From a virus: 64,000 nucleotides of DNA. Both the position numbers and the translations under genes were made by a program. Below are positions 1 through 64,000 of this stretch, piece after piece. Below the pieces are notes generated by a model. It was not told the origin of the DNA, ran no database searches, and saw only the letters and a program-made list of their open reading frames with translations. How positions within the stretch are numbered: position 1 is the first letter of the stretch; each line of letters starts with the position of its first letter. The DNA is taken from IMG/VR virus record IMGVR_UViG_3300035660_000007, positions 1 through 64,000 of that record. The stretch is one strand, 5' to 3'.

Positions 1-287
1 CACATAACCAGGTCAGGTTGGGCTGCAGCGCACGTCGCCTCTGGTCGTCGCAACCGGCAGTTGCTATACCAGTCCGCGGAGTCGTTTCGGAGCACCTTGC
101 CCGCTGACAGCGCGCCGATTATCTCGTTGCGGTCCAGGTCGCGTACTGCGCGATGGCGCGGGACGACTGCGCCCGCAGCATCGGCTCCGTTGTGTTCGGC
201 GCACAGGGCGAGGAATCGCTCGATGTGATCCGTCTCCACGTCGTACCACTCCCCGTTTGATTGTTGTCTCTGTAGGGTTCCATTCAT
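1..287 (-). CDS. Hypothetical protein, C-terminus beyond window
   Basis: Open frame on the minus strand that starts with ATG at 287 and runs off the left edge with about 95 codons and no stop. The start is fixed by the leader AAAGGAGACGAGG directly upstream, the same leader used at 664 and 2053. The N-terminus begins MNGTLQRQQSNGEWYD. No family is recognised. It is the most distal gene seen in the leftward accessory cluster. Confidence 0.65.
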   Translation of the reverse strand, partial: MNGTLQRQQSNGEWYDVETDHIERFLALCAEHNGADAAGAVVPRHRAVRDLDRNEIIGALSAGKVLRNDSADWYSNCRLRRPEATCAAAQPDLVM

Positions 288-342
288 CCTCGTCTCCTTT
301 TCTCGCCCTGTCTCTTCGGGGGCCGGAGGCCGTCCCGGCCCG

Positions 343-360
343 ACCCGCCTCGCGGCGGGT
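343..360. other. Small intergenic hairpin
   Basis: ACCCGCC and GGCGGGT form a perfect 7-bp stem around a TCGC loop between two minus-strand genes. No clear T-run follows on the minus strand, so it may be an intercistronic structure rather than a terminator. Confidence 0.4.
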
Positions 361-367
361 TTCGACT

Positions 368-664
368 TCATGGCGTGCAGGGCGCGAGCGCGATCTGATG
401 CAGGACGATGTTGACGCCCGCGACCCGGTAGGTCGCCACCACGTAGCGCTGCCCGTATGGCACGTCGTCATCGAAGCACGCCCAACTGATGAACATGTTG
501 TTGTGCTTGCCGTCGACAATCATGGTGCTGAGCGACTCGGCACTGCTGCTGCCCTGGTGGTAAAGATGCCCGGCGAGGCGGAACCCCTTTGGCATCAGCC
601 CGCCTAGCATTGACTGCCGCAGAGTCTCGAATGCGATGAACTCCTCGATGTGGTTTACAGCCAT
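368..664 (-). CDS. Hypothetical protein, 98 aa
   Basis: The start MAVNHIEEF is chosen because AAAGGAGACGAGG precedes the ATG at 664. The frame stays open further upstream, but no other start has such a good ribosome-binding site. The product is a compact soluble protein with a YVVATYRVAGVN-type beta segment near the end and no recognised domain. It is read from the sigma70-like promoter at 799-827, leaving a leader of about 128 nt. That leader contains a 9-bp inverted repeat (680-688 with 731-739) that could fold. Confidence 0.65.
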   Translation of the reverse strand: MAVNHIEEFIAFETLRQSMLGGLMPKGFRLAGHLYHQGSSSAESLSTMIVDGKHNNMFISWACFDDDVPYGQRYVVATYRVAGVNIVLHQIALAPCTP

Positions 665-679
665 CCTCGTCTCCTTTGT

Positions 680-739
680 GGGCTGGCCGGCCGCCGAAGG
701 TGGACCGAGGATGGAATCGCAGCCGACTGCGGCCAGCCC
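680..739 (-). promoter_or_regulatory. Structured 5' leader (inverted repeat)
   Basis: GGGCTGGCC at 680-688 pairs perfectly with GGCCAGCCC at 731-739 within the untranslated leader between the promoter (about 792) and the ATG at 664. The 3' arm ends a few bases before the AAAGGAGA ribosome-binding site, so the fold could affect its access. No riboswitch class is recognised. Confidence 0.35.
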
Positions 740-798
740 GCCCGGTGTTTGTTGGGGTCTGTTCTCGGCTGCGCTTCCCATCTCCATCCTCACCTGCA

Positions 799-827
799 AT
801 GATAGCAGAAAAGGGCATTTGTGTCAA
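799..827 (-). promoter_or_regulatory. Sigma70-like promoter
   Basis: On the minus strand TTGACA (827-822) is followed by exactly 17 nt and then TATCAT (804-799). This matches the housekeeping sigma consensus closely. It would start transcription near 792 and drive the small genes at 368-664 and 1-287. The TCTGCTATCAT core is shared with the promoter at 2787-2815. Confidence 0.8.
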
Positions 828-950
828 CAGGCCCAGGAGCGATTTTGGCGCGTCCTAGCGCATCGTGGCGGGTGTCGAGTGGAAAAGGCCCGGCGGGCGC
901 ACAAACGCGGCATTTGCGCGAGGATCGCGTAGGTTGGGCGCGCCGGACGG

Positions 951-971
951 GGGCGAGGAATCAGTCGGCCG
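951..971 (-). other. Shared 3' flanking element, copy A
   Basis: This 21-nt stretch contains GGAATCAGTCGGCCG and matches 56670-56690 at 20 of 21 positions. Both copies lie about 60 nt downstream of the stop codon of a minus-strand gene, here the zinc-ribbon gene. On the minus strand a GCGCCTG/CAGGCGC hairpin comes immediately before it. It may be a termination or processing signal. Confidence 0.45.
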
Positions 972-1028
972 CGCCTGTGCGCGCGGGCGTGGCAGGCGCG
1001 TGGCGCGGGGGGCGGGCAGCCGCAGGCG

Positions 1029-1229
1029 CTACGGGCACGGCTGCTGCATGGCGCGGACGTGCAGCACGGCCTCGCGCATCTCTCGGTAGCGCCGGCGGTT
1101 GAGTTCGCGCATATAGACTGCGCGATGATTGCGGCGGCAGCGCGGGCAGCGCATGGCCTTGCGTCCATGCCCCCGGGCGATCGGGGCCTTGCAGTCCATG
1201 CACTTCTGACCGGCGAGCGGCTTGGCCAT
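1029..1229 (-). CDS. Small zinc-ribbon protein, leaderless
   Basis: A 66-residue basic protein with two CxxC pairs (CMDC near residues 10-13 and CPRC near 28-31), then an arginine-rich helix. This is a zinc-ribbon pattern that suggests nucleic-acid binding; the exact target is unknown. The promoter -10 hexamer ends 6 nt before the ATG, so the expected transcript starts on the start codon itself (leaderless). Its own promoter overlaps the 3' end of the upstream ASCH gene. Confidence 0.75.
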   Translation of the reverse strand: MAKPLAGQKCMDCKAPIARGHGRKAMRCPRCRRNHRAVYMRELNRRRYREMREAVLHVRAMQQPCP

Positions 1230-1235
1230 GGCGCT

Positions 1236-1264
1236 ATCATATCACCGTTGCCCCTGGACGTCAA
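1236..1264 (-). promoter_or_regulatory. Sigma70-like promoter giving a leaderless mRNA
   Basis: On the minus strand TTGACG (1264-1259), 17 nt, TATGAT (1241-1236). The predicted transcription start is at about 1229, which is the A of the ATG of the zinc-ribbon gene. No ribosome-binding site can be present in that transcript. Confidence 0.78.
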
Positions 1265-1682
1265 CTGGCAGTTGCGCCAATACGCGGCGTGCCACAGCGT
1301 CGGGAACGCGCCAGATCTGTTGCGCGCCACGGCACCGCACCGGGTTCGCTAGGCGGACCACATCTGCCAGCAGCCAGTGCCATACGCCGTGCTCGGCCCA
1401 GGGGCTGGTCGAGCACGTGCTGCGGCCTGCCAATCTAGCGACCGCGATGATGGCCCCGCGGTCGAGGCTGGACCTTGATGGCAATGCAACCCCGCGGCGC
1501 AGCAGGTACAGTTCCCCCGCCTCGTCATAGGTGAGGCCGGCGTGGATGGCCAGCAGTTTGCCGATGCGCTCGACGGGCGGGGGCCAGTTGCGGTTCTCGA
1601 CGTCCTTGAGGCCGCGCGCGACGGCCTCGGCCCAGGGCTGCCAGATGGCCAGGGCGTAGAGCGGGGGATAGAGCGGGGGCAT
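1242..1682 (-). CDS. ASCH-domain protein
   Basis: A 146-residue protein whose N-terminal half matches the ASCH pattern: ALAIWQPWAEAVARGLKDVE near residues 10-29, then a KLLAIHAG strand, RGAIIAVARL, and a final W-containing strand with VRCRGAQQIWRVP. ASCH domains are beta-barrel folds related to PUA that are thought to bind RNA or modified nucleotides; some cleave RNA or deaminate N4-acetylcytidine. The start overlaps the stop of the upstream gene (TGATG), indicating coupled translation. The specific substrate cannot be read from the sequence. Confidence 0.8.
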   Translation of the reverse strand: MPPLYPPLYALAIWQPWAEAVARGLKDVENRNWPPPVERIGKLLAIHAGLTYDEAGELYLLRRGVALPSRSSLDRGAIIAVARLAGRSTCSTSPWAEHGVWHWLLADVVRLANPVRCRGAQQIWRVPDAVARRVLAQLPVDVQGQR

Positions 1683-2053
1683 CAGAATGCCTCCGCCGAC
1701 TGCGTACTGACGTGCGGATACCGAGCGCGCAACTCAGGGGTGCGGAGAATATTGCGGCAAGCTGTGTGTCGCAGGCGCCTCGCATAGTAGTCGTTGACTG
1801 TCTGTGCATCGCAGCGGAGATCGCTCTGGTACTCGCTGCCGAGTCGACGCCATTGGCGCGTGCCCTCGCGGTTGATTTTGCGATCAAGGCAGCGCCGGAA
1901 CCAGGCCCGGAACTGGGTCGCGTCCCAGTAGCCCTCGTCGTAGATGCCGGTAGCGATGCGACCATGCGGGTGCTCGCGCAACCAGCGGGCCGCCACCAGC
2001 AGGCGCCGCGCTGTCGTGAAGTTGCTCCCGTTCAGTCTCTCGAAGAATGCCAT
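1682..2053 (-). CDS. Hypothetical protein, 123 aa
   Basis: Starts MAFFERLNGSNF with the strong leader AAAGGAGACGAGC, nearly identical to the leaders at 287 and 664. It is an Arg/Tyr-rich soluble protein with predicted helices (ARRLLVAARWLREH, NDYYARRLRH). No family is recognised. The stop overlaps the ATG of the ASCH gene. Confidence 0.7.
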   Translation of the reverse strand: MAFFERLNGSNFTTARRLLVAARWLREHPHGRIATGIYDEGYWDATQFRAWFRRCLDRKINREGTRQWRRLGSEYQSDLRCDAQTVNDYYARRLRHTACRNILRTPELRARYPHVSTQSAEAF

Positions 2054-2064
2054 GCTCGTCTCCT

Positions 2065-2577
2065 TTATCGTCTGTCGTTCAATATGATCGTGCGGATGAT
2101 GTGCGTCCGCCGGCCCTTCGCGCGCTCACGCCGCATCTCGGCCTTGAGATCGTGTATGCATTCCATGCACAGCAGCACGTGCACGATGTCTTGCCCGTCG
2201 GGCGGCAAGGCCAAGCTCAATTGGCGATCGGCATCGCGTGCGCACGGCACCGCGCCGCCGAGAATGCTGATCCGCTCGCACTGCATCGAGACGTGCTGTT
2301 GCTGGAGTGGGCGGACACGTTCATTGATGAGCGTGCCCTCCGGCGCGCCCTCCAGCAGTACCATCAGGTGGTCATAGCACAGATAGCCGTGCCACGGAAC
2401 CTTGCCTCTGAAATCGCGCCCAATATCGAGGATGCCCCACACCTCGATCTCGGCGGGCACATCGTAGTTCTCGCCGCGTCGGCAACTGCCGCATATTCTG
2501 ATGGGCTGTGCTCGGCAGGGTGCGTTGCGTGCATTCTGACTGCACGCCTCGTCCTCTGTTGTCCTGTTCATCCTCAT
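2065..2577 (-). CDS. Hypothetical protein with two CxxC pairs
   Basis: The start at 2577 (MRMNRTTEDEAC) is chosen for the GGAGG 6 nt upstream; the ATG at 2571 is the alternative. The 170-residue product has CGSC near residue 26 and CMEC near residue 142, which could form one zinc site, separated by a mixed alpha/beta segment. It lies 12 nt upstream of the next minus-strand gene and is served by the promoter at 2787-2815, with a leader of about 200 nt. Confidence 0.6.
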   Translation of the reverse strand: MRMNRTTEDEACSQNARNAPCRAQPIRICGSCRRGENYDVPAEIEVWGILDIGRDFRGKVPWHGYLCYDHLMVLLEGAPEGTLINERVRPLQQQHVSMQCERISILGGAVPCARDADRQLSLALPPDGQDIVHVLLCMECIHDLKAEMRRERAKGRRTHIIRTIILNDRR

Positions 2578-2651
2578 CTTCTTCCTCCTCCCCTTCTCGG
2601 GCCTCCGCCCGCGCCCGGCCCCGCCGCCGCAGGGCCGGATGCTGGAGGATG

Positions 2652-2764
2652 CTATTTCTGTCCCGTGCCGTGGCATGTCGGGCAAACGCGCACGCAAGGC
2701 TTCCAGCGTCTATCTGCACCCTTCCATCGACCTCCCGTGCGCTGGCTATCTGTGTTCGGTGCAT
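2652..2764 (-). pseudogene. Possible frameshifted mini-protein ending CPTCHGTGQK
   Basis: An ATG at 2764 has GAGGAG upstream and begins MHRTQIASAREVDGRVQID, 16 nt from the predicted transcription start. A different frame in the same place ends with CPTCHGTGQK and a stop at 2652. Zinc-type CxxCxGxG tails like this are common on very small phage proteins. Joining the two frames needs a single indel near 2690-2710. As it stands the MHRTQ frame instead runs to 2372 and overlaps the next gene out of frame. Sequencing error or decay is likely. Confidence 0.35.
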
Positions 2765-2786
2765 CTCGCTCCTCAATCCTGCTGCT

Positions 2787-2815
2787 ATGATAGCAGAATA
2801 GCGCAAGGGAGTCAA
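2787..2815 (-). promoter_or_regulatory. Sigma70-like promoter at the divergent junction
   Basis: On the minus strand TTGACT (2815-2810), 17 nt, TATCAT (2792-2787). It reads leftward into the accessory cluster. The stretch 2578-2900 holds this promoter, its leader and the possible mini-protein; I see nothing else there. Confidence 0.78.
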
Positions 2816-2921
2816 GAGGGCAGGTTGCCCTTGTCCCGCGCCACGTTGCGCACAGGCGCGTCGAGCGTCGGGGGAGCGCGCTCTTGCGCGATTTTGCACA
2901 GTGGCAGGGATGGGCCGCCCG

Positions 2922-2940
2922 GCCTGGAATAGTAACGATG
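2922..2940 (+). promoter_or_regulatory. Degenerate copy of the CCTGGAATA motif
   Basis: GCCTGGAATAGTAACGATG keeps the first nine bases of the late motif (CCTGGAATA) and then diverges. It sits just before the likely GTG start of the first ParB-like gene, mirroring the position of better copies elsewhere. Confidence 0.4.
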
Positions 2941-3527
2941 TGCCGCGCGCACGTGCCAACGCTGCATCGCCCCCGCCGCGCCCCGAGCCGCGCCTCGAGC
3001 AGGTGCCGGTCGAGAAATGCCGCACGCTGCGCCGCAACCCGCAGTTCCTCACGGCCGCCCAGATGGATAGTCTGAAGATGAGCATTCAGCGCGACGGGTT
3101 TCTCGTGCCCATTCTCGTGCGCCCGCTTGATGGCGGGCGCTATGAGGTCGTGAGCGGCAACCATCGACTGCTGGCGGCGCGCGAGGTTGGTCTCAAGACC
3201 GTGCCCGCCCTCGTGACGGATCTGAACGATCAGGAGTTTCTGCGGCTGGCCGTAAATCTCAACACCATCCACGGGGAACCGCAGGCAGAACTGCTGGCAC
3301 CCTTTCTCGCCGAGTTGGCCGACGAGATGCTGGCAACAGTCCACCTCGAAGCCGGTCTCATCAAGGAGATGACGGCATTCGACGGCCTGCTTGAGATGCG
3401 TCTCGCGCAGCTCCAGATTCCCGAGCCCATGGATGCTCCATCGCCAATCAGTCCCCTGCCCACGGGAAACTGTATATGCCCGAAATGCGGCCATCGGCAT
3501 GTGGCTGCGCGCAAGACTTCGAGCTGA
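2940..3527 (+). CDS. ParB/Srx-like nuclease-domain protein
   Basis: The frame is open from 2901. GTG at 2940 is preferred because it directly follows the motif copy. Residues about 20-120 have the ParB/sulfiredoxin-like fold: a VPVEKC opening strand, LKMSIQRDGFLVPILVR, then the GNHR box at residues 73-76 (YEVVSGNHRLLAAREVG). The C-terminus carries CPKCGH at 180-185, probably half of a zinc ribbon. Phage ParB-like proteins often act as nucleases, DNA-binding factors or methyltransferase partners. A second ParB-like domain lies downstream, fused to a methyltransferase. Confidence 0.8.
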   Translation: MPRARANAASPPPRPEPRLEQVPVEKCRTLRRNPQFLTAAQMDSLKMSIQRDGFLVPILVRPLDGGRYEVVSGNHRLLAAREVGLKTVPALVTDLNDQEFLRLAVNLNTIHGEPQAELLAPFLAELADEMLATVHLEAGLIKEMTAFDGLLEMRLAQLQIPEPMDAPSPISPLPTGNCICPKCGHRHVAARKTSS

Positions 3528-3923
3528 TCATCGGGCGCGCATCCGATTACAAGCGCTTCAAGACCGTGCTCAATCGGGGCCGGCATCCAACGTTCATCGG
3601 CCCGGATTCAGCGCGCAAGCACGCGCGCAACGGCGGTATGCTGATTTTTCGCTACAACGCGCTTGACGTGGCAGTCGCGCTGGTCAACCCACGCCTGAGC
3701 GTTCTGCTGGTTCTGAATGTGCTGCCACAACACCGGCGGCATGGGCTTGGCAGCGCCGTGCTGCGTTACGCAAGTCCGAGTGCCGTGGTTCCTGGCGCGT
3801 GGCTACATCAGTCTGGGCGAGCCGAAGCAGGGGCGCCGCTATCGCACGCAAGTCATGGTGCGAGCTGATCTGCTGCCGCTGGCCGGGCGCATTGCCCGGA
3901 TCTTCGGCGAACATGGGAATTGA
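3476..3923 (+). pseudogene. GNAT acetyltransferase-like gene with a frameshift
   Basis: The first part (from ATG 3476) reads DYKRFKTVLNRGRHPTFIGP, then LSVLLVLNVLPQHRRHGLGSAVLRY. The HRRHGLGSA loop matches the acetyl-CoA-binding R/QxxGxG/A loop of GNAT enzymes. The frame then goes off into low-quality sequence. The continuation, VPWFLARGYISLGEPKQGRR with LLPLAGRIARIFGE, lies in another frame that ends at 3923. Joining needs a one-base shift somewhere around 3750-3790. It may be decay, an assembly indel, or less likely programmed shifting. The 5' end overlaps the ParB gene by 52 nt. Confidence 0.6.
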
Positions 3924-3924
3924 A

Positions 3925-3945
3925 GCGCCTGGAATATACCGGCGG
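3925..3945 (+). promoter_or_regulatory. Late motif copy before ParB-methyltransferase
   Basis: Contains CCTGGAATATACCGGCGGA. It lies in the short gap after the GNAT-like gene and 49 nt before the ATG of the ParB-methyltransferase. Core bases are identical to the copies at 10202, 14104, 36557 and 40594. Confidence 0.6.
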
Positions 3946-3989
3946 AACGAAGTGGGACGGCGTTCCGCGCGGGCGAACAGGAGGCCAGG

Positions 3990-5303
3990 ATGGCGAAGGC
4001 AGGAAAGAAGGGGGCGAAGAGCAGCGGCGAGAGCGCAGCAGTGCTAGCAACCGCAACCCCAGCCCCAGCCGCAGCCCTGGGCAAGGCGCGCATCATCGAG
4101 GTGGCGGTCGCCGACCTGCAGGCCAATCCCTGGAACCCCAACGTCGTCCCGGCCCACAGGCTTGAGGCGCTGGCGCGCACGGCGAAGCACGACGGCGCGC
4201 TTCTCTCCCTGCCCCTCGTCCGCCCGGCCCCCGCCGGCGACGACAAATTCGAGATTGTGGACGGCGAGCATCGCGTGATGGCCGCCCAGGCCGCCGGCCT
4301 CGCCAGAATCTCCGTGCTGGTGATTGAGGCGACCGACGAGGAGGCGCGGGCCCGCACGGTCGCGATGAACCAGATACGGGGCGAGCCGGACGCCGCGAAG
4401 CAGGCGGCGCTGCTGGCGGAGCCGAATCTCGCGCTCTCAGCGCTGCTGGGGTTCGATGCGGCAGAGTGGGCCGAGGCCCTGAATCCGCCGACGGAGCCGC
4501 GCGGCGACGGGTTCAACGTCCAGCAGGCGATGGAAGATCCCAATGCGGCCGGCATTGTGGTGCGCACGAAACGGGGAGAGGTTTGGCAACTGGGTCGGCA
4601 TAGATTGGGATGTCTCGATGCTACGGATGCGAAAGATACATCGCGCTTGCTCGAAGGCATAAGTCCTTCGGTCTGCCTCACTGACCCGCCGTATTCGGTT
4701 GGATATACTGGAGCATTCTCGGATCGGCGTCAATTGAAGGATGCAGGTGAGCAGTCAGCATATCGCGACGCTCCCGAAGCCGGCGAGTTGCTAATGAAAT
4801 TCCTGGCGCTTTGCCCTGCATCGCTGCTGGTGATGACTTATCCTGTGGATAGGCACTATCGCGCACTGGGGCAGGCATTGGAATACGCGGGATTCATCTC
4901 CCTTCGCGAGCTAATCTGGGTGAAGAATAGGGCTTCATTTCATCCAGGGGCAGCGTATCAGCAGGCACATGAGCCAGTGCTGATCTGCCGCAAGGCTGAC
5001 GTGCCGTATCCAGCAACGATACCACCCGAAGCCTGCACGGTTCTGCGCTTTGACATGCCATTGGGGCATCCAGCACATCCTACAGAGAAGCCCATTGATC
5101 TCTGGTGTATGCTTTTGCAGTGGCATAGCCGACCTGGCGATGCGATATATGATCCCTTTGTGGGATCGGGCACGACTTTGATCGCCGCAGAGCGGCTTGG
5201 CAGGTGCGCTTTCTGCGCGGACATCGAACCGAGATACTGCGACGTGACAATCGCTAGGTACGAGGCCGAGACGGGCATGAGCGCCGTGAGGCTGGAGCAG
5301 TAG
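3990..5303 (+). CDS. ParB-like domain fused to DNA methyltransferase
   Basis: A 437-residue fusion. Residues about 34-130 are ParB/Srx-like with the box DGEHRVMAA (GEHR at 92-95). Residues about 195-437 are an amino-methyltransferase of the beta class: DPPY at 232-235 (catalytic, N6-adenine or N4-cytosine) precedes the AdoMet-binding DPFVGSGTT at 388-396, followed by GRCAFCADIEPRYCD. Such fusions are common in phages and presumably protect viral DNA from restriction. AACAGGAGG lies before the ATG. The gene ends 1 nt before the terminase small subunit. Confidence 0.9.
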   Translation: MAKAGKKGAKSSGESAAVLATATPAPAAALGKARIIEVAVADLQANPWNPNVVPAHRLEALARTAKHDGALLSLPLVRPAPAGDDKFEIVDGEHRVMAAQAAGLARISVLVIEATDEEARARTVAMNQIRGEPDAAKQAALLAEPNLALSALLGFDAAEWAEALNPPTEPRGDGFNVQQAMEDPNAAGIVVRTKRGEVWQLGRHRLGCLDATDAKDTSRLLEGISPSVCLTDPPYSVGYTGAFSDRRQLKDAGEQSAYRDAPEAGELLMKFLALCPASLLVMTYPVDRHYRALGQALEYAGFISLRELIWVKNRASFHPGAAYQQAHEPVLICRKADVPYPATIPPEACTVLRFDMPLGHPAHPTEKPIDLWCMLLQWHSRPGDAIYDPFVGSGTTLIAAERLGRCAFCADIEPRYCDVTIARYEAETGMSAVRLEQ

Positions 5304-5304
5304 T

Positions 5305-5862
5305 ATGCCGCCAGGCCGCCAATACCCCCCCTATCCGCACGACGTCCGCCTTGAGGCCGAGCGCATGTTCCTGGCCGGCGCCGGGCCGGGCGAGGTCGCC
5401 CGGGCGCTGAAGATCCGCTCGCGCTCGACCGTCTTCCGCTGGGCCGAGGCCGGGGGATGGGAGGCGAGGCGGGAGCAGGCCCGGGCGCGGGCCTCGCAGA
5501 TGCAGGTGCGGCGCGCGGCCGACAACATCGCGGGGCGCAATGATCGGTTCCGGCGCTTCTTCGAGACGGTGGCGACCTCGGCCTTCTCCGACCTGTTCGA
5601 GCGCGACGAACAGGGCAACATTGTGATGGGGCCGGACGGCGCGCCCAAGATGCGGCACTACAAGGAGGCGATAGACGCCGTCCGGGCGATAGTGCTGGCG
5701 CACGTTCAGATCCGGCTGATCGACGGGCAGGCCACGGAGCGCCAGGAGTTCCTGCTGCCGATGATCGAGATCGTCAGGGGGATGGCGCCGGAGGATCGCC
5801 AGGCCATGGGCAATGAGTGGATACGGCGTCTCGACAGCGCGAACGCGGAGGCGGAGGAATGA
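5305..5862 (+). CDS. terS: Terminase small subunit (probable)
   Basis: A 185-residue protein with an N-terminal helix-turn-helix (HDVRLEAERMFLAGAGPGEVARALKIRS, split HTH near residues 12-40, then TVFRWAEAGGW). This is typical of small terminase subunits that recognise the packaging site. The remainder is helical and acidic, suited to oligomer formation. It overlaps the large subunit by 4 nt (ATGA), the usual small-large pair arrangement. The assignment rests on the HTH and this context. Confidence 0.8.
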   Translation: MPPGRQYPPYPHDVRLEAERMFLAGAGPGEVARALKIRSRSTVFRWAEAGGWEARREQARARASQMQVRRAADNIAGRNDRFRRFFETVATSAFSDLFERDEQGNIVMGPDGAPKMRHYKEAIDAVRAIVLAHVQIRLIDGQATERQEFLLPMIEIVRGMAPEDRQAMGNEWIRRLDSANAEAEE

Positions 5863-8708
5863 GCCTCGCCGGTATATCGCAGGCTCAGCAGGCGGACTTC
5901 GGTCATGCCCTGGAGCTGGCGAACATGCACGAGCTGGCGCGTGAGCGGCTCGACTGGTTCGCCTACGCCTGCCTGCGGGACGAGGGGCTGCGGCGGCTGG
6001 TGATCGAGCCATACCACATGGCATGGTGCGAGCTGGCCGAGCGCGTCGCGCGCGGCCACGAGAAGCAGGTGGTGATTACGGCCCCGCGCGGGCATGCGAA
6101 GAGCACCTGGTGGAGCGTGGCGCTGCCGGCGTGGTTCCTGGCCTGCAACCCCAACCGCACGGTCATATCGGTCGGCAACACCGTGGACATCGTGGCACCG
6201 TTCAGCAAGGCGGTGCGCAGCGTGATAGACGGCAGCCCGGAGTTCAAGGCGCTGTTCCCGGGCGTAGCGCTCGACCGCGAGCTGGGCGAGGCGGTGGCGC
6301 ACTGGTACCTGCAGGGGCAGGCGGCGGGCCAGAAGGACCCGAACTACGTGTGCGCGGGGATCGGGGGCGGGCAAGTTGGCCGCAGAGGTGACCTCATAAT
6401 TATTGACGACCCAATCAAATTACCCCAGCAAGTCGCCACCGAGGCCCAGCGCGACGCGATGGAGCAGTGGTTCTGGCAGGTCCTCTACCCCTGCCGCCGC
6501 AACTCCGAGACGCCCGTGGTGGTGATAGGGACACGCTATCATTGCCTTCTTCCGGGAAACCTGCTATACTGCGCTGGTGGCTCCATGGTAATCGAAGAGG
6601 TCAAGCCAGGAGAGTTGCTACTGACTAGCCAGGGCTGGCAGAAAGCGCTGGCGGTAGCTCGGAAATCCCATTGCGGACCGGTCATCTCACTGGTGCTCTA
6701 TGGTTATCCGATGCCACTCAATATGACCGCGGAGCATCGCGTGCTTACCGCGCGCGGCTGGAAGACGGCGGGGGCTCTGGAGAAACTAGACTGCCTGATG
6801 ATGCCCATCCCATCCATGCGAGATGCACTGCCGCGGGTGCGCTCCATATTGCGCTACAGTCCGCCGCAATCTCCGAATCGCACCGGCCTGACAGGAGATA
6901 AGCAGGCAATATCCCGACGGGCATTGGCCGACCTGCTCGGTGAAGGATTGACCTACGAGCAGATCGCGCATCGCTTCGGGCGCGCCGGCCGGAGCTGGAC
7001 CGCAAAGTACGCGGAGTTGTATGGCCTGAAGAAGGGGCGCTTGAATACCTTGAGGGGCGACCCTGTTGTGGATCCGGCTTTCTGGCGAGTAGTGGGACTG
7101 TGGATTGCTGAAGGTTCACTGAGCCACTGGCGGCCTCGATTGCGCAGGCGCGGTCGCCATCTCATAAGATGGAGTTTCGGACACCACGAGATGCATCTCG
7201 CCGTGTTCGTGCGCGAGACCCTAGAGCGATATGGCATCCGAACTGGAATATGGAAGGGCAAGAGCACTCTGGTAGCGAGCTGCTCGAATAGCCAGCTACT
7301 TGCTCTGCTGGAACATTTCGGGCATGGCGCGGCGGCGAAGCATGTGCCGGACTGGGTGTTTGGACTGCCATCATGGGCGGCACAAAACTTAGTGCACGGC
7401 TATGTTGAAGGGGATGGCTACCTGGATAGGCGGAAATGGGTTCGTGTCTCCTCGGTCTGTCTTCCTCTTCTGGAGGGGTTCCAGCTCCTACTGGCCTACC
7501 TGGACGTAACCGCGAGCATCATGGGTGGCCACAAAGGCGGGATCACAGCAGCGGCACCGTCTTTGTGCAGCGCGAATCTCTATATCACCCAAAGACGCGG
7601 ATTCGAGTTGCGATTTCCCGCCTGCCAGGCAGGATGGCTCTATGATGCCACGCAATCCGTGCGCTCATACGGGCGCGCGATTCGGGGGCAATATGTAGCC
7701 GTCCGCATAAAAAGTATCTCTGTTGAGCAATACACAGGGCCAGTCTACGATGTTCAGACGGCAAGCCATGACTTTGTCGCCAATGGCATTATCGTCCATA
7801 ACTGCGATGATCTACTTGGCCGCCTGATTGCGCGGCCCGACTGGAAGTCCGTGGAGTTCCCGGCCATCACCGCCGACCCGGAGACCGGCGAGGAGCGGGC
7901 GCTGTGGCCCGCCAAGTTTCCGCTGGCCGAACTGCATCGCCTACGCGACCCCGAGACCGGCATGGGCTCGCGCGAGTTCAGCTGCGTCTATATGTGCAAC
8001 CCCCTGCCGGCCGAGGGCGGCATCATCGCGGAGGCCTGGATGCGGCCGCGCTGGCCGCGCGACGTGCCGGAGCCCATGCTGCCCGGCCACTGGGACGCGA
8101 GCGCCGGCCGCTACGTCGAATACAGCGACCGCGAGCGCGAGGAGGCCGGGCGGGCGGGCCGGCCGGTGATCGAGATCGTAATCCAGGCGTGGGACGTGGC
8201 CGAGAGCCCCAGCGGCTCCGCGGACTTCTCGGCCGTCGTCACGCTCGGGATGGACCAGCAGGGCCGGATGTTCGGGCTCGACGCCTGGTGGGGCCGGGAG
8301 ATCGCCCCGCGCCTCGAGGAGCGGATGGTCAGGGCCTACGAGATGTGGCACCCGATGGAGGTGCTGGTCGAGCAGGCGAGCAGCGGGACGGCCCTGCTGC
8401 AGAGCATCGCGGACTCTCACCCCGAGCTGCCGTTCGAGCCCGTGCGGGCCGACCGGAATAAGGCATTGCGGCTTGAGGCCGTGGCGAAGGTGTTTGAGGC
8501 GGGCCGCGTCATACTCCCCGCTGGCGGCCCGCCCATGCCGACGTCGAAGAAGGGGGCGCGGGGGCTACGGCCGTGGCCGGACGCGCTGGCTTCGCTCGTC
8601 GTCGGGTTCCCCGGGGCCGAGGTGGACGACCCAGTGGATGCCTTGGCTTACGCGGTGCGGCGGCTGGAGCGGCTCCATAGGCACGAGCCCAGAATCATCG
8701 AGCTGTAG
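5859..8708 (+). CDS. terL: Terminase large subunit with an intein
   Basis: The precursor has 949 residues; without the intein the motor has 529. Residues 75-83 (APRGHAKST) are Walker A, and DLIIIDDP near 178-185 is Walker B with the acidic pair. GTRYH at 224-228 is the coupling motif that the intein interrupts. The RNase H-like nuclease follows the intein: IQAWDVAESPSGSADFSA, then LVEQASSG and DDPVDALAYAVR. The start at 5859 overlaps the small subunit stop by 4 nt. The protein would pump DNA into proheads at the portal. Splicing must occur for activity because the ATPase and nuclease are separated in the precursor. Confidence 0.95.
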   Translation: MSLAGISQAQQADFGHALELANMHELARERLDWFAYACLRDEGLRRLVIEPYHMAWCELAERVARGHEKQVVITAPRGHAKSTWWSVALPAWFLACNPNRTVISVGNTVDIVAPFSKAVRSVIDGSPEFKALFPGVALDRELGEAVAHWYLQGQAAGQKDPNYVCAGIGGGQVGRRGDLIIIDDPIKLPQQVATEAQRDAMEQWFWQVLYPCRRNSETPVVVIGTRYHCLLPGNLLYCAGGSMVIEEVKPGELLLTSQGWQKALAVARKSHCGPVISLVLYGYPMPLNMTAEHRVLTARGWKTAGALEKLDCLMMPIPSMRDALPRVRSILRYSPPQSPNRTGLTGDKQAISRRALADLLGEGLTYEQIAHRFGRAGRSWTAKYAELYGLKKGRLNTLRGDPVVDPAFWRVVGLWIAEGSLSHWRPRLRRRGRHLIRWSFGHHEMHLAVFVRETLERYGIRTGIWKGKSTLVASCSNSQLLALLEHFGHGAAAKHVPDWVFGLPSWAAQNLVHGYVEGDGYLDRRKWVRVSSVCLPLLEGFQLLLAYLDVTASIMGGHKGGITAAAPSLCSANLYITQRRGFELRFPACQAGWLYDATQSVRSYGRAIRGQYVAVRIKSISVEQYTGPVYDVQTASHDFVANGIIVHNCDDLLGRLIARPDWKSVEFPAITADPETGEERALWPAKFPLAELHRLRDPETGMGSREFSCVYMCNPLPAEGGIIAEAWMRPRWPRDVPEPMLPGHWDASAGRYVEYSDREREEAGRAGRPVIEIVIQAWDVAESPSGSADFSAVVTLGMDQQGRMFGLDAWWGREIAPRLEERMVRAYEMWHPMEVLVEQASSGTALLQSIADSHPELPFEPVRADRNKALRLEAVAKVFEAGRVILPAGGPPMPTSKKGARGLRPWPDALASLVVGFPGAEVDDPVDALAYAVRRLERLHRHEPRIIEL
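5864..5883 (-). promoter_or_regulatory. Late motif in reverse orientation
   Basis: On the minus strand this reads CCTGCGATATACCGGCGAGG, 18 of 20 identical to the motif before the portal gene. It lies inside the first codons of the terminase large subunit. If active it would make RNA antisense to the terminase small subunit. It may be chance or constrained by coding. Confidence 0.35.
6543..7802 (+). mobile_element. Intein with LAGLIDADG-type endonuclease in terL
   Basis: A 420-residue insertion between GTRYH and CDDLLG. It starts with Cys (CLLPGNLLYCAGG), has the block B TAEH (NMTAEHRVLTARGW), and ends VYDVQTASHDFVANGIIVHN before a +1 Cys. These are the canonical splicing residues: Cys1, TxxH, terminal His-Asn, Cys+1. 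A DOD homing endonuclease is present, with GLWIAEGSL (block C) and GYVEGDGYLD (block E), and an HTH-like segment (LTYEQIAHRFG). Base composition is visibly less GC-rich than the extein. Both LAGLIDADG motifs retain acidic residues, so the endonuclease may be active. Confidence 0.95.
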
Positions 8709-8741
8709 GGGATTGCCCGCCGCGTAGCGAAGAAGGCAGAC

Positions 8742-10196
8742 ATGGCGAACCTTCGCGATTGGGAAGGCCGGGTGTGGACGGGAGACTGCCTGGGGTTCAT
8801 GGCTGTACTTCCCGATAACAGCGTGGATGCGGTCGTTACCGATCCGCCTTACGGCCTGGAGTTCATGGGGAAGGAGTGGGATAGGCTGTCGGGTGACGTG
8901 ATAGATGACCCTGCCTCTGTTGGCGGGTTCCAGGATGGTGCTGGCGGGAATCCTTATTCGCGTAGCCGAATTCGTTATGGAGTAGGGCCTGCGATGCAAG
9001 GCTAGCACCTCGCCTGGGCGACTGAAGCCCTGCGGGTGCTGAAGCCGGGCGGCCACCTGCTTGCCTTCGGGGGAACCCGAACCCACCACCGCCTGACGTG
9101 CGCGCTGGAGGACGCGGGGTTCGAGATACGTGACGAGTTGTGCTGGCTGTATGCGTCGGGGTTCCCGAAGAGTCTGGATGTCAGCAAGGCGATTGACAAG
9201 GCGGCGGGGATGGAACGCCGAGTGGTGGGCACAGGTATCAACTACGATGCGAAGTGCCGCCATGCAGCGGCCCACGTTACTAGCAATAGTGCGACATATA
9301 TTTCTGCGCCAAGGGGACCGCTAATTACCGAACCCGCCACCGACGCTGCTAAGCAATGGGAGGGCTTTGGCACCGGCCTGAAGCCCGCGCACGAGCCGAT
9401 TGTGCTGGCGCGCAAGCCCATCGGTGAGAAGAACGTGACGGCCAACGTCCTGCGCTGGGGGACGGGGGCGCTGAACATAGACGGGTGCAGGATTGAGGTG
9501 CCGGGCGGATGGAAGACGGAGCGTGGCGAAACATGGTTGCGGAGCGGAAACCCTACGGGGGCTGCCGGATATGATGCTTGGCAAGGCCCCCGCGTGCCGA
9601 CCGGTAGTTGTGCTGACCGAGTTACAGATAAGGGCCGCTGGCCGGCAAATCTGATTCTGGATGAGGAGGCCGGCGAATTACTTGACCGGCAGAGCGGCCA
9701 GAGGAATGCTGGACATTTTCCGCGTAACAGACCTGGACTGGGCAGTCATGGGATATATGGGGAGAGCAAACCCTATCAGCAGGAGGAGCGGTTCCTACAT
9801 GATTCCGGTGGTGCTTCCCGCTTCTTCTTCTGCGCGAAGGCGAGCAAGGCGGAGAGGGAGGCGGGGCTGGAGGGGATGGACCTGCACCCGTTCCAGACGA
9901 ACCAACCCTACGGCGAGGGCGCAGACGCGAGGACAGAAGGGAATAAGAAGGGCAATCGTAATAATCAGCCCACCGTCAAGCCTATCGCGCTCATGCGCTA
10001 CCTGTGCAGGCTCATCACCCCTCCCGGCGGTCTGATTCTCGACCCATTCCTGGGCAGCGGCACCACGGCAATCGCGGCGATCCTGGAGGGTTTCCGGTGG
10101 ACGGGCTGCGAGAAGGACGAGCATTACGCGGACATCGCGCGATGCAGGACCGCCCATTGGATAGGGCTGTTCAAGACGCCATCGCAGCAGGCATAG
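8742..10196 (+). pseudogene. DNA methyltransferase interrupted by an amber codon
   Basis: One reading frame of 485 codons with TAG at codon 88 (9003-9005). Before it: VVTDPPYGLEFMGKEWD (DPPY at 34-37). After it, in the same frame: ALRVLKPGGHLLAFGGTR, GTGALNIDGCRIE, GRWPANLIL, and the AdoMet motif DPFLGSGTT near 434-442. This is the usual phage N4/N6 methyltransferase architecture. The context MQG-stop-HLAWA suggests a tryptophan codon (TGG) became TAG. Other genes here stop at TAG, so genome-wide recoding is unlikely. The downstream part could restart at ATG 9036 but would lack the catalytic motif. Confidence 0.85.
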
Positions 10197-10201
10197 ACCG
10201 C

Positions 10202-10222
10202 GCCTGGAATATACCGGCGAGG
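10202..10222 (+). promoter_or_regulatory. Late motif copy before portal
   Basis: Contains the 20-mer CCTGGAATATACCGGCGAGG. The TATACC core is followed by 12 nt and then the ATG of the portal gene. If TATACC is a -10 element the leader is only about 6 nt; if the GGCGAGG tail is transcribed it could serve as a ribosome-binding site. Confidence 0.65.
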
Positions 10223-10227
10223 CCCCT

Positions 10228-13200
10228 ATGCCGGTATCGAAAGCAGAGCCGCGCCCTGCGCGCGGCAGGCCGCCGCGCGACGCCGCTGACTTCAGCGCCC
10301 TGAACCGGGCGCTGTCGGAGCTCAGCGGTATGGGGGCCAAGGCGATCCCCTCCGACTTCCTGCTGAGACTCAGCGGGGAGATGGACGACGCGCCCGGCCC
10401 GACCGTCAAATTCCGCGAGCGCACGACCGCGCTCGACGCCCCCCAGCAGGTATCGTATTGCTACGCCTGCATCAGCAGGCGGGCCTCGGCCGTGGGTTCG
10501 GCCCGCTGGTACCTGGCGAAGCCGGACGGGGACAGGGTAGACATCGAGAAGGTCGACGAGGGCCTGCGCGGCATCCTGACGCAGCCCAACAAGCTCATGA
10601 CGTTCAGCGACCTCATGGAGGCGGTGGTCTGGAACCTGGACATCGCGGGCAACGCCTACTTGGCCTGGGAGGCCAGCAACGGGCGGGCCGCCAGCAGGGG
10701 TCGGCCCGACACGCTCTGGCCGCTGCGGCCCGACTGGATGAAGATCGACGGGGGCGGCACGGCCGCCGACGTCGTCACGCAATTCATCTACCGGGTCAAC
10801 AACCGGGACGTGCCGTTCAAGCCCGAGGACATCGCGTGGTTCAGGTACTATTGGCCGGGCGAGACGCGCTACGGCATGGGGATCGTGCAGGCCATGGCCC
10901 GGACCCTCACGCTCGACACCTACGCCACCGAGAGCAACCTGCGGCTGTTCCAGCAGGGGCTGCAGATCGCCGGCGCGTTCGTCACGCCCGACAAGGTCAG
11001 CCCGGACGCCGTCAAGCGCCTCAAGGAGTCGGTGGACCAGCGCCACAAGGGGGTGGGCAGATCGCACCGCCCGCTGGTGCTGAGCGAGGGCATGGACTTC
11101 AAGCAGATGCAGTTCGCCCCGAAGGACGTCGAGTTCCTCGAGATGATGAAGTTCACGCGCGAGAACGTCTGCAGCGCCTTCGGCGTCCCGCCGGCCCTCG
11201 TGGGCATCCTGGAGTTCGCCAACTACGCCAACATGGACGCGCAGGAGCGGTTCTTCTTCAAGTGGACGCTGGACGCGCTGCTCCGCAAGTTCGCCGGTGT
11301 GGTCACGCAGAACATCGTGCGGAAGTACGACGACGAGCTCCTGTTCCGGTTCGAGTCCGTCGTGCCGTCCGAGCTGGCCATGAAGGCCCCGGCCTGGGCC
11401 GCGATGCTGGACCGGGGCGTGATGACCCCGAACGAGGTTCGGGAGGAGATGGCGATGCCGCCCCGGGCGGACGGCGACTTCTTCTACCAGCCCATCCAGA
11501 TGCTGACGGTCGGGGAGGGCCAGAAGATCGTGCAGGCCGTGGAGATCGTGCGGCCGGCCGCGAAGGCCCTGACGGGCGGCGGCGAGAAGGCCGCGGAAGC
11601 CCAACCCGCGCCCGCGCCCCGCGACGCCGTCGCCGAGATGATGGCGGCGCTGCGCAAGTTCCTGCGCAAGCAGGGCGACCGCGTGGCCGCCAACTTCGGG
11701 CGCATGGCCGACCCCGAGACGTTCGGCAAGGTGCTGGAGCCGCCCGCCGACCCCAACCTATTCGGCGACTACCAGCGGGCGCGGCACCTGAAGGCGCAGC
11801 AGGGCGTGAACATCGTGTGGGCCCTGACCGACTGGGAGCGGGATGACGAGGTGCTGGCAGCGGACCTGAAGGATTCGGTGAGCGCGGGGTTCGCCGATGC
11901 CGGCGAGTCCGCCATGGCCGCCATGGGCTTCGAGCTGGGCTTCGATGTGCTCAATGAGGAGGCCTTGGCGTTCTCGCAGCAGTACCCCATCCGGCTCGCG
12001 CACGCGATCAACGAGGAGACGCGGACGGGCCTGATGGAGGCCATCCAGGCGGGCATTCGGGAGGGCGAGGGCATCCCGAAGATCGAGGCGCGCCTGAACC
12101 AGGCATACGACTACGCCGAGGGCTACAGGGCCGAGCGCATCGCGCGCACCGAGGTCATGCGGGCCGAGAACCGAGGGACGCTGGAGGCTTGGCGGCAGCA
12201 GGGCGTGAAGAGCAAGCAGTGGATGACGTTCGAGGACGACCGGACCTGCGAGATCTGCCGCGACCTGGACGGCACCGCGATCCCTGCCGACGGGGACTTC
12301 TTCCAGTCGGACTTCGCGGGCGGCTCGAGTCCGCCGGCACACCCGAACTGCAGGTGCCGGATGGTGCCGAGCGTGGGGGCGGAGATGGCGGCCCGGCAGG
12401 AGCTGCAGGGGAAGGGTGTGGGCTTCGGCTTCGACTGCTACGGGTGCGACGCGAAGACGCTGAGCGACAAGGCCGTGAAGGCTTGGGGCGCGCATGTTGC
12501 AAAGCGTACGCCGAAGGCGACCGCACGATATGAGGAGCGCGCCCGGGCGCTGGCCAGACTGCGCGGCAAGAAGAAGTTCACCTCGATGGCCAAGGATCGG
12601 GACGCTGACTATATGATGGCGCGCAACGCTCGGCGGGCGAAGGCGATCGCGGCATGGCAAGAGCAGAGAGGCATCTCCGAGGGCGCGCGGCTCGCGACCC
12701 TGCGCGCGCAGATGACGACCGAGATCGAGAGCAGGGACGCCGCCGCGATGCTGCTGCGCGAGAAGCCGGCCGACCTCGTCGGGCTCGACAAGGCGCTCGA
12801 CAGGGCGGCGACCGATGGCGAGGTCCGTGAATACTTCGCCTGGCGGCACGGCCTTGACGTCTATCCGACCGACTTGGCGAAGCGCGACCTGCTCGCGAAA
12901 ATAGACGCCGCGCTGATTGGCGTACCCGATGAATTGCGGAGCCCACTCAATGGGGTCCAGATGGTGGCTAATGCGAAGGGCGAGCGCGGGGCTGGCCTGA
13001 ACGAAAGTTATGCGTTCCCCATGGGCAATGACGGGCGCGGGCAGGTATTGTTTGCCGAGGCTGATCTTGACCTGGACTTCGCCTACATGCCTACGCATGA
13101 GCTGGCCCATGCGCTGACCGGGTCCCGGGGGTTGTTTAGTGAGGAGTTTGAGGTGAACTTCCTGCCGTGGGCTACAGCGAGGCATGATGTCGACCAGGCT

Positions 13201-13434
13201 CTGATCACGCCGCACGGGTATGCGCAGGCGCGCAAGGCGCACGCGGCCGGACTGTCAGCCGAACGAGAGGAATGGGCGGCGGCCCAGGAGGACTGGGCGA
13301 TCAACCTGTGCGATGCGCTGGGTATCAGGTCCAAACGATCACCACAACCCTGCCCGTGGGAGACGCGCCAGAAGGTCGGGGAGGTCCTGGGAATCCCGAC
13401 GCCCGCGCGGATGCCGGAGGGATGGGTGCCATGA
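10228..13434 (+). CDS. Portal - MuF head protein - metallopeptidase-like fusion
   Basis: A 1068-residue fusion. Residues about 60-450 are an HK97-family portal (VSYCYACISRRASAVGSARW, NKLMTFSDLMEAVVWNLDIAG, FGVPPALVGI). Residues about 590-715 are a Mu gpF-like minor head domain (RIARTEVMRAENRGTLEAWR, DDRTCEICRDLDGT, HPNCRCRMVPS). The C-terminal 300 residues are unusual and contain a zinc-protease HExxH motif (THELAHALTG, HELAH at 957-961) with acidic residues downstream. Portal-MuF fusions are known. MuF proteins with C-terminal effector domains are known in prophages. A peptidase or ejected effector role is inference. Confidence 0.9.
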   Translation: MPVSKAEPRPARGRPPRDAADFSALNRALSELSGMGAKAIPSDFLLRLSGEMDDAPGPTVKFRERTTALDAPQQVSYCYACISRRASAVGSARWYLAKPDGDRVDIEKVDEGLRGILTQPNKLMTFSDLMEAVVWNLDIAGNAYLAWEASNGRAASRGRPDTLWPLRPDWMKIDGGGTAADVVTQFIYRVNNRDVPFKPEDIAWFRYYWPGETRYGMGIVQAMARTLTLDTYATESNLRLFQQGLQIAGAFVTPDKVSPDAVKRLKESVDQRHKGVGRSHRPLVLSEGMDFKQMQFAPKDVEFLEMMKFTRENVCSAFGVPPALVGILEFANYANMDAQERFFFKWTLDALLRKFAGVVTQNIVRKYDDELLFRFESVVPSELAMKAPAWAAMLDRGVMTPNEVREEMAMPPRADGDFFYQPIQMLTVGEGQKIVQAVEIVRPAAKALTGGGEKAAEAQPAPAPRDAVAEMMAALRKFLRKQGDRVAANFGRMADPETFGKVLEPPADPNLFGDYQRARHLKAQQGVNIVWALTDWERDDEVLAADLKDSVSAGFADAGESAMAAMGFELGFDVLNEEALAFSQQYPIRLAHAINEETRTGLMEAIQAGIREGEGIPKIEARLNQAYDYAEGYRAERIARTEVMRAENRGTLEAWRQQGVKSKQWMTFEDDRTCEICRDLDGTAIPADGDFFQSDFAGGSSPPAHPNCRCRMVPSVGAEMAARQELQGKGVGFGFDCYGCDAKTLSDKAVKAWGAHVAKRTPKATARYEERARALARLRGKKKFTSMAKDRDADYMMARNARRAKAIAAWQEQRGISEGARLATLRAQMTTEIESRDAAAMLLREKPADLVGLDKALDRAATDGEVREYFAWRHGLDVYPTDLAKRDLLAKIDAALIGVPDELRSPLNGVQMVANAKGERGAGLNESYAFPMGNDGRGQVLFAEADLDLDFAYMPTHELAHALTGSRGLFSEEFEVNFLPWATARHDVDQALITPHGYAQARKAHAAGLSAEREEWAAAQEDWAINLCDALGIRSKRSPQPCPWETRQKVGEVLGIPTPARMPEGWVP

Positions 13435-13688
13435 CGATCGAGGAGTTGCGGGAGCAGATCGAGATGATCAGCCTGCGTGAACTGAAGAAGCGTTGGCTGG
13501 AGTTATGGGTCGCCATCGGCGAGACCGGGGCTGAGAAGGACGACAGAAACAAGGTGGCAGACCTGCTGCTTGGCCGCCTGGAGAAGGCCAAGGTTGATAT
13601 TCGGCGGTGCGGTGGCGTTAGTCACGAAGGGCAGCCGGAACGCGTGGCGTCACCTGGCGGCAAATCCGAACAAGAGGAGCCGGACTGA
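13431..13688 (+). CDS. Hypothetical protein, 85 aa
   Basis: Starts MTIEELREQ at an ATG overlapping the portal stop by 4 nt. The small protein is charged and helical (LKKRWLELWVAIGETGAEKD). No domain is recognised. It is coupled to the membrane-anchored gene downstream (TGATG). Confidence 0.65.
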   Translation: MTIEELREQIEMISLRELKKRWLELWVAIGETGAEKDDRNKVADLLLGRLEKAKVDIRRCGGVSHEGQPERVASPGGKSEQEEPD

Positions 13689-14029
13689 TGGGCATCGACA
13701 ACGGCGGGCTGGGGCAGATCATCAGCGGGATCGTGGGGGTGGCGCTGACCGCCATGGGCGCGCTCGTCTGGATCAGCAAGCGGCAGTCGAAGCAGTTGGA
13801 GCGGCAGAACGACGAAAAGCAATCCCTCGTGGAGGAAATGAGGGCCGAGACCCGTACATACTCGGCGCGGCTGCTCGACGTGATCGAGAAGAACACCGGG
13901 GGCTTCGCCACCGTCGTCGAGGTGGTGCGGGAGAACTCCGGCGCGATAACCGGGGTCAAGGCGGTCTGCAGCGAGATGGTGCAGGCCGTCAAGCAGTGCA
14001 ACGTGAAGCAGCGGCGCAGGAAGCGGTAG
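13688..14029 (+). CDS. Membrane-anchored coiled-coil protein
   Basis: A 113-residue protein with one N-terminal membrane segment at about residues 8-29 (IISGIVGVALTAMGALVWIS). A charged coiled-coil follows (QLERQNDEKQSLVEEMRAET) and then a basic tail. It sits between the portal and protease genes. The shape resembles holin accessory or inner-membrane anchor proteins, but the position is head-proximal and the function is unknown. Confidence 0.65.
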   Translation: MGIDNGGLGQIISGIVGVALTAMGALVWISKRQSKQLERQNDEKQSLVEEMRAETRTYSARLLDVIEKNTGGFATVVEVVRENSGAITGVKAVCSEMVQAVKQCNVKQRRRKR

Positions 14030-14103
14030 TGGGCGGCGCGGGGCCGGCCGAGGACACCAGCCTCCTGCCGGCCGGCCCGGCCGCACCGCGCAGAAGTCAA
14101 GCA

Positions 14104-14123
14104 CCTGGAATATACCGGCGAGG
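14104..14123 (+). promoter_or_regulatory. Late motif copy before prohead protease
   Basis: The exact 20-mer CCTGGAATATACCGGCGAGG, identical to the copy before the portal gene. The ATG of the protease follows TATACC by 16 nt. Confidence 0.65.
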
Positions 14124-14132
14124 AGCCTCAAC

Positions 14133-15497
14133 ATGACACAGGCAACGGCGGCAGAGACGCGCTACAAGATGGCGGGGGCGGCCTTCAACGTCGAGGACAA
14201 GAAGGCCCGGATCATAGAGGGCTTCGCCAGCACCGACGCCCTCGACCTGGGCAATGAGATCGTGGAGCTGGACGCATGGGGGGATGAGGTGCTGGCCGAG
14301 TTCATGGCGAACCCGCAGTTTCTGTTCTGCCACGACCCCGCGATGCCGCTGGGCGGCGCGCTGGCCGTCGAGCGCCGCAAGGGCGGGCTGTGGGCGCGCC
14401 TGCAGTTCAGCCAACGCGCCACCCTCGCGGACGACATATGGGGCATGGTCGACGAGGGGTTCCTCAAGACCCTTTCGATCGGCTACATGCCGGCGGAGTA
14501 CGCGGAGCCGACTGATCGGACGGAGCCGAGGCGCATCCTGCGGATGGAGCACCTGTTCGACATCAGCATCGCGCCCATCCCGATGAACCCCGAGGCCACG
14601 TTCGACGTTGTCCGCAAGGGGTTCGAGCGCGGCGACCCGCGCATGTTCAAGGCCTTCGACCCCGCCGACCTCGTCAGGATGCTGAAGGCCGGGGCGGCGG
14701 ACCTGCGGGCGCTGAAGGGCGCGGTGGCAGGCCACGAGACGGCGAAGGCGGACGAGGGCGACGAATGGGACGGGGCCGCGGCGGTCGCGAGCCTGCAGAA
14801 GTGGGCGAGCAGCGACGGCAGCGGCGACAAGGACAAGATCAACTGGGCCAAATACCGCCAGGGGTTCACCTGGTTCAACGGCGAGGACGCCGAGAACATC
14901 GGGGCCTACAAGCTCCCGCATCACAAGGCCGACGGGGGCCTGAAGGTGGTGTGGCGGGGCGTGGCCGCGGCAGCCGCGGTCGTGATGGGCGGGCGCGGGG
15001 GCGTGGACATCCCGGAGGGCGACATGGACGGGGTGAAGGCGCACCTCGGCCGGCACTACGCGCAGTTCGACAAGGAGCCGCCATGGGCGGGGAAGTCGGC
15101 GGTCCTACCGGTGACCATAGAGTTGAAAGAGGGTCGGATTCTTAGCGCCAAGAACGAGGGGCTGATACGCGAGGCGCACGAGCGCCTCGGGCGCGTGCTG
15201 GAGACGCTGGGGGAGCCGAAGAAGGCGGAGGATGCAACGATCGCGGCCACTGACGGACTGGTCGCGGCCATGAAGTCTGACGGGGCGGGCGATCAGCCCG
15301 CCGCGGGCGGCGCGGCCCCCGATGCGGGGGCGGCGGTGCCCGACGGACAGGACAAGGGCGACGAGGGGCAGGGCGAGCAGCCCGAGGCCAGCGTCGTCGA
15401 CCTGCTGGCCGACGCGCCGGGGATGCCGACGGACCCGGTGCTGCGCGAGGCCACCAGGGCGGCGCTCAGGGTGAGCCAGGGTGCCAGGGACAGTTGA
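14133..15497 (+). CDS. Prohead protease (HK97 / S78 family) with C-terminal extension
   Basis: Residues about 15-165 form the HK97-type prohead serine protease: RIIEGFASTDALDLGNEIV, the catalytic His in FCHDP (H67), and Ser in LKTLSIGYMP (S115). It would cleave the capsid delta domain. A second domain near residues 205-315 (WASSDGSGDKDKINWAKYRQ, KLPHHKADG, GGRGGVDIPEGD) resembles a domain seen attached to phage head proteases; its role is unknown. The tail is Ala/Gly/Glu-rich and probably disordered. The 454-residue length is long for the family because of these extensions. Confidence 0.9.
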   Translation: MTQATAAETRYKMAGAAFNVEDKKARIIEGFASTDALDLGNEIVELDAWGDEVLAEFMANPQFLFCHDPAMPLGGALAVERRKGGLWARLQFSQRATLADDIWGMVDEGFLKTLSIGYMPAEYAEPTDRTEPRRILRMEHLFDISIAPIPMNPEATFDVVRKGFERGDPRMFKAFDPADLVRMLKAGAADLRALKGAVAGHETAKADEGDEWDGAAAVASLQKWASSDGSGDKDKINWAKYRQGFTWFNGEDAENIGAYKLPHHKADGGLKVVWRGVAAAAAVVMGGRGGVDIPEGDMDGVKAHLGRHYAQFDKEPPWAGKSAVLPVTIELKEGRILSAKNEGLIREAHERLGRVLETLGEPKKAEDATIAATDGLVAAMKSDGAGDQPAAGGAAPDAGAAVPDGQDKGDEGQGEQPEASVVDLLADAPGMPTDPVLREATRAALRVSQGARDS

Positions 15498-15819
15498 GGG
15501 TCGCGCCCGCAGGGGCGCGACGGTCGGCGGGTCGGGTTACACCGGGCCGCGCCGCGAGCCGGAGACGGCCGAGGAAGACCGGCGGCTCCGGGTCCAGGGG
15601 CGCAGCGGCGCGCGGACGAGGACGATCACGTCGTTCGCCGGGCCGCACGACCCTGAACAATACAGGGCGGCCATGCTCGCCGCCCGCCTGAGAGTCATGA
15701 AGGACATCTTGACGAAAGGTCTGACGAAGCGGTTCCACGAGCTGCTCGGCGAGGGAATGTCCCCGCAGGAGGCAATCGCGGAGCTGGACGGGGCCGCCAA
15801 AGGAGAGGACGATGCCTGA
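15481..15819 (+). CDS. Hypothetical head-region protein
   Basis: GTG start at 15481 overlaps the protease end, and the stop overlaps the capsid start by 8 nt. The 112-residue product is Arg/Glu-rich with a helical C-terminal half (MLAARLRVMKDILTKGLTKR). No family is recognised. A shorter form starting at the internal ATG near 15673 is possible. The overlaps on both sides support it being a real gene. Confidence 0.55.
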   Translation: MPGTVEGRARRGATVGGSGYTGPRREPETAEEDRRLRVQGRSGARTRTITSFAGPHDPEQYRAAMLAARLRVMKDILTKGLTKRFHELLGEGMSPQEAIAELDGAAKGEDDA

Positions 15820-17158
15820 GGAAAAGGACGAGAAGAAGGACGGCGGGGCGAGCGCGACTGCGACCGCCACGCCTCCCCCCGCGGCCCCGACCGTGGAGGA
15901 GAAGGCCAGGAAGTATGACGACCTGATGTGGCAGCAGCAGCTCGCCGACTTGGCCGAGAAGAAGGCCGACGAGATTGCCAAGCAGGTGCTGGCGGCGAAG
16001 GTCGGGACCGACGCGTCGCTGGCTCGCATGATCGAGCAGGCCCTGGCGAAGCGCCTGCCCGCGAACATGCCGACGGCCGCGGGTGCCGAATGGCAGCCGC
16101 GACTGATGTTCCCCGCCGGCGTGCGCGTCGCGGAGGACGCGTTCGGCAATCTGACGCCCGGCCAGAAGCAGCTGGCGGACAAGATGCTGCTGGCCGTCAC
16201 CGAGGGCCGCAAGTCGCTGAACACCGGGGTGGCAGGCCAGGGCGCGGAGTTCGTTCCGCGCGAGCTGGCCGCCGAGCTGTGGGAGTGGATCGCCGAGCGG
16301 TCCGTGTGCCGCCAGCAGTTCAGGGTGATCGTCATGCCCACCGACCCCTACGACCTGCCGGTCTCGATGGCGGGCGTCAGCGTCTACAAGGCCAGCGGCG
16401 AGTGCAGCAGCACCACGACCAGCCAGCCGACCACCGCGAGGCGGACCCTCGACGCCGTCAAGATCATGGCGGACGTCGAGATCTGCGAGGAGTTCAATGA
16501 GGACTCCATCATCGCGGCGGTGCCGTGGGTGATGCGCGACATCACCAAGTCGTTCGCGCAGGCCGAGGAGAACGCTTGGATAAACGGCGACGTGAACGTC
16601 CCGAACATCTCGGCGATCAACCCGGCCGGCAACAGCGTGCTGGCGTGCTTCAGCGGCATCCGCCGCCTGGTGTTCGACGGCGCGGCCGCCTGGCGCATCA
16701 ACGGCGCGGGCGGCATGGTCGCGGCGTTCCGCGGCCTCGAGACGGTCCTGCGGCCCTACTGGGACGACCCGACGGAGTGCGTCTGGCTCATAGACGCCCT
16801 CGCCCGGGTCAACATCGGGACGACGCTGGAGTTCACCTCGGTCGAGAAGATCGGGGCGGGCTTCGCGTTCAACCTGAAGGGCCTGAGCGGCATCTTCGAC
16901 GGGACGCCGACCGCGCAGTGCGGCCTGCTGCCCGCCGTGGACGCCACCGGGATCATCAACGCGAACGCGGCCCTCAACACCACGCGGCTGTCCATCCTGG
17001 CCTACAAGGATGCGGTGGTGCTGGGCGACAGGCGCAGGCTGACGATCCGCACGGACTTCGACGTGCGCCGCGACGCGCTGTACGTGGTCGGCACCGAGAG
17101 GATCGCGATCGCGTTCCCCTACGGCGCCGGCAGCGTCGGCTACGTCTACGGCTACTAG
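15812..17158 (+). CDS. Major capsid protein (HK97 fold)
   Basis: A 448-residue protein placed after portal and protease. The first about 100 residues are charged and helical (VEEKARKYDDLMWQQQLADL), fitting a scaffolding delta domain removed by the protease. The remainder has typical capsid features: a GVAGQGAEFVPRELAAELWE N-arm, the SVCRQQFRVIVMPTDPYDLP strand, EEFNEDSIIAAVPWV, and a C-terminal RTDFDVRRDALYVVGTERIA. Fold assignment is by context and pattern. Confidence 0.88.
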   Translation: MPEEKDEKKDGGASATATATPPPAAPTVEEKARKYDDLMWQQQLADLAEKKADEIAKQVLAAKVGTDASLARMIEQALAKRLPANMPTAAGAEWQPRLMFPAGVRVAEDAFGNLTPGQKQLADKMLLAVTEGRKSLNTGVAGQGAEFVPRELAAELWEWIAERSVCRQQFRVIVMPTDPYDLPVSMAGVSVYKASGECSSTTTSQPTTARRTLDAVKIMADVEICEEFNEDSIIAAVPWVMRDITKSFAQAEENAWINGDVNVPNISAINPAGNSVLACFSGIRRLVFDGAAAWRINGAGGMVAAFRGLETVLRPYWDDPTECVWLIDALARVNIGTTLEFTSVEKIGAGFAFNLKGLSGIFDGTPTAQCGLLPAVDATGIINANAALNTTRLSILAYKDAVVLGDRRRLTIRTDFDVRRDALYVVGTERIAIAFPYGAGSVGYVYGY

Positions 17159-17216
17159 GCCGCAGGGCCGAGCGGAGCGTAGAGGATTAGGGCGATTGAC
17201 AGCCGCCCCGAATGGC

Positions 17217-17241
17217 GCGGGGCCGGCCCCGCCGGCCCCGC
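17217..17241 (+). terminator. Strong hairpin after the capsid gene
   Basis: GCGGGGCCGGC pairs perfectly with GCCGGCCCCGC over 11 bp with a CCC loop, followed by CCTTT. It lies between the capsid stop and the next ribosome-binding site. It could attenuate read-through or stabilise the abundant capsid mRNA 3' end. The T-run is short, so full termination is uncertain. Confidence 0.6.
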
Positions 17242-17267
17242 CCTTTCACCTTTGCAGGAGGAACGAA

Positions 17268-17369
17268 ATGGCCGTCGAAAAGGGCTGCTACGACACGAAG
17301 GACGTGAAGGCCGGGTGCTGTGCGACCAAGGGCGGGTCGCGCCGCAAGAAGAAGCGCCCGAAGCGCTGA
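17268..17369 (+). CDS. Tiny Cys/Lys-rich protein (33 aa)
   Basis: ATG at 17268 is 6 nt after a perfect AGGAGG. The product reads MAVEKGCYDTKDVKAGCCAT and ends in a run of Lys/Arg. Three cysteines and the basic tail suggest metal or nucleic-acid binding. It lies directly after the capsid hairpin, a place where decoration or minor head proteins often lie. The function is unknown. Confidence 0.65.
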   Translation: MAVEKGCYDTKDVKAGCCATKGGSRRKKKRPKR

Positions 17370-17409
17370 GTCGGCCCGCGCGCCCCCGTCGAACTACGAG
17401 GAGGACGGC

Positions 17410-17883
17410 ATGGACACGGTTCGCATTCGGCACGAGGGCCCGGGCTACAACGAGCCCGCCCAGGTCCTGAAGGACGGCACGATGGGCGTGGGGCTGATGA
17501 ATCCGGGCGACGAGCGGGACGTCTCGCCCCAGACGGCGGCCCGCCTCATGGAGAGGTTCCCGGAGGGCTGGTTCGTGATAGTCGCGCCGAGCGGGAAGGC
17601 GGCACCGGAACCCAAACCCACGAAAGATGAGCCCGCGAAGGTCGCGCCGCGCGCGCGTCCCGAGAAGGAGCAGCCGCGGCAGGGCGGCCGGTTCGTCTCC
17701 CGCGAGCCGACGGGCGCACCAGCGCAGGCCTCGTCGGAACCCCCAGCGGAGCAGGAGGCCGCGGCCCCAGCCCCCTCAGCGACCCAGGACGCGGCTCCCG
17801 CTCCGCTGCAGCCTGGCGGCGGGCAGCAAGAGGCCCTGCGGCCCGGCCGCAGGCTGGGCGCGCGCAAGGCGCCGGGGGGCTAG
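17410..17883 (+). CDS. Hypothetical protein with disordered Pro/Ala tail
   Basis: Start MDTVRIRHEGPG at 17410 with AGGAGG upstream. The first about 60 residues form a compact beta domain (MGVGLMNPGDERDVSPQTAA, EGWFVIVAPSG). The rest is Pro/Ala/Glu-rich and ends basic, probably disordered. It lies between the capsid and connector genes and may be a head accessory protein. Confidence 0.7.
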   Translation: MDTVRIRHEGPGYNEPAQVLKDGTMGVGLMNPGDERDVSPQTAARLMERFPEGWFVIVAPSGKAAPEPKPTKDEPAKVAPRARPEKEQPRQGGRFVSREPTGAPAQASSEPPAEQEAAAPAPSATQDAAPAPLQPGGGQQEALRPGRRLGARKAPGG

Positions 17884-17886
17884 GCC

Positions 17887-18498
17887 ATGCCCGAAGTCCT
17901 CGACCCCTACGCCCTGACGACCCTCGCGCGCGTCAAGGCGATGTTGGGCATCACGGGCAGCACGCACGACGACGTTCTGACGCGCCTCATCAATGCCGTC
18001 AGCGCCTACATTGAGAAGTACGTCGGTCGCGGCATACTGGCCCGCGACCATGACGCCTACTACCCGAGCGAGCACGGCGACTCCTTCCTGATCCCGGAGT
18101 TCCCCATCAACAGCGTCGCGGCGCTGGCGATCGGGACGGTCGGCGGGACCTACACGGCCTACGGGGCGGCGGACGAGAACGACGACTGGAGTTGTGACTA
18201 CAAGGTTGGCATCCTCTACGTCCATTCCACCCGGTTCTACACCGACGTGCGCGGCGTGCACCTGCAGTACAACGCTGGCTATGCCGCGACGCCGCACGAT
18301 CTGGAGGAGATGTGCATCCGGCTGGTCGTGAACCGCTACCAGCAGGGCGGCACGACGAGCACGCACGAGGTCGAGAGCGAGCGCGTGGGCGACTACTCGG
18401 TGTCCTATCACTTCAGCGACGCCGACCTGACGGACGTGGACCGCGAGATATTGGGCATGTACCGCCGGTGCGAGCCCGGCTGGGGGAGGTCGGCGTGA
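17887..18498 (+). CDS. Head-tail connector (gp6-like)
   Basis: A 203-residue protein with the helical start of gp6-like connectors (LARVKAMLGITGSTHDDVLT, LINAVSAYIEKYVGR), then a beta region and a long helix (DLEEMCIRLVVNRYQQGG). This family forms the ring beneath the portal. Its position three genes after capsid fits. It overlaps the next gene by GTGA. Confidence 0.8.
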   Translation: MPEVLDPYALTTLARVKAMLGITGSTHDDVLTRLINAVSAYIEKYVGRGILARDHDAYYPSEHGDSFLIPEFPINSVAALAIGTVGGTYTAYGAADENDDWSCDYKVGILYVHSTRFYTDVRGVHLQYNAGYAATPHDLEEMCIRLVVNRYQQGGTTSTHEVESERVGDYSVSYHFSDADLTDVDREILGMYRRCEPGWGRSA

Positions 18499-18833
18499 GC
18501 GCGACGATGCTGAGGCCGCTATCCGTGACGTTCCAGCGGGAGCGGGGCGCGGGCAAGTGGACGCTGCAGGCATGCATCTCGTCCGGCGTGCTCGCCCGCG
18601 TGTCCGAGGCGGCCCTGCGCGAGGTGCTGGTGGCGGCCGCGGAGGACGCGCTGATGATCGTGCGGCAGGGCTTGGGCGCGGGCGCGGGCGCGGGGGAGCA
18701 GAACGGGGGCGGCCCCTCGCGGGAGGTCGGGGAGGACTTCGTGGACGCCTGCGATCTGCGCGCCGCCGCGCAGGAGATGGGTTCCGGCCTAGCCGCCGAA
18801 CTGCGGCGTCGCGCCGGGCTGGCGGGGAACTGA
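18495..18833 (+). CDS. Hypothetical connector-region protein, 112 aa
   Basis: GTG start at 18495 overlaps the connector stop (GTGA). The product has an N-terminal beta segment (LRPLSVTFQRERGAGKW) and a helical centre with a Gly/Ala-rich linker. No clear family is recognised. Context suggests a head-tail joining role. Confidence 0.65.
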   Translation: MSATMLRPLSVTFQRERGAGKWTLQACISSGVLARVSEAALREVLVAAAEDALMIVRQGLGAGAGAGEQNGGGPSREVGEDFVDACDLRAAAQEMGSGLAAELRRRAGLAGN

Positions 18834-18834
18834 C

Positions 18835-19173
18835 GTGGCGCTGACCGACCACCTGCCGCATGCCGCCGCCGTCCACAGGCGCTCGGAGGTCGCCGACGCC
18901 TTCGGGGGCTTCAGCGAAACCTTCGGGCAGGTCATCGCGGCGTGGAAGTGCAGATTGTACTTGGGGCGCGACCCGTTCCTGCAGCGGCCGGCGCCCGGGC
19001 AGGAGGACAAGAAGGTGCTGCGGCTGATCGGGGAATACGCGGACGTGCGGACGGGCGACCGGCTGCTGATCGACGCGGTCTGGTACGTCGTGCGGACGGC
19101 CTGGCCGGTCCACTGCAGCGGACTATCGCCGGCCCACCACGTCGAGGGCGTGGCGGAGCAGTTGAACCAGTGA
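18835..19173 (+). CDS. Head closure / head-tail adaptor protein
   Basis: GTG start 1 nt after the previous stop. The 112-residue beta-rich protein has the shape of head closure proteins: an N-terminal helix, then FGQVIAAWKCRLYLGRDP, VLRLIGEYADVRTGDRLLID and VWYVVRTAWPV. This sequential pattern of a short beta barrel ending in a W-Y-V-V strand is common to phage head-tail adaptors. Confidence 0.7.
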   Translation: MALTDHLPHAAAVHRRSEVADAFGGFSETFGQVIAAWKCRLYLGRDPFLQRPAPGQEDKKVLRLIGEYADVRTGDRLLIDAVWYVVRTAWPVHCSGLSPAHHVEGVAEQLNQ

Positions 19174-19189
19174 CATATCAAGGAGAAGA

Positions 19190-19735
19190 ATGATGAGGAA
19201 GACGCATCACGCGAAGGCGACCGTCCGGCATCTCGACGGGCGCGGGAACGTCCTGTACCAGGAGGACGGCATCCTGAACGTCTGGCATGATGAGGGCGAG
19301 CTGTACCTGCTCTCGCTGGCGTTCGCAACGGGTTATTCGCTGTACGGCAGCCCGACCGTGGCCAACATGTACATCGGCCTGGACGCTAGGGCATCGCTGG
19401 CCGAAGCCGACACGCTGGCCTCGTTGTCCGGCGAGCCGTCCGGCAACGGGTACGCGCGCCAAGCGGTGAGCACGGCCGGCACCGGGGCGGGCGGGCAGGA
19501 CTTCGTCATCACGCAGCCAGCGGCAGCCTACCAGGCGAAGACGAAGACCGTCACGTTCACGGCGAGCGGCAGCGCGTGGGGGGAGGTCAAGAACTGCTTC
19601 CTCTGCACGCACCTCAACGCCGTATCCCCTGCCCAGGGCCAGCGCCTGCTCTGTAGCCTGACGCTGAGTGTGCCGCGGACGCTGCAGGTCGGCGATAGCC
19701 TGCAGGTCGACATGACGATCGGGATTTCAGAATAG
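19190..19735 (+). CDS. Hypothetical virion protein, 181 aa
   Basis: AGGAGAAG precedes two adjacent ATG codons at 19190 and 19193. The protein is beta-rich (GNVLYQEDGILNVWHDEGEL, YQAKTKTVTFTASGSAWGEV) and ends with a DSLQVDMTIGISE strand, like small phage surface or tail-fibre-associated domains. No firm family. It directly precedes the repeat protein. Confidence 0.65.
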   Translation: MMRKTHHAKATVRHLDGRGNVLYQEDGILNVWHDEGELYLLSLAFATGYSLYGSPTVANMYIGLDARASLAEADTLASLSGEPSGNGYARQAVSTAGTGAGGQDFVITQPAAAYQAKTKTVTFTASGSAWGEVKNCFLCTHLNAVSPAQGQRLLCSLTLSVPRTLQVGDSLQVDMTIGISE

Positions 19736-19754
19736 ACGGCGGCGGTAAGACAAG

Positions 19755-21896
19755 ATGGCGCTGGCTTTCGGGGCATCCGGGCAGGCAAAGGCGGCGACCA
19801 ACCCAGTCACGCTTTCGTTCACCTGCCCCGCAAACACGCGGGTATTGGTGATAGGGCTCGCGGTTGGCAGCCTGACGGCTAGGGCAGGCACTCCCACCTA
19901 CAACGCCCTGCCGATGACGCAGGCCTACGCCCGCCAGCAGGCGGCGAGCGAGGTGGCGGCGGAGATGTGGTATCTCGTCAACCCGCCCATCGAGTCAGCC
20001 TACGACATCAGCGTGCCCAACGCCGGACTGCTGAGCGTCAGGGTCATAGCCTCCTGCTACACCAGCGCGACGGCCACGGGCGCGGCCCTCGATGTCGCCA
20101 ACGGTCAGGCGGGCACGATTCTGAATCCGTCCACATCCGTCACGACGGCGGCCGACGGGGACGCCATCGTCGACATCATGGCGAACTCTCTGAATACCGC
20201 GGAGACGGGGCGCAATCGGACGCTACTCTATGCCACGGACGAGGGAACATGGAATTCGGCGGCGCAGTATGCGTTGCAGGCGACGCACGCCACCATAGCG
20301 TTCAGCCACACCATCGCCGCCGCGAGCTGGGGCCACATCGTCGCCGCCTTCAAGGAAGCCACGACGTACGACGAGAAGGGCAAGTCGCAGGCACTGCTAG
20401 CCGCGCAGGGCAACAATGCGGCCGCCCTGCGTAAGGAATCGCGTTCCCAGGGCGTGCTCGCGTCGCAGTCGCGCGCGGATACTGCGGCTCGGAACGAGAT
20501 CGGGCGGTTGATCGCGCTGTTGCTGCCGCAGGCGCGCGCCGCCTCCGCGACCCGGAACGAATCGGGGCGCACTCAGTCGGTTTCGTTCGCGCAGTCCCGC
20601 AGCGACTCCAGGGTCTTCCTCGAAAGCCGGCCGCAGGCCGTAACCGTCGCGCAATCCGGCATGGACGTGGCCTATCGGGTGGAAACCCGGGCGCAGGACT
20701 TGTTGGCCGCGCAATCGCGGAGCGATGCTCGAACGCTCCACGAGATGATGATGCAGCCTATACTAGCCGCGCAAGCGCATGCCGACGTCGCGCAGTGCGT
20801 TGAAGCGCAACCAGAGGTCTTGCTGATACCACAATCGGGCACAGATGTTGCGGACCTCGTGGACGCGCGGGCGCAGGTATTGAAGGCCGCGCAGGGACGC
20901 GCCGACAGCGCGAGGTTTGCCGAGGCGCGGATGCAGGCGCTGACCGCCAGCCAGTCCCGGTCGGACGCAGCGCAATGGGCGGAGCCGGGGCGGTCGCAGG
21001 CATTGGCGCTGATGCAAGGCGAAAGCGATGCGCAGTTGCTGGTCGCATCGCATTCCCAGATGCTGCTGGCGGGGGCAGATCGGCAGGATCGAGCGGGCTG
21101 GGTCGAGACCCGGACGGCGCCCATGATAATCGCGCAGGTCTGCGCGGGGCGGGCCATCCTGCGGGAGAGCGAATCGCAGGCGATTCTCGCCCCGCAGGGG
21201 CGATCGGACGCGGCTGTCCGGGCGGATGCGACCTTGCAGGCCCTGCGGTTCGGGCACCAGCAAGCGGACGCAGCGGTCCTCGTCGAGGGTCGCAGCGGAG
21301 CGCTGCTGTTCATGCAGAGCGAAACCGACGTGCCGTCGGGCGCGTATGAATCGCCCTCGCAGACGATACTGCTGGGCGTGGCGCGCGGTGATGCGGCGAT
21401 GCGGGTCGAAGAGCGGGCGCAGCAACTGCTGACGATGCAGTCGACATCTGCCGGCTGTTCAGCGGTCGAGGATAAGGTGCAGACGCTGACCTGCGTGCAA
21501 TGGCGGTCGGACGCGGCGCTGCGAATCGAGGCGCGTTCGCAGTCGCTGCTCTGTACCCAGGATCGTACCGATTCCTACCAGATGGGCGGGTGGTACGAGG
21601 GCGTCACGCAGACGGTCCTCGTGTGGCTGGCGCGCCGGGACGCGGCCCGCCTGTTGGACGCGACCTGGGCGCATGTGCTGCTGGCCCAGGCGCGGGGCGA
21701 GCGCGCGGGATACGTGGAGCGGCGCAGTCAGACGCTCGCGATGATGGAGGTCGGGCGGGACGCCGTGCCGGCTCCCCCGCTGCGCAGGTCGGCGGCGCTG
21801 AGTGCGGGCGTGGCAGCCACTGCAGCCATTCCGGCCGGCGTGGTCGCGCGCCAGACGGCGCTGAGCGTCCTTGCATCCGTCGAAGGCCAAATATAG
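19755..21896 (+). CDS. Repeat protein with N-terminal adhesin-like domain
   Basis: A 713-residue protein. The first about 205 residues form a beta-sandwich-like module (TRVLVIGLAVGS, EMWYLVNPPIESAYDIS, WGHIVAAFKEA) that resembles domains on phage and bacterial surface proteins. From residue about 210 it consists of some 22 imperfect tandem repeats of about 20 residues with the pattern SQ-x-LLxxQ-x-R-x-DAA-x4-E-x-R. The end is Ala/Val-rich (LSAGVAATAAIPAGVVA). No known repeat family is recognised. It may be a virion-surface fibre or adhesin. Confidence 0.75.
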   Translation: MALAFGASGQAKAATNPVTLSFTCPANTRVLVIGLAVGSLTARAGTPTYNALPMTQAYARQQAASEVAAEMWYLVNPPIESAYDISVPNAGLLSVRVIASCYTSATATGAALDVANGQAGTILNPSTSVTTAADGDAIVDIMANSLNTAETGRNRTLLYATDEGTWNSAAQYALQATHATIAFSHTIAAASWGHIVAAFKEATTYDEKGKSQALLAAQGNNAAALRKESRSQGVLASQSRADTAARNEIGRLIALLLPQARAASATRNESGRTQSVSFAQSRSDSRVFLESRPQAVTVAQSGMDVAYRVETRAQDLLAAQSRSDARTLHEMMMQPILAAQAHADVAQCVEAQPEVLLIPQSGTDVADLVDARAQVLKAAQGRADSARFAEARMQALTASQSRSDAAQWAEPGRSQALALMQGESDAQLLVASHSQMLLAGADRQDRAGWVETRTAPMIIAQVCAGRAILRESESQAILAPQGRSDAAVRADATLQALRFGHQQADAAVLVEGRSGALLFMQSETDVPSGAYESPSQTILLGVARGDAAMRVEERAQQLLTMQSTSAGCSAVEDKVQTLTCVQWRSDAALRIEARSQSLLCTQDRTDSYQMGGWYEGVTQTVLVWLARRDAARLLDATWAHVLLAQARGERAGYVERRSQTLAMMEVGRDAVPAPPLRRSAALSAGVAATAAIPAGVVARQTALSVLASVEGQI
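20384..21765 (+). repeat. Tandem 60-bp coding repeats
   Basis: About 22 to 23 consecutive units near 60 bp each. Examples at the protein level are SQALLAAQGNNAAALRKESR, AQVLKAAQGRADSARFAEAR and SQAILAPQGRSDAAVRADA. Conserved positions are S/A-Q, L-L/V, A-Q, R-x-D-A and E-x-R. The units have diverged strongly in DNA, so expansion is not recent. Confidence 0.8.
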
Positions 21897-21908
21897 GAGG
21901 GCGAAGCG

Positions 21909-22199
21909 ATGCCGGACTTCCACGTCGGGGATTACGGCGGAATGATAGAGGTGGCATTGACCCAGGCGGGCAAGCCCTTCGACCCGACGGGGGCCGCGGT
22001 CACCGTCGTCTTCTATGCGTCGGGGACGGTCAAGCCCGCGGTCTCGATGGAGGTCATGGCACCGCTGGCGGCGGGCAAGGTGCGTTACGCGATTCCGAAG
22101 GGGCTGCTGGACGTCGAGGGCGACTGGCGGGCCAAGCTGACGGTGACGAAGCCGGATGCCATCCTGCAGGCGTGGTTCGAGTTTTCCGTCGGCGCTTGA
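21909..22199 (+). CDS. BppU-like / Ig-like baseplate domain protein
   Basis: A 96-residue protein that follows the domain pattern of the N-terminal part of phage baseplate upper proteins: DYGGMIEVALTQAGKPFDPT, AAVTVVFYASG, VRYAIPKGLLDVEGDWRAKL and a final AWFEFSVGA. It forms a stand-alone beta-sandwich. TAGGAGGGCGAAGCG precedes the ATG. Confidence 0.7.
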   Translation: MPDFHVGDYGGMIEVALTQAGKPFDPTGAAVTVVFYASGTVKPAVSMEVMAPLAAGKVRYAIPKGLLDVEGDWRAKLTVTKPDAILQAWFEFSVGA

Positions 22200-22215
22200 A
22201 GATGGGAGCGTGGGC

Positions 22216-22494
22216 GTGTCGAACCCGAAGGTATTGGAGACGCCGCTCGAGGCCCAGGTTTCGCGGCTCGATGAGGTCGTGCTGCAGGCGTGGCGCTGTA
22301 ACATCTGGCCGGGGCCGGACCCCTCGGTCATCAGCGAATATGTGGCGGTGCTGCGCGGCAGAGGCTTGGCGGCGGACGTACAGGCGGGCGACGTGCTGAC
22401 TGTGGCGGCGCGGCGCTACCGGGTGGCGCGGGCTTGGCCCGCGCGCTGGTGCGGGTTAGTGAACGTGACGGAGCTAATCGTCGAGGAGGAATAA
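22216..22494 (+). CDS. Hypothetical protein, 92 aa
   Basis: GTG at 22216 is chosen for the GGGAG 7 nt upstream. The protein has a helical start (LETPLEAQVSRLDEVVLQAW) and a small beta domain (LTVAARRYRVARAWPARW). The second part looks like a head-tail or tail terminator type barrel. No family is firm. Confidence 0.55.
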   Translation: MSNPKVLETPLEAQVSRLDEVVLQAWRCNIWPGPDPSVISEYVAVLRGRGLAADVQAGDVLTVAARRYRVARAWPARWCGLVNVTELIVEEE

Positions 22495-22495
22495 G

Positions 22496-22807
22496 ATGGC
22501 TGGAAAGGATGCTCCGGTAAGGAGCAGGTGGCAGGGTGGTCGTTGTGCTAGCCCCGACGCGAAGCGCAGCTGGGAGGACGGGCAGGCGCTCGCGGCCGAG
22601 GTGAAGCCAAGTCTGGTCGCGGAGACGAGCCAGATCAAGGTGGCGAAGCGCAAGGGCGAAGCCTGGCTGACGAAGTGCGGGTTCCACGACGTCGGGGACG
22701 CCTTCGCCTATGCAGTGTCCGCGCTTCTCCAGGGCGCGGCGGATGAGGTGGAGGTCGTCGCGAGGTTCCGGTTGCGCCTCAGGAAGCCGCGCGCCAAGAA
22801 GGTATAG
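22496..22807 (+). CDS. Hypothetical protein, 103 aa
   Basis: Starts MAGKDAPVRSRWQGGR with AGGAGGAATAAG upstream. The protein is Lys/Arg-rich with one hydrophobic helix (FHDVGDAFAYAVSALLQGAA) and a basic end. Unknown; located among head-tail joining genes. Confidence 0.55.
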   Translation: MAGKDAPVRSRWQGGRCASPDAKRSWEDGQALAAEVKPSLVAETSQIKVAKRKGEAWLTKCGFHDVGDAFAYAVSALLQGAADEVEVVARFRLRLRKPRAKKV

Positions 22808-22810
22808 GGC

Positions 22811-23296
22811 ATGCCCTACCGCGCCCCCGTCGGCCCGGCCCCCACCGCCACGATGCGCGCGCGGGTGGTCGGGTCGGAGCAGCTGCACCTCAAGTTCGGG
22901 GCCCTCGGGGCCGAGACGCAGGCGCTGCTGGGCAAGCTGGTGATGATGGGCGGGCGGAAGATCGAGGCCCTGGCCGCCGCGGGCTGCCCGGTGGACACTG
23001 GCCGGCTGCGCGGGAGCATCACGACCCAGCTGCTCTACGCCGACATGCGCGGGGCCATGGCGCGGGTGGGACCGCACGTCGAGTACGGCATATTCGTGGA
23101 GATGGGGACGAGGCCGCACCTTGCGCCCGTGGGGGAGCGGTGGGCGCGCCGCCACGGGTTCCCCAAGGGCACGCGCATCATCCGGGTCAGCGGCCGGCCC
23201 CACCCGTTCATGCGTCCGGCCGCCATACAGGGGATGCCGTTCGTGCGCGGACTGTGGGACGCGGCCCTGCGAAAGCACTTCGGGCGCAAGCGATGA
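22811..23296 (+). CDS. HK97 gp10-like tail completion protein
   Basis: A 161-residue protein with the HK97 gp10 signature: a helix followed by PVDTGRLRGSI, then VGPHVEYGIFVEMGTRPH and RPHPFMRPA near the end. This family completes the head-tail joint. It overlaps the following glycosyltransferase gene by ATGA, so the glycan genes are physically fused to the structural operon. Confidence 0.88.
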   Translation: MPYRAPVGPAPTATMRARVVGSEQLHLKFGALGAETQALLGKLVMMGGRKIEALAAAGCPVDTGRLRGSITTQLLYADMRGAMARVGPHVEYGIFVEMGTRPHLAPVGERWARRHGFPKGTRIIRVSGRPHPFMRPAAIQGMPFVRGLWDAALRKHFGRKR

Positions 23297-24468
23297 AGAG
23301 GCCGCCGCCCGGGGCCTACGACGGCTACACCTTCAGGCTCCTGGCGGAGCCCTGGACGGCCTCCACCTTTTCGTTCGCCCTCGGCGCGGACGAGTGGGAC
23401 GTGCAGTGCATCTTCGGCCTGACCGAGAGGATGGAGGGGGCGGCCGATCCGCGCAGCGACCCGACCGCGCGCGTGGACCGCCCGGGCATGCCCCGCATGC
23501 ACGTCGGCGTGATGATGCCCGGCGGCCTCGGCGACGACCTGTGGATGGGGGCGGTGTGCGCCGCGGCGAAGCGGAAGCATCCCGGCTGCCACGTCACAGC
23601 CTTCTCGCGCGGCGACGGGGACACGCCGATCCTTGGGCGCCATCCAGCCATCGACAGATTAGTGCGCATGGGGCGGTGGCGGCGGTGGAACGACCTGGCG
23701 GCCGAGATGGCTCCCCGGTTCGACCTGCTGCTCGACGTGCGCTACGTCACCAAGACCACCTACCGCCAGGGCCTCGAGCCCGAGGAGCAGGCGGCGTGCG
23801 ACGCCGCCTGGCAGGGCTGGGCGCAGGAGTGGTGGGACTTCCCGGCCCGCAACGACAAGACCGCGCGCCGCTGGGGCCAGCACCTCTTGGGGTTGATAGC
23901 CCAGACCGGGAGGCTGGACGCCAGGCCGGACGACATGCGGCTGCACCTCGACCCCCGCGACACCTACAAAGCCGGCCTGCTGCAGCGTCCTTACGCCGTC
24001 GTGCACTGCGCGGACGCGCTGGCGCGCGGCACGAAGCGCTGGCCGACGCGCCACTGGCTCCGCCTCGTCGAATGGCTGCGCGGGCGCATCAACGTCGTGC
24101 AGATCGGCATGCCGTACGAGGAGGATGCGGGGGCGGGCGTGGACCTCCGGGGCCGGACCAACCCGTTCGAAATGTGCAGCGTCATCGAGGGGGCGCGGGT
24201 GCTGATCGACAGCGAGGGCGGCCCGGCGCACATCTCCCGGGCGTTCGGCACGCCGGCGGTGGTATTATTCGGCCCGACGACGAAGGAATCGTTCGGCTAC
24301 CCGGAGAACGTCAACATCACGTCGCCGTTTCGGTGCACCGGCTGCGCATGGTCGCACGAGTTCTGGTACTCGGACTGCGCGCTGGGTGAGGCAGAGCCGC
24401 CGTGCATGGCGGCGATAGAGCCGGAGGCGGTGATGGCAGCGGCGGAGCCGCTGCTGGAGGGCGGATAG
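23293..24468 (+). CDS. Glycosyltransferase family 9-like (heptosyltransferase type)
   Basis: A 391-residue protein with GT-B fold landmarks of GT9: an N-terminal nucleotide-fold start (MHVGVMMPGGLGDDLWMGAV), FDLLLDVRYVT, YAVVHCADALARGTKRWPTR, and the donor site DSEGGPAHISRAFGTPAVVLFGPT, typical of GT9 (GxxH-x3-A-x-GTP-x-VxLFGPT). The first about 75 residues are extra. It probably transfers a sugar from an activated donor. It begins the large glycan region in the late operon. Confidence 0.85.
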   Translation: MKRPPPGAYDGYTFRLLAEPWTASTFSFALGADEWDVQCIFGLTERMEGAADPRSDPTARVDRPGMPRMHVGVMMPGGLGDDLWMGAVCAAAKRKHPGCHVTAFSRGDGDTPILGRHPAIDRLVRMGRWRRWNDLAAEMAPRFDLLLDVRYVTKTTYRQGLEPEEQAACDAAWQGWAQEWWDFPARNDKTARRWGQHLLGLIAQTGRLDARPDDMRLHLDPRDTYKAGLLQRPYAVVHCADALARGTKRWPTRHWLRLVEWLRGRINVVQIGMPYEEDAGAGVDLRGRTNPFEMCSVIEGARVLIDSEGGPAHISRAFGTPAVVLFGPTTKESFGYPENVNITSPFRCTGCAWSHEFWYSDCALGEAEPPCMAAIEPEAVMAAAEPLLEGG

Positions 24469-25209
24469 ATGGCGCAAGGTGCGAGGCGGATCGAGCTCCA
24501 GCCTCTGCGCGACCTGAACCACAGGCGCGACGGGACGGGGCGGCTAAGGCGGCCGTCGGCCATGCCGCGTCGGGCCTGCATCCTGGGCACTCAAGTCTGC
24601 CGGTTTCTAGCCGAGGCCCGCGACGAGACGAACCTGCAGGTCTGGCGGTGCTGCCACCCGGGCGGAGGGTTCGAGGTAGACCCGCACGACGCGGAGTCAG
24701 TCTGCGGCATGGGCGAGACCATACGCACCAGCGCGCGGATGAGGAAGTGGCGCATCCCCTCCGATCTGCTCATGCTCAAGGAGGAGATGGCGAAGGGACG
24801 GGGGTGGACCAAGCGGGCCGCGGTTCGGCTAGGCGTTAGCCCGGGCGCGGTGGATCACGCCCGGCGGGCGTTGCTGCCAGAGACGCGCACGAATACAACC
24901 CCCGTCGCCAAAAGCGTCCTCGCAAGGGCGCTGTCGCTGTATCACGAGGCGCGGATGGCGCGCCAGAAGTATGCGCGGTTCTGCCGGGAGAACGGCGTCA
25001 AGCAGACGAATGCGCGCACGCGGTACTGGCAGAGGATGCGGCGGGCCGACAGGATTCCATGCAGGGACCTGGAACACGTAATCTGGACGGACAGACCAAA
25101 GGGAGCAAAACATGGCAAAGTGGGTTCTGGCAATGGCGGTTCTGCTGATGGCGGGGTGCGTCGAGACGGTGGTGGTGTCGGGCGCAAACGCGACGCTTCG
25201 CCCGCCTGA
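24469..25209 (+). CDS. Hypothetical HTH-containing protein
   Basis: Begins MAQGARRIELQPL at 24469, directly after the GT9 gene. It has a Cys/Trp region (VCRFLAEARDETNLQVWRCC) and a helix-turn-helix-like segment (GWTKRAAVRLGVSPGAVDHA). The C-terminal about 30 residues are Gly-rich and overlap the next gene by 98 nt, so the true end may be earlier or frameshifted. Confidence 0.5.
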   Translation: MAQGARRIELQPLRDLNHRRDGTGRLRRPSAMPRRACILGTQVCRFLAEARDETNLQVWRCCHPGGGFEVDPHDAESVCGMGETIRTSARMRKWRIPSDLLMLKEEMAKGRGWTKRAAVRLGVSPGAVDHARRALLPETRTNTTPVAKSVLARALSLYHEARMARQKYARFCRENGVKQTNARTRYWQRMRRADRIPCRDLEHVIWTDRPKGAKHGKVGSGNGGSADGGVRRDGGGVGRKRDASPA

Positions 25210-25582
25210 CCCGGCACTCGTGTGCCTGACGCCGCAGTTGAGTCTGCAGCCGGGCGCACAGGGGACGCTCAAATGGGAGGCCAGCGTGCCTGCTGGCACG
25301 AGCATCACGAACAAGGCGACGCTGTCGGGCACGGCTGGGGGCGTGAACTTCTCAGTGGACAGTAACCCGGTGAGGATCAACGTGGCAGAGCCTACTGCGA
25401 CGGTCGCCACCTTCTCTTGGACGATTCCTGCGGTTGCGCAGTTCGTAAGCGGCACGGTTACCAAGGCGGATGGGAGCAATGCGACGATTGCCGCGCCCGT
25501 GGCTGGCGTGGTGTCCGTCGCATGCGGCCCTATCGCGGCGGGCGAGAAGGCGACGATTGCTGTGGTGATCAAGGCGCTGTGA
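25112..25582 (+). CDS. Secreted lipoprotein
   Basis: A 156-residue protein with a lipoprotein signal: Lys near the N-terminus, a hydrophobic stretch and the lipobox LMAGC with Cys16 as the lipidation site. The mature part is Thr/Val/Ala-rich and beta-predicted (GTLKWEASVPAGTSITNKAT, EKATIAVVIKAL). Phage-encoded lipoproteins can alter host surface or exclude superinfecting phages; that role is inference. Confidence 0.75.
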   Translation: MAKWVLAMAVLLMAGCVETVVVSGANATLRPPDPALVCLTPQLSLQPGAQGTLKWEASVPAGTSITNKATLSGTAGGVNFSVDSNPVRINVAEPTATVATFSWTIPAVAQFVSGTVTKADGSNATIAAPVAGVVSVACGPIAAGEKATIAVVIKAL

Positions 25583-25842
25583 TACAGATGGGACCGTGGC
25601 ACTTCCGGGTGCGCGCATTGGGTCTGCTGATTGAGGGCTGGCCGTGGTGGGTGTCCATAAACTACCGGCGAATGGCACCGCCGGGACTGGTGCCGTGGTA
25701 TCGGGCCGTATTTATCTTATGGCATGACCGGCGTGGCTGGCAATGGTTCTGGGCCCCCTGGGCGCACCGACGATACCGGGTCGCCAGGGGAATCCCATTC
25801 GCGCGCAGAAGCCGGAGGGCGAAGTGCAGAGACGGCTGCTGA
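25579..25842 (+). CDS. Small Trp/Arg-rich protein
   Basis: GTG at 25579 overlaps the lipoprotein stop (GTGA). The 87-residue product has many Trp and Arg residues (LIEGWPWWVSINYRRM, WQWFWAPWAHRRYRVARG). It may be a peripheral membrane protein. No family is recognised. Confidence 0.55.
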   Translation: MIQMGPWHFRVRALGLLIEGWPWWVSINYRRMAPPGLVPWYRAVFILWHDRRGWQWFWAPWAHRRYRVARGIPFARRSRRAKCRDGC

Positions 25843-27920
25843 AGGTCGCGTTCCTCGGCAAGCTCGGCGCGGGCGGCCAGGAGGAACAGCTGGCGCGCAC
25901 CGCGCGCGCCATGTCGGCACACGCTGACGTTGGACTGATCTCCGACGACCCTGGCATACGCATCAGCCTCGAGGGGTTCAACGTGGCGCATGTCTTCCAC
26001 TCCTCCGACGGGCTGTGCCTCGCGCGCCTGCAGGCGGGACAGCGCCACCGCTGCGCCACCGCCTACAGCACGATATGGTGGCCGCCTGAGCCGACGATGG
26101 ACTATGCGACCAGGCTGGGGATGTATACGGCCCACGAGTCCGCCATGTACTGCTCGCGCACGCGCGCGATGTACGCCGGTTTCCTGGGGCAGGCCGACGT
26201 GCTCCTGCCCAACAGTAGGCGCGAGGCCGAGGAGCTGATGAAGGTCGGGGGGATGCACGGCGCGATGTTCCCGGTGGTGAATGCGGCCCCGCCTGAACTG
26301 CTCACGGCGGCGCCGTCGCTGGCGTTGCCGCCCGGGGGACGCGGTGCCATAATCCTGTGCGCAGGCCGGCTGGAGCCGCGGAAGAACCAGCTGGCGCTGA
26401 TCCAGGCGTTCCAGCTCGCGCGCCTGGAGGGCTGGAGGCTGGTGCTGGCCGGCTCCGTGACGCACGACCCGGTCTACGCGAGCATGTGCCGCAGGGCGGC
26501 GGATGGGTGGGACGGGATCGAGTTCGCCGGCGAGTTGCCGCAGCCCGAGCTGTGGGCGCTGATGGCGCGTTGCGCCGTCTACGCGCAACCGTCCTGGGCC
26601 GAGACGCCCGGCTTGGCCAGCATCGAGGCCGGCCTGCTGGGCTGCTGCCTCGTGTGCGGGGACGGCAGCACGAAGGAGGCATTCGGGCCGTTCGCGGACT
26701 ACTGCGAGCCCGGACGCGTCGGGATGATCGCCGGCGCGCTGCAGCAGGCCGCGCGGCAGGGGCCGCTCAGCGCGGGGCAGCAGGAGGCCCAGCGCGACCA
26801 CCTGTCGACGCTGACCTGGGAGAGGGCGGCCCTGCAGACCGCCCACGCCTACCTGCAGGCGATGGTGTCGGCCCCCGATTGGCGGGCCAGGTTGGGCGAA
26901 GTGCGGGTGGCGGCACCGGCCGGGGCGGTGGCGATCTTCAGCGGGGCGGGCGCGTGGGATACCGGCGGCGGGCAGCGGACGGCGCAGCTCGCGCGGGAGT
27001 TCGCGCGAGCCGGCATCCTGTCCGTGCTGGTGCAGGTCCCGGGCGTGCCGCCCGCGATGCTGCACGACTTCGTGGTGGCGCAGGAGGAGAGGGCGTTCGA
27101 CCTGCTGGCCGCGGTGGACGCGGCGAGGCGTCTGGCCGTCATCGCCGTCCCGTTCCCGTCCTACGCCTCGACCGCGGCTCGCCTGCGGGAGGCAGGCTGG
27201 CGCGTGGCCTACGATCTGCTGGACGACTGGGAGGGGTTCAGGGACATGGGGCAGGGCGACTGGTACGACGCGAATGCGGAGCGCGCGCTGGTGGGCACGG
27301 CCGACGCCGTCGTGGCCACGTCGCGGGCGCTGCAGGCGCGGGCCGTCGAGCTGGGCGCGTCCGCGGCCGCCCGCGTGCCGAACGGCTACGCGCCGCAGTC
27401 CGCGGAGGCACAGGGCGGCAGGCTGGCACGCGGGACCGTCACGGTGGCCTACCTCGGCACGCTCTACGGCCGCTGGCTGGACTGGGGCCTGCTGACTGCG
27501 ATATGCGATGCCCGGCCCGACTGGACGATCAACCTGATAGGGCCCGACCGGCCGCGCGACGCGCCGGTCAGGCCGAACCTCTGCTACATCGGGCCCGTGC
27601 CGCACGAGGCCGTCGGGGCGTGGCTGCGGCAGGCGGACGTGGGGATCGTGCCGTTCGCGGCCGGGAGGGTCGCGGCCGCGGTCTCCCCCGTCAAGGCGTA
27701 CGATTACCTTGCGGCCGGCCTGCCCGTAGTGGCGACGCAGGGGATGGACGACTTGGCCGGCATGCCAGGCGTGGTGTTCGCGGCGACGCTGGAGGAGTGG
27801 TTGGCGCAGATCGAGCACGGCGCGGCATCCCCGCTCAGCGAGGGGGAGCAGGAGGCGGCGCTGGTCGGCGCGACGTGGCGCGAGAGGGCGGCGGCGTTCC
27901 TGGAGGCGGCGGGATGGTGA
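25824..27920 (+). CDS. Tandem GT-B glycosyltransferase (two GT4-like halves)
   Basis: GTG start at 25824 follows GGAGG; the frame is open upstream to 25743. The 698-residue product has two full GT-B modules. The first (about 1-345) contains LKVAFLGKLGAGGQEEQL, ILCAGRLEPRKNQLALIQAF and the E-x7-E-like AETPGLASIEAGLLGC. The second (about 360-698) contains AIFSGAGAWDTGGGQRTAQL, VTVAYLGTLYGRWLDWG and VSPVKAYDYLAAGLPVVATQ. It may add two sugars in sequence. Confidence 0.88.
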   Translation: MQRRLLKVAFLGKLGAGGQEEQLARTARAMSAHADVGLISDDPGIRISLEGFNVAHVFHSSDGLCLARLQAGQRHRCATAYSTIWWPPEPTMDYATRLGMYTAHESAMYCSRTRAMYAGFLGQADVLLPNSRREAEELMKVGGMHGAMFPVVNAAPPELLTAAPSLALPPGGRGAIILCAGRLEPRKNQLALIQAFQLARLEGWRLVLAGSVTHDPVYASMCRRAADGWDGIEFAGELPQPELWALMARCAVYAQPSWAETPGLASIEAGLLGCCLVCGDGSTKEAFGPFADYCEPGRVGMIAGALQQAARQGPLSAGQQEAQRDHLSTLTWERAALQTAHAYLQAMVSAPDWRARLGEVRVAAPAGAVAIFSGAGAWDTGGGQRTAQLAREFARAGILSVLVQVPGVPPAMLHDFVVAQEERAFDLLAAVDAARRLAVIAVPFPSYASTAARLREAGWRVAYDLLDDWEGFRDMGQGDWYDANAERALVGTADAVVATSRALQARAVELGASAAARVPNGYAPQSAEAQGGRLARGTVTVAYLGTLYGRWLDWGLLTAICDARPDWTINLIGPDRPRDAPVRPNLCYIGPVPHEAVGAWLRQADVGIVPFAAGRVAAAVSPVKAYDYLAAGLPVVATQGMDDLAGMPGVVFAATLEEWLAQIEHGAASPLSEGEQEAALVGATWRERAAAFLEAAGW

Positions 27921-28087
27921 AGATCGGATACAAGGTACTGCTGATGGTGGCCTTTCTGTGCGCTGGGGTCCACCTGCGCTGCGGCGAATGGTGGGGCTTT
28001 GTGGGTGCCATGCTGATCGGATGCATCGCGCTGACGCTGCTGGAGTGCCGCATAGCGCGCGAGACGGAGGAGGCGGCGAGGCGATGA
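27914..28087 (+). CDS. Small two-helix membrane protein (57 aa)
   Basis: ATG at 27914 overlaps the end of the tandem glycosyltransferase gene. Two hydrophobic segments are visible (YKVLLMVAFLCAGVHL and WWGFVGAMLIGCIALTLLEC), followed by a charged tail. The function is unknown. It overlaps the next gene by ATGA. Confidence 0.65.
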   Translation: MVKIGYKVLLMVAFLCAGVHLRCGEWWGFVGAMLIGCIALTLLECRIARETEEAARR

Positions 28088-28515
28088 AGCGAAGAGGCTG
28101 GCTGATGCTGGAGGGCCGTATGAGCCGTCCCGGTCCGCCCATCGGCATGCTGCGGGTGGGACCATTGCAGATAATCTGGGGGCCGGACGCGCCGACATGC
28201 GGGCATTTCGTCGTCTATTTGAACCTGCCCGGTGGGCGGTGCCTGATCATCTGGCGCTCCGGGCGTGGCGGCGAGGTGCGATTGCACGGCAGCATTCAAA
28301 CCAGGCGACGGCGAACTCTCTGGATCATCACGATGGATAGGCTTTGCCGACTACTACCAGGACGCCATACCCGGCATTGGCAGGCGCCCCTCGAGTTCCG
28401 CCTGCCCGCCCCCGCCTCCATTGACGACCAGTTCCGCAGTCTGCGGTGCTGGATAGATCAGTCCATCCTCCAGGCCAGCCGGATGCCGTGGCCGAAGATG
28501 GACGGGAGAAGATGA
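28084..28515 (+). CDS. Hypothetical protein, 143 aa
   Basis: ATG at 28084 overlaps the previous stop. Beta-rich N-terminal half (MLRVGPLQIIWGPDAPTCGH, CLIIWRSGRGGEVRLHG) and an Arg-rich C-terminal half. No family is recognised. The coupling on both sides supports expression. Confidence 0.5.
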   Translation: MKRRGWLMLEGRMSRPGPPIGMLRVGPLQIIWGPDAPTCGHFVVYLNLPGGRCLIIWRSGRGGEVRLHGSIQTRRRRTLWIITMDRLCRLLPGRHTRHWQAPLEFRLPAPASIDDQFRSLRCWIDQSILQASRMPWPKMDGRR

Positions 28516-28733
28516 TGCCGGAGAAAGTTTGCCCGCTCACGAAGCTGCTGTGCATCGAAAGTGCATGCGCTTGGTGGGACGCCGGCCAGGACATCATGGA
28601 CCCGGCCTGCGCCTTGAGGACGCTGGTGGGCGCATTGTATCTGCTGGCGCGGGCGGGTGCTGGACTGTCGCTCGCGACCCAGCGCCCGCTAGTGCAGCAA
28701 AGGGGCGTTGATGCCCAAGGCGAAGAGACATAG
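28512..28733 (+). CDS. Small Cys/Trp protein (CPLTK...CAWW type)
   Basis: A 73-residue protein starting with tandem ATGs (28512, 28515). Near the N-terminus it has CPLTKLLCIESACAWW, a cysteine pattern C-x6-C-x5-C-x-W-W that recurs on small phage and bacterial proteins and probably binds a metal. The C-terminal half is Ala/Leu-rich. Function unknown. Confidence 0.65.
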   Translation: MMPEKVCPLTKLLCIESACAWWDAGQDIMDPACALRTLVGALYLLARAGAGLSLATQRPLVQQRGVDAQGEET

Positions 28734-28863
28734 AGCGGGCTGCGCCAAGCGGAACAGGCGGCGATGCATGTGCAATCCCTGGAATCGGATGGGGAATGCC
28801 GCGGAGAGGCGCAAGCCGCGCGATCGGCTGACGAAGGCTGAAACAGAGGCGATATGCTGCTGA
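28711..28863 (+). CDS. Small basic Cys-rich protein (50 aa)
   Basis: ATG at 28711 with AAAGGGG upstream. It reads MPKAKRHRAGCAKRNRRRCM, then CNPWNRMGN, and ends ICC. It overlaps both neighbours by about 10-23 nt in other frames, as coupled phage genes do. Its size, basic charge and clustered cysteines suggest nucleic-acid or zinc binding. Confidence 0.6.
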   Translation: MPKAKRHRAGCAKRNRRRCMCNPWNRMGNAAERRKPRDRLTKAETEAICC

Positions 28864-29579
28864 CGGTCGAGGAGGTCTATGCCCTGGCCCGCGGCGCCCT
28901 CGCGGCCCGCGAGCCCTTCGCGCTCGTGCGCTGCGGGGACGGCGAGGCGATCGCGATGGCGCAGGGCGAACTCGTGGACCAGAAGTGGGTGGAGCAGCAC
29001 GCGGCGTGGCTGGCGCGCGGGGCCGGCATCGAATCGGGCGACGCGGCGGCCGGGGAGGCGCTGGCGGAGGCGGTGCGGAACGCCGACGTGGTCGGCGTGC
29101 CGCTGTCCGGTGGCTATGCCTTCCGCCCGGAGTACCTGCCGCTGCTGCTGCAGGCGTTCGGGGCGCACGACGTGAATACCGCGAGCCTGAATGTCTGCGA
29201 CTGCCTCGTGAACTACCGGTGGCACGAGCAGCGGATGCTGCTGACTTTAGGCATATACCGGCGCGTGATACTGGTTGGCAGGAGGGCGCCGGAGGCGCTC
29301 GCCCACCTGCAGCGGGCGGCCGACCCCGCCATGGGGCGCGCGAGCTTCTCGCTAGACATGACGGCGTTCGCGGGCGCGGTGCCCGGGCCGGAGGGTTTCG
29401 CCGGAGTGCCCGGCGTCGCGTCCGCCCTCGTCGCGCGTGCCGGTGACTTTGACTTGGCGCTGGTCGGCGCAGGGGCGTGCGCGCTCCCTATCTGCGTGGC
29501 CGCCAAGACGCTCGGCAAGGTCGCGATTGATCTTGGTGGGATTCTCGATAAATGGGCGCGCGGAGAGATATTGCTCTAG
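28854..29579 (+). CDS. GT-D fold glycosyltransferase-like protein
   Basis: A 241-residue protein with the GT-D signature near the start (FALVRCGDGEAIAM, DGE at 29-31) and later DFDLALVGAGACALPICVAA and KVAIDLGGILD. GT-D enzymes carry out sugar transfer in surface glycan or glycoprotein assembly. It lies in the glycan region, which supports the call. The substrate is not evident. Confidence 0.78.
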   Translation: MLLTVEEVYALARGALAAREPFALVRCGDGEAIAMAQGELVDQKWVEQHAAWLARGAGIESGDAAAGEALAEAVRNADVVGVPLSGGYAFRPEYLPLLLQAFGAHDVNTASLNVCDCLVNYRWHEQRMLLTLGIYRRVILVGRRAPEALAHLQRAADPAMGRASFSLDMTAFAGAVPGPEGFAGVPGVASALVARAGDFDLALVGAGACALPICVAAKTLGKVAIDLGGILDKWARGEILL

Positions 29580-29625
29580 GGAAGAGCATGAAAATGCCCT
29601 GGGAATTCGCAGGGAGACTGCTCTG

Positions 29626-30201
29626 ATGCGAAGAGAGCATGCTGATATGACTAAACCGATAGCGCAGGGGCTGTGGGAATCGCTGTCGGAAGCGGAGCAG
29701 GCAGCGCTGGAAGGTACCGCGCGAGAATTCAACGAGCATCTATCCCGGACGGGGGCTGCAGCGGCGCAGTCGGTAAAGGACTTCGGCATCGCATACGACC
29801 ACGCCCTCGCCGCCGTGCCCGTCCGCCGCTGGGGCGCGACTCTGCGGGAAGACATTCGCGCAGATGTTCACGCGCATCTCATCCCGCCCGGCCTGGTCCT
29901 CCTACATTGTGATTTTGTCGGCGACCGGGTATGGTGCGCGCCTGCTTGGCATCTCCCGGCCCGCGCTGCCTGGGCAGTCTGGAGGGCCTCGATGTGGTGG
30001 AGAGGGCGCTTCTGGCGCGCCCTTTACCGCGTCGGGCTGATAGATATTCCGCCCGGGATCCGATACGGGTGGCGGCATGTAACTCTTCGGGGCGTGCGCG
30101 CAAGGCGGGCTGAACGGGCGGCGCGACGGCATAGTGGTGTTCGCGGAGATGGTAAGACGGGGGCACCAGGGGGTTCCCAGAAGCCGCCGAACATGGTATA
30201 A
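29626..30201 (+). CDS. Hypothetical protein with amphipathic Trp-rich end
   Basis: The start at 29626 overlaps the stop of a 12-codon frame (29588-29626, MKMPWEFAGRLL) that may act as a leader peptide; ATG 29647 is the alternative. The N-terminal half is helical (LWESLSEAEQAALEGTAREF). The C-terminal half is Trp/Arg-rich (AWAVWRASMWWRGRFWRALY). No family is recognised. Confidence 0.55.
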   Translation: MRREHADMTKPIAQGLWESLSEAEQAALEGTAREFNEHLSRTGAAAAQSVKDFGIAYDHALAAVPVRRWGATLREDIRADVHAHLIPPGLVLLHCDFVGDRVWCAPAWHLPARAAWAVWRASMWWRGRFWRALYRVGLIDIPPGIRYGWRHVTLRGVRARRAERAARRHSGVRGDGKTGAPGGSQKPPNMV

Positions 30202-30247
30202 GACCCTTAGGGCTGCCTCGACGGTACGCCCCACAAGGAGGCTGGAA

Positions 30248-30745
30248 ATGAGATTGAAGAGGTTTGGATTGGTGATCGGGGCCCTCGCCCTGGTCGCCGC
30301 GGTGGCGTCCGGGACCGCTTTCGCCACCATCTACTACCTGCATCACCACGGCTCCTACTACTTCACCGACATCGCGCCGACCGACTCGGCCGGCCACCAC
30401 GTCGGCTACGCGGTCGAGGCTGGCACGACGGCCGGCTGCGGCCCGCAGCGGTTCTGCCCCGGCGACTACGTGACGCGCAGGCAGATGGTGGTGTTCCTGC
30501 AACGGCAGGCGGTCAATGAGTTCATGATCAATTACCTGCTGTTCGACTGGATCTTCCACGACGGGCGGTACTTCGGCGAGACGGCCCTGCACACCGGGCG
30601 GATCACGCAGGCGCAATTCGACGAGTATCTGGAGCATTACCAGTGGGCGATCGGACGGCTGGAGGCCCTGCTGCCGCCAGCCGCTCCGTCCGCGCAGGCC
30701 GGCCGCATGCTGGAGGCGCTGCGGCAGGCGGAGGAGGCAAGATGA
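30248..30745 (+). CDS. Exported SLH-domain-like protein
   Basis: A 165-residue protein with AAGGAGG before the ATG and an N-terminal export signal (RLKRFGLVIGALALVAAVAS). Residues about 38-88 match the S-layer homology pattern: YYFTDIAPTDSAGHHVGYAV, GTTAGCGPQRFCPGDYVTRR, QMVVFLQR. SLH domains anchor proteins to cell-wall polymers. A phage copy suggests a product displayed on the host envelope. The C-terminal part is helical and Ala-rich. Confidence 0.78.
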   Translation: MRLKRFGLVIGALALVAAVASGTAFATIYYLHHHGSYYFTDIAPTDSAGHHVGYAVEAGTTAGCGPQRFCPGDYVTRRQMVVFLQRQAVNEFMINYLLFDWIFHDGRYFGETALHTGRITQAQFDEYLEHYQWAIGRLEALLPPAAPSAQAGRMLEALRQAEEAR

Positions 30746-31770
30746 AGGTCCGCATCCTGGGCCTAGTCAAGTACGCCAGCAACGGGGACCTCGCCACCGT
30801 GCTGCGACAGCGCGAGCGCTTCGACCGTGCACTAGCCTTCTGGGACGCGGCGCCCGATTTCCTGCCGCCCGACGGCGTCGCCATCTACGACATGCGGGAG
30901 GATTCGCGGGTCCATTCGTGGGCCGAGGGTGCCGAGGCGGTCGCGCGCGACTTCCGGCCGACCCACGTCGTGATCTGGGGCCACGACGAGCCGTGGAATC
31001 AGGCTTTCAGGGATGCCGTCGCGGGGGCAGCGCCGCAAGCCCGCATGGTCTATGTGGAGGTGGGCCTCTGGCCCGGCACGTTCTGGTGCGCGGCTTTCAT
31101 GCACTACGTGGAGCCGGAGCGCATACGGGGATCGTGGGTGCCGGGGATGGCTTCGACGCCCGACAACTTGCAGCGGCTCGCAACCTACACGGATGCGATC
31201 TACGGGCCGGACGGAGCGCGCGCGGGGGCGCGGGATGATTTCGTGCTGCTCGTGCCCCAGTATCCCGATGGTCGCGCCCCGTTCTATGCGACCGGGAGGC
31301 ATTGCGACATCGCGTGGATGATGCAGTCAATTGCACCCTGCATCCCGGACGGAACGGAAGCGTGGCTGAAGGTGCATCCGCTCGACCTGACGGACTCGTG
31401 GATGCGCGAGGCCGCGCGACTGGACGTCCACGTCCTGCCGCGCGAGGAGCCGATCTATCCGCTCGTTGCGCGCGCGGCTGCGGTCGTGACGGTCAACAGC
31501 GTCGTCGGGCTGCATGCAATGCTAGCAGGAACGCCCGTGCTTGCGCTCGGTCAGGCATATTACGCGGGGATAGCGGGGGTGAGGATGCGGGCGCTCGAGC
31601 CGCAACGGAGGTCGCAGGCGCTGAACGTTCGCGAACCCGGCGGCGACTTCGATCGGTGGCTGCGGGAGATCGGGCCGGCCCTGAAGGAGACGCTGGCGAC
31701 GGAGGTGGATCCGGCCACCGCCGACGACTTCTGCTGCCATACGATGCGGTTCTGCGAGGCCGTGCGGTGA
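30742..31770 (+). CDS. Capsule polysaccharide (Kps-like) glycosyltransferase
   Basis: A 342-residue protein, ATG overlapping the previous stop. It resembles the Kdo-transferase fold of capsule proteins: VLLVPQYPDGRAPF, AWLKVHPLDLTDSW, PIYPLVARAAAVVTVNSVVG and LHAMLAGTPVLALGQAYY. The TVNSxxGLxAxxxGxPV segment is the clearest landmark. It probably builds a surface glycan linker or modifies capsule. Confidence 0.7.
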   Translation: MKVRILGLVKYASNGDLATVLRQRERFDRALAFWDAAPDFLPPDGVAIYDMREDSRVHSWAEGAEAVARDFRPTHVVIWGHDEPWNQAFRDAVAGAAPQARMVYVEVGLWPGTFWCAAFMHYVEPERIRGSWVPGMASTPDNLQRLATYTDAIYGPDGARAGARDDFVLLVPQYPDGRAPFYATGRHCDIAWMMQSIAPCIPDGTEAWLKVHPLDLTDSWMREAARLDVHVLPREEPIYPLVARAAAVVTVNSVVGLHAMLAGTPVLALGQAYYAGIAGVRMRALEPQRRSQALNVREPGGDFDRWLREIGPALKETLATEVDPATADDFCCHTMRFCEAVR

Positions 31771-32105
31771 AGGTCTACATCGCTGGCCTCTACACGCCGC
31801 GCGGCGGCGACGAGGAGGCGCGGCTGCGGAACGTGGCGCAGGCGCGCGAGGCCGGAGTGGCCCTGATGAAGGCTGGGCACACCCCGTTCTGCCCGCACAC
31901 GATGACGGACGGGTGGGAGGCGGAGGGGATAGCATACAAGGAGTTCATGCGCGTCGGGCTGGAGTGGGTCGCCGTCTGCGACGCGCTGCTGCTCCTGCCG
32001 GGGTGGAGGACTAGCCCGGGGGCCCGCGCGGAATGCGCGCTGGCGAAACGCATAGGCCTGCGCATCTGCACGTGGAACAAGTTCTGCAGCACAGGGAGGT
32101 TGTGA
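31767..32105 (+). CDS. DUF4406-like nucleoside deoxyribosyltransferase-fold protein
   Basis: GTG start at 31767 overlaps the previous stop. The 112-residue protein starts KVYIAGLYTPRGGDEEARLR, then ALMKAGHTPFCPHTM, LEWVAVCDALLLLPGW and SPGARAECALAKRIGL. This is the 2'-deoxyribosyltransferase-like pattern of DUF4406 with a catalytic-type Glu in AEC. Whether it acts on nucleotides or sugars is unknown. Confidence 0.78.
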   Translation: MKVYIAGLYTPRGGDEEARLRNVAQAREAGVALMKAGHTPFCPHTMTDGWEAEGIAYKEFMRVGLEWVAVCDALLLLPGWRTSPGARAECALAKRIGLRICTWNKFCSTGRL

Positions 32106-32893
32106 TGACGATCCGCGAGGCTTTCAATCTGGTGGATGATTGCCAGGCGAAGCGTATAGGTCGCTGGGGGCAGCCCCACCCACTGGACCCGGACGGGTAT
32201 ACGACCGCGAGACTAATGCACATCGCGCGCGTCCTGTCGATGCTCCCGCCCGGTCCGCTCTCCGACTACTGCTGCGGGGACGGGATCGTGTCCGCGCTGG
32301 CGACCATGATGGGATGGCGCGCGGACTTCGGCGTGGACATCCGCCCGCAGCCGATGGCGGCGGGCGTCTTCGCCCGCGCGGTGGAGGTGGCCGACGTGGA
32401 GGACCCGAAGGCCTGGCATGCGTTCCCGCCGAACGAGGCCAGCGAAACCGCCGTCTTCACCGAGGCCCTCGAGCACATGGCGTTCCACCCCTTGCCGACC
32501 CTGCGGCGGATCACCTCCCGTTCGGATTCGCTGCTCCTGACTACGCCGAACGCGCCGTGCTTCGACGAGCCGGGGATCCACATGGGCAAGCCGGTCTCGG
32601 CGCTGCCGCGCCGTGCGGCGCGCTCCGTCCGGCCCCCTCTGCGCGTGCCGGGCGAGGTCATGGGGCCGGGCGACCACGGCGAGCACACGAGGTTCTACAC
32701 AGCCGAGGAGGTGGCCAACCTGCTCCTGATGGCGAAGATGGGGGAATGGGAGGATGTCGGCGTCTGGATGATCGTGGGCGGACGATGGCTGCTGGCCGTG
32801 GCGGGCGCGGCCTATGCGCCGGTGCACGAATGCTACGAGAAGGAACTGAAGGCCGGCGTCCCGAACGACTTCATGCTGGCGAAGGCGTGGTAA
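32105..32893 (+). CDS. SAM-dependent methyltransferase
   Basis: TGATG overlap with the previous gene. 262 residues with a class I methyltransferase core: GPLSDYCCGDGIVSALATMM (motif I-like CCGDG), FGVDIRPQPM, TAVFTEALEHMAFHPL and LLLTTPNAPCFD. The substrate is probably small or glycan-borne given the neighbours. Confidence 0.75.
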   Translation: MTIREAFNLVDDCQAKRIGRWGQPHPLDPDGYTTARLMHIARVLSMLPPGPLSDYCCGDGIVSALATMMGWRADFGVDIRPQPMAAGVFARAVEVADVEDPKAWHAFPPNEASETAVFTEALEHMAFHPLPTLRRITSRSDSLLLTTPNAPCFDEPGIHMGKPVSALPRRAARSVRPPLRVPGEVMGPGDHGEHTRFYTAEEVANLLLMAKMGEWEDVGVWMIVGGRWLLAVAGAAYAPVHECYEKELKAGVPNDFMLAKAW

Positions 32894-33038
32894 TTGAAAT
32901 GGGCGGGGGCGGCGCTGGTGCGGCGACATGGCAGAAAACAGCGACAGGAGAGCGCGCCAGGCTACGCCTGCTTCCTGGTTCGCTGAACCATGCGCAGCGG
33001 CCGGCCCGCCCCCGCTCACCTGATTAGAGGAGGCTGGA

Positions 33039-33935
33039 ATGCCGAAGGATACGCAAAACGCAGCGGGCCCTCCCCTACCGCCGACGCGTGCCGTGGACAT
33101 CGGGCGCATAGCGTTGGAGAGGCTGATGTTCAGCCACCGGATGTTGGTTAGCCCGGATATGCTACGATGGGGGGGCGGCGTCGATGAATTGCGCGACCTG
33201 CTCGAGCGCTTGCACGCGCGGCTAATCGGGAGGGAGGACGAGCCGTCGCAGACCATCGCCGCGCAGATCGAGGGCTTGCTGTTCGGCCCCCTCCGCGTGA
33301 CGTACGACCACATGGCGCTGGACCTCCGGGCCTACATCATGGCCGAGCGCGTGCGACAGTTCCGGTGGCCAGCCGGATGGTGGCAGGCGCTGAAGGAGAG
33401 GGCCTATCGGATGCGCATCGTGCCGCGCCGCGTGAAGACGCGGTGGCCGGTGGCGTGGTGCTGGGTGAATATAAACCGGTGCTTCCCGGACATCGCCATG
33501 CCTGGCCACACGGGTTACATCATTGCGACTGGCCCGCTATCGGCGGCACCCTACGGCGTCCAGGGCGAAGCCCTCCGCGAGGGAGAGACATGCGCGGAGG
33601 GCGGCCGCAGGGCCGAGGCGGTCGCGCCCCCGCAACCCGGACTAACGAAGCGCATAGTGCGCGTCTACTGCATAGACTTCGCGCGCGCCGGCATCTGGTC
33701 GCTGTCGCTCTGCTGCGCGAGTTGCCACGAAGACCTGGCATCGGGTTTCGGCATGAGCGAGAGGGAGGTGCCGGAGGACTTGGTGCCACCGCACGCCCGG
33801 GGCGTCGCCGAGGTCTGCTGCGAGCTGAATCGCGCGCTCGATCAGCGGGTGCTGTCGGCGGAAGAATGGAAGCGCGTCCTCGCCGGGTTGCAGCCAGCGG
33901 ACGCCGGGGAGGGCGGGGATGCCGCGGCCGATTGA
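33039..33935 (+). CDS. Hypothetical protein, 298 aa
   Basis: GAGGAGG precedes the ATG. Helical N-terminal region (VDELRDLLERLHARLIG), a central Trp/Arg-rich portion (WWQALKERAYRMRIVPRRVK), and a C-terminal part with CCASCHEDLASGF and AEVCCELNRALD. The cysteines may bind metal. No family is recognised. 32894-33038 holds nothing convincing. Confidence 0.6.
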   Translation: MPKDTQNAAGPPLPPTRAVDIGRIALERLMFSHRMLVSPDMLRWGGGVDELRDLLERLHARLIGREDEPSQTIAAQIEGLLFGPLRVTYDHMALDLRAYIMAERVRQFRWPAGWWQALKERAYRMRIVPRRVKTRWPVAWCWVNINRCFPDIAMPGHTGYIIATGPLSAAPYGVQGEALREGETCAEGGRRAEAVAPPQPGLTKRIVRVYCIDFARAGIWSLSLCCASCHEDLASGFGMSEREVPEDLVPPHARGVAEVCCELNRALDQRVLSAEEWKRVLAGLQPADAGEGGDAAAD

Positions 33936-34644
33936 CAGACTAGGCGGATTCAGCGCCGAAGAGTGGCGGCGGTACCTCGCCGTCGAGGCCCAGGAGTTCA
34001 GCGCCGGCAGCCAGTGGCCAGAGAACCAGGCGATCCAGAAGGCGCTGGCTGATGAACTGCTGTTCCCCATGCTCCCGCCGGGGCCAGTGCTTGACTTGGG
34101 TTGTGGCGACGGTTGGCTGGTTCAATACCTGCGCCCGCTAGGTTGGGACGCATGGGGCATCACGATCAACGAGGCGGAGGTGCGCGTGGCGCGGGAGCGC
34201 CGCGGAGGCGGATTGGGATGGCCCTATGTGGTGCTGGGTGACGCGCACCGCATCCCCTTCGGCGACGGTGAGTTCGGTGCCGTCTATGCGCGCGAATGCC
34301 TGGAACATTGCATCGCGCCTCACATCGTATTATGGGAAGCCAATCGGGTGCTGCGGGATGGCGGCTCATTGCTGCTGCACACGCCGTCGGAGCAGTGGAC
34401 TGAGGAGACTTCGCATAGATGGGTGCCGACCTGGCAGCAAGGCCGGGACATGCTGGCGAAGACGGGCTTCGACATGGTGCGCGAGATGGTCATTTCGGAC
34501 CATGCCGGGGCCGCGCTCCGCGAGCGACAGGCCGAGGATGGTGAAGATTGCTACCACATCTGGCTCGCCCGCCAGGCCCGCCGCATGCCCGCGTCCTGGG
34601 AGCGCGGGCCATGGTTCCCCTACATGGCGAAGGGCGGACCGTGA
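33919..34644 (+). CDS. SAM-dependent methyltransferase (type 11)
   Basis: 241 residues. Motif I is GPVLDLGCGDGWLVQYL, followed by WGITINEAEVRVARERR, VVLGDAHRIPFGDGEFGAVY and ARECLEHC. This is a standard class I small-molecule methyltransferase layout. It overlaps both neighbours. It may methylate a sugar or lipid in the glycan pathway. Confidence 0.85.
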   Translation: MPRPIDRLGGFSAEEWRRYLAVEAQEFSAGSQWPENQAIQKALADELLFPMLPPGPVLDLGCGDGWLVQYLRPLGWDAWGITINEAEVRVARERRGGGLGWPYVVLGDAHRIPFGDGEFGAVYARECLEHCIAPHIVLWEANRVLRDGGSLLLHTPSEQWTEETSHRWVPTWQQGRDMLAKTGFDMVREMVISDHAGAALRERQAEDGEDCYHIWLARQARRMPASWERGPWFPYMAKGGP

Positions 34645-34844
34645 ACAAAGGCCTCTATCCGGAACCGGAGGGATATCGAGGCGCATCCATGCGCGCACGG
34701 GACATCATCGGGCATGCCCTGCGTGACTGCCGCGCTCTGTCGGCAGCGGAGGAAGCCGAACTCGAGCGTCTACACACTGTCATGCTCGGGTATCGTTGCC
34801 GATGCAGCCTGATACCACACGAGGATTGCGCCGATGGGCATTGA
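34641..34844 (+). CDS. Hypothetical protein, 67 aa
   Basis: GTG at 34641 overlaps the methyltransferase stop (GTGA). A helical centre (HALRDCRALSAAEEAELERL) is followed by a Cys-containing end (YRCRCSLIPHEDC). It overlaps the B12/radical SAM gene by 11 nt. Unknown function. Confidence 0.55.
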   Translation: MNKGLYPEPEGYRGASMRARDIIGHALRDCRALSAAEEAELERLHTVMLGYRCRCSLIPHEDCADGH

Positions 34845-36036
34845 GATCCTCGTTGTAAACGCCCCCGGCACTGCGCAGCCCCAGGACGCCTGGTACTGCC
34901 CGCCTTTGAATCTTCTCTGCCTCGCCGCCTATGCCCGCGCCCAGGGCATCGGCGTCGAGGTGGTGGACGGGAACGCCGTGGGCTGGGACGGCGTGATGGA
35001 GGCGCTCGACCGCCGCCCCCAGGCCGTCGGCATCACCATGCTGACGTGGGGTAGGCACGCGGCGCTGGAGGTCCTGCGGCGCGCCAAGGCGCGCGGGGCG
35101 CGCACGATAGCGGGCGGAGCGCACGCCTCGGCCTGCAGCCGCCAGATACTCGAGCACTACCCGTTCGTGGATGCGATCTGCGTGGGCGAGGGGGAGGCCG
35201 CGCTACTTTCATGGTTGCGCGGCGGGCCAGCGGAGGCGGCCCCGCTCGACCTAGCGGAGTTAGCGATGCCAGCCTGGGACCTCCTCTACACTCAGGTGCC
35301 GCCCGACCGGTATCCGTCCTGGCCGACCGCGAACCTGCACTTCTCCCGCGGCTGCCCGGGCCAGTGCTCGTTCTGCCATTCTTGGGTCGCATGGGGCGGA
35401 TGGCGGTCGCGATCCCCCGTGGCCGTCGCTAACGAGATGCTGATGCTCGCCGAGCGCTGGGGGTTCCGCTCCTTCGAGTTCCACGACGACTGCTTCACCG
35501 GCAGGGCGGAGAACGTCCACGACCTCTGCTTCGTGTTCAAGCAGATGCTGGGGGCGGCACCAGTCTCCTGGGGTTGCACCACGCGCGCCGACCTGGTGGA
35601 CGACGCGCTGCTAGCCCATATGCGCGCGACCGGCTGCACGCAGGTCGCGCTAGGGCTGGAGAGCGGAAGCAACAAGATCCTCGAGCTTGCGAAGAAGGGC
35701 GTGACGGTGCGCCAGAATGTGGAGGGCGGGCTGGCCGTCAAGCGCGCCGGCCTGATCCTCACGGCCCTGGTGATGGTGGGGAACCCGGGCGAAACGGACG
35801 AGACGATAGAGCAGACGGCGGCGATGCTGCGCGCCATACAACCCGACAAGATCGGGACGGTCGGGCGCGTCTGGGTGTTCCCGGCGACCCGGCTGTGGGC
35901 GCGGCTCAAGCGCGAGCATCGCTTCACGGAGGATTACTGGCTGGAGCAGCCGGGCGAGCCCCCGACCTGGCCGGCCGCAGACGAGGCGACGCTGGCGCGG
36001 TGGACCGCACGCATCCACGACTGGCGGCGCGAATGA
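34834..36036 (+). CDS. B12-binding domain radical SAM enzyme
   Basis: A 400-residue protein. Residues 1-130 have the cobalamin-binding-type Rossmann domain (ILVVNAPG, PQAVGITML, ARTIAGGAHASA, FVDAICVGEGE). Residues about 165-370 are a radical SAM barrel with the cluster motif C174-x3-C178-x2-C181 (SRGCPGQCSFCH), EFHDDCFTG, VALGLESGSNKILELAKKGV and GNPGETDETIEQT. Such enzymes methylate or rearrange unreactive carbons. Its place among glycosyl- and methyltransferases suggests tailoring of a sugar or lipid. This class is uncommon in phages. Confidence 0.9.
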   Translation: MGIEILVVNAPGTAQPQDAWYCPPLNLLCLAAYARAQGIGVEVVDGNAVGWDGVMEALDRRPQAVGITMLTWGRHAALEVLRRAKARGARTIAGGAHASACSRQILEHYPFVDAICVGEGEAALLSWLRGGPAEAAPLDLAELAMPAWDLLYTQVPPDRYPSWPTANLHFSRGCPGQCSFCHSWVAWGGWRSRSPVAVANEMLMLAERWGFRSFEFHDDCFTGRAENVHDLCFVFKQMLGAAPVSWGCTTRADLVDDALLAHMRATGCTQVALGLESGSNKILELAKKGVTVRQNVEGGLAVKRAGLILTALVMVGNPGETDETIEQTAAMLRAIQPDKIGTVGRVWVFPATRLWARLKREHRFTEDYWLEQPGEPPTWPAADEATLARWTARIHDWRRE

Positions 36037-36055
36037 GCGCCGCAGAGCACCCGTA

Positions 36056-36274
36056 ATGAGCATTACGAGTCAGATGGGGCCGAAGGAGCAGGCGCGCTTC
36101 GCCCGGACCGTGCGTCGCGCGCGACGCTGGTCGTGGCTGATACGGCTGCGCGGCTGGCTTCGTCATGCTGTTCACCCCCTGCGGCGCGCCTGGTATGCGC
36201 TCTGGTGTCCCCATTACTTTGAGATCGGGCAGCACGCGGTCGGCGTAGCTTGCAACCGCTGCAGACGCGGTTAG
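36056..36274 (+). CDS. Small basic protein, 72 aa
   Basis: Starts MSITSQMGPKEQ. Very Arg/Trp-rich middle (RRARRWSWLIRLRGWLRHAV) and cysteines at the end (CPHYFEIGQHAVGVACNRC), giving a C-x15-C-x2-C arrangement that could bind zinc. No family is recognised. Confidence 0.5.
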   Translation: MSITSQMGPKEQARFARTVRRARRWSWLIRLRGWLRHAVHPLRRAWYALWCPHYFEIGQHAVGVACNRCRRG

Positions 36275-36280
36275 GCGAAC

Positions 36281-36397
36281 GTGAAGTGGCTGCCTCCTGG
36301 CTATCCTGATGACGAGGAGTTCCGCGCCTGGTGGCGCGATTATCAGGGTTCCCTCCATTCTCTCAACAGACCGACCCGGGGCGGCAGGAAACCATAG
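36281..36397 (+). CDS. Tiny protein, 38 aa
   Basis: GTG start at 36281, 6 nt after the previous stop, product MKWLPPGYPDDEEFRAWWRD then QGSLHSLNRPTRGGRKP. Its composition is protein-like (acidic and aromatic N-terminus, basic end). The ribosome-binding site (TTAGGCG) is weak, so the call is tentative. The following 36398-36556 shows no gene. Confidence 0.42.
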   Translation: MKWLPPGYPDDEEFRAWWRDYQGSLHSLNRPTRGGRKP

Positions 36398-36556
36398 CAT
36401 CCCCGTCACGCGGCCCCGCGCCGCGCCCCTGATGCCCCCACTGCTCGTTCTACAGCCCTGCCCGAGTAATCACTAAGCCCCCGCGCGAACGCCCCATCCC
36501 GGGGCATCGTAGCGCGAAACGCGCCCTCCCGCAGGTTTCCTCCCCCGCAACGCCCC

Positions 36557-36577
36557 GCCTGGAATATACCAGCGGAG
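36557..36577 (+). promoter_or_regulatory. Late motif copy before tail-region glycosyltransferase
   Basis: Contains CCTGGAATATACCAGCGGAG. The ATG at 36584 follows TATACC by 13 nt. The copy marks the boundary where the tail genes resume after the glycan insertion. Confidence 0.62.
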
Positions 36578-36583
36578 ACTGCC

Positions 36584-37315
36584 ATGCAAACCGCCGACGA
36601 AATCCCCGCGGGCGCGATTCATCCCGCCGAGGCGGCGAGTCGCCGCGCTCTGATGGTGGCGACGCTGCTCGACGGCGACGCGGAGTTGCTGCAACGGTTG
36701 CTCGATGGGGCCATGCCTTGGCTGCAACAGGCGGAGGGCGCGGCCTTCGTCGCCCTGGACCGGGGCGAGGACGAGACCGCCTGGGGTCTGGCCGACGCGC
36801 TGGCCGCGCACGGCGACGTGGAGTATACGCCGAATGCGGGCGAGACGTTCGGCGCGCGGGCTGGCACCGCCGGCGCGATTGCGGTGGTGGCTGGCCGCGA
36901 CCTGCTGCTCGTCGACCCTGACGCGTCCTGGACGCCGGAGCAGTTCGATTCCCTCGTCACGGCCTGCGGTTCGCCCTGGGGCCCGATGGTAGCGCACAGG
37001 GCGCTGTGGTTCGGCGACGGGGACAACCCGGGCGTCGCACGGCTCTACAGGCGGGAGGCCCTCCTGCAGATCGGCTGCTTCGACCGCAACCTGCCGACCC
37101 TCGAGGCCGAGGACTGGATCGGGCGCGCCATCTGGGCGGGCTGGACGGGCGAGGTGGTGCCGGTGCTCGGCTCGCATGCGGCTACGTGCCGACGCGACCG
37201 GGACGCGGCCAGTCCCGCTGGCCTGCTGCGGGAGGCGCGCGACGTCCTCCGGGGCAAGTGGGGCCCGGAATTCTGGCGGCGCTGTCTGCCGCCCTGGCTG
37301 TCGGAGGGCGCATGA
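36584..37315 (+). CDS. GT-A (GT2-like) glycosyltransferase
   Basis: A 243-residue protein with a nucleotide-sugar site DLLLVDPDASW (D-x-D) near residues 106-116, and an acceptor-side segment RREALLQIGCFDRNLPTLEA then EDWIGRAIWAGWTGEVVPV, the usual ED motif of GT2 enzymes. The N-terminal third is divergent. It overlaps the tail completion gene by ATGA, which suggests it glycosylates a tail component. Confidence 0.7.
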   Translation: MQTADEIPAGAIHPAEAASRRALMVATLLDGDAELLQRLLDGAMPWLQQAEGAAFVALDRGEDETAWGLADALAAHGDVEYTPNAGETFGARAGTAGAIAVVAGRDLLLVDPDASWTPEQFDSLVTACGSPWGPMVAHRALWFGDGDNPGVARLYRREALLQIGCFDRNLPTLEAEDWIGRAIWAGWTGEVVPVLGSHAATCRRDRDAASPAGLLREARDVLRGKWGPEFWRRCLPPWLSEGA

Positions 37316-37716
37316 AGGAATTGTGGGCCGCGATCTACGCCGCGTTGACGGGCGACGCCCTGCTGGTGGCGCTGACGCATCACGCCGCTGGCGACCCCCA
37401 CATCTCGCGCGCCCGACAGGGCCAGCGCATCTCGCCGCCCTGCGTGCTATTCGACACGGCGGGCGTAGAGCCGGGTTCGGACGGCGCCGAGTACCAGCGG
37501 CACCGCATCGCCGCGCACGTCTATGCGGCGGACGAGACTGTGGCGGCCGACATCGCGCAGCGCGTCATGCTGGCGCTGCACGGCAAGTCGCCGACCGCCG
37601 CGCATGTCCGCGTGGCGCTGTGCGCGCACGAGGCATCGGGCGCGCTGGCGTGGGACGACCCCAACCAGTGCTACGCCCAGGACATCTGGTTCATGGCTGG
37701 AGCGATCAACACGTAG
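37312..37716 (+). CDS. Tail terminator / completion protein (DUF3168-like)
   Basis: A 134-residue protein with the usual layout: helix MKELWAAIYAALTGDALLVA, CVLFDTAGVEPG, RHRIAAHVYAADETVAADIA, then QCYAQDIWFMAGAINT. It caps the tail tube at the head side. The major tail protein follows 9 nt later. Confidence 0.7.
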   Translation: MKELWAAIYAALTGDALLVALTHHAAGDPHISRARQGQRISPPCVLFDTAGVEPGSDGAEYQRHRIAAHVYAADETVAADIAQRVMLALHGKSPTAAHVRVALCAHEASGALAWDDPNQCYAQDIWFMAGAINT

Positions 37717-37725
37717 GAGGAGAAG

Positions 37726-38253
37726 ATGCCAGCACCAACCATCACCGCGACTAACCTGATCAGCGGCCCCGCCCAGGTCCTCGTCGGACCCGGCGCCGGC
37801 GTGGACGTCGGCGCGATCGAGGACGGCGTCGAGCTCGAGCGGACGCGCGAGTACCTGCAGGTCGAGTCCGACAGCGAGATCGGCGGCCTGAAGGAGATCA
37901 TGCTGACCGAGCAGTTCGTCTTCCGGTTCAACTGCCAGGAGGCGACGCTCGTGAACATCCAGCATGCCTTCGACCTCTCCGCCGGCCCCATCGGCAACAG
38001 CCTGAGCTTCGGCGGGCTCGTCGGCGGCCTGCCGCCCGGAGGCAACGAGCTGCAGGTCATAATCCGGGGCATAGGCCCGGCCGGCACGTTCCGCACCGTC
38101 ACCGTCTACAAAGCCGTGAGCATCGGGGCCGGGACCCAGCGCTACCAGCGCCGGAACATCACGGTCGTGCCGGTGGAGATGCGCGCGATCCTCGACCTCA
38201 GCAAGCCGGCCGGCCAGCGGATCTGCAACATCACGGACGCGGCGCCGCCGTAG
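37726..38253 (+). CDS. Major tail protein (tail tube)
   Basis: 175 residues, AGGAGGAGAAG upstream. Beta-rich with the acidic loop typical of tube proteins (VDVGAIEDGVELERTREYLQ, VESDSEIGGLKEIMLTEQF) and a final ITVVPVEMRAILDLSKPAG. Its position between the terminator and tail assembly chaperones is diagnostic. Confidence 0.82.
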   Translation: MPAPTITATNLISGPAQVLVGPGAGVDVGAIEDGVELERTREYLQVESDSEIGGLKEIMLTEQFVFRFNCQEATLVNIQHAFDLSAGPIGNSLSFGGLVGGLPPGGNELQVIIRGIGPAGTFRTVTVYKAVSIGAGTQRYQRRNITVVPVEMRAILDLSKPAGQRICNITDAAPP

Positions 38254-38262
38254 GGGCAGGCC

Positions 38263-38697
38263 ATGTGCACCCCTCGCGCGGACGGCGCACTCGGCCCGAC
38301 GGGCGTGGACCTGCTGGGCCTCGGGGACGCCCTCGGGGTCGAGCCCTACCGCGTCCTGGAGAAGCTGGGGCTGGGCGACCCGGACAGCCGCGCCGTGGTC
38401 GAGGCACTGATGGGCGTGGCGCGGGCGGCGGCGGCGCTGCGGGCTTCCCTGGATTCGGCGGTGCGCCAGGCCGCCGCCTTGGCGGGTGCCTGCGCGGAAC
38501 TCGAAACGGCCACGCCGCGGCTGCTGGCATTGCTGGCGGTGAGCGGCGGGCGCATAAGGCGGACGGCCGAGGCGGTGCATTGCCAGGCCGACCTCGAACG
38601 CATGGAACAGGAGGCCATGAATGGCGGACCCAATGACAGCGGAAGACAAGCTCAAGGAAACGACGGCGGCAGCGGCGGCGAGCAAGGAGCGGCCTGA
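38263..38697 (+). CDS. Hypothetical tail-region protein, 144 aa
   Basis: ATG at 38263. Helical, Ala-rich protein (VRQAAALAGACAELETATPR, LLALLAVSGGRIRRTAEAVH). Its C-terminal 25 residues are Gly/Gln-rich and overlap the chaperone gene by 77 nt. A different frame over the same DNA is Gly/Arg-rich and looks like a shadow. Confidence 0.5.
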   Translation: MCTPRADGALGPTGVDLLGLGDALGVEPYRVLEKLGLGDPDSRAVVEALMGVARAAAALRASLDSAVRQAAALAGACAELETATPRLLALLAVSGGRIRRTAEAVHCQADLERMEQEAMNGGPNDSGRQAQGNDGGSGGEQGAA

Positions 38698-39205
38698 ACC
38701 GCCCGCCGAGGAGAGCAGGCCGGCCCTCACCGAGCCGGCCCCGCGCGACGTGATACTCGCAGGCGCGCGGTTCGTCGTGCGCGAGATGCCGATCGGCAGG
38801 CTCAAGGAGTTCTGGCGGCGCGTCGACGCCATCACCAGCGACATGCTCACGACCTACCGGCAGCAGGGTAAGACGATGGGCGACGACGACGCCCGCGAGC
38901 TCGGCAGCCTGCACACGCTGCGTCTGGCCTACCACGACAGCGACGTCGAGCTGGTGGCGGCCGCGCTGGCGGACCAGAAGGCGCCGGACGGGCAGCGGGT
39001 GACGCGGCAATGGATTGAGGACCACGTGACCGACCCGAATGAACTATCGCTGGTCGCCGACGTGGTCTGGGACGTGAATATTCTAGGCCCAAAAGTGACG
39101 CGCCGGATGGAGGCGATCATGAGAAGGCTTCTGTTATTGGCTGGAACGTATACGACCGCCTCGCCCACGAATACGGATGGGCCCCCGAAGTCGTCGACCG
39201 CCTGA
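38621..39205 (+). CDS. Tail assembly chaperone, short form (gpG-like)
   Basis: A 194-residue zero-frame product. AGGAGG lies before the ATG at 38621. It has a disordered Ala/Glu/Pro N-terminus, then a mixed domain (ILAGARFVVREMPIGRLKEF, DPNELSLVADVVWDVNILGP). Tail chaperones coat the tape measure during tube assembly. The residues after the slippery site (about 158 onward) are not conserved-looking, as expected if most functional sequence lies before the shift. Confidence 0.82.
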   Translation: MADPMTAEDKLKETTAAAAASKERPEPPAEESRPALTEPAPRDVILAGARFVVREMPIGRLKEFWRRVDAITSDMLTTYRQQGKTMGDDDARELGSLHTLRLAYHDSDVELVAAALADQKAPDGQRVTRQWIEDHVTDPNELSLVADVVWDVNILGPKVTRRMEAIMRRLLLLAGTYTTASPTNTDGPPKSSTA

Positions 39206-39435
39206 CAGTCACCCAGGTTAAGGGGCTTCTCGGCGCGTGCAGGAACAGGCGGATGCGAGATCTGGCTGACCTCGCGTATGTAACGCGGCTAGCCTTCCAT
39301 GCGGACGCGAACCAGTTCCGCACGGAGATCCGGGAGATGACGCGCGGGGAGGGCGCGGCACCGGCGCGCACAGCGACGGAGGCGGAAATGGCCGCGATGG
39401 AGATCGGCCATACCATGGCGGACCCTACAAGTTGA
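38621..39435 (+). CDS. Tail assembly chaperone, frameshifted long form (gpG-T-like)
   Basis: Slipping back one base at CCCAAAA (39088-39094) joins the upstream frame to a second frame reading SDAPDGGDHEKASVIGWNVY, DRLAHEYGWAPEVVDRLTVT, QVKGLLGACRNRRM and ending MADPTS at 39435. The second frame is open through the overlap and is clearly coding, but has no good start of its own. This is the G/G-T arrangement of siphoviruses and gives a 271-residue fusion. The tape measure normally follows directly; here an HNH cassette intervenes. Confidence 0.85.
39088..39094 (+). promoter_or_regulatory. Programmed -1 ribosomal frameshift site CCCAAAA
   Basis: A canonical X XXY YYZ heptamer in register with the zero frame (C CCA AAA). 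Slippage moves ribosomes from the 38621 frame into the frame ending at 39435. The ratio of forms cannot be read from sequence. Confidence 0.85.
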
Positions 39436-39457
39436 GACAAACCTGATCGGGTAGCGG

Positions 39458-39679
39458 TCAGTGAAGTATCAAGTTCAGCAATAGCCAGACCGCCAACAGA
39501 ATGATCCCCAGCGAGATCAGCCCCAACCCGACTATCTGGCAGTCGAGGCAGAAGCACTCCACTGACGTCATGTGCTGCCGGATCGCCATCTTCTCCTCCC
39601 GCGTCATCCTCGACAGGCGGGCGGCGCGCTCGGCGGGATCGAGGTCGTCGAACGGCGAGGCCTTTTCAGATTTCGACAT
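39458..39679 (-). CDS. Small membrane protein of the minus-strand cassette
   Basis: A 73-residue protein starting MSKSEKASPFDD, with AAAGGAGAACGAC upstream. It has a charged N-terminal half (DPAERAARLSRMTREEKMAI), a CFCLDC motif, and one long hydrophobic helix (IVGLGLISLGIILLAVWLLL). It lies downstream of the HNH gene and overlaps it by 76 nt. As a membrane protein carried opposite to the late genes it looks like a moron. Confidence 0.7.
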   Translation of the reverse strand: MSKSEKASPFDDLDPAERAARLSRMTREEKMAIRQHMTSVECFCLDCQIVGLGLISLGIILLAVWLLLNLILH

Positions 39680-40548
39680 GTCGTTCTCCTTTCCCGGCCC
39701 CGCCGCGCGGGGCCTGGGTTCGCTGTTTTTCGACTGGCCACTACTAGGTCGAAGGATTGCACCATTGGCAGGGGCGGTGCGGTGGCGCTGAAGCACTTCT
39801 GCAAAACCCGATCCTGCTTCTTAGAATTGCACCCCTGACAGGACGGCACGACGTTGCCTCTCATATGCGGGCCGCCTTTGCTAATGGGTGCGAAATGGTC
39901 TTGCGTCAGCTTTACGTCTCCCCTCCCGCAGTAGGCGCATCTCTGCCCAAAGCGCTCCTTTATTGTCTGCCATCCCTCGTTATCCAGCCGGGCTTCTATA
40001 GGGGTTGCATGGAGGCGCGCTCGATACAGGACTGCTTGGCGTCGCTGATAAGCTCGGCCCTCTGGCGTTTGGACCCACTTGCGCTCATATTCGCGACTAC
40101 GGGCCTTCACCTCCGGTCGCTGGCGCCGAGCACGTCTGCGGGCGGTGACATCTGGGCGATGTGACCAGGCACGTTTATAATCCCGTTTACGGGCCTTCAC
40201 GTCTGGCTGCTGATTGCGAACCCGCGCTTGTTCGGCCCGTCGTTTCCCTACATCTGGCCGGTGCCTCCAATCTCGATATAATTTGGCATGTCGCTCCTTG
40301 ATTCCGGGGCGCCGATAATAGGCGTAGCCGACTGGGACCCTGCAATTCTTACAGGATGGATACCGCCCATAGAGATGCTGACGGCTCCGGTGAAAGGCAT
40401 TCAGAGGAAGCCATTCTTTGCATTTTGTGCACTGCTTATTGCCGGGAACGGACCCGCGCTTGTCATGGCTCCCGACGGGGGCTTTAGGGCGCGAATCCGC
40501 CCCGGCATCTACTACAAAATCCTGGTTGGGCAATGTATCGGTTGCCAT
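39604..40548 (-). CDS. HNH endonuclease
   Basis: A 314-residue protein with an N-terminal zinc pair (QCTKCKEWLPLNAFHRSRQH, CKNC) and a long basic repeat region of RP-x-V-x-ARxR units. The HNH domain follows (RCAYCGRGDVKLTQDHFAPI, HMRGNVVPSCQGCNSKKQDR). The last about 60 residues after the HNH are of doubtful quality and overlap the small membrane gene. It stands opposite to the tail genes between the chaperone and tape measure, like a homing endonuclease. DNA here is less GC-rich. Confidence 0.85.
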   Translation of the reverse strand: MATDTLPNQDFVVDAGADSRPKAPVGSHDKRGSVPGNKQCTKCKEWLPLNAFHRSRQHLYGRYPSCKNCRVPVGYAYYRRPGIKERHAKLYRDWRHRPDVGKRRAEQARVRNQQPDVKARKRDYKRAWSHRPDVTARRRARRQRPEVKARSREYERKWVQTPEGRAYQRRQAVLYRARLHATPIEARLDNEGWQTIKERFGQRCAYCGRGDVKLTQDHFAPISKGGPHMRGNVVPSCQGCNSKKQDRVLQKCFSATAPPLPMVQSFDLVVASRKTANPGPARRGRERRTTCRNLKRPRRSTTSIPPSAPPACRG

Positions 40549-40556
40549 GACACCCT

Positions 40557-40585
40557 ATTCTACCGCAAATCGCCCGGTCTGTAAA
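40557..40585 (-). promoter_or_regulatory. Sigma70-like promoter of the HNH gene, near-leaderless
   Basis: On the minus strand TTTACA (40585-40580), 17 nt, TAGAAT (40562-40557). The ATG of the HNH gene begins 8 nt after the -10 element, so the leader is 0-2 nt. This matches the leaderless arrangement at 1229. Confidence 0.78.
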
Positions 40586-40593
40586 GCCCCCCT

Positions 40594-40613
40594 GCCTGGA
40601 ATATACCGACGAG
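40594..40613 (+). promoter_or_regulatory. Late motif copy before tape measure
   Basis: Contains GCCTGGAATATACCGACGAG. It lies 26 nt (from TATACC) before the tape measure ATG and back-to-back with the minus-strand promoter of the HNH gene, forming a divergent promoter pair. Confidence 0.62.
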
Positions 40614-40633
40614 ACGTCGTGTAGGCTATCCAG

Positions 40634-43600
40634 ATGGCAAAAATCGCGGATTTGTACGTAGAGCTTTCTCTGCGCGCCCAGGGCCTAAATGCGGGTCTCA
40701 AGGCCGCAGATGCTCAGATCAAGCAGACCGCTAAGAATTGGGACGCTACCTTCGCCGCCGCCCAGGGCATCGGCAAGGGCATGATGGTGGCGGGGGGCGC
40801 GATCGTGGCGGCGATCGCGATGGGGACGCGCGAGGCAGCCAGCCAGCAGCAGGCAATGGAAGTCCTGAACCGCACGCTCGGCATGACGACCGGCAAGTTG
40901 AACGAAGCCTCGTCCGCGGTCGACACCCTGAGCATCGCCACCGGCAAGGCCGACACAGAGATAATATCAGCCTGGACGGACATCGCGCGCATGGGCATCA
41001 AGGCGAGCGACACGATGCGAGTCCTGGAGGCTTCGACGCGCGCCGCGGCTGCCACGGGTTCCGACGTGGTCACAGTCGGGCAGGCCGTCGCCGCGGTTCT
41101 CCGCACATGGAACCTCTCCGCCTCGGACGCCACCAAAGTGACGGACCAGATGGCGTATTCGACGACGCAAGCGAACATGAGCATGGGCCAACTCGGCGAG
41201 GCGCTGAAGGACATTGCACCGTCGGCCTCGATTCTCGGCGTGAGCTACACCGACCTGCTTGCGGCCTTCATGACGATGGCTCAGCGCGGCCGGGATGTTG
41301 AGAGCAGTGTGATGGGTCTGTCGCGTGCCCTCATGAGCCTGTCGAAGCCCACGGACGATGTCAGAGCGGCCCTGAAGAACTACGGATACGAATCGGGCCA
41401 GGCGCTAATCGCGAGCGAGGGGCTCCTCGGCGTGGTCAAGTTCATAACGGTGGCGGCGGGCGGCAGCACCGAGAAGATGATCATGCTGACGGGCGGCACC
41501 AAGTCGTTCCGCGCCATGGCCGCGATCGCCGAGGAGGGCGGCACCTACCTGCGGAAAAACCTGGAGGCGCTCGCTGCCGCGGGCGGCACCGTCGCCACAT
41601 TCCTCACGGATCTTGCCAAAACGGCGGGATTCCAGTGGGACCGGTTCAAGAAGGCTGTTCTGGAGGCGAGTGAGGCCCTGGGCCAGCCGTTCCTCTCCAT
41701 CGCCACGGCAGCGCTAACCAAGTTGACGGCATTGACGGATGTAACCCGGAAATGGACGGAGGCGCATCATGCCCTGACCGTAGCCATCGGAATAACGGGC
41801 GCTGCCATCACAGCCCTGGGGGCCGCAGCTTACGGATTGTCGTGGCTTTACGGAATGCTGGTCCGCCTGCGGGCCGTCTGGATGTTCCTGGCTGCTAATC
41901 CCCTCGTGCTGCAGATCATCGTGCCCGTGGCGGCGATAGCCGCAATTTGGAGAGCCGTGGACGCCTACATGGCCTTCGTGGAGGCGCGGCGCAAGGCTGG
42001 CGTGGCCGGCGAGGTGCAGATAGCGAAGGCGCACCTGGCGAAGGTGCCGTACCCCACGACGCGCGATGTGTCGGAATGGACTCCGCAGCAGGTACAACGG
42101 GTCAATGACCTCACCAACGCCTACAATTTCCTGAGGCGAGGCATCGCAGACGCGAAGAAGGCGCAGGATGGCTGGGTGCAGGTCAATCGCGAGAATGTCG
42201 CGGTCTTCAACCGGCTGGCGGCCAGCATCGGGGGCACGACCTACCGTACGGGTGACTTGCGCTTGTCGATCGAGAGGGCTCAGCAGGCCCTTGCCTTGGT
42301 GAAGGAAAGGTTGCATGGGGGCAACGAGGCCCTCAATAAACTCGACGCGACTGTGGTGAAGACGACGCCGCATCTCGGCGGAGGGGGGCTTGCAGGTGCC
42401 GCTGGCAAGGCCGGCGAGGCCGTGAAGACCGCGGCCGAGAAGGCCATGGACTGGCTGGGCAAACTCGAGCAGCAGTATGGGTTCGCCAAGGCCATCGGCG
42501 ACCCGGCGCTCATCCAGCAGACGTTCAACGCCATGATGGCCGGCTACGACCACGTGCGCGCGAGCGCCGACAGGTTGCACCTGAGTGACACGGCCCTCCT
42601 CGACATCAGGGCGAGGATCGCCACGGCGACGCGCGAGTGGGCAGACGAGATGCAGAAGATGCCGGAGGAGGCGAACCTCCTGGGTGCCGCCCTGTATGCA
42701 GGCCCCGTGCCCGCCATGATCATGCTGGCCGCGCAGGCCGCGGCCGCGGGGGCCGCGATGTCGGGCCTCGAGGACGTCAAGATGCCAGAACTGGGGCCGA
42801 CCGCGGAGGACAAGGTACGCTTCGCGGTCTTCATCGACATGTGGTCGGAATACCTACGGAAGCAGAAGGAGGCGGCGAAGGCCACGGACCTGGCGAAGCG
42901 CAGCGTCGAGGCCCTCATGCAGCCCATCGACGAGCTGGCGATAGGGTGGGCGACCGGAGCGGTGAGCGCGGATCTCTTGTGGGATGCGTTGAAGGAGATC
43001 GAGCCGACCATCCGCGCGATCGGGGGGCCGGAGGCCGTAGCGGCGCTCGAGCGCATCAAAGAACTCTTCCAGGGCATAGTCAAAGTGGCCGTGGATGCGA
43101 ACGTTCCGATCGAGGAGATGCCGCAGAAGCTGACGGCCGCGCAGCAGGCGATGAAGGACCTGGGGGAGGCCGGCAAGCGCGTGCTCGAGCAGATCCGGAT
43201 GGACTTCGAGGACGCGATATTCCAGCTCATCAAGGGCACGAGGTCGTTCGGCGACTTCTTCAAGAGCGTGTGGGATGAGATACTGAAGTTCGCCATCCAC
43301 GTGATGGTGGAGATCGTGCTGAAGAGCATCATCCTGAAGAACATCGGGGCCAACCTGTCCGCGGGCGGCGGCGAGGAGGGCATGAGCGGGGCGATCGAGC
43401 AGGGCGTGGGCGGCGCCGGACTCGGCAACCTGTGGGGCACCCTGTCTTCGGCGCTCGGCGGGATAGCCGGCATAGCGGCAGTCGGACTGATGCTCGGCGG
43501 GCTGGCGGACGTCTTTGGCGGCGGGGGCGAGGCACCGCCGCCGGTCGTGACGATGCGCACCGTGGACACCGGCACGCAGGGCGGCGCGAACTATCCGACG

Positions 43601-43822
43601 CAGCCGACATACTTGGCTGGCGGGGGCGCGGCGGCCGGCCAGAACATCCCGCTGACCCGGACGATCAACCTGTACGGGAACGTGAATGTGGACGCGCCCA
43701 TCGCGGTGGAAAACTTCGAGGAGTCGGCGGTGCGGCGGCTTGCGAGTCGGCTGCGCGACGCGCTGGAGGACCAGTTGGGCAAGAAGGACGCGACCCGCGG
43801 GCTGGCCGGGGCGGGGGTGTGA
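40634..43822 (+). CDS. Tail tape measure protein
   Basis: 1062 residues, the longest tail gene besides the fibre, with the expected start MAKIADLYVELSLRAQGLNA and the phage minor-tail core near residues 85-330 (ARMGIKASDTMRVLEASTRA, GVSYTDLLAAFMTMAQRGRD). Hydrophobic segments near 380-430 (LTVAIGITGAAITALGAAAY, ANPLVLQIIVPVAAIAAIW) could help cross the host membrane. It sets tail length; the size predicts a tail in the 150 nm class by the usual 1.5 angstrom per residue rule. Confidence 0.92.
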   Translation: MAKIADLYVELSLRAQGLNAGLKAADAQIKQTAKNWDATFAAAQGIGKGMMVAGGAIVAAIAMGTREAASQQQAMEVLNRTLGMTTGKLNEASSAVDTLSIATGKADTEIISAWTDIARMGIKASDTMRVLEASTRAAAATGSDVVTVGQAVAAVLRTWNLSASDATKVTDQMAYSTTQANMSMGQLGEALKDIAPSASILGVSYTDLLAAFMTMAQRGRDVESSVMGLSRALMSLSKPTDDVRAALKNYGYESGQALIASEGLLGVVKFITVAAGGSTEKMIMLTGGTKSFRAMAAIAEEGGTYLRKNLEALAAAGGTVATFLTDLAKTAGFQWDRFKKAVLEASEALGQPFLSIATAALTKLTALTDVTRKWTEAHHALTVAIGITGAAITALGAAAYGLSWLYGMLVRLRAVWMFLAANPLVLQIIVPVAAIAAIWRAVDAYMAFVEARRKAGVAGEVQIAKAHLAKVPYPTTRDVSEWTPQQVQRVNDLTNAYNFLRRGIADAKKAQDGWVQVNRENVAVFNRLAASIGGTTYRTGDLRLSIERAQQALALVKERLHGGNEALNKLDATVVKTTPHLGGGGLAGAAGKAGEAVKTAAEKAMDWLGKLEQQYGFAKAIGDPALIQQTFNAMMAGYDHVRASADRLHLSDTALLDIRARIATATREWADEMQKMPEEANLLGAALYAGPVPAMIMLAAQAAAAGAAMSGLEDVKMPELGPTAEDKVRFAVFIDMWSEYLRKQKEAAKATDLAKRSVEALMQPIDELAIGWATGAVSADLLWDALKEIEPTIRAIGGPEAVAALERIKELFQGIVKVAVDANVPIEEMPQKLTAAQQAMKDLGEAGKRVLEQIRMDFEDAIFQLIKGTRSFGDFFKSVWDEILKFAIHVMVEIVLKSIILKNIGANLSAGGGEEGMSGAIEQGVGGAGLGNLWGTLSSALGGIAGIAAVGLMLGGLADVFGGGGEAPPPVVTMRTVDTGTQGGANYPTQPTYLAGGGAAAGQNIPLTRTINLYGNVNVDAPIAVENFEESAVRRLASRLRDALEDQLGKKDATRGLAGAGV

Positions 43823-43823
43823 C

Positions 43824-44207
43824 ATGGCCACGAACATAGTGCTTGATAGCTACGAGTTCGAGATCAACCCGCGGCGCATGGGCATCGGCGGTAGGCACGA
43901 TGCGCCCAAGCGGGACGCCTATCAGGAGACGCTGACCGGCGGGGTGCTCCACCTCTGGGGCTTCGTGCGCCAGGACCAGGAGATCACGATGGCCTGGGAC
44001 TGGATGAGCCAAGCCATGTACGGCGAGTTGCGCAAGCGCTATATCGCCTCGAACGGCACGCAGCAGTACCAGCTCAGCAACCTCGACGTGGGGGTCGAAG
44101 GCCACGTCTACAACGTGGTCATCACCGCGCTGGACTGCCGCGGCCGCATCGGCCGCGACTTTCTAGACATCGCGATGGTCATGCGCGTGCTCGAGACCGT
44201 GCCGTGA
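43824..44207 (+). CDS. Distal-tail-like protein, 127 aa
   Basis: ATG 1 nt after the tape measure stop. Beta-rich: IVLDSYEFEINPRRMGIGGR, GGVLHLWGFVRQDQEITMAW, VEGHVYNVVITALDCRGR. The position directly after the tape measure is that of distal tail or hub-adaptor proteins. No firm family. Confidence 0.65.
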   Translation: MATNIVLDSYEFEINPRRMGIGGRHDAPKRDAYQETLTGGVLHLWGFVRQDQEITMAWDWMSQAMYGELRKRYIASNGTQQYQLSNLDVGVEGHVYNVVITALDCRGRIGRDFLDIAMVMRVLETVP

Positions 44208-45580
44208 GAATCCTAGACCCCGCATATGAGGCGACGCTGATCGAGAAGGCCAGGGAGGCCACCTTTCAGGTCGAGGTTTACTCGGGCGCGGCCTGGCGCG
44301 ACATCACTGACGACGTGAAGAACATCCGGCTGACGCAGCCGGAGGAGGCCAGACCGGCCGAGGCGAGACTGGAGGTCGAGAACCCGGAGGGCAAGTATGA
44401 CCCGACCCGGACATACGCGGTGACCTGGCCGGCCGCGGTCGCCCAGTACCTCGCGCGGAGGAATCCGATCAGAATCCATCTCGGCGGCCGGGCCGGGGGC
44501 GTGGACTATCTCTATGACGCTTTTACTGGGATAATCGCGACGGGCGGCGGGGATTATCAGCGCGGCGAGGCCGAGACCGTGGCGCTCCAGGCTTTCGACA
44601 ACAGTCTGCGCTGGGGCAAGCAGGACATCACAAGCCCCGTCTACGAAGCCTGGGATGCCAATGACATCCTGAAGGACCTCTTCGTGCGCTACGCCGGACT
44701 CGCCGACCCGGGCGACTTCAACCTGGCCGCGATCAACTACCAGATCAGGCGGATCCAGTTCGTGGAGGAGACGCTCATGGACGCCGGCCGCCTGCTCATG
44801 CAAGTGGGGGACCATCGGCTGTTCTGCGACTATGATGGGAGGTTGCGCAGCGCCGCGCCGTCGGCGAGCAAGCCCGCCTACGACTACGCCTACACGGGCG
44901 AATGGGTCGAGCGCGTCGGCCTCGAGTGGCAGTTGCCGCAGGTCAACACCGTCGTGGTGCTGGGGCGGGAACTCGAGCCGGTCCTGACGCTGGGGGCCCA
45001 GGTCGCGTTCGCCACGATCGCGATGTGGCTGTATGGCGAGGGCCGCAAGACGGCCGTGGTCGTGAAGTTCCCGGAGGGCGAGCGCTACATCAACTGCCAG
45101 CCCGATCTCCCCCCGTTCCGCATGATGTATGCCGACCGCGACGTGCTCTGGGAGCGCGTCTACGAGGACGAGAAGGAGGTGAAGTTCCAGTTCTGGTGCG
45201 CCGGGGCGGGCAACAGCGTCGTCATGAACATCGTGGCCGACACCGCCGCCTACGTGGTGCCCCAGGTCAGCGGGTTCGCGCAGGACGCGGCGGGTTACGC
45301 AGCGGACGGTCGATTGCCGCTGGAGATCACGAACCCCTGCCTCCAATTCGACGCGGACTGCCAATGGCTGGCCGACACGCTGCTGGCCCGGCAGGCATGG
45401 TATGAGACGCAGATCAAGTTGCGGGTGCCCATGAATCTGAAGCACGAGCTCGGCGACACCATCATGTTGTCAAACCCGCGGACCGGCGACGACCTCTGGC
45501 TCTATGTGCGGGCGATCTCGCACGGCGTGAAGCGCGGCACGGCCTCCTATACCGAGCTCGACTGCCTGATGGAGCAGTGA
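44204..45580 (+). CDS. Tail hub / baseplate protein
   Basis: GTG start at 44204 overlaps the previous stop (GTGA). 458 residues. The N-terminal part has FQVEVYSGAAWRDITDDVKN, RLEVENPEGKYDP and IRIHLGGRAGGVDYLYDAFTG, a swapped-barrel pattern of phage tail hub proteins. The end has LKHELGDTIMLSNPRTGDDL. It probably forms the trimeric hub at the tail tip. Confidence 0.72.
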   Translation: MRILDPAYEATLIEKAREATFQVEVYSGAAWRDITDDVKNIRLTQPEEARPAEARLEVENPEGKYDPTRTYAVTWPAAVAQYLARRNPIRIHLGGRAGGVDYLYDAFTGIIATGGGDYQRGEAETVALQAFDNSLRWGKQDITSPVYEAWDANDILKDLFVRYAGLADPGDFNLAAINYQIRRIQFVEETLMDAGRLLMQVGDHRLFCDYDGRLRSAAPSASKPAYDYAYTGEWVERVGLEWQLPQVNTVVVLGRELEPVLTLGAQVAFATIAMWLYGEGRKTAVVVKFPEGERYINCQPDLPPFRMMYADRDVLWERVYEDEKEVKFQFWCAGAGNSVVMNIVADTAAYVVPQVSGFAQDAAGYAADGRLPLEITNPCLQFDADCQWLADTLLARQAWYETQIKLRVPMNLKHELGDTIMLSNPRTGDDLWLYVRAISHGVKRGTASYTELDCLMEQ

Positions 45581-45590
45581 GGTCAGCAAG

Positions 45591-45983
45591 ATGCGGATCG
45601 GGATCGACATTGACGGGGTGCTCGGCTACGTTGAAGGCCCCGGCGTGGTCCGACCCTGGCGGGCGACGCGGGTCTTTTCGGCTTTGCTCGAGAGCCTGCA
45701 GGAGATGCACCAGATATTCTTCGTCACGGCCTGCTGCGGGCCGGATAGCGATCCCGAGGCATTCCGCCCGGTGCGCGAGCACCATCTGCGCGACCTCGGG
45801 TTGGGCCATCTATCGGCGCGTTTGCTTCTGACCCGGCACAACGAGAAGGGCGCAATATGCCGTGAAATGGGCCTCGACATGCTCATTGACGACTCGGACG
45901 ACAATCTGGCGCAGGTACGGGCCGCATCGCCCCGCACGATCTGCCTGAAGTTTATACCGCCCGCAACGATGGAGGCACTATGA
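45591..45983 (+). CDS. HAD-like phosphatase (5'(3')-deoxyribonucleotidase type)
   Basis: 130 residues with the HAD motif I GIDIDGVLG (D5, D7), motif II near QIFFVTACCG, and a C-terminal acidic motif LIDDSDDNL. It probably dephosphorylates a nucleotide or sugar phosphate. It is placed between hub and fibre genes and overlaps the fibre gene by 4 nt. Confidence 0.75.
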   Translation: MRIGIDIDGVLGYVEGPGVVRPWRATRVFSALLESLQEMHQIFFVTACCGPDSDPEAFRPVREHHLRDLGLGHLSARLLLTRHNEKGAICREMGLDMLIDDSDDNLAQVRAASPRTICLKFIPPATMEAL

Positions 45984-48900
45984 GCGTCGGCGAGATACTC
46001 GGGGCGGGCGCGCTGAAGCGCAGGGCGGACCGGCAGGACCGGTACCGCCGCGAGTCCTTCCCCGGCTACGTGCAGGCCATCAGCTACCGGACCGGACCCT
46101 CGAACGCCGGCGTCGGCAGCGATTATTCGCTTGTCGTCGGCGGCGGCAACATGCTCGCGATCCGCGTCAACATCACCGAGAACGCCATGGGGCTGATGTG
46201 GGCGCAGTTGCGCATCAAGACCGATGGGGGGGGCGCGACGGGGCGCCTCCGCATCGTCATGTGGCCCGACATGGCTGGGTGGAACTGGAAGGCCAGCGCG
46301 CTCGAGCACTACCCTGTCTTCGTGGACATAGACGACCCGACCCTGCAGAGCGACTGGTTCGAGGCTGGCAGGCTCACCGCGGCATACCAAGCCGTGACGT
46401 TCCGCTGCCGTCGCGGCATACCGCTCCCGCCGGCGGCATCGAACGGCTGCGTATGGATCGTGGTGGATGCGCGCCTAGTGGTCGGCAACGTCTGGCTGGA
46501 CTCGGTCGCGGCGGGCACGAAGCAGATTGCGACCTCTGCCGATGCCGGCACCACCTGGGCGACAGCCGATGGGCGCGCCATATGGTTCGAATCCTGGTAC
46601 AGCGACCACGGGGGCACGTTGGACGTCGCACTGCCCTCGAGCTGGCAGCGCCTGGACTACAACCACACGGCGACGGGATGGGTGACGCTGAGCGCCGCGG
46701 CCGGTAGGCTCGCCGCGCTGCGCTTCACCGCCCCGGCCGGCAGCCCGGAGATATGGCAGGCGCACGCCCGCATGGGCAGCGACGCGACCGGCGCCACCGG
46801 CGCGATCGGCCTGGAGATATGGGACGACGACGCCGGGGAGCCGGGCCAGAGGCTCGCGAGCTTCAACCAAGTCGCGGCGGGGCGGTTGCGCGACATCGCC
46901 CTGTGCGGCGGTGACCGCATCGTCTTCGCCATCCCGCAGGGCGTGGCGCTAACGCCAGCGGCCGATTACTGGTTGGTGATGAACATCCAGGATACAACGG
47001 GCGCCGTCAGGCTGGCGGCCGAGAACTTGGGGTGGCCGACCTCTGCTTCCATGGATTCAACGGATGACGGCGACAACTGGAGCGGCGGGGTCTGGCGGCC
47101 GTGGTTCGAGGCCTACCAGGTCCAGCCGGTCGAGGACGTGCCGGACGCCAGCGGCCAGTCCCACCTGCCGGGCGGCGAGGTCGCGCTGGGCCGCCTGGGC
47201 GGCAGCCACTTCGAGCACAGCGTGGCCGGCCCCGTGGCCGGCAGCTACGCATACCTCGGGTCGCAACCGGCGGGGGAGCCGGAGAATCCGACCGAGGGCG
47301 GATCCGTGCTGCCCGACAACCTCCTGGCCGATCCGCAAACGGTGCCCAACATGACCGTGCGGGTGCGGTCCGGGACGTTCTACCTGGGGCGCGGGCGGCA
47401 TTGGGCCACCACGCAGAACAGCCCCGCCTTCACCCCGCCTATGGCCGGGACGCGGCGCGATCTCCTCTCGATAGACGAGGCCGGGGCACTATCCATCACG
47501 CAGGGGCCCGGCGGCATGACCGCCCCGACCTACCCGCTCGACGAGCTGCCGATATGCCTAGTGACCCTGGTGGCCGGCCAAACCGAGATCATCGCGCAGG
47601 ACATAGACGACGCACGGCCGATGGTGCCGGAGCGACGGGGGGTGAGCGCCAGCAATCCGCAACCGGTGGGGCTGACGGCCGCCCCAGGCGCGACCGGGTA
47701 CGCCTCGGACGCCGACCACGTCCACACCCTCGCGGTCGCCGCGATCGGCGGCGTATCCCAGGGTGCCATCATCTACGGGCACGACCCGGGCGGCGGGGCG
47801 GAGTGGACGGTGCTGCCGCACCCCGGCGACCCGAACCGCTTCCTGGCCAGCACCGCGACGGAAGTGGGGTGGCGCCTGCTCGCCGCCTCGGACCTCCCCG
47901 CGCATGGCGCGGCCTACCATACCGGCAACGTCCTACCCGGGGCCAACCAGGACCTCGGGGCTTACTACATGGACGTAGCCCAGATCGCGGCGCCAGCTAA
48001 CCCCGCCGCGGGCACCCGCCGCCTGTTCACTGACCAGGCCACCGGTGAACTGTCCGTGCGCACGAATGCAGGCACGACTGTCAGCCTCGAGGCTGGCGCG
48101 ACAGGGATCGCCCATGCGATCCTGAGCCTGACACATACTGATACTACGGCAGCGGCCGTGGTGCGCGGCGACCTCATGACGGGGCAGGTCGCGGCCCCCA
48201 ACACGAAGTGGACGCGGCTCGCGCACCCGGGCGCGGGAAGGCTGCTGACCACGCCGAACGCGAACGACGTCGCCTGGGGGTTGACGGCGGTGCGCGGCAG
48301 CATCCTGGTCGGCAATGCCACGCCCATCTGGTCGCTGCTGGCGAATCCGGGAGCCGTGGGGTCGGTTCTCATAAGCGGGGCGACTGACCCTTCCTGGAGC
48401 ACGACAGCGCAACTTGCGCGCCTGGGCCTGGGCGCGGCGGCGGACGCCAGCATTCCGCTGACCCTATTGCGAGCCAATGCCAGCCAGATACAACTACTGT
48501 CTGCAAGCGGCCAGGCCGCATCGCTTATGGCCTACGGCACCTACGGGTCATTGCAAATGCTGGCGAACAACTACTACACCGGCGCGGCTTATACGGCCTA
48601 TGATGCCGCCAGCCCGATGTGGGCGATGGTGCTGAACACGAGCGCCGCCGTGGATAAGTTCCTGCTGTATCGGGCACCGGCCGGGGCGACTGCTACATGG
48701 ACTAACGTATTCGCAGTCGGGGCGACGGGCGGCGTTGGCGTTCTACTCGGACTGCAAATCGGGACGATTACGCCACCGACCGTCGCTGGCCTCGGCGTCG
48801 GCACCGCGCCGCTGGGCGCAGGGCAGGGCGCTTTCAGCAGCCATGTTACCCTCGCGGGCAACCTGCTCTCGACGGCTGTAGGCGGCACGAACCTCGGCAG

Positions 48901-49303
48901 CACGACCTACGAACTCGGCCACATCTATCAGGCGCAGGATAACCGGCACTACTTCGGCAACGCGCAAGAGGCATCGATCTATTATGCCAGCGCGAGTGGC
49001 AAGCTGGTAATTTTCGCCGCGACTGCCTTGGTATATAACCTGGAAATCACCGATACATGCAACGTTGTGCTCGGCACGACGATCGGCACGAAGATAGGGA
49101 CGGGAACCACGCAGAAACTAGGGTTCTGGAACCAGCCGCCGGTTGTGCAACCACTCCATGTCGCGGATGCGGTAGCAGGGGGCGTGAGCGGGGGAGATTT
49201 AGTGAGCCAGAGCGCAATAGAATCGAACTTTAGCAATGTGACAGATGCAATAAACACTTTGCTCAGCAGGCTTGAGAGCATCGGGATACTAGCGACCAGT
49301 TAG
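45980..49303 (+). CDS. Tail fibre / receptor-binding protein
   Basis: 1107 residues, ATG overlapping the previous stop. Multi-domain and beta-rich. The N-terminal 400 residues contain two carbohydrate-module-like sandwiches (YSLVVGGGNMLAIRVNITEN, ADYWLVMNIQDTTGAVRLAA). The middle has fibre-shaft features (VRSGTFYLGRGRHWATTQNS, LDELPICLVTLVAGQTEIIA). The C-terminal third has Gly/Thr-rich repeats ending in a coiled coil (QSAIESNFSNVTDAINTLLS). It probably binds host surface glycans. Confidence 0.8.
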   Translation: MSVGEILGAGALKRRADRQDRYRRESFPGYVQAISYRTGPSNAGVGSDYSLVVGGGNMLAIRVNITENAMGLMWAQLRIKTDGGGATGRLRIVMWPDMAGWNWKASALEHYPVFVDIDDPTLQSDWFEAGRLTAAYQAVTFRCRRGIPLPPAASNGCVWIVVDARLVVGNVWLDSVAAGTKQIATSADAGTTWATADGRAIWFESWYSDHGGTLDVALPSSWQRLDYNHTATGWVTLSAAAGRLAALRFTAPAGSPEIWQAHARMGSDATGATGAIGLEIWDDDAGEPGQRLASFNQVAAGRLRDIALCGGDRIVFAIPQGVALTPAADYWLVMNIQDTTGAVRLAAENLGWPTSASMDSTDDGDNWSGGVWRPWFEAYQVQPVEDVPDASGQSHLPGGEVALGRLGGSHFEHSVAGPVAGSYAYLGSQPAGEPENPTEGGSVLPDNLLADPQTVPNMTVRVRSGTFYLGRGRHWATTQNSPAFTPPMAGTRRDLLSIDEAGALSITQGPGGMTAPTYPLDELPICLVTLVAGQTEIIAQDIDDARPMVPERRGVSASNPQPVGLTAAPGATGYASDADHVHTLAVAAIGGVSQGAIIYGHDPGGGAEWTVLPHPGDPNRFLASTATEVGWRLLAASDLPAHGAAYHTGNVLPGANQDLGAYYMDVAQIAAPANPAAGTRRLFTDQATGELSVRTNAGTTVSLEAGATGIAHAILSLTHTDTTAAAVVRGDLMTGQVAAPNTKWTRLAHPGAGRLLTTPNANDVAWGLTAVRGSILVGNATPIWSLLANPGAVGSVLISGATDPSWSTTAQLARLGLGAAADASIPLTLLRANASQIQLLSASGQAASLMAYGTYGSLQMLANNYYTGAAYTAYDAASPMWAMVLNTSAAVDKFLLYRAPAGATATWTNVFAVGATGGVGVLLGLQIGTITPPTVAGLGVGTAPLGAGQGAFSSHVTLAGNLLSTAVGGTNLGSTTYELGHIYQAQDNRHYFGNAQEASIYYASASGKLVIFAATALVYNLEITDTCNVVLGTTIGTKIGTGTTQKLGFWNQPPVVQPLHVADAVAGGVSGGDLVSQSAIESNFSNVTDAINTLLSRLESIGILATS

Positions 49304-49312
49304 GAGGCGAGA

Positions 49313-49585
49313 ATGGCAGCAACACCTGAACAGAAACTGACCGCCCTGCGCAGGGCCCTCGCGGCCGTGGAGCAACCGCTGCAGGCGGCTTTCGGGTTCA
49401 TCGAAGCGGGGCAACTCTTCCTGCGCACGGATCGGCTGCCCCTGGACGCTGCCGAGAAGGGGACGGCGGCGATAACCGGTTGGGCCGAGATCCGACAGGG
49501 TATCCTCGCGGCGGCGGAGAAGCTGCCGCAGGAGGACCTGGCGCGGTGGGACCCCAAACCGGAGGAGGGCCCACCGGAACCATAA
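49313..49585 (+). CDS. Hypothetical protein, 90 aa
   Basis: AGGAGG precedes the ATG. Helical protein (QKLTALRRALAAVEQPLQAA, WAEIRQGILAAAEKLPQEDL) with a Pro-rich end. It lies between the fibre and amidase genes. No family is recognised. Confidence 0.6.
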   Translation: MAATPEQKLTALRRALAAVEQPLQAAFGFIEAGQLFLRTDRLPLDAAEKGTAAITGWAEIRQGILAAAEKLPQEDLARWDPKPEEGPPEP

Positions 49586-49613
49586 AGCGAGGCCGTTTTA
49601 GGAGGAGGCAGGC

Positions 49614-50108
49614 ATGTCACGGCGAATCACGGACATCATAATCCACCATTCGGCTGGCAACTGGGGGGACTTCGCGGCCATCGACGAGTGGCACAGCCAG
49701 CGCGGCTGGGCGGTGAAGCTGCCCGGGGGTCGGGTGGTGCACTGCGGATACCATCTGCTGGTGCTGAACGGGTTCCGCACCTACGCGGCCTGGGCCGCGA
49801 ACCGGCGGGCGCGGCGGTTCGACGGGTGGCTGCAGCCCGGGCGGCCCTACGAGGTGGTGGGCGCGCATTGCGCCGGCCACAACGCCCGCAGCATCGGGAT
49901 CTGCCTGATCGGCAACCTCGACCTCCACCCCGCGACGACGCGCCAGTGGGCGGCGCTGGTGGATGCGTGCGCCCGACTCTGCCGGCGCTACGGCCTCCGC
50001 TCGGCGAACATCCACGGCCACCGGGAGTACGCGGCGAAGACCTGCCCGGGCAGGAAGGTCTCGATCACGAACCTGCGGCGCGAGGTCGCGGCGGCGCTTG
50101 CAGGATAA
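49614..50108 (+). CDS. N-acetylmuramoyl-L-alanine amidase (endolysin)
   Basis: 164 residues, GGAGGAGG upstream. Amidase_2/PGRP fold: IIIHHSAGNW with zinc ligand His11, VGAHCAGHNARSIGICLIGN, and NIHGHREYAAKTCPG with the second His near 134 and Cys144 as the third ligand. It cleaves the peptide from the glycan strand of peptidoglycan for lysis. No separate cell-wall-binding domain is present. Confidence 0.92.
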   Translation: MSRRITDIIIHHSAGNWGDFAAIDEWHSQRGWAVKLPGGRVVHCGYHLLVLNGFRTYAAWAANRRARRFDGWLQPGRPYEVVGAHCAGHNARSIGICLIGNLDLHPATTRQWAALVDACARLCRRYGLRSANIHGHREYAAKTCPGRKVSITNLRREVAAALAG

Positions 50109-50147
50109 TCGGGGGGCCGCGCGGAAGACCGGCGCGGAGGTATAGCG

Positions 50148-50693
50148 ATGCCGAAGAAACGGAAGCCGAACGGTGCACCGCCCGCCGAGCCACCCGCCGA
50201 CCCCGAAATGATGCTGGCGTTGAAGGGCCTGGATGAGATGGTTCTCAACTTCGACGGCAGCGAGCTCGCCGCTCGCCCCGTGGCGGAGACGCCCGTCGAG
50301 TGCTACCTGCGCATCCGAGCGTGGGCACAGCAGTTCGAGGCGCGGGAGGGCAGGGAGCCGACGAGGGCGGAGATCGAGGCATGGCCGCGCGCCAACGGCG
50401 CGTTCAGGCCGCTGACCGTCGGGCGCGTAGCCCTGCAGCTGCTCGAGGCCATGGGCGGCAGCGGGTGGGAGGATGCGCAGCTCATCACAAACCTGGGCAA
50501 CAGGATCGCGCAGGCCGTCCGCCCGGGCGGAACCGGCCGCATCCAGGTCAGCCCCGACGAGCTCCTGATGCTGCGCGCCGCCGGGGCGCGGAACGCGAAG
50601 AACATATCGGAGGGCCGACCGGGCCTGCTGGACTTCGTGATGGGGCGGTTCTGGGACGTGATCGGGCCGCCGCGAAAGAAGGAGACGGAATAA
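50148..50693 (+). CDS. Hypothetical protein, 181 aa
   Basis: Basic/proline N-terminus (MPKKRKPNGAPPAEPPADPE), then helices (ECYLRIRAWAQQFEAREGRE, GRVALQLLEAMGGSGWEDAQ). It lies in the lysis region. No domain is recognised. Confidence 0.6.
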   Translation: MPKKRKPNGAPPAEPPADPEMMLALKGLDEMVLNFDGSELAARPVAETPVECYLRIRAWAQQFEAREGREPTRAEIEAWPRANGAFRPLTVGRVALQLLEAMGGSGWEDAQLITNLGNRIAQAVRPGGTGRIQVSPDELLMLRAAGARNAKNISEGRPGLLDFVMGRFWDVIGPPRKKETE

Positions 50694-50715
50694 CCGGCGG
50701 CGAAGGGACGCGCTG

Positions 50716-50871
50716 ATGATGGAAGGATTCGCCATTTCGATCCCGCTGGCCGCTGCGATGATACTGGCGGCATGGATGCTGCGCGCGCCCCGCACGCGCC
50801 TGTCGGATACCCAGGACGCGGCCCCGCCGGAGCCGGAGAAGCGCGACAAGTGGCGGCTGGTGGAGGTGTGA
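50716..50871 (+). CDS. Small signal-anchor membrane protein (51 aa)
   Basis: ATG at 50716 (second ATG at 50719). One hydrophobic helix near residues 5-21 (FAISIPLAAAMILAAWML) is followed by a charged Pro/Glu-rich tail ending WRLVEV. A single anchor with a soluble tail next to an amidase suggests a holin partner or spanin-like protein, but this is only context. It stops 1 nt before the next gene. Confidence 0.6.
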   Translation: MMEGFAISIPLAAAMILAAWMLRAPRTRLSDTQDAAPPEPEKRDKWRLVEV

Positions 50872-50872
50872 A

Positions 50873-52090
50873 ATGACCACGCCCAATTCGGCGACGCAGC
50901 AGTTCCTGCTGGGCCTCGCCGCGGCCAACCAGCCCGTAACGCTAAGCGCCGACATCGACTGGCCCTGGGTTATGGCTCAGGCCCCCTACCTCTACGTCGA
51001 CGGCATACTGGCCGTGCGCTGTGCGAGGGGCGAACTGGCTGGCGTCCCCGACTGGGTCCGCATGGACTGCGCGAAGACGCCCACCGTATGGAACGAGCAT
51101 ATGCGGGACTGGGATGGGATCGCCGCCGCGGCGATTGCGGCGCTCGACGAGTCGGGGCTGCCGTACGTCGTGCTCGGCTACCCGTTCGAGTATAGGACAT
51201 TCAGGCCGGAATGCCACATGCGCCCGGCCACCGACCTCGACGTGGCGGTGGATGCGCCGATCAAGCAGGTGGTGGAGGCGCTGGCCCCGCACGGATTTAC
51301 CGCAGGGCTGGTCAGGAAGAACGGCCAACGGCAGGTCCTAACTCTCGGCGAGGCCCTCAAGCGGCCCGTGCATATGCTCCACGAAAGCCGTCTGCTGCTC
51401 CACCGCGGGCGACCGTGCCTCGAGGTGTACTGCGCGCCCTGCCGTGCGCTCGGCGTACCCACCGCGTGGTTGGTCGAGGGGCGCGTGCGCGAGACATGCA
51501 GCGGGCTGTCCGCCTGGATCCCCGGCCCGGCCCGCGAGTTCTTCTCGTCCTCCTGGAGGGCCGGGCAGATCGTCGAGGGCGGCAGGACGCCCTTCTACAT
51601 CTTCGGGTGCCTGCGGAACATCGCGCAGACCATTCCATGCGCATCTGCCGACGTCCAGGATGCGATCCTGGAGGCCGTGGGGACTGCATGGGCATCCGTG
51701 GCGGACGACCGGTGGATGAACGGCCTGTGGCGCGGCCACTGGTCGAGCGCGCGGAACATCCAGGTGATCTGGGCGTGGTTGGGCGAAGCCTACGTGGAAC
51801 TGGAGGGATTGGGCGCGGAATTCCGCGGGATGCTTGATGCCGCCCTGCCCGCTCACTGCGGCCCGTTCCTCTCGGACTCGGGGGGCGCGCCCAACTGCAA
51901 CCTCCTGTCCACCATCGTCTCGCCTCCGCCCTGGCAGGAGGCCGTCTTCGACCTGCATACGCTCCAGGATTGGGTCGCGCGCGGATATGCGGACGCGCCC
52001 GTGCTGCACCAGGGCGGCTGGGAGGTCGTGCGGGACCAGTTGCCGCCCGGTCTGCAGCCGGAGAAGGCGATCACGGCGGAGCAGACATGA
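50873..52090 (+). CDS. Nucleotidyltransferase-fold protein (NTP_transf_5-like)
   Basis: 405 residues. The centre contains YVVLGYPFEYRTFRPECHMR followed by PATDLDVAVDAPIKQVVEA; the R-x4-DxD arrangement is that of uncharacterised nucleotidyltransferases found in surface polysaccharide loci. The C-terminal half is helical and Trp-rich. It begins the second glycan cassette. Confidence 0.72.
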   Translation: MTTPNSATQQFLLGLAAANQPVTLSADIDWPWVMAQAPYLYVDGILAVRCARGELAGVPDWVRMDCAKTPTVWNEHMRDWDGIAAAAIAALDESGLPYVVLGYPFEYRTFRPECHMRPATDLDVAVDAPIKQVVEALAPHGFTAGLVRKNGQRQVLTLGEALKRPVHMLHESRLLLHRGRPCLEVYCAPCRALGVPTAWLVEGRVRETCSGLSAWIPGPAREFFSSSWRAGQIVEGGRTPFYIFGCLRNIAQTIPCASADVQDAILEAVGTAWASVADDRWMNGLWRGHWSSARNIQVIWAWLGEAYVELEGLGAEFRGMLDAALPAHCGPFLSDSGGAPNCNLLSTIVSPPPWQEAVFDLHTLQDWVARGYADAPVLHQGGWEVVRDQLPPGLQPEKAITAEQT

Positions 52091-53244
52091 TCTCGCTGGT
52101 GACATGGACGCTGAACGAGGCCGCGACGCTGCCGCGCATGGTCGAGTCGTTCGCGGGTCTCTACGACGACCTGGTCGTGCTGGACAGCGGGAGCGGCGAC
52201 GGGACGCAGGACGTGGCGCGGGGCCTCGGGGCCAAGGTGTTCGATTACGCGGACCCCGAGCACCGCTGCCCCTGCCACCCCGTTATGGACTGGGCGAGGA
52301 TGCAGAACGAGGCGGCGGCGCACGCGGCGGGCCCGGTCGTGATGGCCCTGGATGCGGACCTGCTGCTGACGGGCGAGGATGGCCGACCGCTGGCGCCGAG
52401 CGAACGCAACGTGCTACGGCAGCGGCTCGAGGCATGCGCGGAGGCACCGCACGGTCGAGGGACGCTCGCCATCACCGTCCTCGACCACTATCCCGACTTC
52501 GACACCAGCGCCCCTCCCATCTGCGACCGCCGCGCGGTGCTGGCATATCGCCCCGCGGACGACGGCACGTGGCAGGGGCGCGCGCGGCCCGTTCTTTCGG
52601 ATGGGTCGCGTTGGCAGCATACGGACCCCTGGCCCTATGCTGCGCTGCACCACCATCTGCACCGGGGAGACGAGGCGGGGCGGGGGCGGGCGCGCCGCGA
52701 ATATCTGCTGGCCCTTGCCTGCTACGGCGGCACGGCCGGCGAACTCGAGTGGAACATGCTGCACTGGCCAGCCGACGACATGATCTACGCCGCGCCCTAC
52801 CAGCAAGCGCGCGTCGCGGCCCTCGTTGCGATGTGCAATGGGTCGGTGCTGGAGGTAGGGTGCGGCACGGGCTACATCGCGCGCCGCATCGTCCAGGCGG
52901 GCCACGCCGTCACGGGGCTGGATGCCAGCCTGATCGCCGTCGAGCGAGCGCGCATAGCCGGGGTCGAGGCCGTCGAGGGCTGGGCCGAGAACATCCCGTT
53001 CGATGACCATTCATTCGACACCGTACTGCTGGCCGACGTACTGGAGCACCTGGTGGACCCCGGCAGGGCGCTGTCGGAGGCCTGCCGGGTCGCGCGCGCG
53101 CTGGTGCTGGCGAGCCTCCCGACCTTCCCCCCGCACGCCGCCGACCCCATGCACCGGTGGATCGCCGACTCATTCGTCATCACGGGCGCGCAGGTGCATC
53201 CCGTCGGCGAGTTCGTGCTGCTGGCACTGAGGCCCAAGCCATGA
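52087..53244 (+). CDS. GT2 glycosyltransferase - methyltransferase fusion
   Basis: 385 residues. Residues 1-235 are a GT2 enzyme: SLVTWTLNEAATLPRMVESF, VVLDSGSGDGTQDVA, and DxD at Asp89/Asp91 (VMALDADLLL). Residues about 250-385 are a class I methyltransferase: VLEVGCGTGYIARRIVQAGH, VTGLDASLIAVERAR, ENIPFDDHSFDTVLLADVLE. One protein could add a sugar and methylate it, capping the chain. ATGA overlaps on both sides. Confidence 0.88.
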   Translation: MISLVTWTLNEAATLPRMVESFAGLYDDLVVLDSGSGDGTQDVARGLGAKVFDYADPEHRCPCHPVMDWARMQNEAAAHAAGPVVMALDADLLLTGEDGRPLAPSERNVLRQRLEACAEAPHGRGTLAITVLDHYPDFDTSAPPICDRRAVLAYRPADDGTWQGRARPVLSDGSRWQHTDPWPYAALHHHLHRGDEAGRGRARREYLLALACYGGTAGELEWNMLHWPADDMIYAAPYQQARVAALVAMCNGSVLEVGCGTGYIARRIVQAGHAVTGLDASLIAVERARIAGVEAVEGWAENIPFDDHSFDTVLLADVLEHLVDPGRALSEACRVARALVLASLPTFPPHAADPMHRWIADSFVITGAQVHPVGEFVLLALRPKP

Positions 53245-54182
53245 TCGAACGCCGCACTGACCTGACCGTGGCGACGTTCGGCATCGGACGGTGGCCCGGC
53301 AACAAAGAATTGGCGCTGGCCTTCCTCGCAGACCTGCGACTGGTCGGCGACGAGGTCGCGTACTTCGGCGTGGGCGACGAGGACGGGGCGGTCGAGGCGG
53401 TCCGGGAGGCGGGCGGCCACGCATGGGCCTTCGACTGGTACCCCATCCCCCACTTCTACTGCCAGCAGATGATCGAGGCGGTCGAGACGCTGCCGCCGAC
53501 GAACGTGCTGTACCTGGATTTGTGGGAGAGGCCGTCGCGCGGCCTGGCGGAGGAGATGCCGCGCCTCGTGGCGTCCGCCTCCCCTTACCGCCTGATCCCC
53601 CGCCTGTGGTATCAGGCGGATGGGGAGTTCATGGGCGTCTGCGGCGCGGCCCTGCGGATGTGGCGGCGCGGCAGCGTCTGGCACACCGGCAGGTTCGGGG
53701 CGGGGATAGAGCCGCGCGACCGCGCCGAATGGGACCTGGCCGCGACCGCGTGGCACCCGATCATCGGCTACCAGCCGACCGACCACGCTCACCTCGCGCA
53801 GTATCCGAGGGTTCGATTTGCCAAGTGCGTCCACGACATGCGCGCGCGCCGCACCGACCTCGCCAACATCCGGCACCTGCAGGGCGTCTACCCGCAGGTC
53901 TTCACGCCCGACGTGGTGCGGTGGATCGTGGACGTGCCGTACGCGGACGAGGCGCTCCTGGTGCCCGGGACGCCGGAGCACGAGCGAATGCTACGCATCG
54001 TGCTGGCCGACCCGGACCCTGATGATGCCGTGCCGGAGGACTGGCGCGACATCGTGGAGCAGGTGAAGGGTGGCGCGTTCGCCTTCGACTACCCGCGGCC
54101 GCCGGAGGGATGGACGCCGTGGCCGGCGGCGCTCGAGCATCTCATCTACCGGGGCGCACTGCGCGAGGGAGGGAGCGCGTGA
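53241..54182 (+). CDS. Probable glycan-related protein, 313 aa
   Basis: Starts MIERRTDLTVATFGIGRWPG at an ATG overlapping the previous stop. It has a Rossmann-like opening and LYLDLWERPSRGLAEEMPRL, RLIPRLWYQADGEFMGVCGA, HPIIGYQPTDHAHL. The overall alternation resembles a GT-A-type transferase, with no clear DxD. Context among transferases suggests glycan work. Confidence 0.55.
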   Translation: MIERRTDLTVATFGIGRWPGNKELALAFLADLRLVGDEVAYFGVGDEDGAVEAVREAGGHAWAFDWYPIPHFYCQQMIEAVETLPPTNVLYLDLWERPSRGLAEEMPRLVASASPYRLIPRLWYQADGEFMGVCGAALRMWRRGSVWHTGRFGAGIEPRDRAEWDLAATAWHPIIGYQPTDHAHLAQYPRVRFAKCVHDMRARRTDLANIRHLQGVYPQVFTPDVVRWIVDVPYADEALLVPGTPEHERMLRIVLADPDPDDAVPEDWRDIVEQVKGGAFAFDYPRPPEGWTPWPAALEHLIYRGALREGGSA

Positions 54183-55417
54183 CCGATCGCCCCGAGCTGT
54201 TGTTCCGCGGCCTAATCGAGGGGCCGGCCGGCTACGACCGCCTGAACCGGCGCCTGCTCGAGGGGCTGCACCTCGCGGGCGTGCGCGTCCGCCTCTGGCC
54301 CGACCGGCAGCCGGTCGAGAACAGGATCGCGCTGGAGGCGGCGGATCGCCGACTCATAGATTCATGCCTGCACACTAAGGTCAGCGACCGCGCGCCCTTC
54401 CTGCACTCGACGATCGCCCACGGCTTCTACGCGGACGTGGCACGCTACCGCATCGGCCTGACGATGTGGGAGGCGCACGACACTATCCCGCCGGAGTTCG
54501 CCGAGCGCTGCAACCGCATGCACGAGATCTGGGTACCGTCCGAGCAGTGCCAGCGGACCTTCGCGGAAGGCGGGGTCAAGGTGCCGATCCTCCGCATGCC
54601 GCTGGGCGTGGACCTGGAGCAGTTCAACCCGAACGTCGAACCCGTCTGGAATATCCTGGCCGGCACCAGGGGGTTCAGGGCGCTGTGCGTGGTCGGGCAC
54701 AGCCACCGCAAGGGGTTCGCGGAGCTGCTGCGCGCCTGGTATACGGCCTTCGACGGGTCGGACGACGCCACCCTGATCTACAAGGGTTACTTCGCTGGCA
54801 GTGCGTCGCGGTCAGCGCAGGCGCGGGTGATGTCGGACCTGCGGGCGGTCAAGGCCGAATTCGACCCCGGCCCGAACGGCCACGCCCACGTCGTGGCGCT
54901 GCCGGAGCTGCTGGACGAGGCCGACATGCCCGGCCTCTACGCCTCCTGCGATCTCTTCGCGCTGATGACGCTGGGCGAGGGATTCTGCCTGCCGGCCCTG
55001 GAGGCGGCGGCCTGCGGGCGGCCCAGCCTGATTACGGCCGCCGGGGGCCATATGGACTATCTGCGGGACGATGCGGACCGCCCGGACGAGGCCAACGCCT
55101 TCCTGGTGCCGCCGCGGGGATGGGAGGCCGCCAGGGACGACGTGGTGGACGCCTGCCATCTCTACAAGGGCCTGCGGTTCCCCATCATAGACGTGGCGCG
55201 TGCCGCGGCGACGTTGCGGTCGTGCTACGAGAACCGCGACGAGGTGCTGCGGCGCGGGCGGCGGGCCCGCCGGACGGTGGAGGAGATGGGCTTGACCTGG
55301 CGGGCGCTGGGCGCGCGGGCGGCTGCCCGCGTCGCGGACGTGAACGCAGGGTTGCTGCTCGCCGGGGCCGCCACGCGCATCGAGCGCATGGCACTCACGA
55401 AAGAGCAGCTCCCATGA
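54179..55417 (+). CDS. Glycosyltransferase family 4
   Basis: GTG start at 54179 (GTGA overlap). 412 residues, GT-B fold: HEIWVPSEQCQRTFAEGGVK, RMPLGVDLEQFNPN, FRALCVVGHSHRKGFAELLR, and the donor-site E-x7-E region ALMTLGEGFCLPALEAAACG. A retaining transferase using nucleotide sugars. Last transferase of cassette 2. Confidence 0.92.
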   Translation: MTDRPELLFRGLIEGPAGYDRLNRRLLEGLHLAGVRVRLWPDRQPVENRIALEAADRRLIDSCLHTKVSDRAPFLHSTIAHGFYADVARYRIGLTMWEAHDTIPPEFAERCNRMHEIWVPSEQCQRTFAEGGVKVPILRMPLGVDLEQFNPNVEPVWNILAGTRGFRALCVVGHSHRKGFAELLRAWYTAFDGSDDATLIYKGYFAGSASRSAQARVMSDLRAVKAEFDPGPNGHAHVVALPELLDEADMPGLYASCDLFALMTLGEGFCLPALEAAACGRPSLITAAGGHMDYLRDDADRPDEANAFLVPPRGWEAARDDVVDACHLYKGLRFPIIDVARAAATLRSCYENRDEVLRRGRRARRTVEEMGLTWRALGARAAARVADVNAGLLLAGAATRIERMALTKEQLP

Positions 55418-55905
55418 ACGAAAGCGGGTGCACCGTCCGCGGGCTGGTCGCGCGCTTGGCCGCGAAGCGGCCGCGGATGCGCCTACGCGCGCGTCCCGGC
55501 CCCCCGCTCTCGCCCGACGTCCCTTTCGCGGCGGTACTGCGCCTCATGGGGTCGGAGTTCCGCCCGATTGCCATGCGGCTCGAGCCGCATATGCTCCACA
55601 CGGACGACCTCGCGCAGGTCGGGGCCGTCGAACTCCTGGAGGCCTACCCGGACGCCCGCCTGCCGCTGGATTGGGTACCCCCGGCGGACTGGCTCGACCT
55701 CGGGCCGCTCCTGCCCGTCAAGCCGTACCTGCGGAGCCGCGTGACGGGGGCGATGCGGCAGTATCTGCGCGACAAGGCGTTCCTGATCCGGTCGCCGGAG
55801 GAGATGCACGCCCCGCGGCCCGACTGCAGGGTCTTCACCGATGTGCCGCCGGGGGACCTGCGGGAGGCAGGCGTGGACTGGTTCGGCGGCGAGCCAGACA
55901 CCTAA
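55414..55905 (+). CDS. Sigma region-2-like protein (candidate late sigma factor)
   Basis: 163 residues, ATGA overlap with the GT4 gene. Residues about 45-131 follow sigma70 region 2: a helix LRLMGSEFRPIAMRL, then DDLAQVGAVELLEA (64-77, like the DDLxQxGxxxLxxA core-binding helix of region 2.1-2.2), then PYLRSRVTGAMRQYLRDKAF and LIRSPEEM (104-131, like regions 2.3-2.4 that melt and read the -10). No region 4 helix-turn-helix is present, so it would recognise only -10-like DNA. It lies directly before a copy of the late motif. The family call is by pattern, not a search. Confidence 0.68.
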   Translation: MNESGCTVRGLVARLAAKRPRMRLRARPGPPLSPDVPFAAVLRLMGSEFRPIAMRLEPHMLHTDDLAQVGAVELLEAYPDARLPLDWVPPADWLDLGPLLPVKPYLRSRVTGAMRQYLRDKAFLIRSPEEMHAPRPDCRVFTDVPPGDLREAGVDWFGGEPDT

Positions 55906-55923
55906 CCTGGAATAGACCTGCGG
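55905..55923 (+). promoter_or_regulatory. Variant late motif before holin-like gene
   Basis: ACCTGGAATAGACCTGCGG differs from the consensus by TATACC to TAGACC and in the tail. It starts at the stop codon of the sigma-like gene and precedes the holin-like gene by about 30 nt. Confidence 0.45.
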
Positions 55924-55950
55924 CCCCGCGCGGGCCGGAGGAGGTGCGCA

Positions 55951-56241
55951 ATGGATCTCAACGCCGTTCAGGCTTCCGCCATGGTCGGATACGCCGCGGC
56001 CGCCAACCTCCTGACCTACCTGGTCAGGCTGGGCTGGAGGGCCAGCGGGACGACCGCCAAGGTCCTGGCCTTCGCCCTGACCGTGGCGTGCGTGCTGGTC
56101 GGGATGTGGCAGCAGCACGTCGCCTTCACCGTAACGAACGCCGTCCCGATCATGTCGGGCGCGCTGATCCTCGGCCAGACCCTGTTCTACAAGTTCATAG
56201 GGCTGGACGGGCTGAAGACGGCCGGGGACGCCCCGGAATAG
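55951..56241 (+). CDS. Holin-like membrane protein
   Basis: 96 residues, GGAGGAGG upstream. Two to three hydrophobic segments: MVGYAAAANLLTYLVRLGW, VLAFALTVACVLVGMWQQ and PIMSGALILGQTLFYKF. Size, topology and end-of-late-operon position fit a holin. The amidase is 6 kb upstream, so the pairing is not certain. Confidence 0.65.
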   Translation: MDLNAVQASAMVGYAAAANLLTYLVRLGWRASGTTAKVLAFALTVACVLVGMWQQHVAFTVTNAVPIMSGALILGQTLFYKFIGLDGLKTAGDAPE

Positions 56242-56252
56242 AGGATGCCCAA

Positions 56253-56301
56253 GGCGGCGGGCCGCCTACCCCCTGGATTGCCCTTCCAGCGGCCCGCCGC
56301 C
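56253..56301 (+). terminator. 13-bp inverted repeat after holin-like gene
   Basis: GGCGGCGGGCCGC (56253-56265) and GCGGCCCGCCGCC (56289-56301) pair perfectly around a 23-nt loop; a CCCCG-CA-CGGGG hairpin follows. No T-run is seen. It could attenuate transcription before the last late gene. Confidence 0.5.
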
Positions 56302-56335
56302 CCCGCACGGGGCCGAATCGCAAGGAGGAGGAGAG

Positions 56336-56620
56336 ATGAACCTGAACCTGTTCTCGCTGCTGGCGCAGATAGCCAAGCTGGGCGCGGCCGTGCAGGCGGC
56401 GAAGCCGTGGCTGGAGGCCCTCGACCGGAACGACTACGAGGCGGCCGCCAGCATAGCCGAGTCCCACGCCGACATCCAGAAGGCGATGGCCGACGCGCTG
56501 GTCGGCCTGCCGGATGACCTGCGGCCGCTCGCCGAGGCCCACAAGCACGAGATGCTGGTGTGGGCCATGTACGTCGTGGACCGCATCGTGCCCGAGACGG
56601 AGATCCTGAAGGTCATGTAG
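56336..56620 (+). CDS. Hypothetical protein, 94 aa, last late gene
   Basis: AAGGAGGAGGAGAG precedes the ATG. Helical protein (FSLLAQIAKLGAAVQAAKPW, LRPLAEAHKHEMLVWAMYVV). It may be a lysis accessory or morphogenesis protein; no family is recognised. Convergent minus-strand genes begin 130 nt later. Confidence 0.62.
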   Translation: MNLNLFSLLAQIAKLGAAVQAAKPWLEALDRNDYEAAASIAESHADIQKAMADALVGLPDDLRPLAEAHKHEMLVWAMYVVDRIVPETEILKVM

Positions 56621-56669
56621 GCGGGCCGCCTTTCGCGCCAGGATGGTCCAGGCTGGGCCGTTCGGGCGC

Positions 56670-56690
56670 GGGCGGGGAATCAGTCGGCCG
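56670..56690 (-). other. Shared 3' flanking element, copy B
   Basis: Contains GGAATCAGTCGGCCG; 20 of 21 bases match 951-971. It lies 62 nt downstream of the stop of the minus-strand ASCH-HTH gene, with a GCGC-rich hairpin between, in the convergent intergenic region. Confidence 0.45.
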
Positions 56691-56728
56691 GGGCGCTTCG
56701 CGCGCGCTACGGCCAGCGCAGCGGGCAG

Positions 56729-56748
56729 CGCGGCCAGTCCTGGCCGCG
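56729..56748. terminator. Hairpin at the convergent junction
   Basis: CGCGGCCA and TGGCCGCG form a perfect 8-bp stem with a GTCC loop, 4 nt beyond the stop of the minus-strand gene ending at 56752. It is symmetrical and could slow transcription from both sides. Confidence 0.55.
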
Positions 56749-56751
56749 TCT

Positions 56752-57282
56752 TCAGCCTTCCCGTTCAGGTTCGACGACCACGTCGCCCATGAGCCCCAGC
56801 GCCTCCCGCAACCGCTCAACGCCTGTGCGAACCAGGTAACAGGCGTAGTTCACGGAGATACCCATGCGTTGCGCAGTATCCGTGAATGAATAACCGGCGG
56901 CACAGAGTGCCAACGCCCTCTTGCGCTTGCGGGCGGCAGCCGACTCTGCCTCGAACTCTATCCGCCAGCACCGCTCGCGGAAGGCGGTCGGCCCTGCCAA
57001 GGCACTGTAGTAGCCTATGAAGTCCGACCAGGTGGCGAACCCTTCCTTGTGCGCCTCGTTAGTCAGTTCGGGATTCGTGCAGAGATGGCCGGGATAAGCC
57101 TCGTAGCGGACAGCCAGAATCCGTAGGAAAGCGAACGGCTCGGCGAAGGGTGCGATGCGCGCCTCTACCTCCATCCCAGGATGCAGGCGTTTCCGCTTCG
57201 ACCGGCGGCGCGTTACGGTCTTCACGCCCTCGCATATCTTGTCGGCCATCGCGTCGCGGAACAGAATGAAAGTGCGGCTCAT
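56752..57282 (-). CDS. ASCH-like domain with C-terminal helix-turn-helix
   Basis: Start MSRTFILFRDAMADKICEGV at 57282, GGAGG upstream. The first about 115 residues are ASCH-like (KTVTRRRSKRKRLHPGMEVE, FAFLRILAVRYEAY, ERCWRIEFE), the version found in phage proteins that start with a K-TxTRR segment. The last 45 residues form a helix-turn-helix (GYSFTDTAQRMGISVNYACY). It could bind RNA or modified nucleotides and DNA. A second ASCH gene lies at 1242-1682. Confidence 0.75.
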   Translation of the reverse strand: MSRTFILFRDAMADKICEGVKTVTRRRSKRKRLHPGMEVEARIAPFAEPFAFLRILAVRYEAYPGHLCTNPELTNEAHKEGFATWSDFIGYYSALAGPTAFRERCWRIEFEAESAAARKRKRALALCAAGYSFTDTAQRMGISVNYACYLVRTGVERLREALGLMGDVVVEPEREG

Positions 57283-57338
57283 CCCGCCTCCATCAGCGCC
57301 GCCGCGCCCCAGACCAGGATTTGCACGAGGGCTGTCAT
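57279..57338 (-). CDS. Possible 19-residue coupled mini-ORF
   Basis: MTALVQILVWGAAALMEAG. It overlaps the stop of the upstream gene (ATGA) and the start of the downstream gene (ATGA), so it bridges translation. It is hydrophobic enough for a membrane peptide. It may be only a coupling device carrying the GGAGGCGGG ribosome-binding site. Confidence 0.38.
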   Translation of the reverse strand: MTALVQILVWGAAALMEAG

Positions 57339-57562
57339 GGCCGCCCCATCCACCTGTCAATCGCGTCGTCTATGTTATCCAAAGCCGCGTTCTGTTTTTC
57401 GGTTACGTGTTCGTGCTCTTCAATCCAGCCAGCCATTGACTCCAGCGTTGCCTGCACTGACACCGCAAACTCCTCGGCCCGCTCCGGCAAGTCGTCTAGT
57501 TTGCGCAGCAGGTTTTCGGCGTCAGCCAGAGCATCTTCCCAGCCGCAGTCGTTACACATCAT
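57335..57562 (-). CDS. Small acidic coiled-coil protein
   Basis: ATG at 57562 overlaps the previous stop. 75 residues starting MMCNDCGWEDALADAENLLR with a CxxC pair, then a helical acidic remainder (VTEKQNAALDNIDDAIDRWM). The same frame is open upstream but Cys/Arg-rich and overlaps the DUF3307-like gene, so the short form is preferred. Confidence 0.62.
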   Translation of the reverse strand: MMCNDCGWEDALADAENLLRKLDDLPERAEEFAVSVQATLESMAGWIEEHEHVTEKQNAALDNIDDAIDRWMGRP

Positions 57563-57891
57563 CCCACCTCCGCCGCAATCATAGCCAGCGTCAGGACGTG
57601 GCCAGCCTGGTCGCCGTGAATCGTAGTCCAGCCTTCGCACTTCGCAAAGTCCAGAAGCCAATGCACAGCCGCCACTATAGCACCTACCGCTGGCATCGCA
57701 ACCACCAGGGCGACAAGTCCGCCGTGTATCAGGGCATGGGCGGTCAGCCAGTAGAACCAATTCACCTGCGGCTTCTGGCCTGGGGGTGGTTGAAGCGTAG
57801 TATGTCGGTTCTTCCCTCGCGCCACCGCATCGGACTGCAGGGCGAAGTCGGCGAGGGCATGAGCACAGAGTAGCCAGAAGAAAGTCGTCAT
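57559..57891 (-). CDS. DUF3307-like membrane protein
   Basis: 110 residues with the typical opening FWLLCAHALADFALQSDAVA, then WLTAHALIHGGLVALVVAM and AIVAAVHWLLDFAKCEGWTT ending in LTLAMIAAEVG. Four short hydrophobic segments with conserved His/Asp are seen in this family of small phage and bacterial membrane proteins. Function unknown. Confidence 0.78.
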   Translation of the reverse strand: MTTFFWLLCAHALADFALQSDAVARGKNRHTTLQPPPGQKPQVNWFYWLTAHALIHGGLVALVVAMPAVGAIVAAVHWLLDFAKCEGWTTIHGDQAGHVLTLAMIAAEVG

Positions 57892-57894
57892 TAT

Positions 57895-58242
57895 TCATCC
57901 CACCTCCACCGGCAACTTGGCTTGCTTGATAAACCGCTTCAAGTCTCGCAGAAGGCGCTGCTCGTTAGCGCCTTGAGGATGCGCGGCGATTGTTCCGCCC
58001 CCCGCCTGGCAACAACCTGCAGGCCACCCGTTCCACTCAACGTAAATGCCGAAGGGCGGGATGTCCTTCTGCTCCCGGTTGCTGGGGTTCATCGCAACGC
58101 CCCACTTATTTCCGCCTGTGCTTGGCACCTCGAAGCGAAGCAGACCATCCTTGTCCAGGTGATCCGCTGCAGGCGACAGACCAGCGGCTATTGCTGCCTC
58201 CGAGCACATCAACCAGACCTGGCACATTCGGTCAGGCTTCAC
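57895..58242 (-). CDS. Hypothetical protein, 115 aa
   Basis: GTG at 58242 overlaps the C5 methyltransferase stop (GTGA); ATG 58227 is an alternative. Contains LRFEVPSTGGNKWGVAMNPS, FGIYVEWNGWPAGCC and a helical end (LLRDLKRFIKQAKLPVEVG). No family is recognised. Confidence 0.6.
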   Translation of the reverse strand: MKPDRMCQVWLMCSEAAIAAGLSPAADHLDKDGLLRFEVPSTGGNKWGVAMNPSNREQKDIPPFGIYVEWNGWPAGCCQAGGGTIAAHPQGANEQRLLRDLKRFIKQAKLPVEVG

Positions 58243-59294
58243 GGCGCAACCTCCATCTCCAACCGCCCCTGTGCCCGCTCGCGGGCGAGGCGCCCGCTCA
58301 ATACTGTCCATGCTCTCGCAGCCACTTGCGGAACGACTCCTTCGCCGATTGCGCGCAGTCGGTCCACCCTAAAGGCCAGCCCATCAACCACTCTACCCAC
58401 GTCGGGTTCAGTTTTCCACCAACCTGCGCCCTCAACTGGCTCTGGCCCTGACCGTGCGAGTTCTTGGTCAGCGAAGTAGGCGTTCGGAACCGCACTGCCG
58501 TCCTCAAGTCCTCGCCTCCCTCGCCGTATTTCCCCGCCCCGAAGCCGTCCGACTGCCTCGGCGTCGGCCACCGTTTCACTTCCTGCTCCAATACCCTGCC
58601 ACCCCTGCTCTCTATGCGGCTGCCTAGGTTGCTGCCCCGTAGGGTAGGCCACATTCGCACATTCCCCTGATCCGGCAGGTAGAAGTCCGCAGGTTTCCGC
58701 TGACTGCCCTTCGCTCCTGTCACTCCACCCTTGCCGTCGTTTGCTCTGGGAGTGCGCCAGTATGAAAAGCCTTCGCCGCAAGTGCGGCGCTCCGACTCCT
58801 GCCGCCGAGAACACATCCCATTCCGCATCATACCCGACCGAGGCCAGCGAACCGAGGACTTCTCCGAAGGCGCTGCGAAGGAGCCCTGGCACATTTTCCA
58901 GGAAGACGAAGCGGGGTCGAACTTCGCAAACCACTCTGAAGATGTCGGGCCATATCCAGCGTTCGTCGGCTGTGCCTCTCCGCTTGCCTGCGACGGAGAA
59001 GGGCTGGCAGGGTGGCCCGGAAGAGACAATATCCACTTTGCCGCGCCACGGCTTGCCGTCGAAGGTGGTAACGTCATCCCAGATAGGAGCCGCATCCAGG
59101 GCTTCGTCCGCCATGCGCGCAACAAGGACTGCGGCTGAATGGGCTTCTCTCTCGATGTGACAGACAGTCCGGTATCCGGGTATGGCGAGTTTGATTCCAA
59201 GTTCCAGTCCGCCGACGCCGGCGCAGATTGCAAGACCGTTGAGGGTATGTAGAGCCAACTCATCGTCGGTCCTCCGCCATAAGTCGTTCATCAT
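58239..59294 (-). CDS. dcm: DNA (cytosine-5) methyltransferase
   Basis: 351 residues with ordered C5 motifs: I LAICAGVGGLELG (21-33), IV GPPCQPFS with catalytic Cys96, VI FLENVPGLL (131-139), VIII GAPHLRRRLFILA, and a final FRVDRLRAIGEGVVPQVAAR (motif X). The product would methylate cytosine C5, probably for restriction evasion. The same DNA also has a long alternative frame with protein-like features (see 58298-59263). It ends with the tail RLARERAQGRLEMEVAP also seen elsewhere in this operon. Confidence 0.9.
   Translation of the reverse strand: MMNDLWRRTDDELALHTLNGLAICAGVGGLELGIKLAIPGYRTVCHIEREAHSAAVLVARMADEALDAAPIWDDVTTFDGKPWRGKVDIVSSGPPCQPFSVAGKRRGTADERWIWPDIFRVVCEVRPRFVFLENVPGLLRSAFGEVLGSLASVGYDAEWDVFSAAGVGAPHLRRRLFILAHSQSKRRQGWSDRSEGQSAETCGLLPAGSGECANVAYPTGQQPRQPHREQGWQGIGAGSETVADAEAVGRLRGGEIRRGRRGLEDGSAVPNAYFADQELARSGPEPVEGAGWWKTEPDVGRVVDGLAFRVDRLRAIGEGVVPQVAARAWTVLSGRLARERAQGRLEMEVAP
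58298..59263 (-). CDS. Alternative-frame ORF inside the C5 methyltransferase gene
   Basis: A 321-codon frame on the same strand, shifted by one base. Its parts resemble a recurrent phage protein type from memory: SSEWFAKFDPASSSWKMCQG, then VRWPRSGMMRNGM, YWRTPRANDGKGG, WPTPRQSDGFG and a final GGKLNPTWVEWLMGWPLGWT. These phrases occur in proteins annotated near or as cytosine methyltransferases. Either it is truly dual-coding or the similarity is a conserved shadow. No good ribosome-binding site is evident. Confidence 0.35.
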   Translation of the reverse strand: MSWLYIPSTVLQSAPASADWNLESNSPYPDTGLSVTSREKPIQPQSLLRAWRTKPWMRLLSGMTLPPSTASRGAAKWILSLPGHPASPSPSQASGEAQPTNAGYGPTSSEWFAKFDPASSSWKMCQGSFAAPSEKSSVRWPRSGMMRNGMCSRRQESERRTCGEGFSYWRTPRANDGKGGVTGAKGSQRKPADFYLPDQGNVRMWPTLRGSNLGSRIESRGGRVLEQEVKRWPTPRQSDGFGAGKYGEGGEDLRTAVRFRTPTSLTKNSHGQGQSQLRAQVGGKLNPTWVEWLMGWPLGWTDCAQSAKESFRKWLREHGQY

Positions 59295-59347
59295 CCCGCC
59301 TCCATCTCCAGCCGCCCCTGCGCGCGCTCAAGCGCGATGCGCTTCAT
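59291..59347 (-). CDS. 18-residue methyltransferase-tail mini-ORF
   Basis: MKRIALERAQGRLEMEAG, ATGA-coupled to the DHH gene upstream and the C5 methyltransferase downstream. It is nearly the same as the C-terminal tails at 58242 (RLARERAQGRLEMEVAP) and 63843 ([17 protein letters not shown]). It looks like a fossil end of a methyltransferase retained with its ribosome-binding site. Confidence 0.45.
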   Translation of the reverse strand: MKRIALERAQGRLEMEAG

Positions 59348-60228
59348 GCTACGACCCCAACTGGCCGGGTCTTCACGAATGGCAACGCCGCACACTGAAA
59401 CCCTGCTGCGCCCTTGTGTCCGCCGCCGCCATGCCTCTTCGCAATCTCCGCGCAGTCCACGCCTTTCACGGAGTAGAGGCTGACTGTCCAGGTCGCTCCG
59501 TCGAAGTAAAAGGGCATGAGCAAGTCATACTGTTCGGCCTTGTGGCCAAAGAACTCTGACCCGCACAAGCCATTGTTGCACGCAAGCGCACGGTGGCCCT
59601 CAAAGACCGTCTCGAATGCAAGGGCTTTGACCTTATCCGCGTGCTGCCACCTGCGGTAGGCCATGACTATCTTGCCTTCCTCCCGCATTTCTCGAACGCC
59701 AGGACTAGCGTCCCAGTTGAGATAATCCCATAGACGAGCGCGCGGGTTTGTATCGTGTGCAAGGAGGCCAGCACAGAATTCTCGCGTCGCCTCGCCATAC
59801 TGAAAGCGCCAAACGTCGCGGTCGCCAATCAGCCGCGTAGCAAGAGGTGCACAGTCTGCGCCTACGGCAACGCCGTCCAGGTTATCAGGCGTCTGCGTGT
59901 AGAGGTAAGTCAGGACGCAGGCTGCTATCCCATCCTCGCGCAGGCCAGGCACGTGCAACGGGATATTCGCCTCCACGACCTCGCGCTGGAACCGGTCAAG
60001 GGCCGTTTTGTGATGGTCAATCCAGACAACAGTCCGACATGCGAGTTTCACCAGGGTATCGGTTGGTACAGAGTAATCCACCAGCCAAACCTCTGCATAC
60101 TGCAGGGCGATTGCCAGCGGGAACTCGTCTTTGTAGTCAATCTCGTAGAGTTCCGCCGATGGGCAGAGACGCCTTACCCAGTAAGCAGCACACCTTCCGT
60201 CAAGGTCGTTGTGATGAAAACAAATCAT
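59344..60228 (-). CDS. DHH-family phosphoesterase
   Basis: 294 residues, GAGGAGG before the ATG at 60228. Motifs in order: FHHNDLDGRCAAYWV (DHH motif I with D8, D10), WLVDYSVPTD (motif II), VVWIDHHKTALD (motif III, DHH) and the DHHA1 end KRHGGGGHKGAAGFQC. Such enzymes hydrolyse oligoribonucleotides, pAp or cyclic dinucleotides. In a phage it may recycle nucleotides or remove a defence signal such as a cyclic nucleotide; that is inference. Confidence 0.88.
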   Translation of the reverse strand: MICFHHNDLDGRCAAYWVRRLCPSAELYEIDYKDEFPLAIALQYAEVWLVDYSVPTDTLVKLACRTVVWIDHHKTALDRFQREVVEANIPLHVPGLREDGIAACVLTYLYTQTPDNLDGVAVGADCAPLATRLIGDRDVWRFQYGEATREFCAGLLAHDTNPRARLWDYLNWDASPGVREMREEGKIVMAYRRWQHADKVKALAFETVFEGHRALACNNGLCGSEFFGHKAEQYDLLMPFYFDGATWTVSLYSVKGVDCAEIAKRHGGGGHKGAAGFQCAALPFVKTRPVGVVA

Positions 60229-60266
60229 CTTCTGTTCCTCCTCTAGTTCGCGCGGGTCAATGGCTA

Positions 60267-60279
60267 GGGCCGAAGGCCC
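60267..60279 (-). terminator. UUCG-loop hairpin upstream of DHH gene
   Basis: On the minus strand GGGCC-TTCG-GCCC forms a stable tetraloop hairpin in the 80-nt gap between the winged-helix gene and the DHH gene. No T-run follows, so it may stabilise or separate mRNA segments. Confidence 0.4.
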
Positions 60280-60301
60280 GCCATCGCGGTCGCTATGCGA
60301 C

Positions 60302-60631
60302 CTAGCGATCACGGCAAGAGCCTCCACTCCTCCAGGTTCGTGCCGGGCAGACGGCGCTTCTCCATCTGCACGCCGTGCTCGCGCATATCCCACAACCTCG
60401 CTCCATACCGCCAGCAGATGCGTTGGAGCGCGATGACGCTGTGCCATTCGCCGTCCGACAGGAGGGCATAGAGAAGTTCCATCTGCGTCGGCTTGCGCGG
60501 GCGCTCGCCAAGGGCAAGTTGAATGCTAGCCACGACGCCACCGCGTTCGCGGCGGCATGGTCTGTGCTGACAGCATCGTCCCACTCGACAATCACGAGAC
60601 GGCCAATAAGGTTTTCGAGTTTCGTTTTCAT
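60302..60631 (-). CDS. Small protein with doubtful 3' half
   Basis: ATG at 60631 overlaps the previous stop (ATGA) and reads MKTKLENLIGRLVIVEWDDA. After about 33 residues the frame becomes Ser/Arg/Ala-rich and looks like a shadow of the winged-helix frame. A single indel near 60530 would join MKTKL...NAVAS to IQLALGERPRKP in the other frame. Start is supported; end is not. Confidence 0.45.
   Translation of the reverse strand: MKTKLENLIGRLVIVEWDDAVSTDHAAANAVASWLAFNLPLASARASRRRWNFSMPSCRTANGTASSRSNASAGGMERGCGICASTACRWRSAVCPARTWRSGGSCRDR
60309..60533 (-). CDS. Winged-helix-like DNA-binding protein
   Basis: The 74-residue product from GTG 60533 reads IQLALGERPRKPTQMELLYA, LLSDGEWHSVIALQRICWRY and GARLWDMREHGVQMEKRRLP. 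The pattern of ALLxDGxWHS, GAR-x-xDxR and a final GTNLEEWRL is a small winged helix seen in phages. It may instead be the 3' part of the gene starting at 60631 (frameshift). Confidence 0.62.
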   Translation of the reverse strand: MASIQLALGERPRKPTQMELLYALLSDGEWHSVIALQRICWRYGARLWDMREHGVQMEKRRLPGTNLEEWRLLP

Positions 60632-61032
60632 CCCTCACCCTGCCCGCGCAGTTCGCTCATAGCATGGCCCCCTTGCCCTGCCAAGCCGAGGGGAAGTCGC
60701 TCACGCGCCATCTTCTCCAGCCCACTACGCAATTGGTCAAACAACTGCAAGACGTCGTGCACGTGCACCCCGTCGTCATAGTGCTGGTTCACGACCAACT
60801 TTGCTGAACTCGGCCACCATTCGACCCGCAACGAGCCTCTCGTAAAAACCCAATGGTGCCCGCCGTTCGAGATTCGCAAGCCCAAGCCAGCGGCCCTACA
60901 CCATGCCCTGACAATCTCACGCGCCTCCAGCGCAGCCTGCCACCGCCGTTCATGCCGAAGAGCAGGCGTTTCTCCGCCATCAAACGGCACCAGGCAACTG
61001 CGTCCTGCGCTGCGTCTATCGTGCTTGCTCAC
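60628..61032 (-). CDS. Hypothetical protein, 134 aa
   Basis: GTG at 61032 overlaps the previous stop (GTGA). Contains ALEAREIVRAWCRAAGLGLR, GGHHWVFTRGSLRVEWWPSS and VVNQHYDDGVHVHDVLQLFD. Small alpha/beta protein with a WW-type strand. Unknown. Confidence 0.65.
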   Translation of the reverse strand: MSKHDRRSAGRSCLVPFDGGETPALRHERRWQAALEAREIVRAWCRAAGLGLRISNGGHHWVFTRGSLRVEWWPSSAKLVVNQHYDDGVHVHDVLQLFDQLRSGLEKMARERLPLGLAGQGGHAMSELRGQGEG

Positions 61033-61727
61033 TTCGGCATCTCCATCTCGACTGCTTGCGCAGCCAGCGCTGCAAAGTCAATGGTGCTAGCCGCCCTCGC
61101 CGCCCTCGCCGCCGCCCACGCCGCCGCCCACGCCGCCCTCGCCGCCGCCCACGCCGCCGCCCCCGCCGCCCACGCCGCCGCCCACGCCGCCGCCCACGCC
61201 GCCGCTCTCGGCGCCGCCCACGCCGCCCACGCCGCCGCCCACGCCGCCCACGCCGCCGCCCCCGCCGCCTCCTCCCCGTCAGTCTGCGTTGCTCCCTTCC
61301 TCAGCAACGCCAGTATACTCTCGACGGCCTCGCGCACCGCCGAGAGGTCGGGGTCGCCCGCGTTCACAGCCGCACTGGCCAGCAGAGCGTAACGCAGTTG
61401 AACCCGCAGCCGGATGCGCTCGTCAACATACCAGGACGGCAGCGGTATCTCATGGGCGTCCCGGAGCAAATAGCAGCCTACTTTGAGCGGACTGTCAACC
61501 GCGACCTCGCCCTCAACCTCCCACGCGCGGCATTCTGGCCCATACTCACCGTCCATCGGGTCTTGCAGCAAGCCCACGTTCAGGTCGCGGTAGCAGTGCA
61601 GTAACCCGACCTCGCATAGCACTGTGCCGCGTTGCCCCTCCGGTATCTCGTGCGTCGCGCCCTCGGCCCATTGGAGGTCGCTGTGCTTGCTCTTGCCTGT
61701 CGTCGTCGTCAGTTTGTAGAGTTTCAT
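61029..61727 (-). CDS. Protein with Ala/Trp repeat tail (DUF7666-like start)
   Basis: 232 residues. The N-terminal about 140 residues read MKLYKLTTTTGKSKHSDLQW, GTVLCEVGLLHCYRDLNVGL, ECRAWEVEGEVAVDSPLKVG, a soluble module common in phage genomes. Residues about 155-215 are almost only Ala and Trp with occasional Arg, in AAW/AAAW steps. The end is VEMEMPK. The repeat would form an Ala-rich helix with a Trp face. Confidence 0.78.
   Translation of the reverse strand: MKLYKLTTTTGKSKHSDLQWAEGATHEIPEGQRGTVLCEVGLLHCYRDLNVGLLQDPMDGEYGPECRAWEVEGEVAVDSPLKVGCYLLRDAHEIPLPSWYVDERIRLRVQLRYALLASAAVNAGDPDLSAVREAVESILALLRKGATQTDGEEAAGAAAWAAWAAAWAAWAAPRAAAWAAAWAAAWAAGAAAWAAARAAWAAAWAAARAARAASTIDFAALAAQAVEMEMPK
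61090..61275 (-). repeat. GCCGCC-CACGCC microsatellite in coding DNA
   Basis: Short units GCCGCCCACGCC and GCCGCCCACGCCGCC repeat about 15 times with few changes. In the coding frame they give AAWAAAW. It is prone to slippage in multiples of three and would change helix length. Confidence 0.8.
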
Positions 61728-62260
61728 GGCATCTCCATCTGTTCTGCCAACTTCCTCGCCTCTTGAACCGGATTGATACGAATCACGGGACTCGGCACGC
61801 CCATGCCCATCTGCCGCTCGCGCCCGACCGGCATGCCGCCGAAACCCTCGGCGATGAAGGCGGGCTGGAACCGCAGCAGCTCCCGCACGGCCACCGCGCT
61901 GTGGTTGTCGCAGCCGAAGCCGGCCAGGCAGCCATCCATGATGGCGAGGAGTTGCGACTCCAGGCGAGACTCACTTTCAAGCAGGCAGGTGTCGCGCCAT
62001 TCGTGCTTGCTGCTCGCCAGGTCCGTCCGGATGAAGCAGGGCAGGCCGACCCACTGCACCGCCGACATCAGCCGCTCCATGAACTCCAGCCACCCCGCAG
62101 GCGCGGGTTTATGATCCATCATGGCGAATGCCCACTCATCCAGCATCCCGGGCTCCGGGCACCGCACCAGTTCGGTGCGCGGGCCTGGCACGCCGGACTG
62201 CAGGACGGCCGGCCACCAGATCACCATGCTGTTGGGGTCCACGTCCCTGATCACCGTCAT
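61724..62260 (-). CDS. Hypothetical protein, 178 aa
   Basis: ATG at 62260 overlaps the nuclease stop. Contains MTVIRDVDPNSMVIWWPAVL, LDEWAFAMMDHKPAPAGWLE, PCFIRTDLASSKHEWRDTC. The phrase FIRTDLxSxKHxW resembles phage proteins of an ATP-grasp-like type, but the rest is too short to decide. The end is KLAEQMEMP, which carries the next ribosome-binding site. Confidence 0.65.
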   Translation of the reverse strand: MTVIRDVDPNSMVIWWPAVLQSGVPGPRTELVRCPEPGMLDEWAFAMMDHKPAPAGWLEFMERLMSAVQWVGLPCFIRTDLASSKHEWRDTCLLESESRLESQLLAIMDGCLAGFGCDNHSAVAVRELLRFQPAFIAEGFGGMPVGRERQMGMGVPSPVIRINPVQEARKLAEQMEMP

Positions 62261-62721
62261 TCTTCACCTCCGTACTTCGACCAACTCAGTGGCAACGTCT
62301 CATCTGAGCGCGCTGCCGGAACGGGCCGGCTCCCGTGCTCCCTGCGCAGGCGCGTGAACTCCCGCGCGCGCAGCACCCCGGCCCTCGTGGCCTCCTCGAC
62401 GCACCCGCCCACGTGCGCGGGGCTGACGAACCAGCGCCGCCTGCCCAGCGTCCTCTCCGGCCACAGCACGATGTCGTTGCCGTCCGCCATGGCCTTGGCA
62501 ATCTGGGCGGGTTGCGGGCGGCTGGACTTCACCTCCGCCTTCCACGGCATCCCCGCGCCGGGCTCGCCCCACTTCACGTCGCCGACCGCCGGGTTGTCCT
62601 GCCGCATGCCGGCCGGCACGCGCTGCGCCTCGAAGCCGATGCCGCGCAGTATGTTGGCCGCTTCCCGCTCGACCCTCTTCCCTTTATTCACGGCGCGCCC
62701 GCCGCACATCCTTGCCTTCAC
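62257..62721 (-). CDS. PDDEXK-type nuclease (Holliday junction resolvase-like)
   Basis: GTG at 62721 overlaps the HNH gene stop. 154 residues: NKGKRVEREAANILRGIGFE (helix with Glu), GDVKW, and MPWKAEVKSSRPQPAQIAKA with the E-x-K catalytic pair, then DIVLWPERTLGRRRWFV. This is the E...D...ExK layout of small phage resolvases or nucleases, probably processing recombination or packaging intermediates. Confidence 0.7.
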   Translation of the reverse strand: MKARMCGGRAVNKGKRVEREAANILRGIGFEAQRVPAGMRQDNPAVGDVKWGEPGAGMPWKAEVKSSRPQPAQIAKAMADGNDIVLWPERTLGRRRWFVSPAHVGGCVEEATRAGVLRAREFTRLRREHGSRPVPAARSDETLPLSWSKYGGEE

Positions 62722-63317
62722 TGCCCCATCTCCGCCCCGAGCGGCAGGATCGGCTGCATGGCGCTCCGCACCCGCTCCAGCCGCCATGCGATGAGTGACG
62801 CGACCGCCTGGCGCGCGATGGTCAGCGGCCGGCGTGCCTCGGCCCTGCGCCGCGCCCAGATGCGGTGCTGCGCGCGCGTCTCGCGTTTATGGCAGCGCCA
62901 ACAGAGGGTGATATAGTTGTCGAGGTCGCAGCCGTAGCCACTCTCGGCTACCGCGACCAGGTGATGGGCCTCCCAGACCGTGCGGTTGCGCACGGCGCTG
63001 AGCCCCATCTCCCGCAGGAACTCCTCCCATCGATGCGAATGCATCCCCATCCCGTCCGAGCCCCCGGCCACGCGCAAGCGGAACAATTCCGCTTCGAGCG
63101 CAGCGCAGTCCAGGCCGCACCCCCAGCATACGCCCCGGTCCCGCTCGAAGAGCCGTGAACGCACGAATGCCGGGCTGGTGCGTAGCAGATAATCGTCAAT
63201 GCAGGCTTGACTGCACCATCTTTGGCGCGGCGGTTTTACGCCGCCTCCACACCAGCAGCACACGCCCTTCCTCGCTGGCAGGCGCATGCGGGCGAGGCGC
63301 TGCTCGATGGTCACCAC
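62718..63317 (-). CDS. HNH endonuclease with zinc fingers
   Basis: GTG start at 63317. 199 residues: an N-terminal finger CCWCGGGVKPPRQRWCSQAC, a second CWGCGLDC, and the HNH core WEAHHLVAVAESGYGCDLDN followed by YITLCWRCHKRET. The C-terminus is helical and basic. It may be a phage maturation or homing nuclease; it is embedded and coupled in the operon, which favours a phage function. Confidence 0.88.
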   Translation of the reverse strand: MVTIEQRLARMRLPARKGVCCWCGGGVKPPRQRWCSQACIDDYLLRTSPAFVRSRLFERDRGVCWGCGLDCAALEAELFRLRVAGGSDGMGMHSHRWEEFLREMGLSAVRNRTVWEAHHLVAVAESGYGCDLDNYITLCWRCHKRETRAQHRIWARRRAEARRPLTIARQAVASLIAWRLERVRSAMQPILPLGAEMGQ

Positions 63318-63351
63318 GGCACCTCATCTACGTGGCCGAGAAGCACCTCGC

Positions 63352-63843
63352 TCACGGGACGGCCTCCTTGAGGGCGGGTTGATGTCGTAGCCTATATCTC
63401 TCGCGCCAGAACTTTTCGACCTGGTGATCAACAAGGTGAGACACACCATGACGCGCCTGCGCCGGAATGAGAACTTGGCACCCTTCCTGTCCCACCCCTA
63501 TCAGGCCAATCCCGTTCCAGTCCGTCTTCGGAACCCGACTGACAACCACGTCTAGAGGCACGGCCACGTAAGACTCATCCACATGCGGGCGATTCTCACG
63601 GGCCTGCCGCAGAACTGCCGCGACTTTGGATAGTTTCAACTCGACTGCGATGATGCGGCGATGCAGAGGCCTCCAGCCCTTCCGTCGGTTCTCGCGTCTG
63701 TTCACCATATCCCAGTCCAACTCGCAGCCGATGAGGTCACAGTAAGACCACAGGAGCACTTCGCGTTTGACGAGGAGTCCCTGCGCCTGCAGCCAGGCCA
63801 CGACTATCGGTGTCATGTCGCGTTCTCGTGCGAAGGGCTTCAC
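63352..63843 (-). CDS. Nuclease-like protein (VRR/PDDEXK type)
   Basis: GTG at 63843 overlaps the methyltransferase stop (GTGA); 163 residues. Contains [30 protein letters not shown] and [20 protein letters not shown]; the D...E-x-K arrangement (CDLIG...VELK) and the following helix suggest a restriction-endonuclease-like fold. It ends LKEAVP. The precise role is unknown. Confidence 0.6.
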
Positions 63844-64000
63844 GGCACAACCTCCACCGGCAACTTGCCCTGCGCCCGCTCGCGGGCGATGCGCTCGTCT
63901 ATCATAGGCAGGTATTCCTGGGCAATCTCGATACCCACCCAGCGCCGGCCAAGCCGTTCCGCCACGGCCAGCGTGGTGCCCGAACCGGCGAAGGGGTCAA
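63840..64000 (-). CDS. DNA methyltransferase, C-terminal end (partial)
   Basis: The last 53 codons of a gene entering from the right edge: [40 protein letters not shown] and [21 protein letters not shown] is the AdoMet motif of beta-class N4/N6 methyltransferases, whose DPPY lies beyond the edge. It is the fourth DNA methyltransferase of the window. Confidence 0.88.

Follow-up and report, generated by a model that had tools for sequence, protein, structure and literature searches.

The open reading frame at 55414-55905 of this viral DNA raises the question whether the phage encodes a sigma factor reduced to region 2 and whether such a protein reads the motif CCTGGAATATACCGGCG, which recurs ahead of its presumed late genes. 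The window, that is the whole stretch of DNA analysed, comprises bases 1-64000 of a 64,840-base IMG/VR virus record that is classed as linear and is possibly a fragment; its G+C content is 67%. A codon-usage gene call placed a run of plus-strand genes at ~2.9 to 56.6 kb, carrying methyltransferase, terminase, portal, protease, capsid, head-tail adaptor, tape-measure, amidase and glycosyltransferase genes. Minus-strand genes occupy both window ends and include ASCH, HTH, nuclease, methyltransferase and DHH genes. By analogy, the plus-strand set would be late and the minus-strand set early.

Several features of this layout were recorded in passing. The terminase large subunit gene (5859-8708, plus strand) carries, at about residues 228-661, a probable intein that includes a LAGLIDADG endonuclease domain. 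Glycosyltransferase and methyltransferase genes lie amid the structural genes of the plus strand at 25743-36036 and 50873-55417, as does a B12/radical-SAM-like protein at 34834 that was judged by eye. Dense tandem repeats of the CGCCGCCCACGCC type were seen at 61098-61260, inside the minus-strand gene 61029-61727. An 81-nt element occurs near the early promoters at 908-988 and just past the last late gene at 56627-56707 (plus strand); the two copies are 73% identical, both have strong RNA folds and GGAATCAGTCGGCCG is common to them.

The gene in question is the last of the plus-strand run, behind glycosyltransferase genes, and is coupled to its neighbor: the ATG at 55414 overlaps the stop codon of the preceding gene as ATGA. 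Its TAA stands at 55903-55905 and, by the codon-usage gene call, its coding signature is the phage's own.

55414-55905, plus strand: predicted sigma70 region-2-only protein of 163 aa, assigned from profile, shuffle and alignment evidence

Region 2.2 was located at residues ~64-77 (DDLAQVGAVELLEA) and regions 2.3-2.4-3.0 at ~103-132, with GAMRQYLRDKAFLIRSP corresponding to region 2.4-3.0. The conserved DLxQxG of region 2.2 is represented by D65, L66, Q68 and G70. The preliminary description had equated two segments of the protein with sigma70 regions 2.1-2.4; the match to sigma70 stands, but the exact regions are 2.2 and 2.4-3.0, with region 2.1 being weak. Between regions 2.2 and 2.3, within residues ~80-100, the protein carries an insertion of ~13 residues, as judged against the FliA of MaAM05 and against region 2 of 17 IMG/VR phage sigmas. 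The protein ends in VDWFGGEPDT, an acidic/aromatic stretch. No region 4 was detected in the open reading frame by Pfam (Sigma70_r4) or NCBIfam, in agreement with what had been claimed.

The Pfam Sigma70_r2 profile matched the protein with 18.7 bits (E 0.0015), which is below the curated cut-off of 24 bits. In the same library, the matching stretch of phiEco32 gp36, an experimentally proven late sigma, scored 18.3 bits (E 0.002). T4 gp55, likewise proven, scored 13.1 bits (E 0.087), with an unrelated family outranking Sigma70_r2. A six-frame scan of the whole record with Sigma70_r2 returned only two matches at E <= 1, both in this open reading frame and collinear (profile positions 12-40 at 55567-55653 and 49-69 at 55717-55779). 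All five NCBIfam matches are sigma factors (FliA, SigBFG, SigF, ECF); a PHROGs search gave no match. With an HMM made from 12 sigma region-2 sequences, hmmsearch gave 13.7 bits, the highest score among 20,000 shuffles being 6.3, and no independent open reading frame of the window scored near it. With a 66-sequence model the protein still ranked first by a smaller margin (10.5 vs 5.6). In hhalign the protein reached a probability of 54-66%; none of 300 shuffles exceeded 1.9% and none of 77 other genes 5.1%. Since gp36 and gp55 scored lower (under 1% by hhalign), the protein is closer to canonical sigma factors than the proven minimal sigmas are. Profile comparison with sigma factors, the check suggested in the preliminary description, thus bore out the assignment.

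On the basis of these alignments and profiles, we are highly confident that the open reading frame encodes a sigma70-family region-2 protein. It is most improbable that the likeness is an accident in a GC-rich protein. Such a chance match would fit the score under the curated cut-off, the blank PHROGs result and the lack of relatives, but shuffles of the same composition never reached the score, the two independent halves of Sigma70_r2 occur in the correct order, and proven phage sigmas do no better on this profile.

Structure prediction gave a compatible picture. AlphaFold2 produced a poor model from the single sequence (pLDDT 39.6), and with an 18-sequence alignment it produced region-2 helices with a core pLDDT of ~80-90. 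Among the 50 best PDB matches that Foldseek found for the latter model, almost all are sigma factors, the highest-ranking being SigE domain 2 (probability 0.91); no PDB match was significant by E-value (all above 0.3). Because the 18-row alignment itself consists of sigmas, the structural support for a region-2 fold is partly circular, and the model is consistent with this fold without being independent evidence. A phmmer search of PDB sequences with the protein gave chance matches only.

No relatives of the protein or the motif, and no close relatives of the phage, were found in IMG/VR, INPHARED, PLSDB or GTDB, in searches from which near relatives were left out and in which single-sequence scans are insensitive. 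For the protein, viral contigs (searched with the single sequence and a two-sequence alignment), GTDB genomes, phage records and plasmids yielded just one distant phage sigma, MaAM05. The HRDY3 match turned out to be unrelated by translated sequence, and alignments pairing two sequences, with L129 as one of them, were discarded as misaligned. For the motif, viral contigs gave two matches to the exact 17-mer and 37 to a relaxed form, all single and none repeated per contig; both exact matches were judged to be due to chance, one lying inside a tail gene. The 80 loci with portal-protein relatives (23-31% identity) included none with a repeated motif, and Sigma70_r2 had no match in the 44 of their records that were searched. 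One distant portal-relative phage has a single CCTGGCATATACCGGGC 41 nt before an ORF start (L020:2853-2869, plus strand), a match with a probability of ~4% by chance. Since no relatives were found, co-variation of protein and motif could not be seen.

The preliminary description had reported a -10-like motif that occurs without a -35 element before late genes, with a variant copy at the stop of the sigma gene. Both statements hold for this sequence: six plus-strand copies stand ahead of genes, three of them exact, two with one mismatch and one with two, and the last of these starts at the base after the stop codon.

3928-3944, plus strand: putative late motif, exact, 62 nt (start to ATG) before the ParB-like/DNA methyltransferase gene at 3990, which is followed by the gene at 5305 and the terminase gene at 5859
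10203-10219, plus strand: putative late motif, exact, 25 nt before the portal-MuF gene at 10228
14104-14120, plus strand: putative late motif, exact, 29 nt before the head protease gene at 14133, with the capsid gene at 15812 next
36558-36574, plus strand: putative late motif with one mismatch (CCAGCG), 26 nt before the gene at 36584, a probable tail/connector gene
40595-40611, plus strand: putative late motif with one mismatch (CCGACG), 39 nt before the tape-measure gene at 40634
55906-55922, plus strand: variant motif CCTGGAATAGACCTGCG with two mismatches, 45 nt before the small gene at 55951 and directly behind the sigma gene
5867-5883, minus strand: putative late motif with two mismatches, lying antisense within the beginning of the terminase gene

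Allowing up to three mismatches, CCTGGAATATACCGGCG gave seven matches where 0.13 were expected, a number reached by none of 100 shuffles. Each of the six plus-strand copies is oriented with the next gene and lies 25-62 nt ahead of it, a placement for which 4.5% of positions would qualify. With a weight matrix these sites scored 27-33 bits, as compared to 14.2 for the next plus-strand site and 18.0 for the maximum of 20 random sequences, a margin that flatters the six sites because the matrix was built from them. The shuffle test is less prone to this bias, though its pattern was also derived from the sequence. The minus-strand copy at 5867-5883, which would be antisense to the upstream genes, scored 23.6 bits, again to be compared with the maximum of 18.0 from 20 random sequences.

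In the 40 bases upstream of the six aligned plus-strand motifs no conserved -35-like block was found. A purine directly follows the 17-mer at each of the six sites (G, A, A, G, A, G). If this purine is taken as +1, the box TG-G-AATATA would lie at -15 to -7, giving an extended -10 element with an A at -11 and no T at -7, and three leaders of 8-12 nt would each start with or hold a Shine-Dalgarno-like stretch. From this anatomy we regard the motif as likely to be a late promoter. Other promoter types were considered and rejected. The aligned sites read GG-N9-GC instead of the GG-N10-GC of sigma54 promoters, with the second G being an A at 40595. The box AATATA without a T at -7 does not fit a host sigma70 promoter (TTGACA, TATAAT), and a T7-type reading of the late motif was likewise discarded.

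The minus strand gave a different picture. A threshold of 10 of 12 matches gave five sigma70-type promoters in the window. All five lie on the minus strand and, with this gene call, between genes; on the plus strand no sigma70-type site reached 10/12. The three best are those ahead of presumed early genes, each with a TG before the -10.

2787-2815, minus strand: sigma70-type promoter TTGACT-17-TATCAT, its -10 preceded by TG, directed into minus-strand (presumed early) genes
1236-1264, minus strand: sigma70-type promoter TTGACG-17-TATGAT with TG, before presumed early genes
799-827, minus strand: sigma70-type promoter TTGACA-17-TATCAT with TG, before presumed early genes

Because random sequences with the same dinucleotide make-up gave 0-4 matches of at least 10/12, the number of five is merely suggestive, and the argument is carried by strand and place. 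An HNH endonuclease gene (39604-40548, minus strand) has its own sigma70-type promoter at 40557-40585 (minus strand), which adjoins the motif of the tape-measure gene at 40595 in a back-to-back arrangement.

The combination of a sigma without region 4 and a single-element promoter is known from two phages. T4 gp55 has a region-2 homology domain and no region 4, and the T4 late promoter is limited to a -10-type element (PMC2988020, PMC7892883), in keeping with the preliminary description, which called gp55 a minimal sigma. The phiEco32 gp36 protein is a sigma without recognizable region 4, which uses the single element tAATGTAtA before middle/late genes; transcription starts 6-8 bp downstream of this element, and early genes, located on the opposite strand, depend on the host sigma70 (PMC8948821). 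What we find here matches both in having region 2 only and a single -10-type element before late genes with no -35, and phiEco32 also in its early genes of the host-sigma70 type. The Sigma70_r2 score equals that of gp36, but the protein is not an orthologue of gp36 (no pairwise similarity, BLASTP E 2.2) or of gp55 (none by BLASTP, E 11). The phiEco32 system further differs in its motif and in the 214 aa length of gp36, which is encoded among middle genes of an unrelated phage. T4 gp55 has gp33 and the gp45 clamp as partners, neither of which was identified in this phage, and the motif described here is longer than the T4 late promoter, with a TGn and a CCGGCG tail.

By sequence the nearest proteins are the FliA/SigB/SigF/SigG-type sigmas, such as the phage FliA-type sigma MaAM05 with 35% identity over residues 64-132, that is across regions 2.2-3.0. 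These share a YLRDK...I..P block with the protein but lack the ~13-residue insertion. They also carry regions 3 and 4 and read a -35 plus a -10, whereas the protein described here ends ~30 residues past region 3.0. A full-length group 1-3 or ECF sigma factor was rejected since the open reading frame has no region 4 in the same chain. The claim that protein and motif form an undescribed sigma-promoter pair is therefore valid for this particular pair but not for its kind (PMC2988020, PMC7892883, PMC8948821): because T4 gp55 and phiEco32 gp36 were already known, protein and motif most likely represent a new, divergent instance of a known design.

By this precedent, the phage probably turns the host RNA polymerase to its late genes, as T4 and phiEco32 do. 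Region 2.2 of the sigma-like protein would bind the host's core RNA polymerase at its clamp helices, and regions 2.3-2.4-3.0 would recognize and melt the single element CC-TGG-AATATA-CCGGCG-R, an extended -10-type box in which R is the probable first transcribed base and which would serve each head, tail and packaging gene block that it precedes. For a sigma without region 4, a -10-type element should be enough, with no need for a -35. In the proposed scheme, early minus-strand genes would be transcribed by the host's own sigma70-type holoenzyme and late plus-strand genes by core enzyme with the sigma-like protein, possibly with a coactivator; we infer this order in time. The evidence that ties the protein to the motif is circumstantial. 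Since the phage has one sigma-like protein and a -10-only element before its structural blocks, the pairing is plausible, and anatomy and precedent lead us to favor, with some reserve, the view that the sigma-like protein reads CCTGGAATATACCGGCG.

One difficulty, which the preliminary description left unmentioned, is that the sigma gene comes last in the late-strand cluster. Late regulators are normally produced earlier than late genes. No strong sigma70-type promoter for the sigma gene was found on the plus strand, and its position without a visible early promoter would mean that the protein is made late, feeding back on its own class, unless a first supply of sigma comes from a weak promoter, from leakage or from virion-carried protein.

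The same difficulty would be accounted for if the motif were a late promoter read by the host polymerase with an early phage activator, or by an RNA polymerase of the phage whose gene lies beyond the record, with the region-2 protein employed elsewhere. Candidate DNA-binding proteins exist in the gene 1682-2053 of the early region, which has a weak HTH_18 match, and in the ASCH-HTH gene 56752-57360. Moreover, as the record is linear and possibly incomplete, another regulator or RNA polymerase may lie outside it. We nevertheless consider such a reader unlikely, because a sigma lacking region 4 is expected to need just such an extended -10 single box without a -35, and the protein is the only sigma-like one detected in the record. 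In addition, a PF00940 search found no T7-type RNA polymerase, although controls gave no match either, and T7-type promoters have a layout other than that of the motif.

Two further explanations concern the roles of the motif and the protein separately. The motif could be a repressor or activator binding site or a leader-RNA element instead of a core promoter, given the partial dyad of its center GGAATATACC (8 of 10 positions) and the start codons located just 25-29 nt away at three sites. This is quite improbable, as the conserved flanks are asymmetric, the six copies are all directed at genes and invariably followed by a purine, Shine-Dalgarno-like sequence is found in three leaders counted from that purine, and no other promoter-like sequence was found on the plus strand at these places. 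The protein, for its part, could be a sigma mimic that occupies the polymerase clamp helices and displaces the host sigma, causing shut-off without having promoter specificity of its own. Its best-kept parts are the core-binding surface of region 2.2 and region 2.4-3.0, and the ~13 inserted residues just before region 2.3 could hamper DNA melting. A pure competitor would not need the retained 2.3-2.4-3.0 segment (Y105 ... TGAMRQYLRDKAFLIRSP), however, and the late motif would be left unexplained, which makes a mimic improbable.

A sigma-like protein that reads the motif might also work with a separate partner. Bacillus subtilis RsoA is a separate sigma2-like subunit (PMC8103513). Its companion SigO supplies region 4, whereas here just a weak HTH is seen, and a split sigma of the RsoA-SigO type calls for a -35, which is not conserved with the motif.

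56752-57360, minus strand: ASCH-like protein with a C-terminal HTH weakly similar to sigma region 4 (weak matches), a possible partner

Sigma70_r4 gave two weak matches in the record, to this HTH at 56803-56895 on the minus strand (13.7 bits) and inside terminase (12.8 bits), so the former has no useful margin over the latter. The best NCBIfam match of the HTH, to the end of a planctomycete sigma factor, is also weak (E 0.16). The gene is one of two ASCH-like genes, the other being 1242-1682 (minus strand). A two-part sigma in which the HTH of the ASCH-HTH protein holds the polymerase flap without reading DNA, like T4 gp33, is doubtful; if true, the late sigma would form a positive-feedback switch, with a protein from the early strand arming it. 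Among 67 phage sigma loci from IMG/VR, the proteins of L147, L203 and L204 (166-203 aa) have a strong Sigma70_r2 and no Sigma70_r4 at E <= 0.01, from which we conclude that region-2-only phage proteins recur. The phage of L203 encodes a separate Sigma70_r4 protein and may have a split sigma.

No simpler way of redirecting bacterial RNA polymerase is known than a region-2-only sigma with a single-element promoter, of which T4 and phiEco32 are the two documented phage examples, both established by experiment. If the sigma-like protein reads CCTGGAATATACCGGCG, this phage would provide a third, unrelated case, in which region 2 is more canonical (FliA/SigF-like) and the promoter box spans 17 bp, and thus an independent test of what region 2 by itself needs for promoter selection and opening. 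The motif would also predict the late operons of a phage without characterized relatives.
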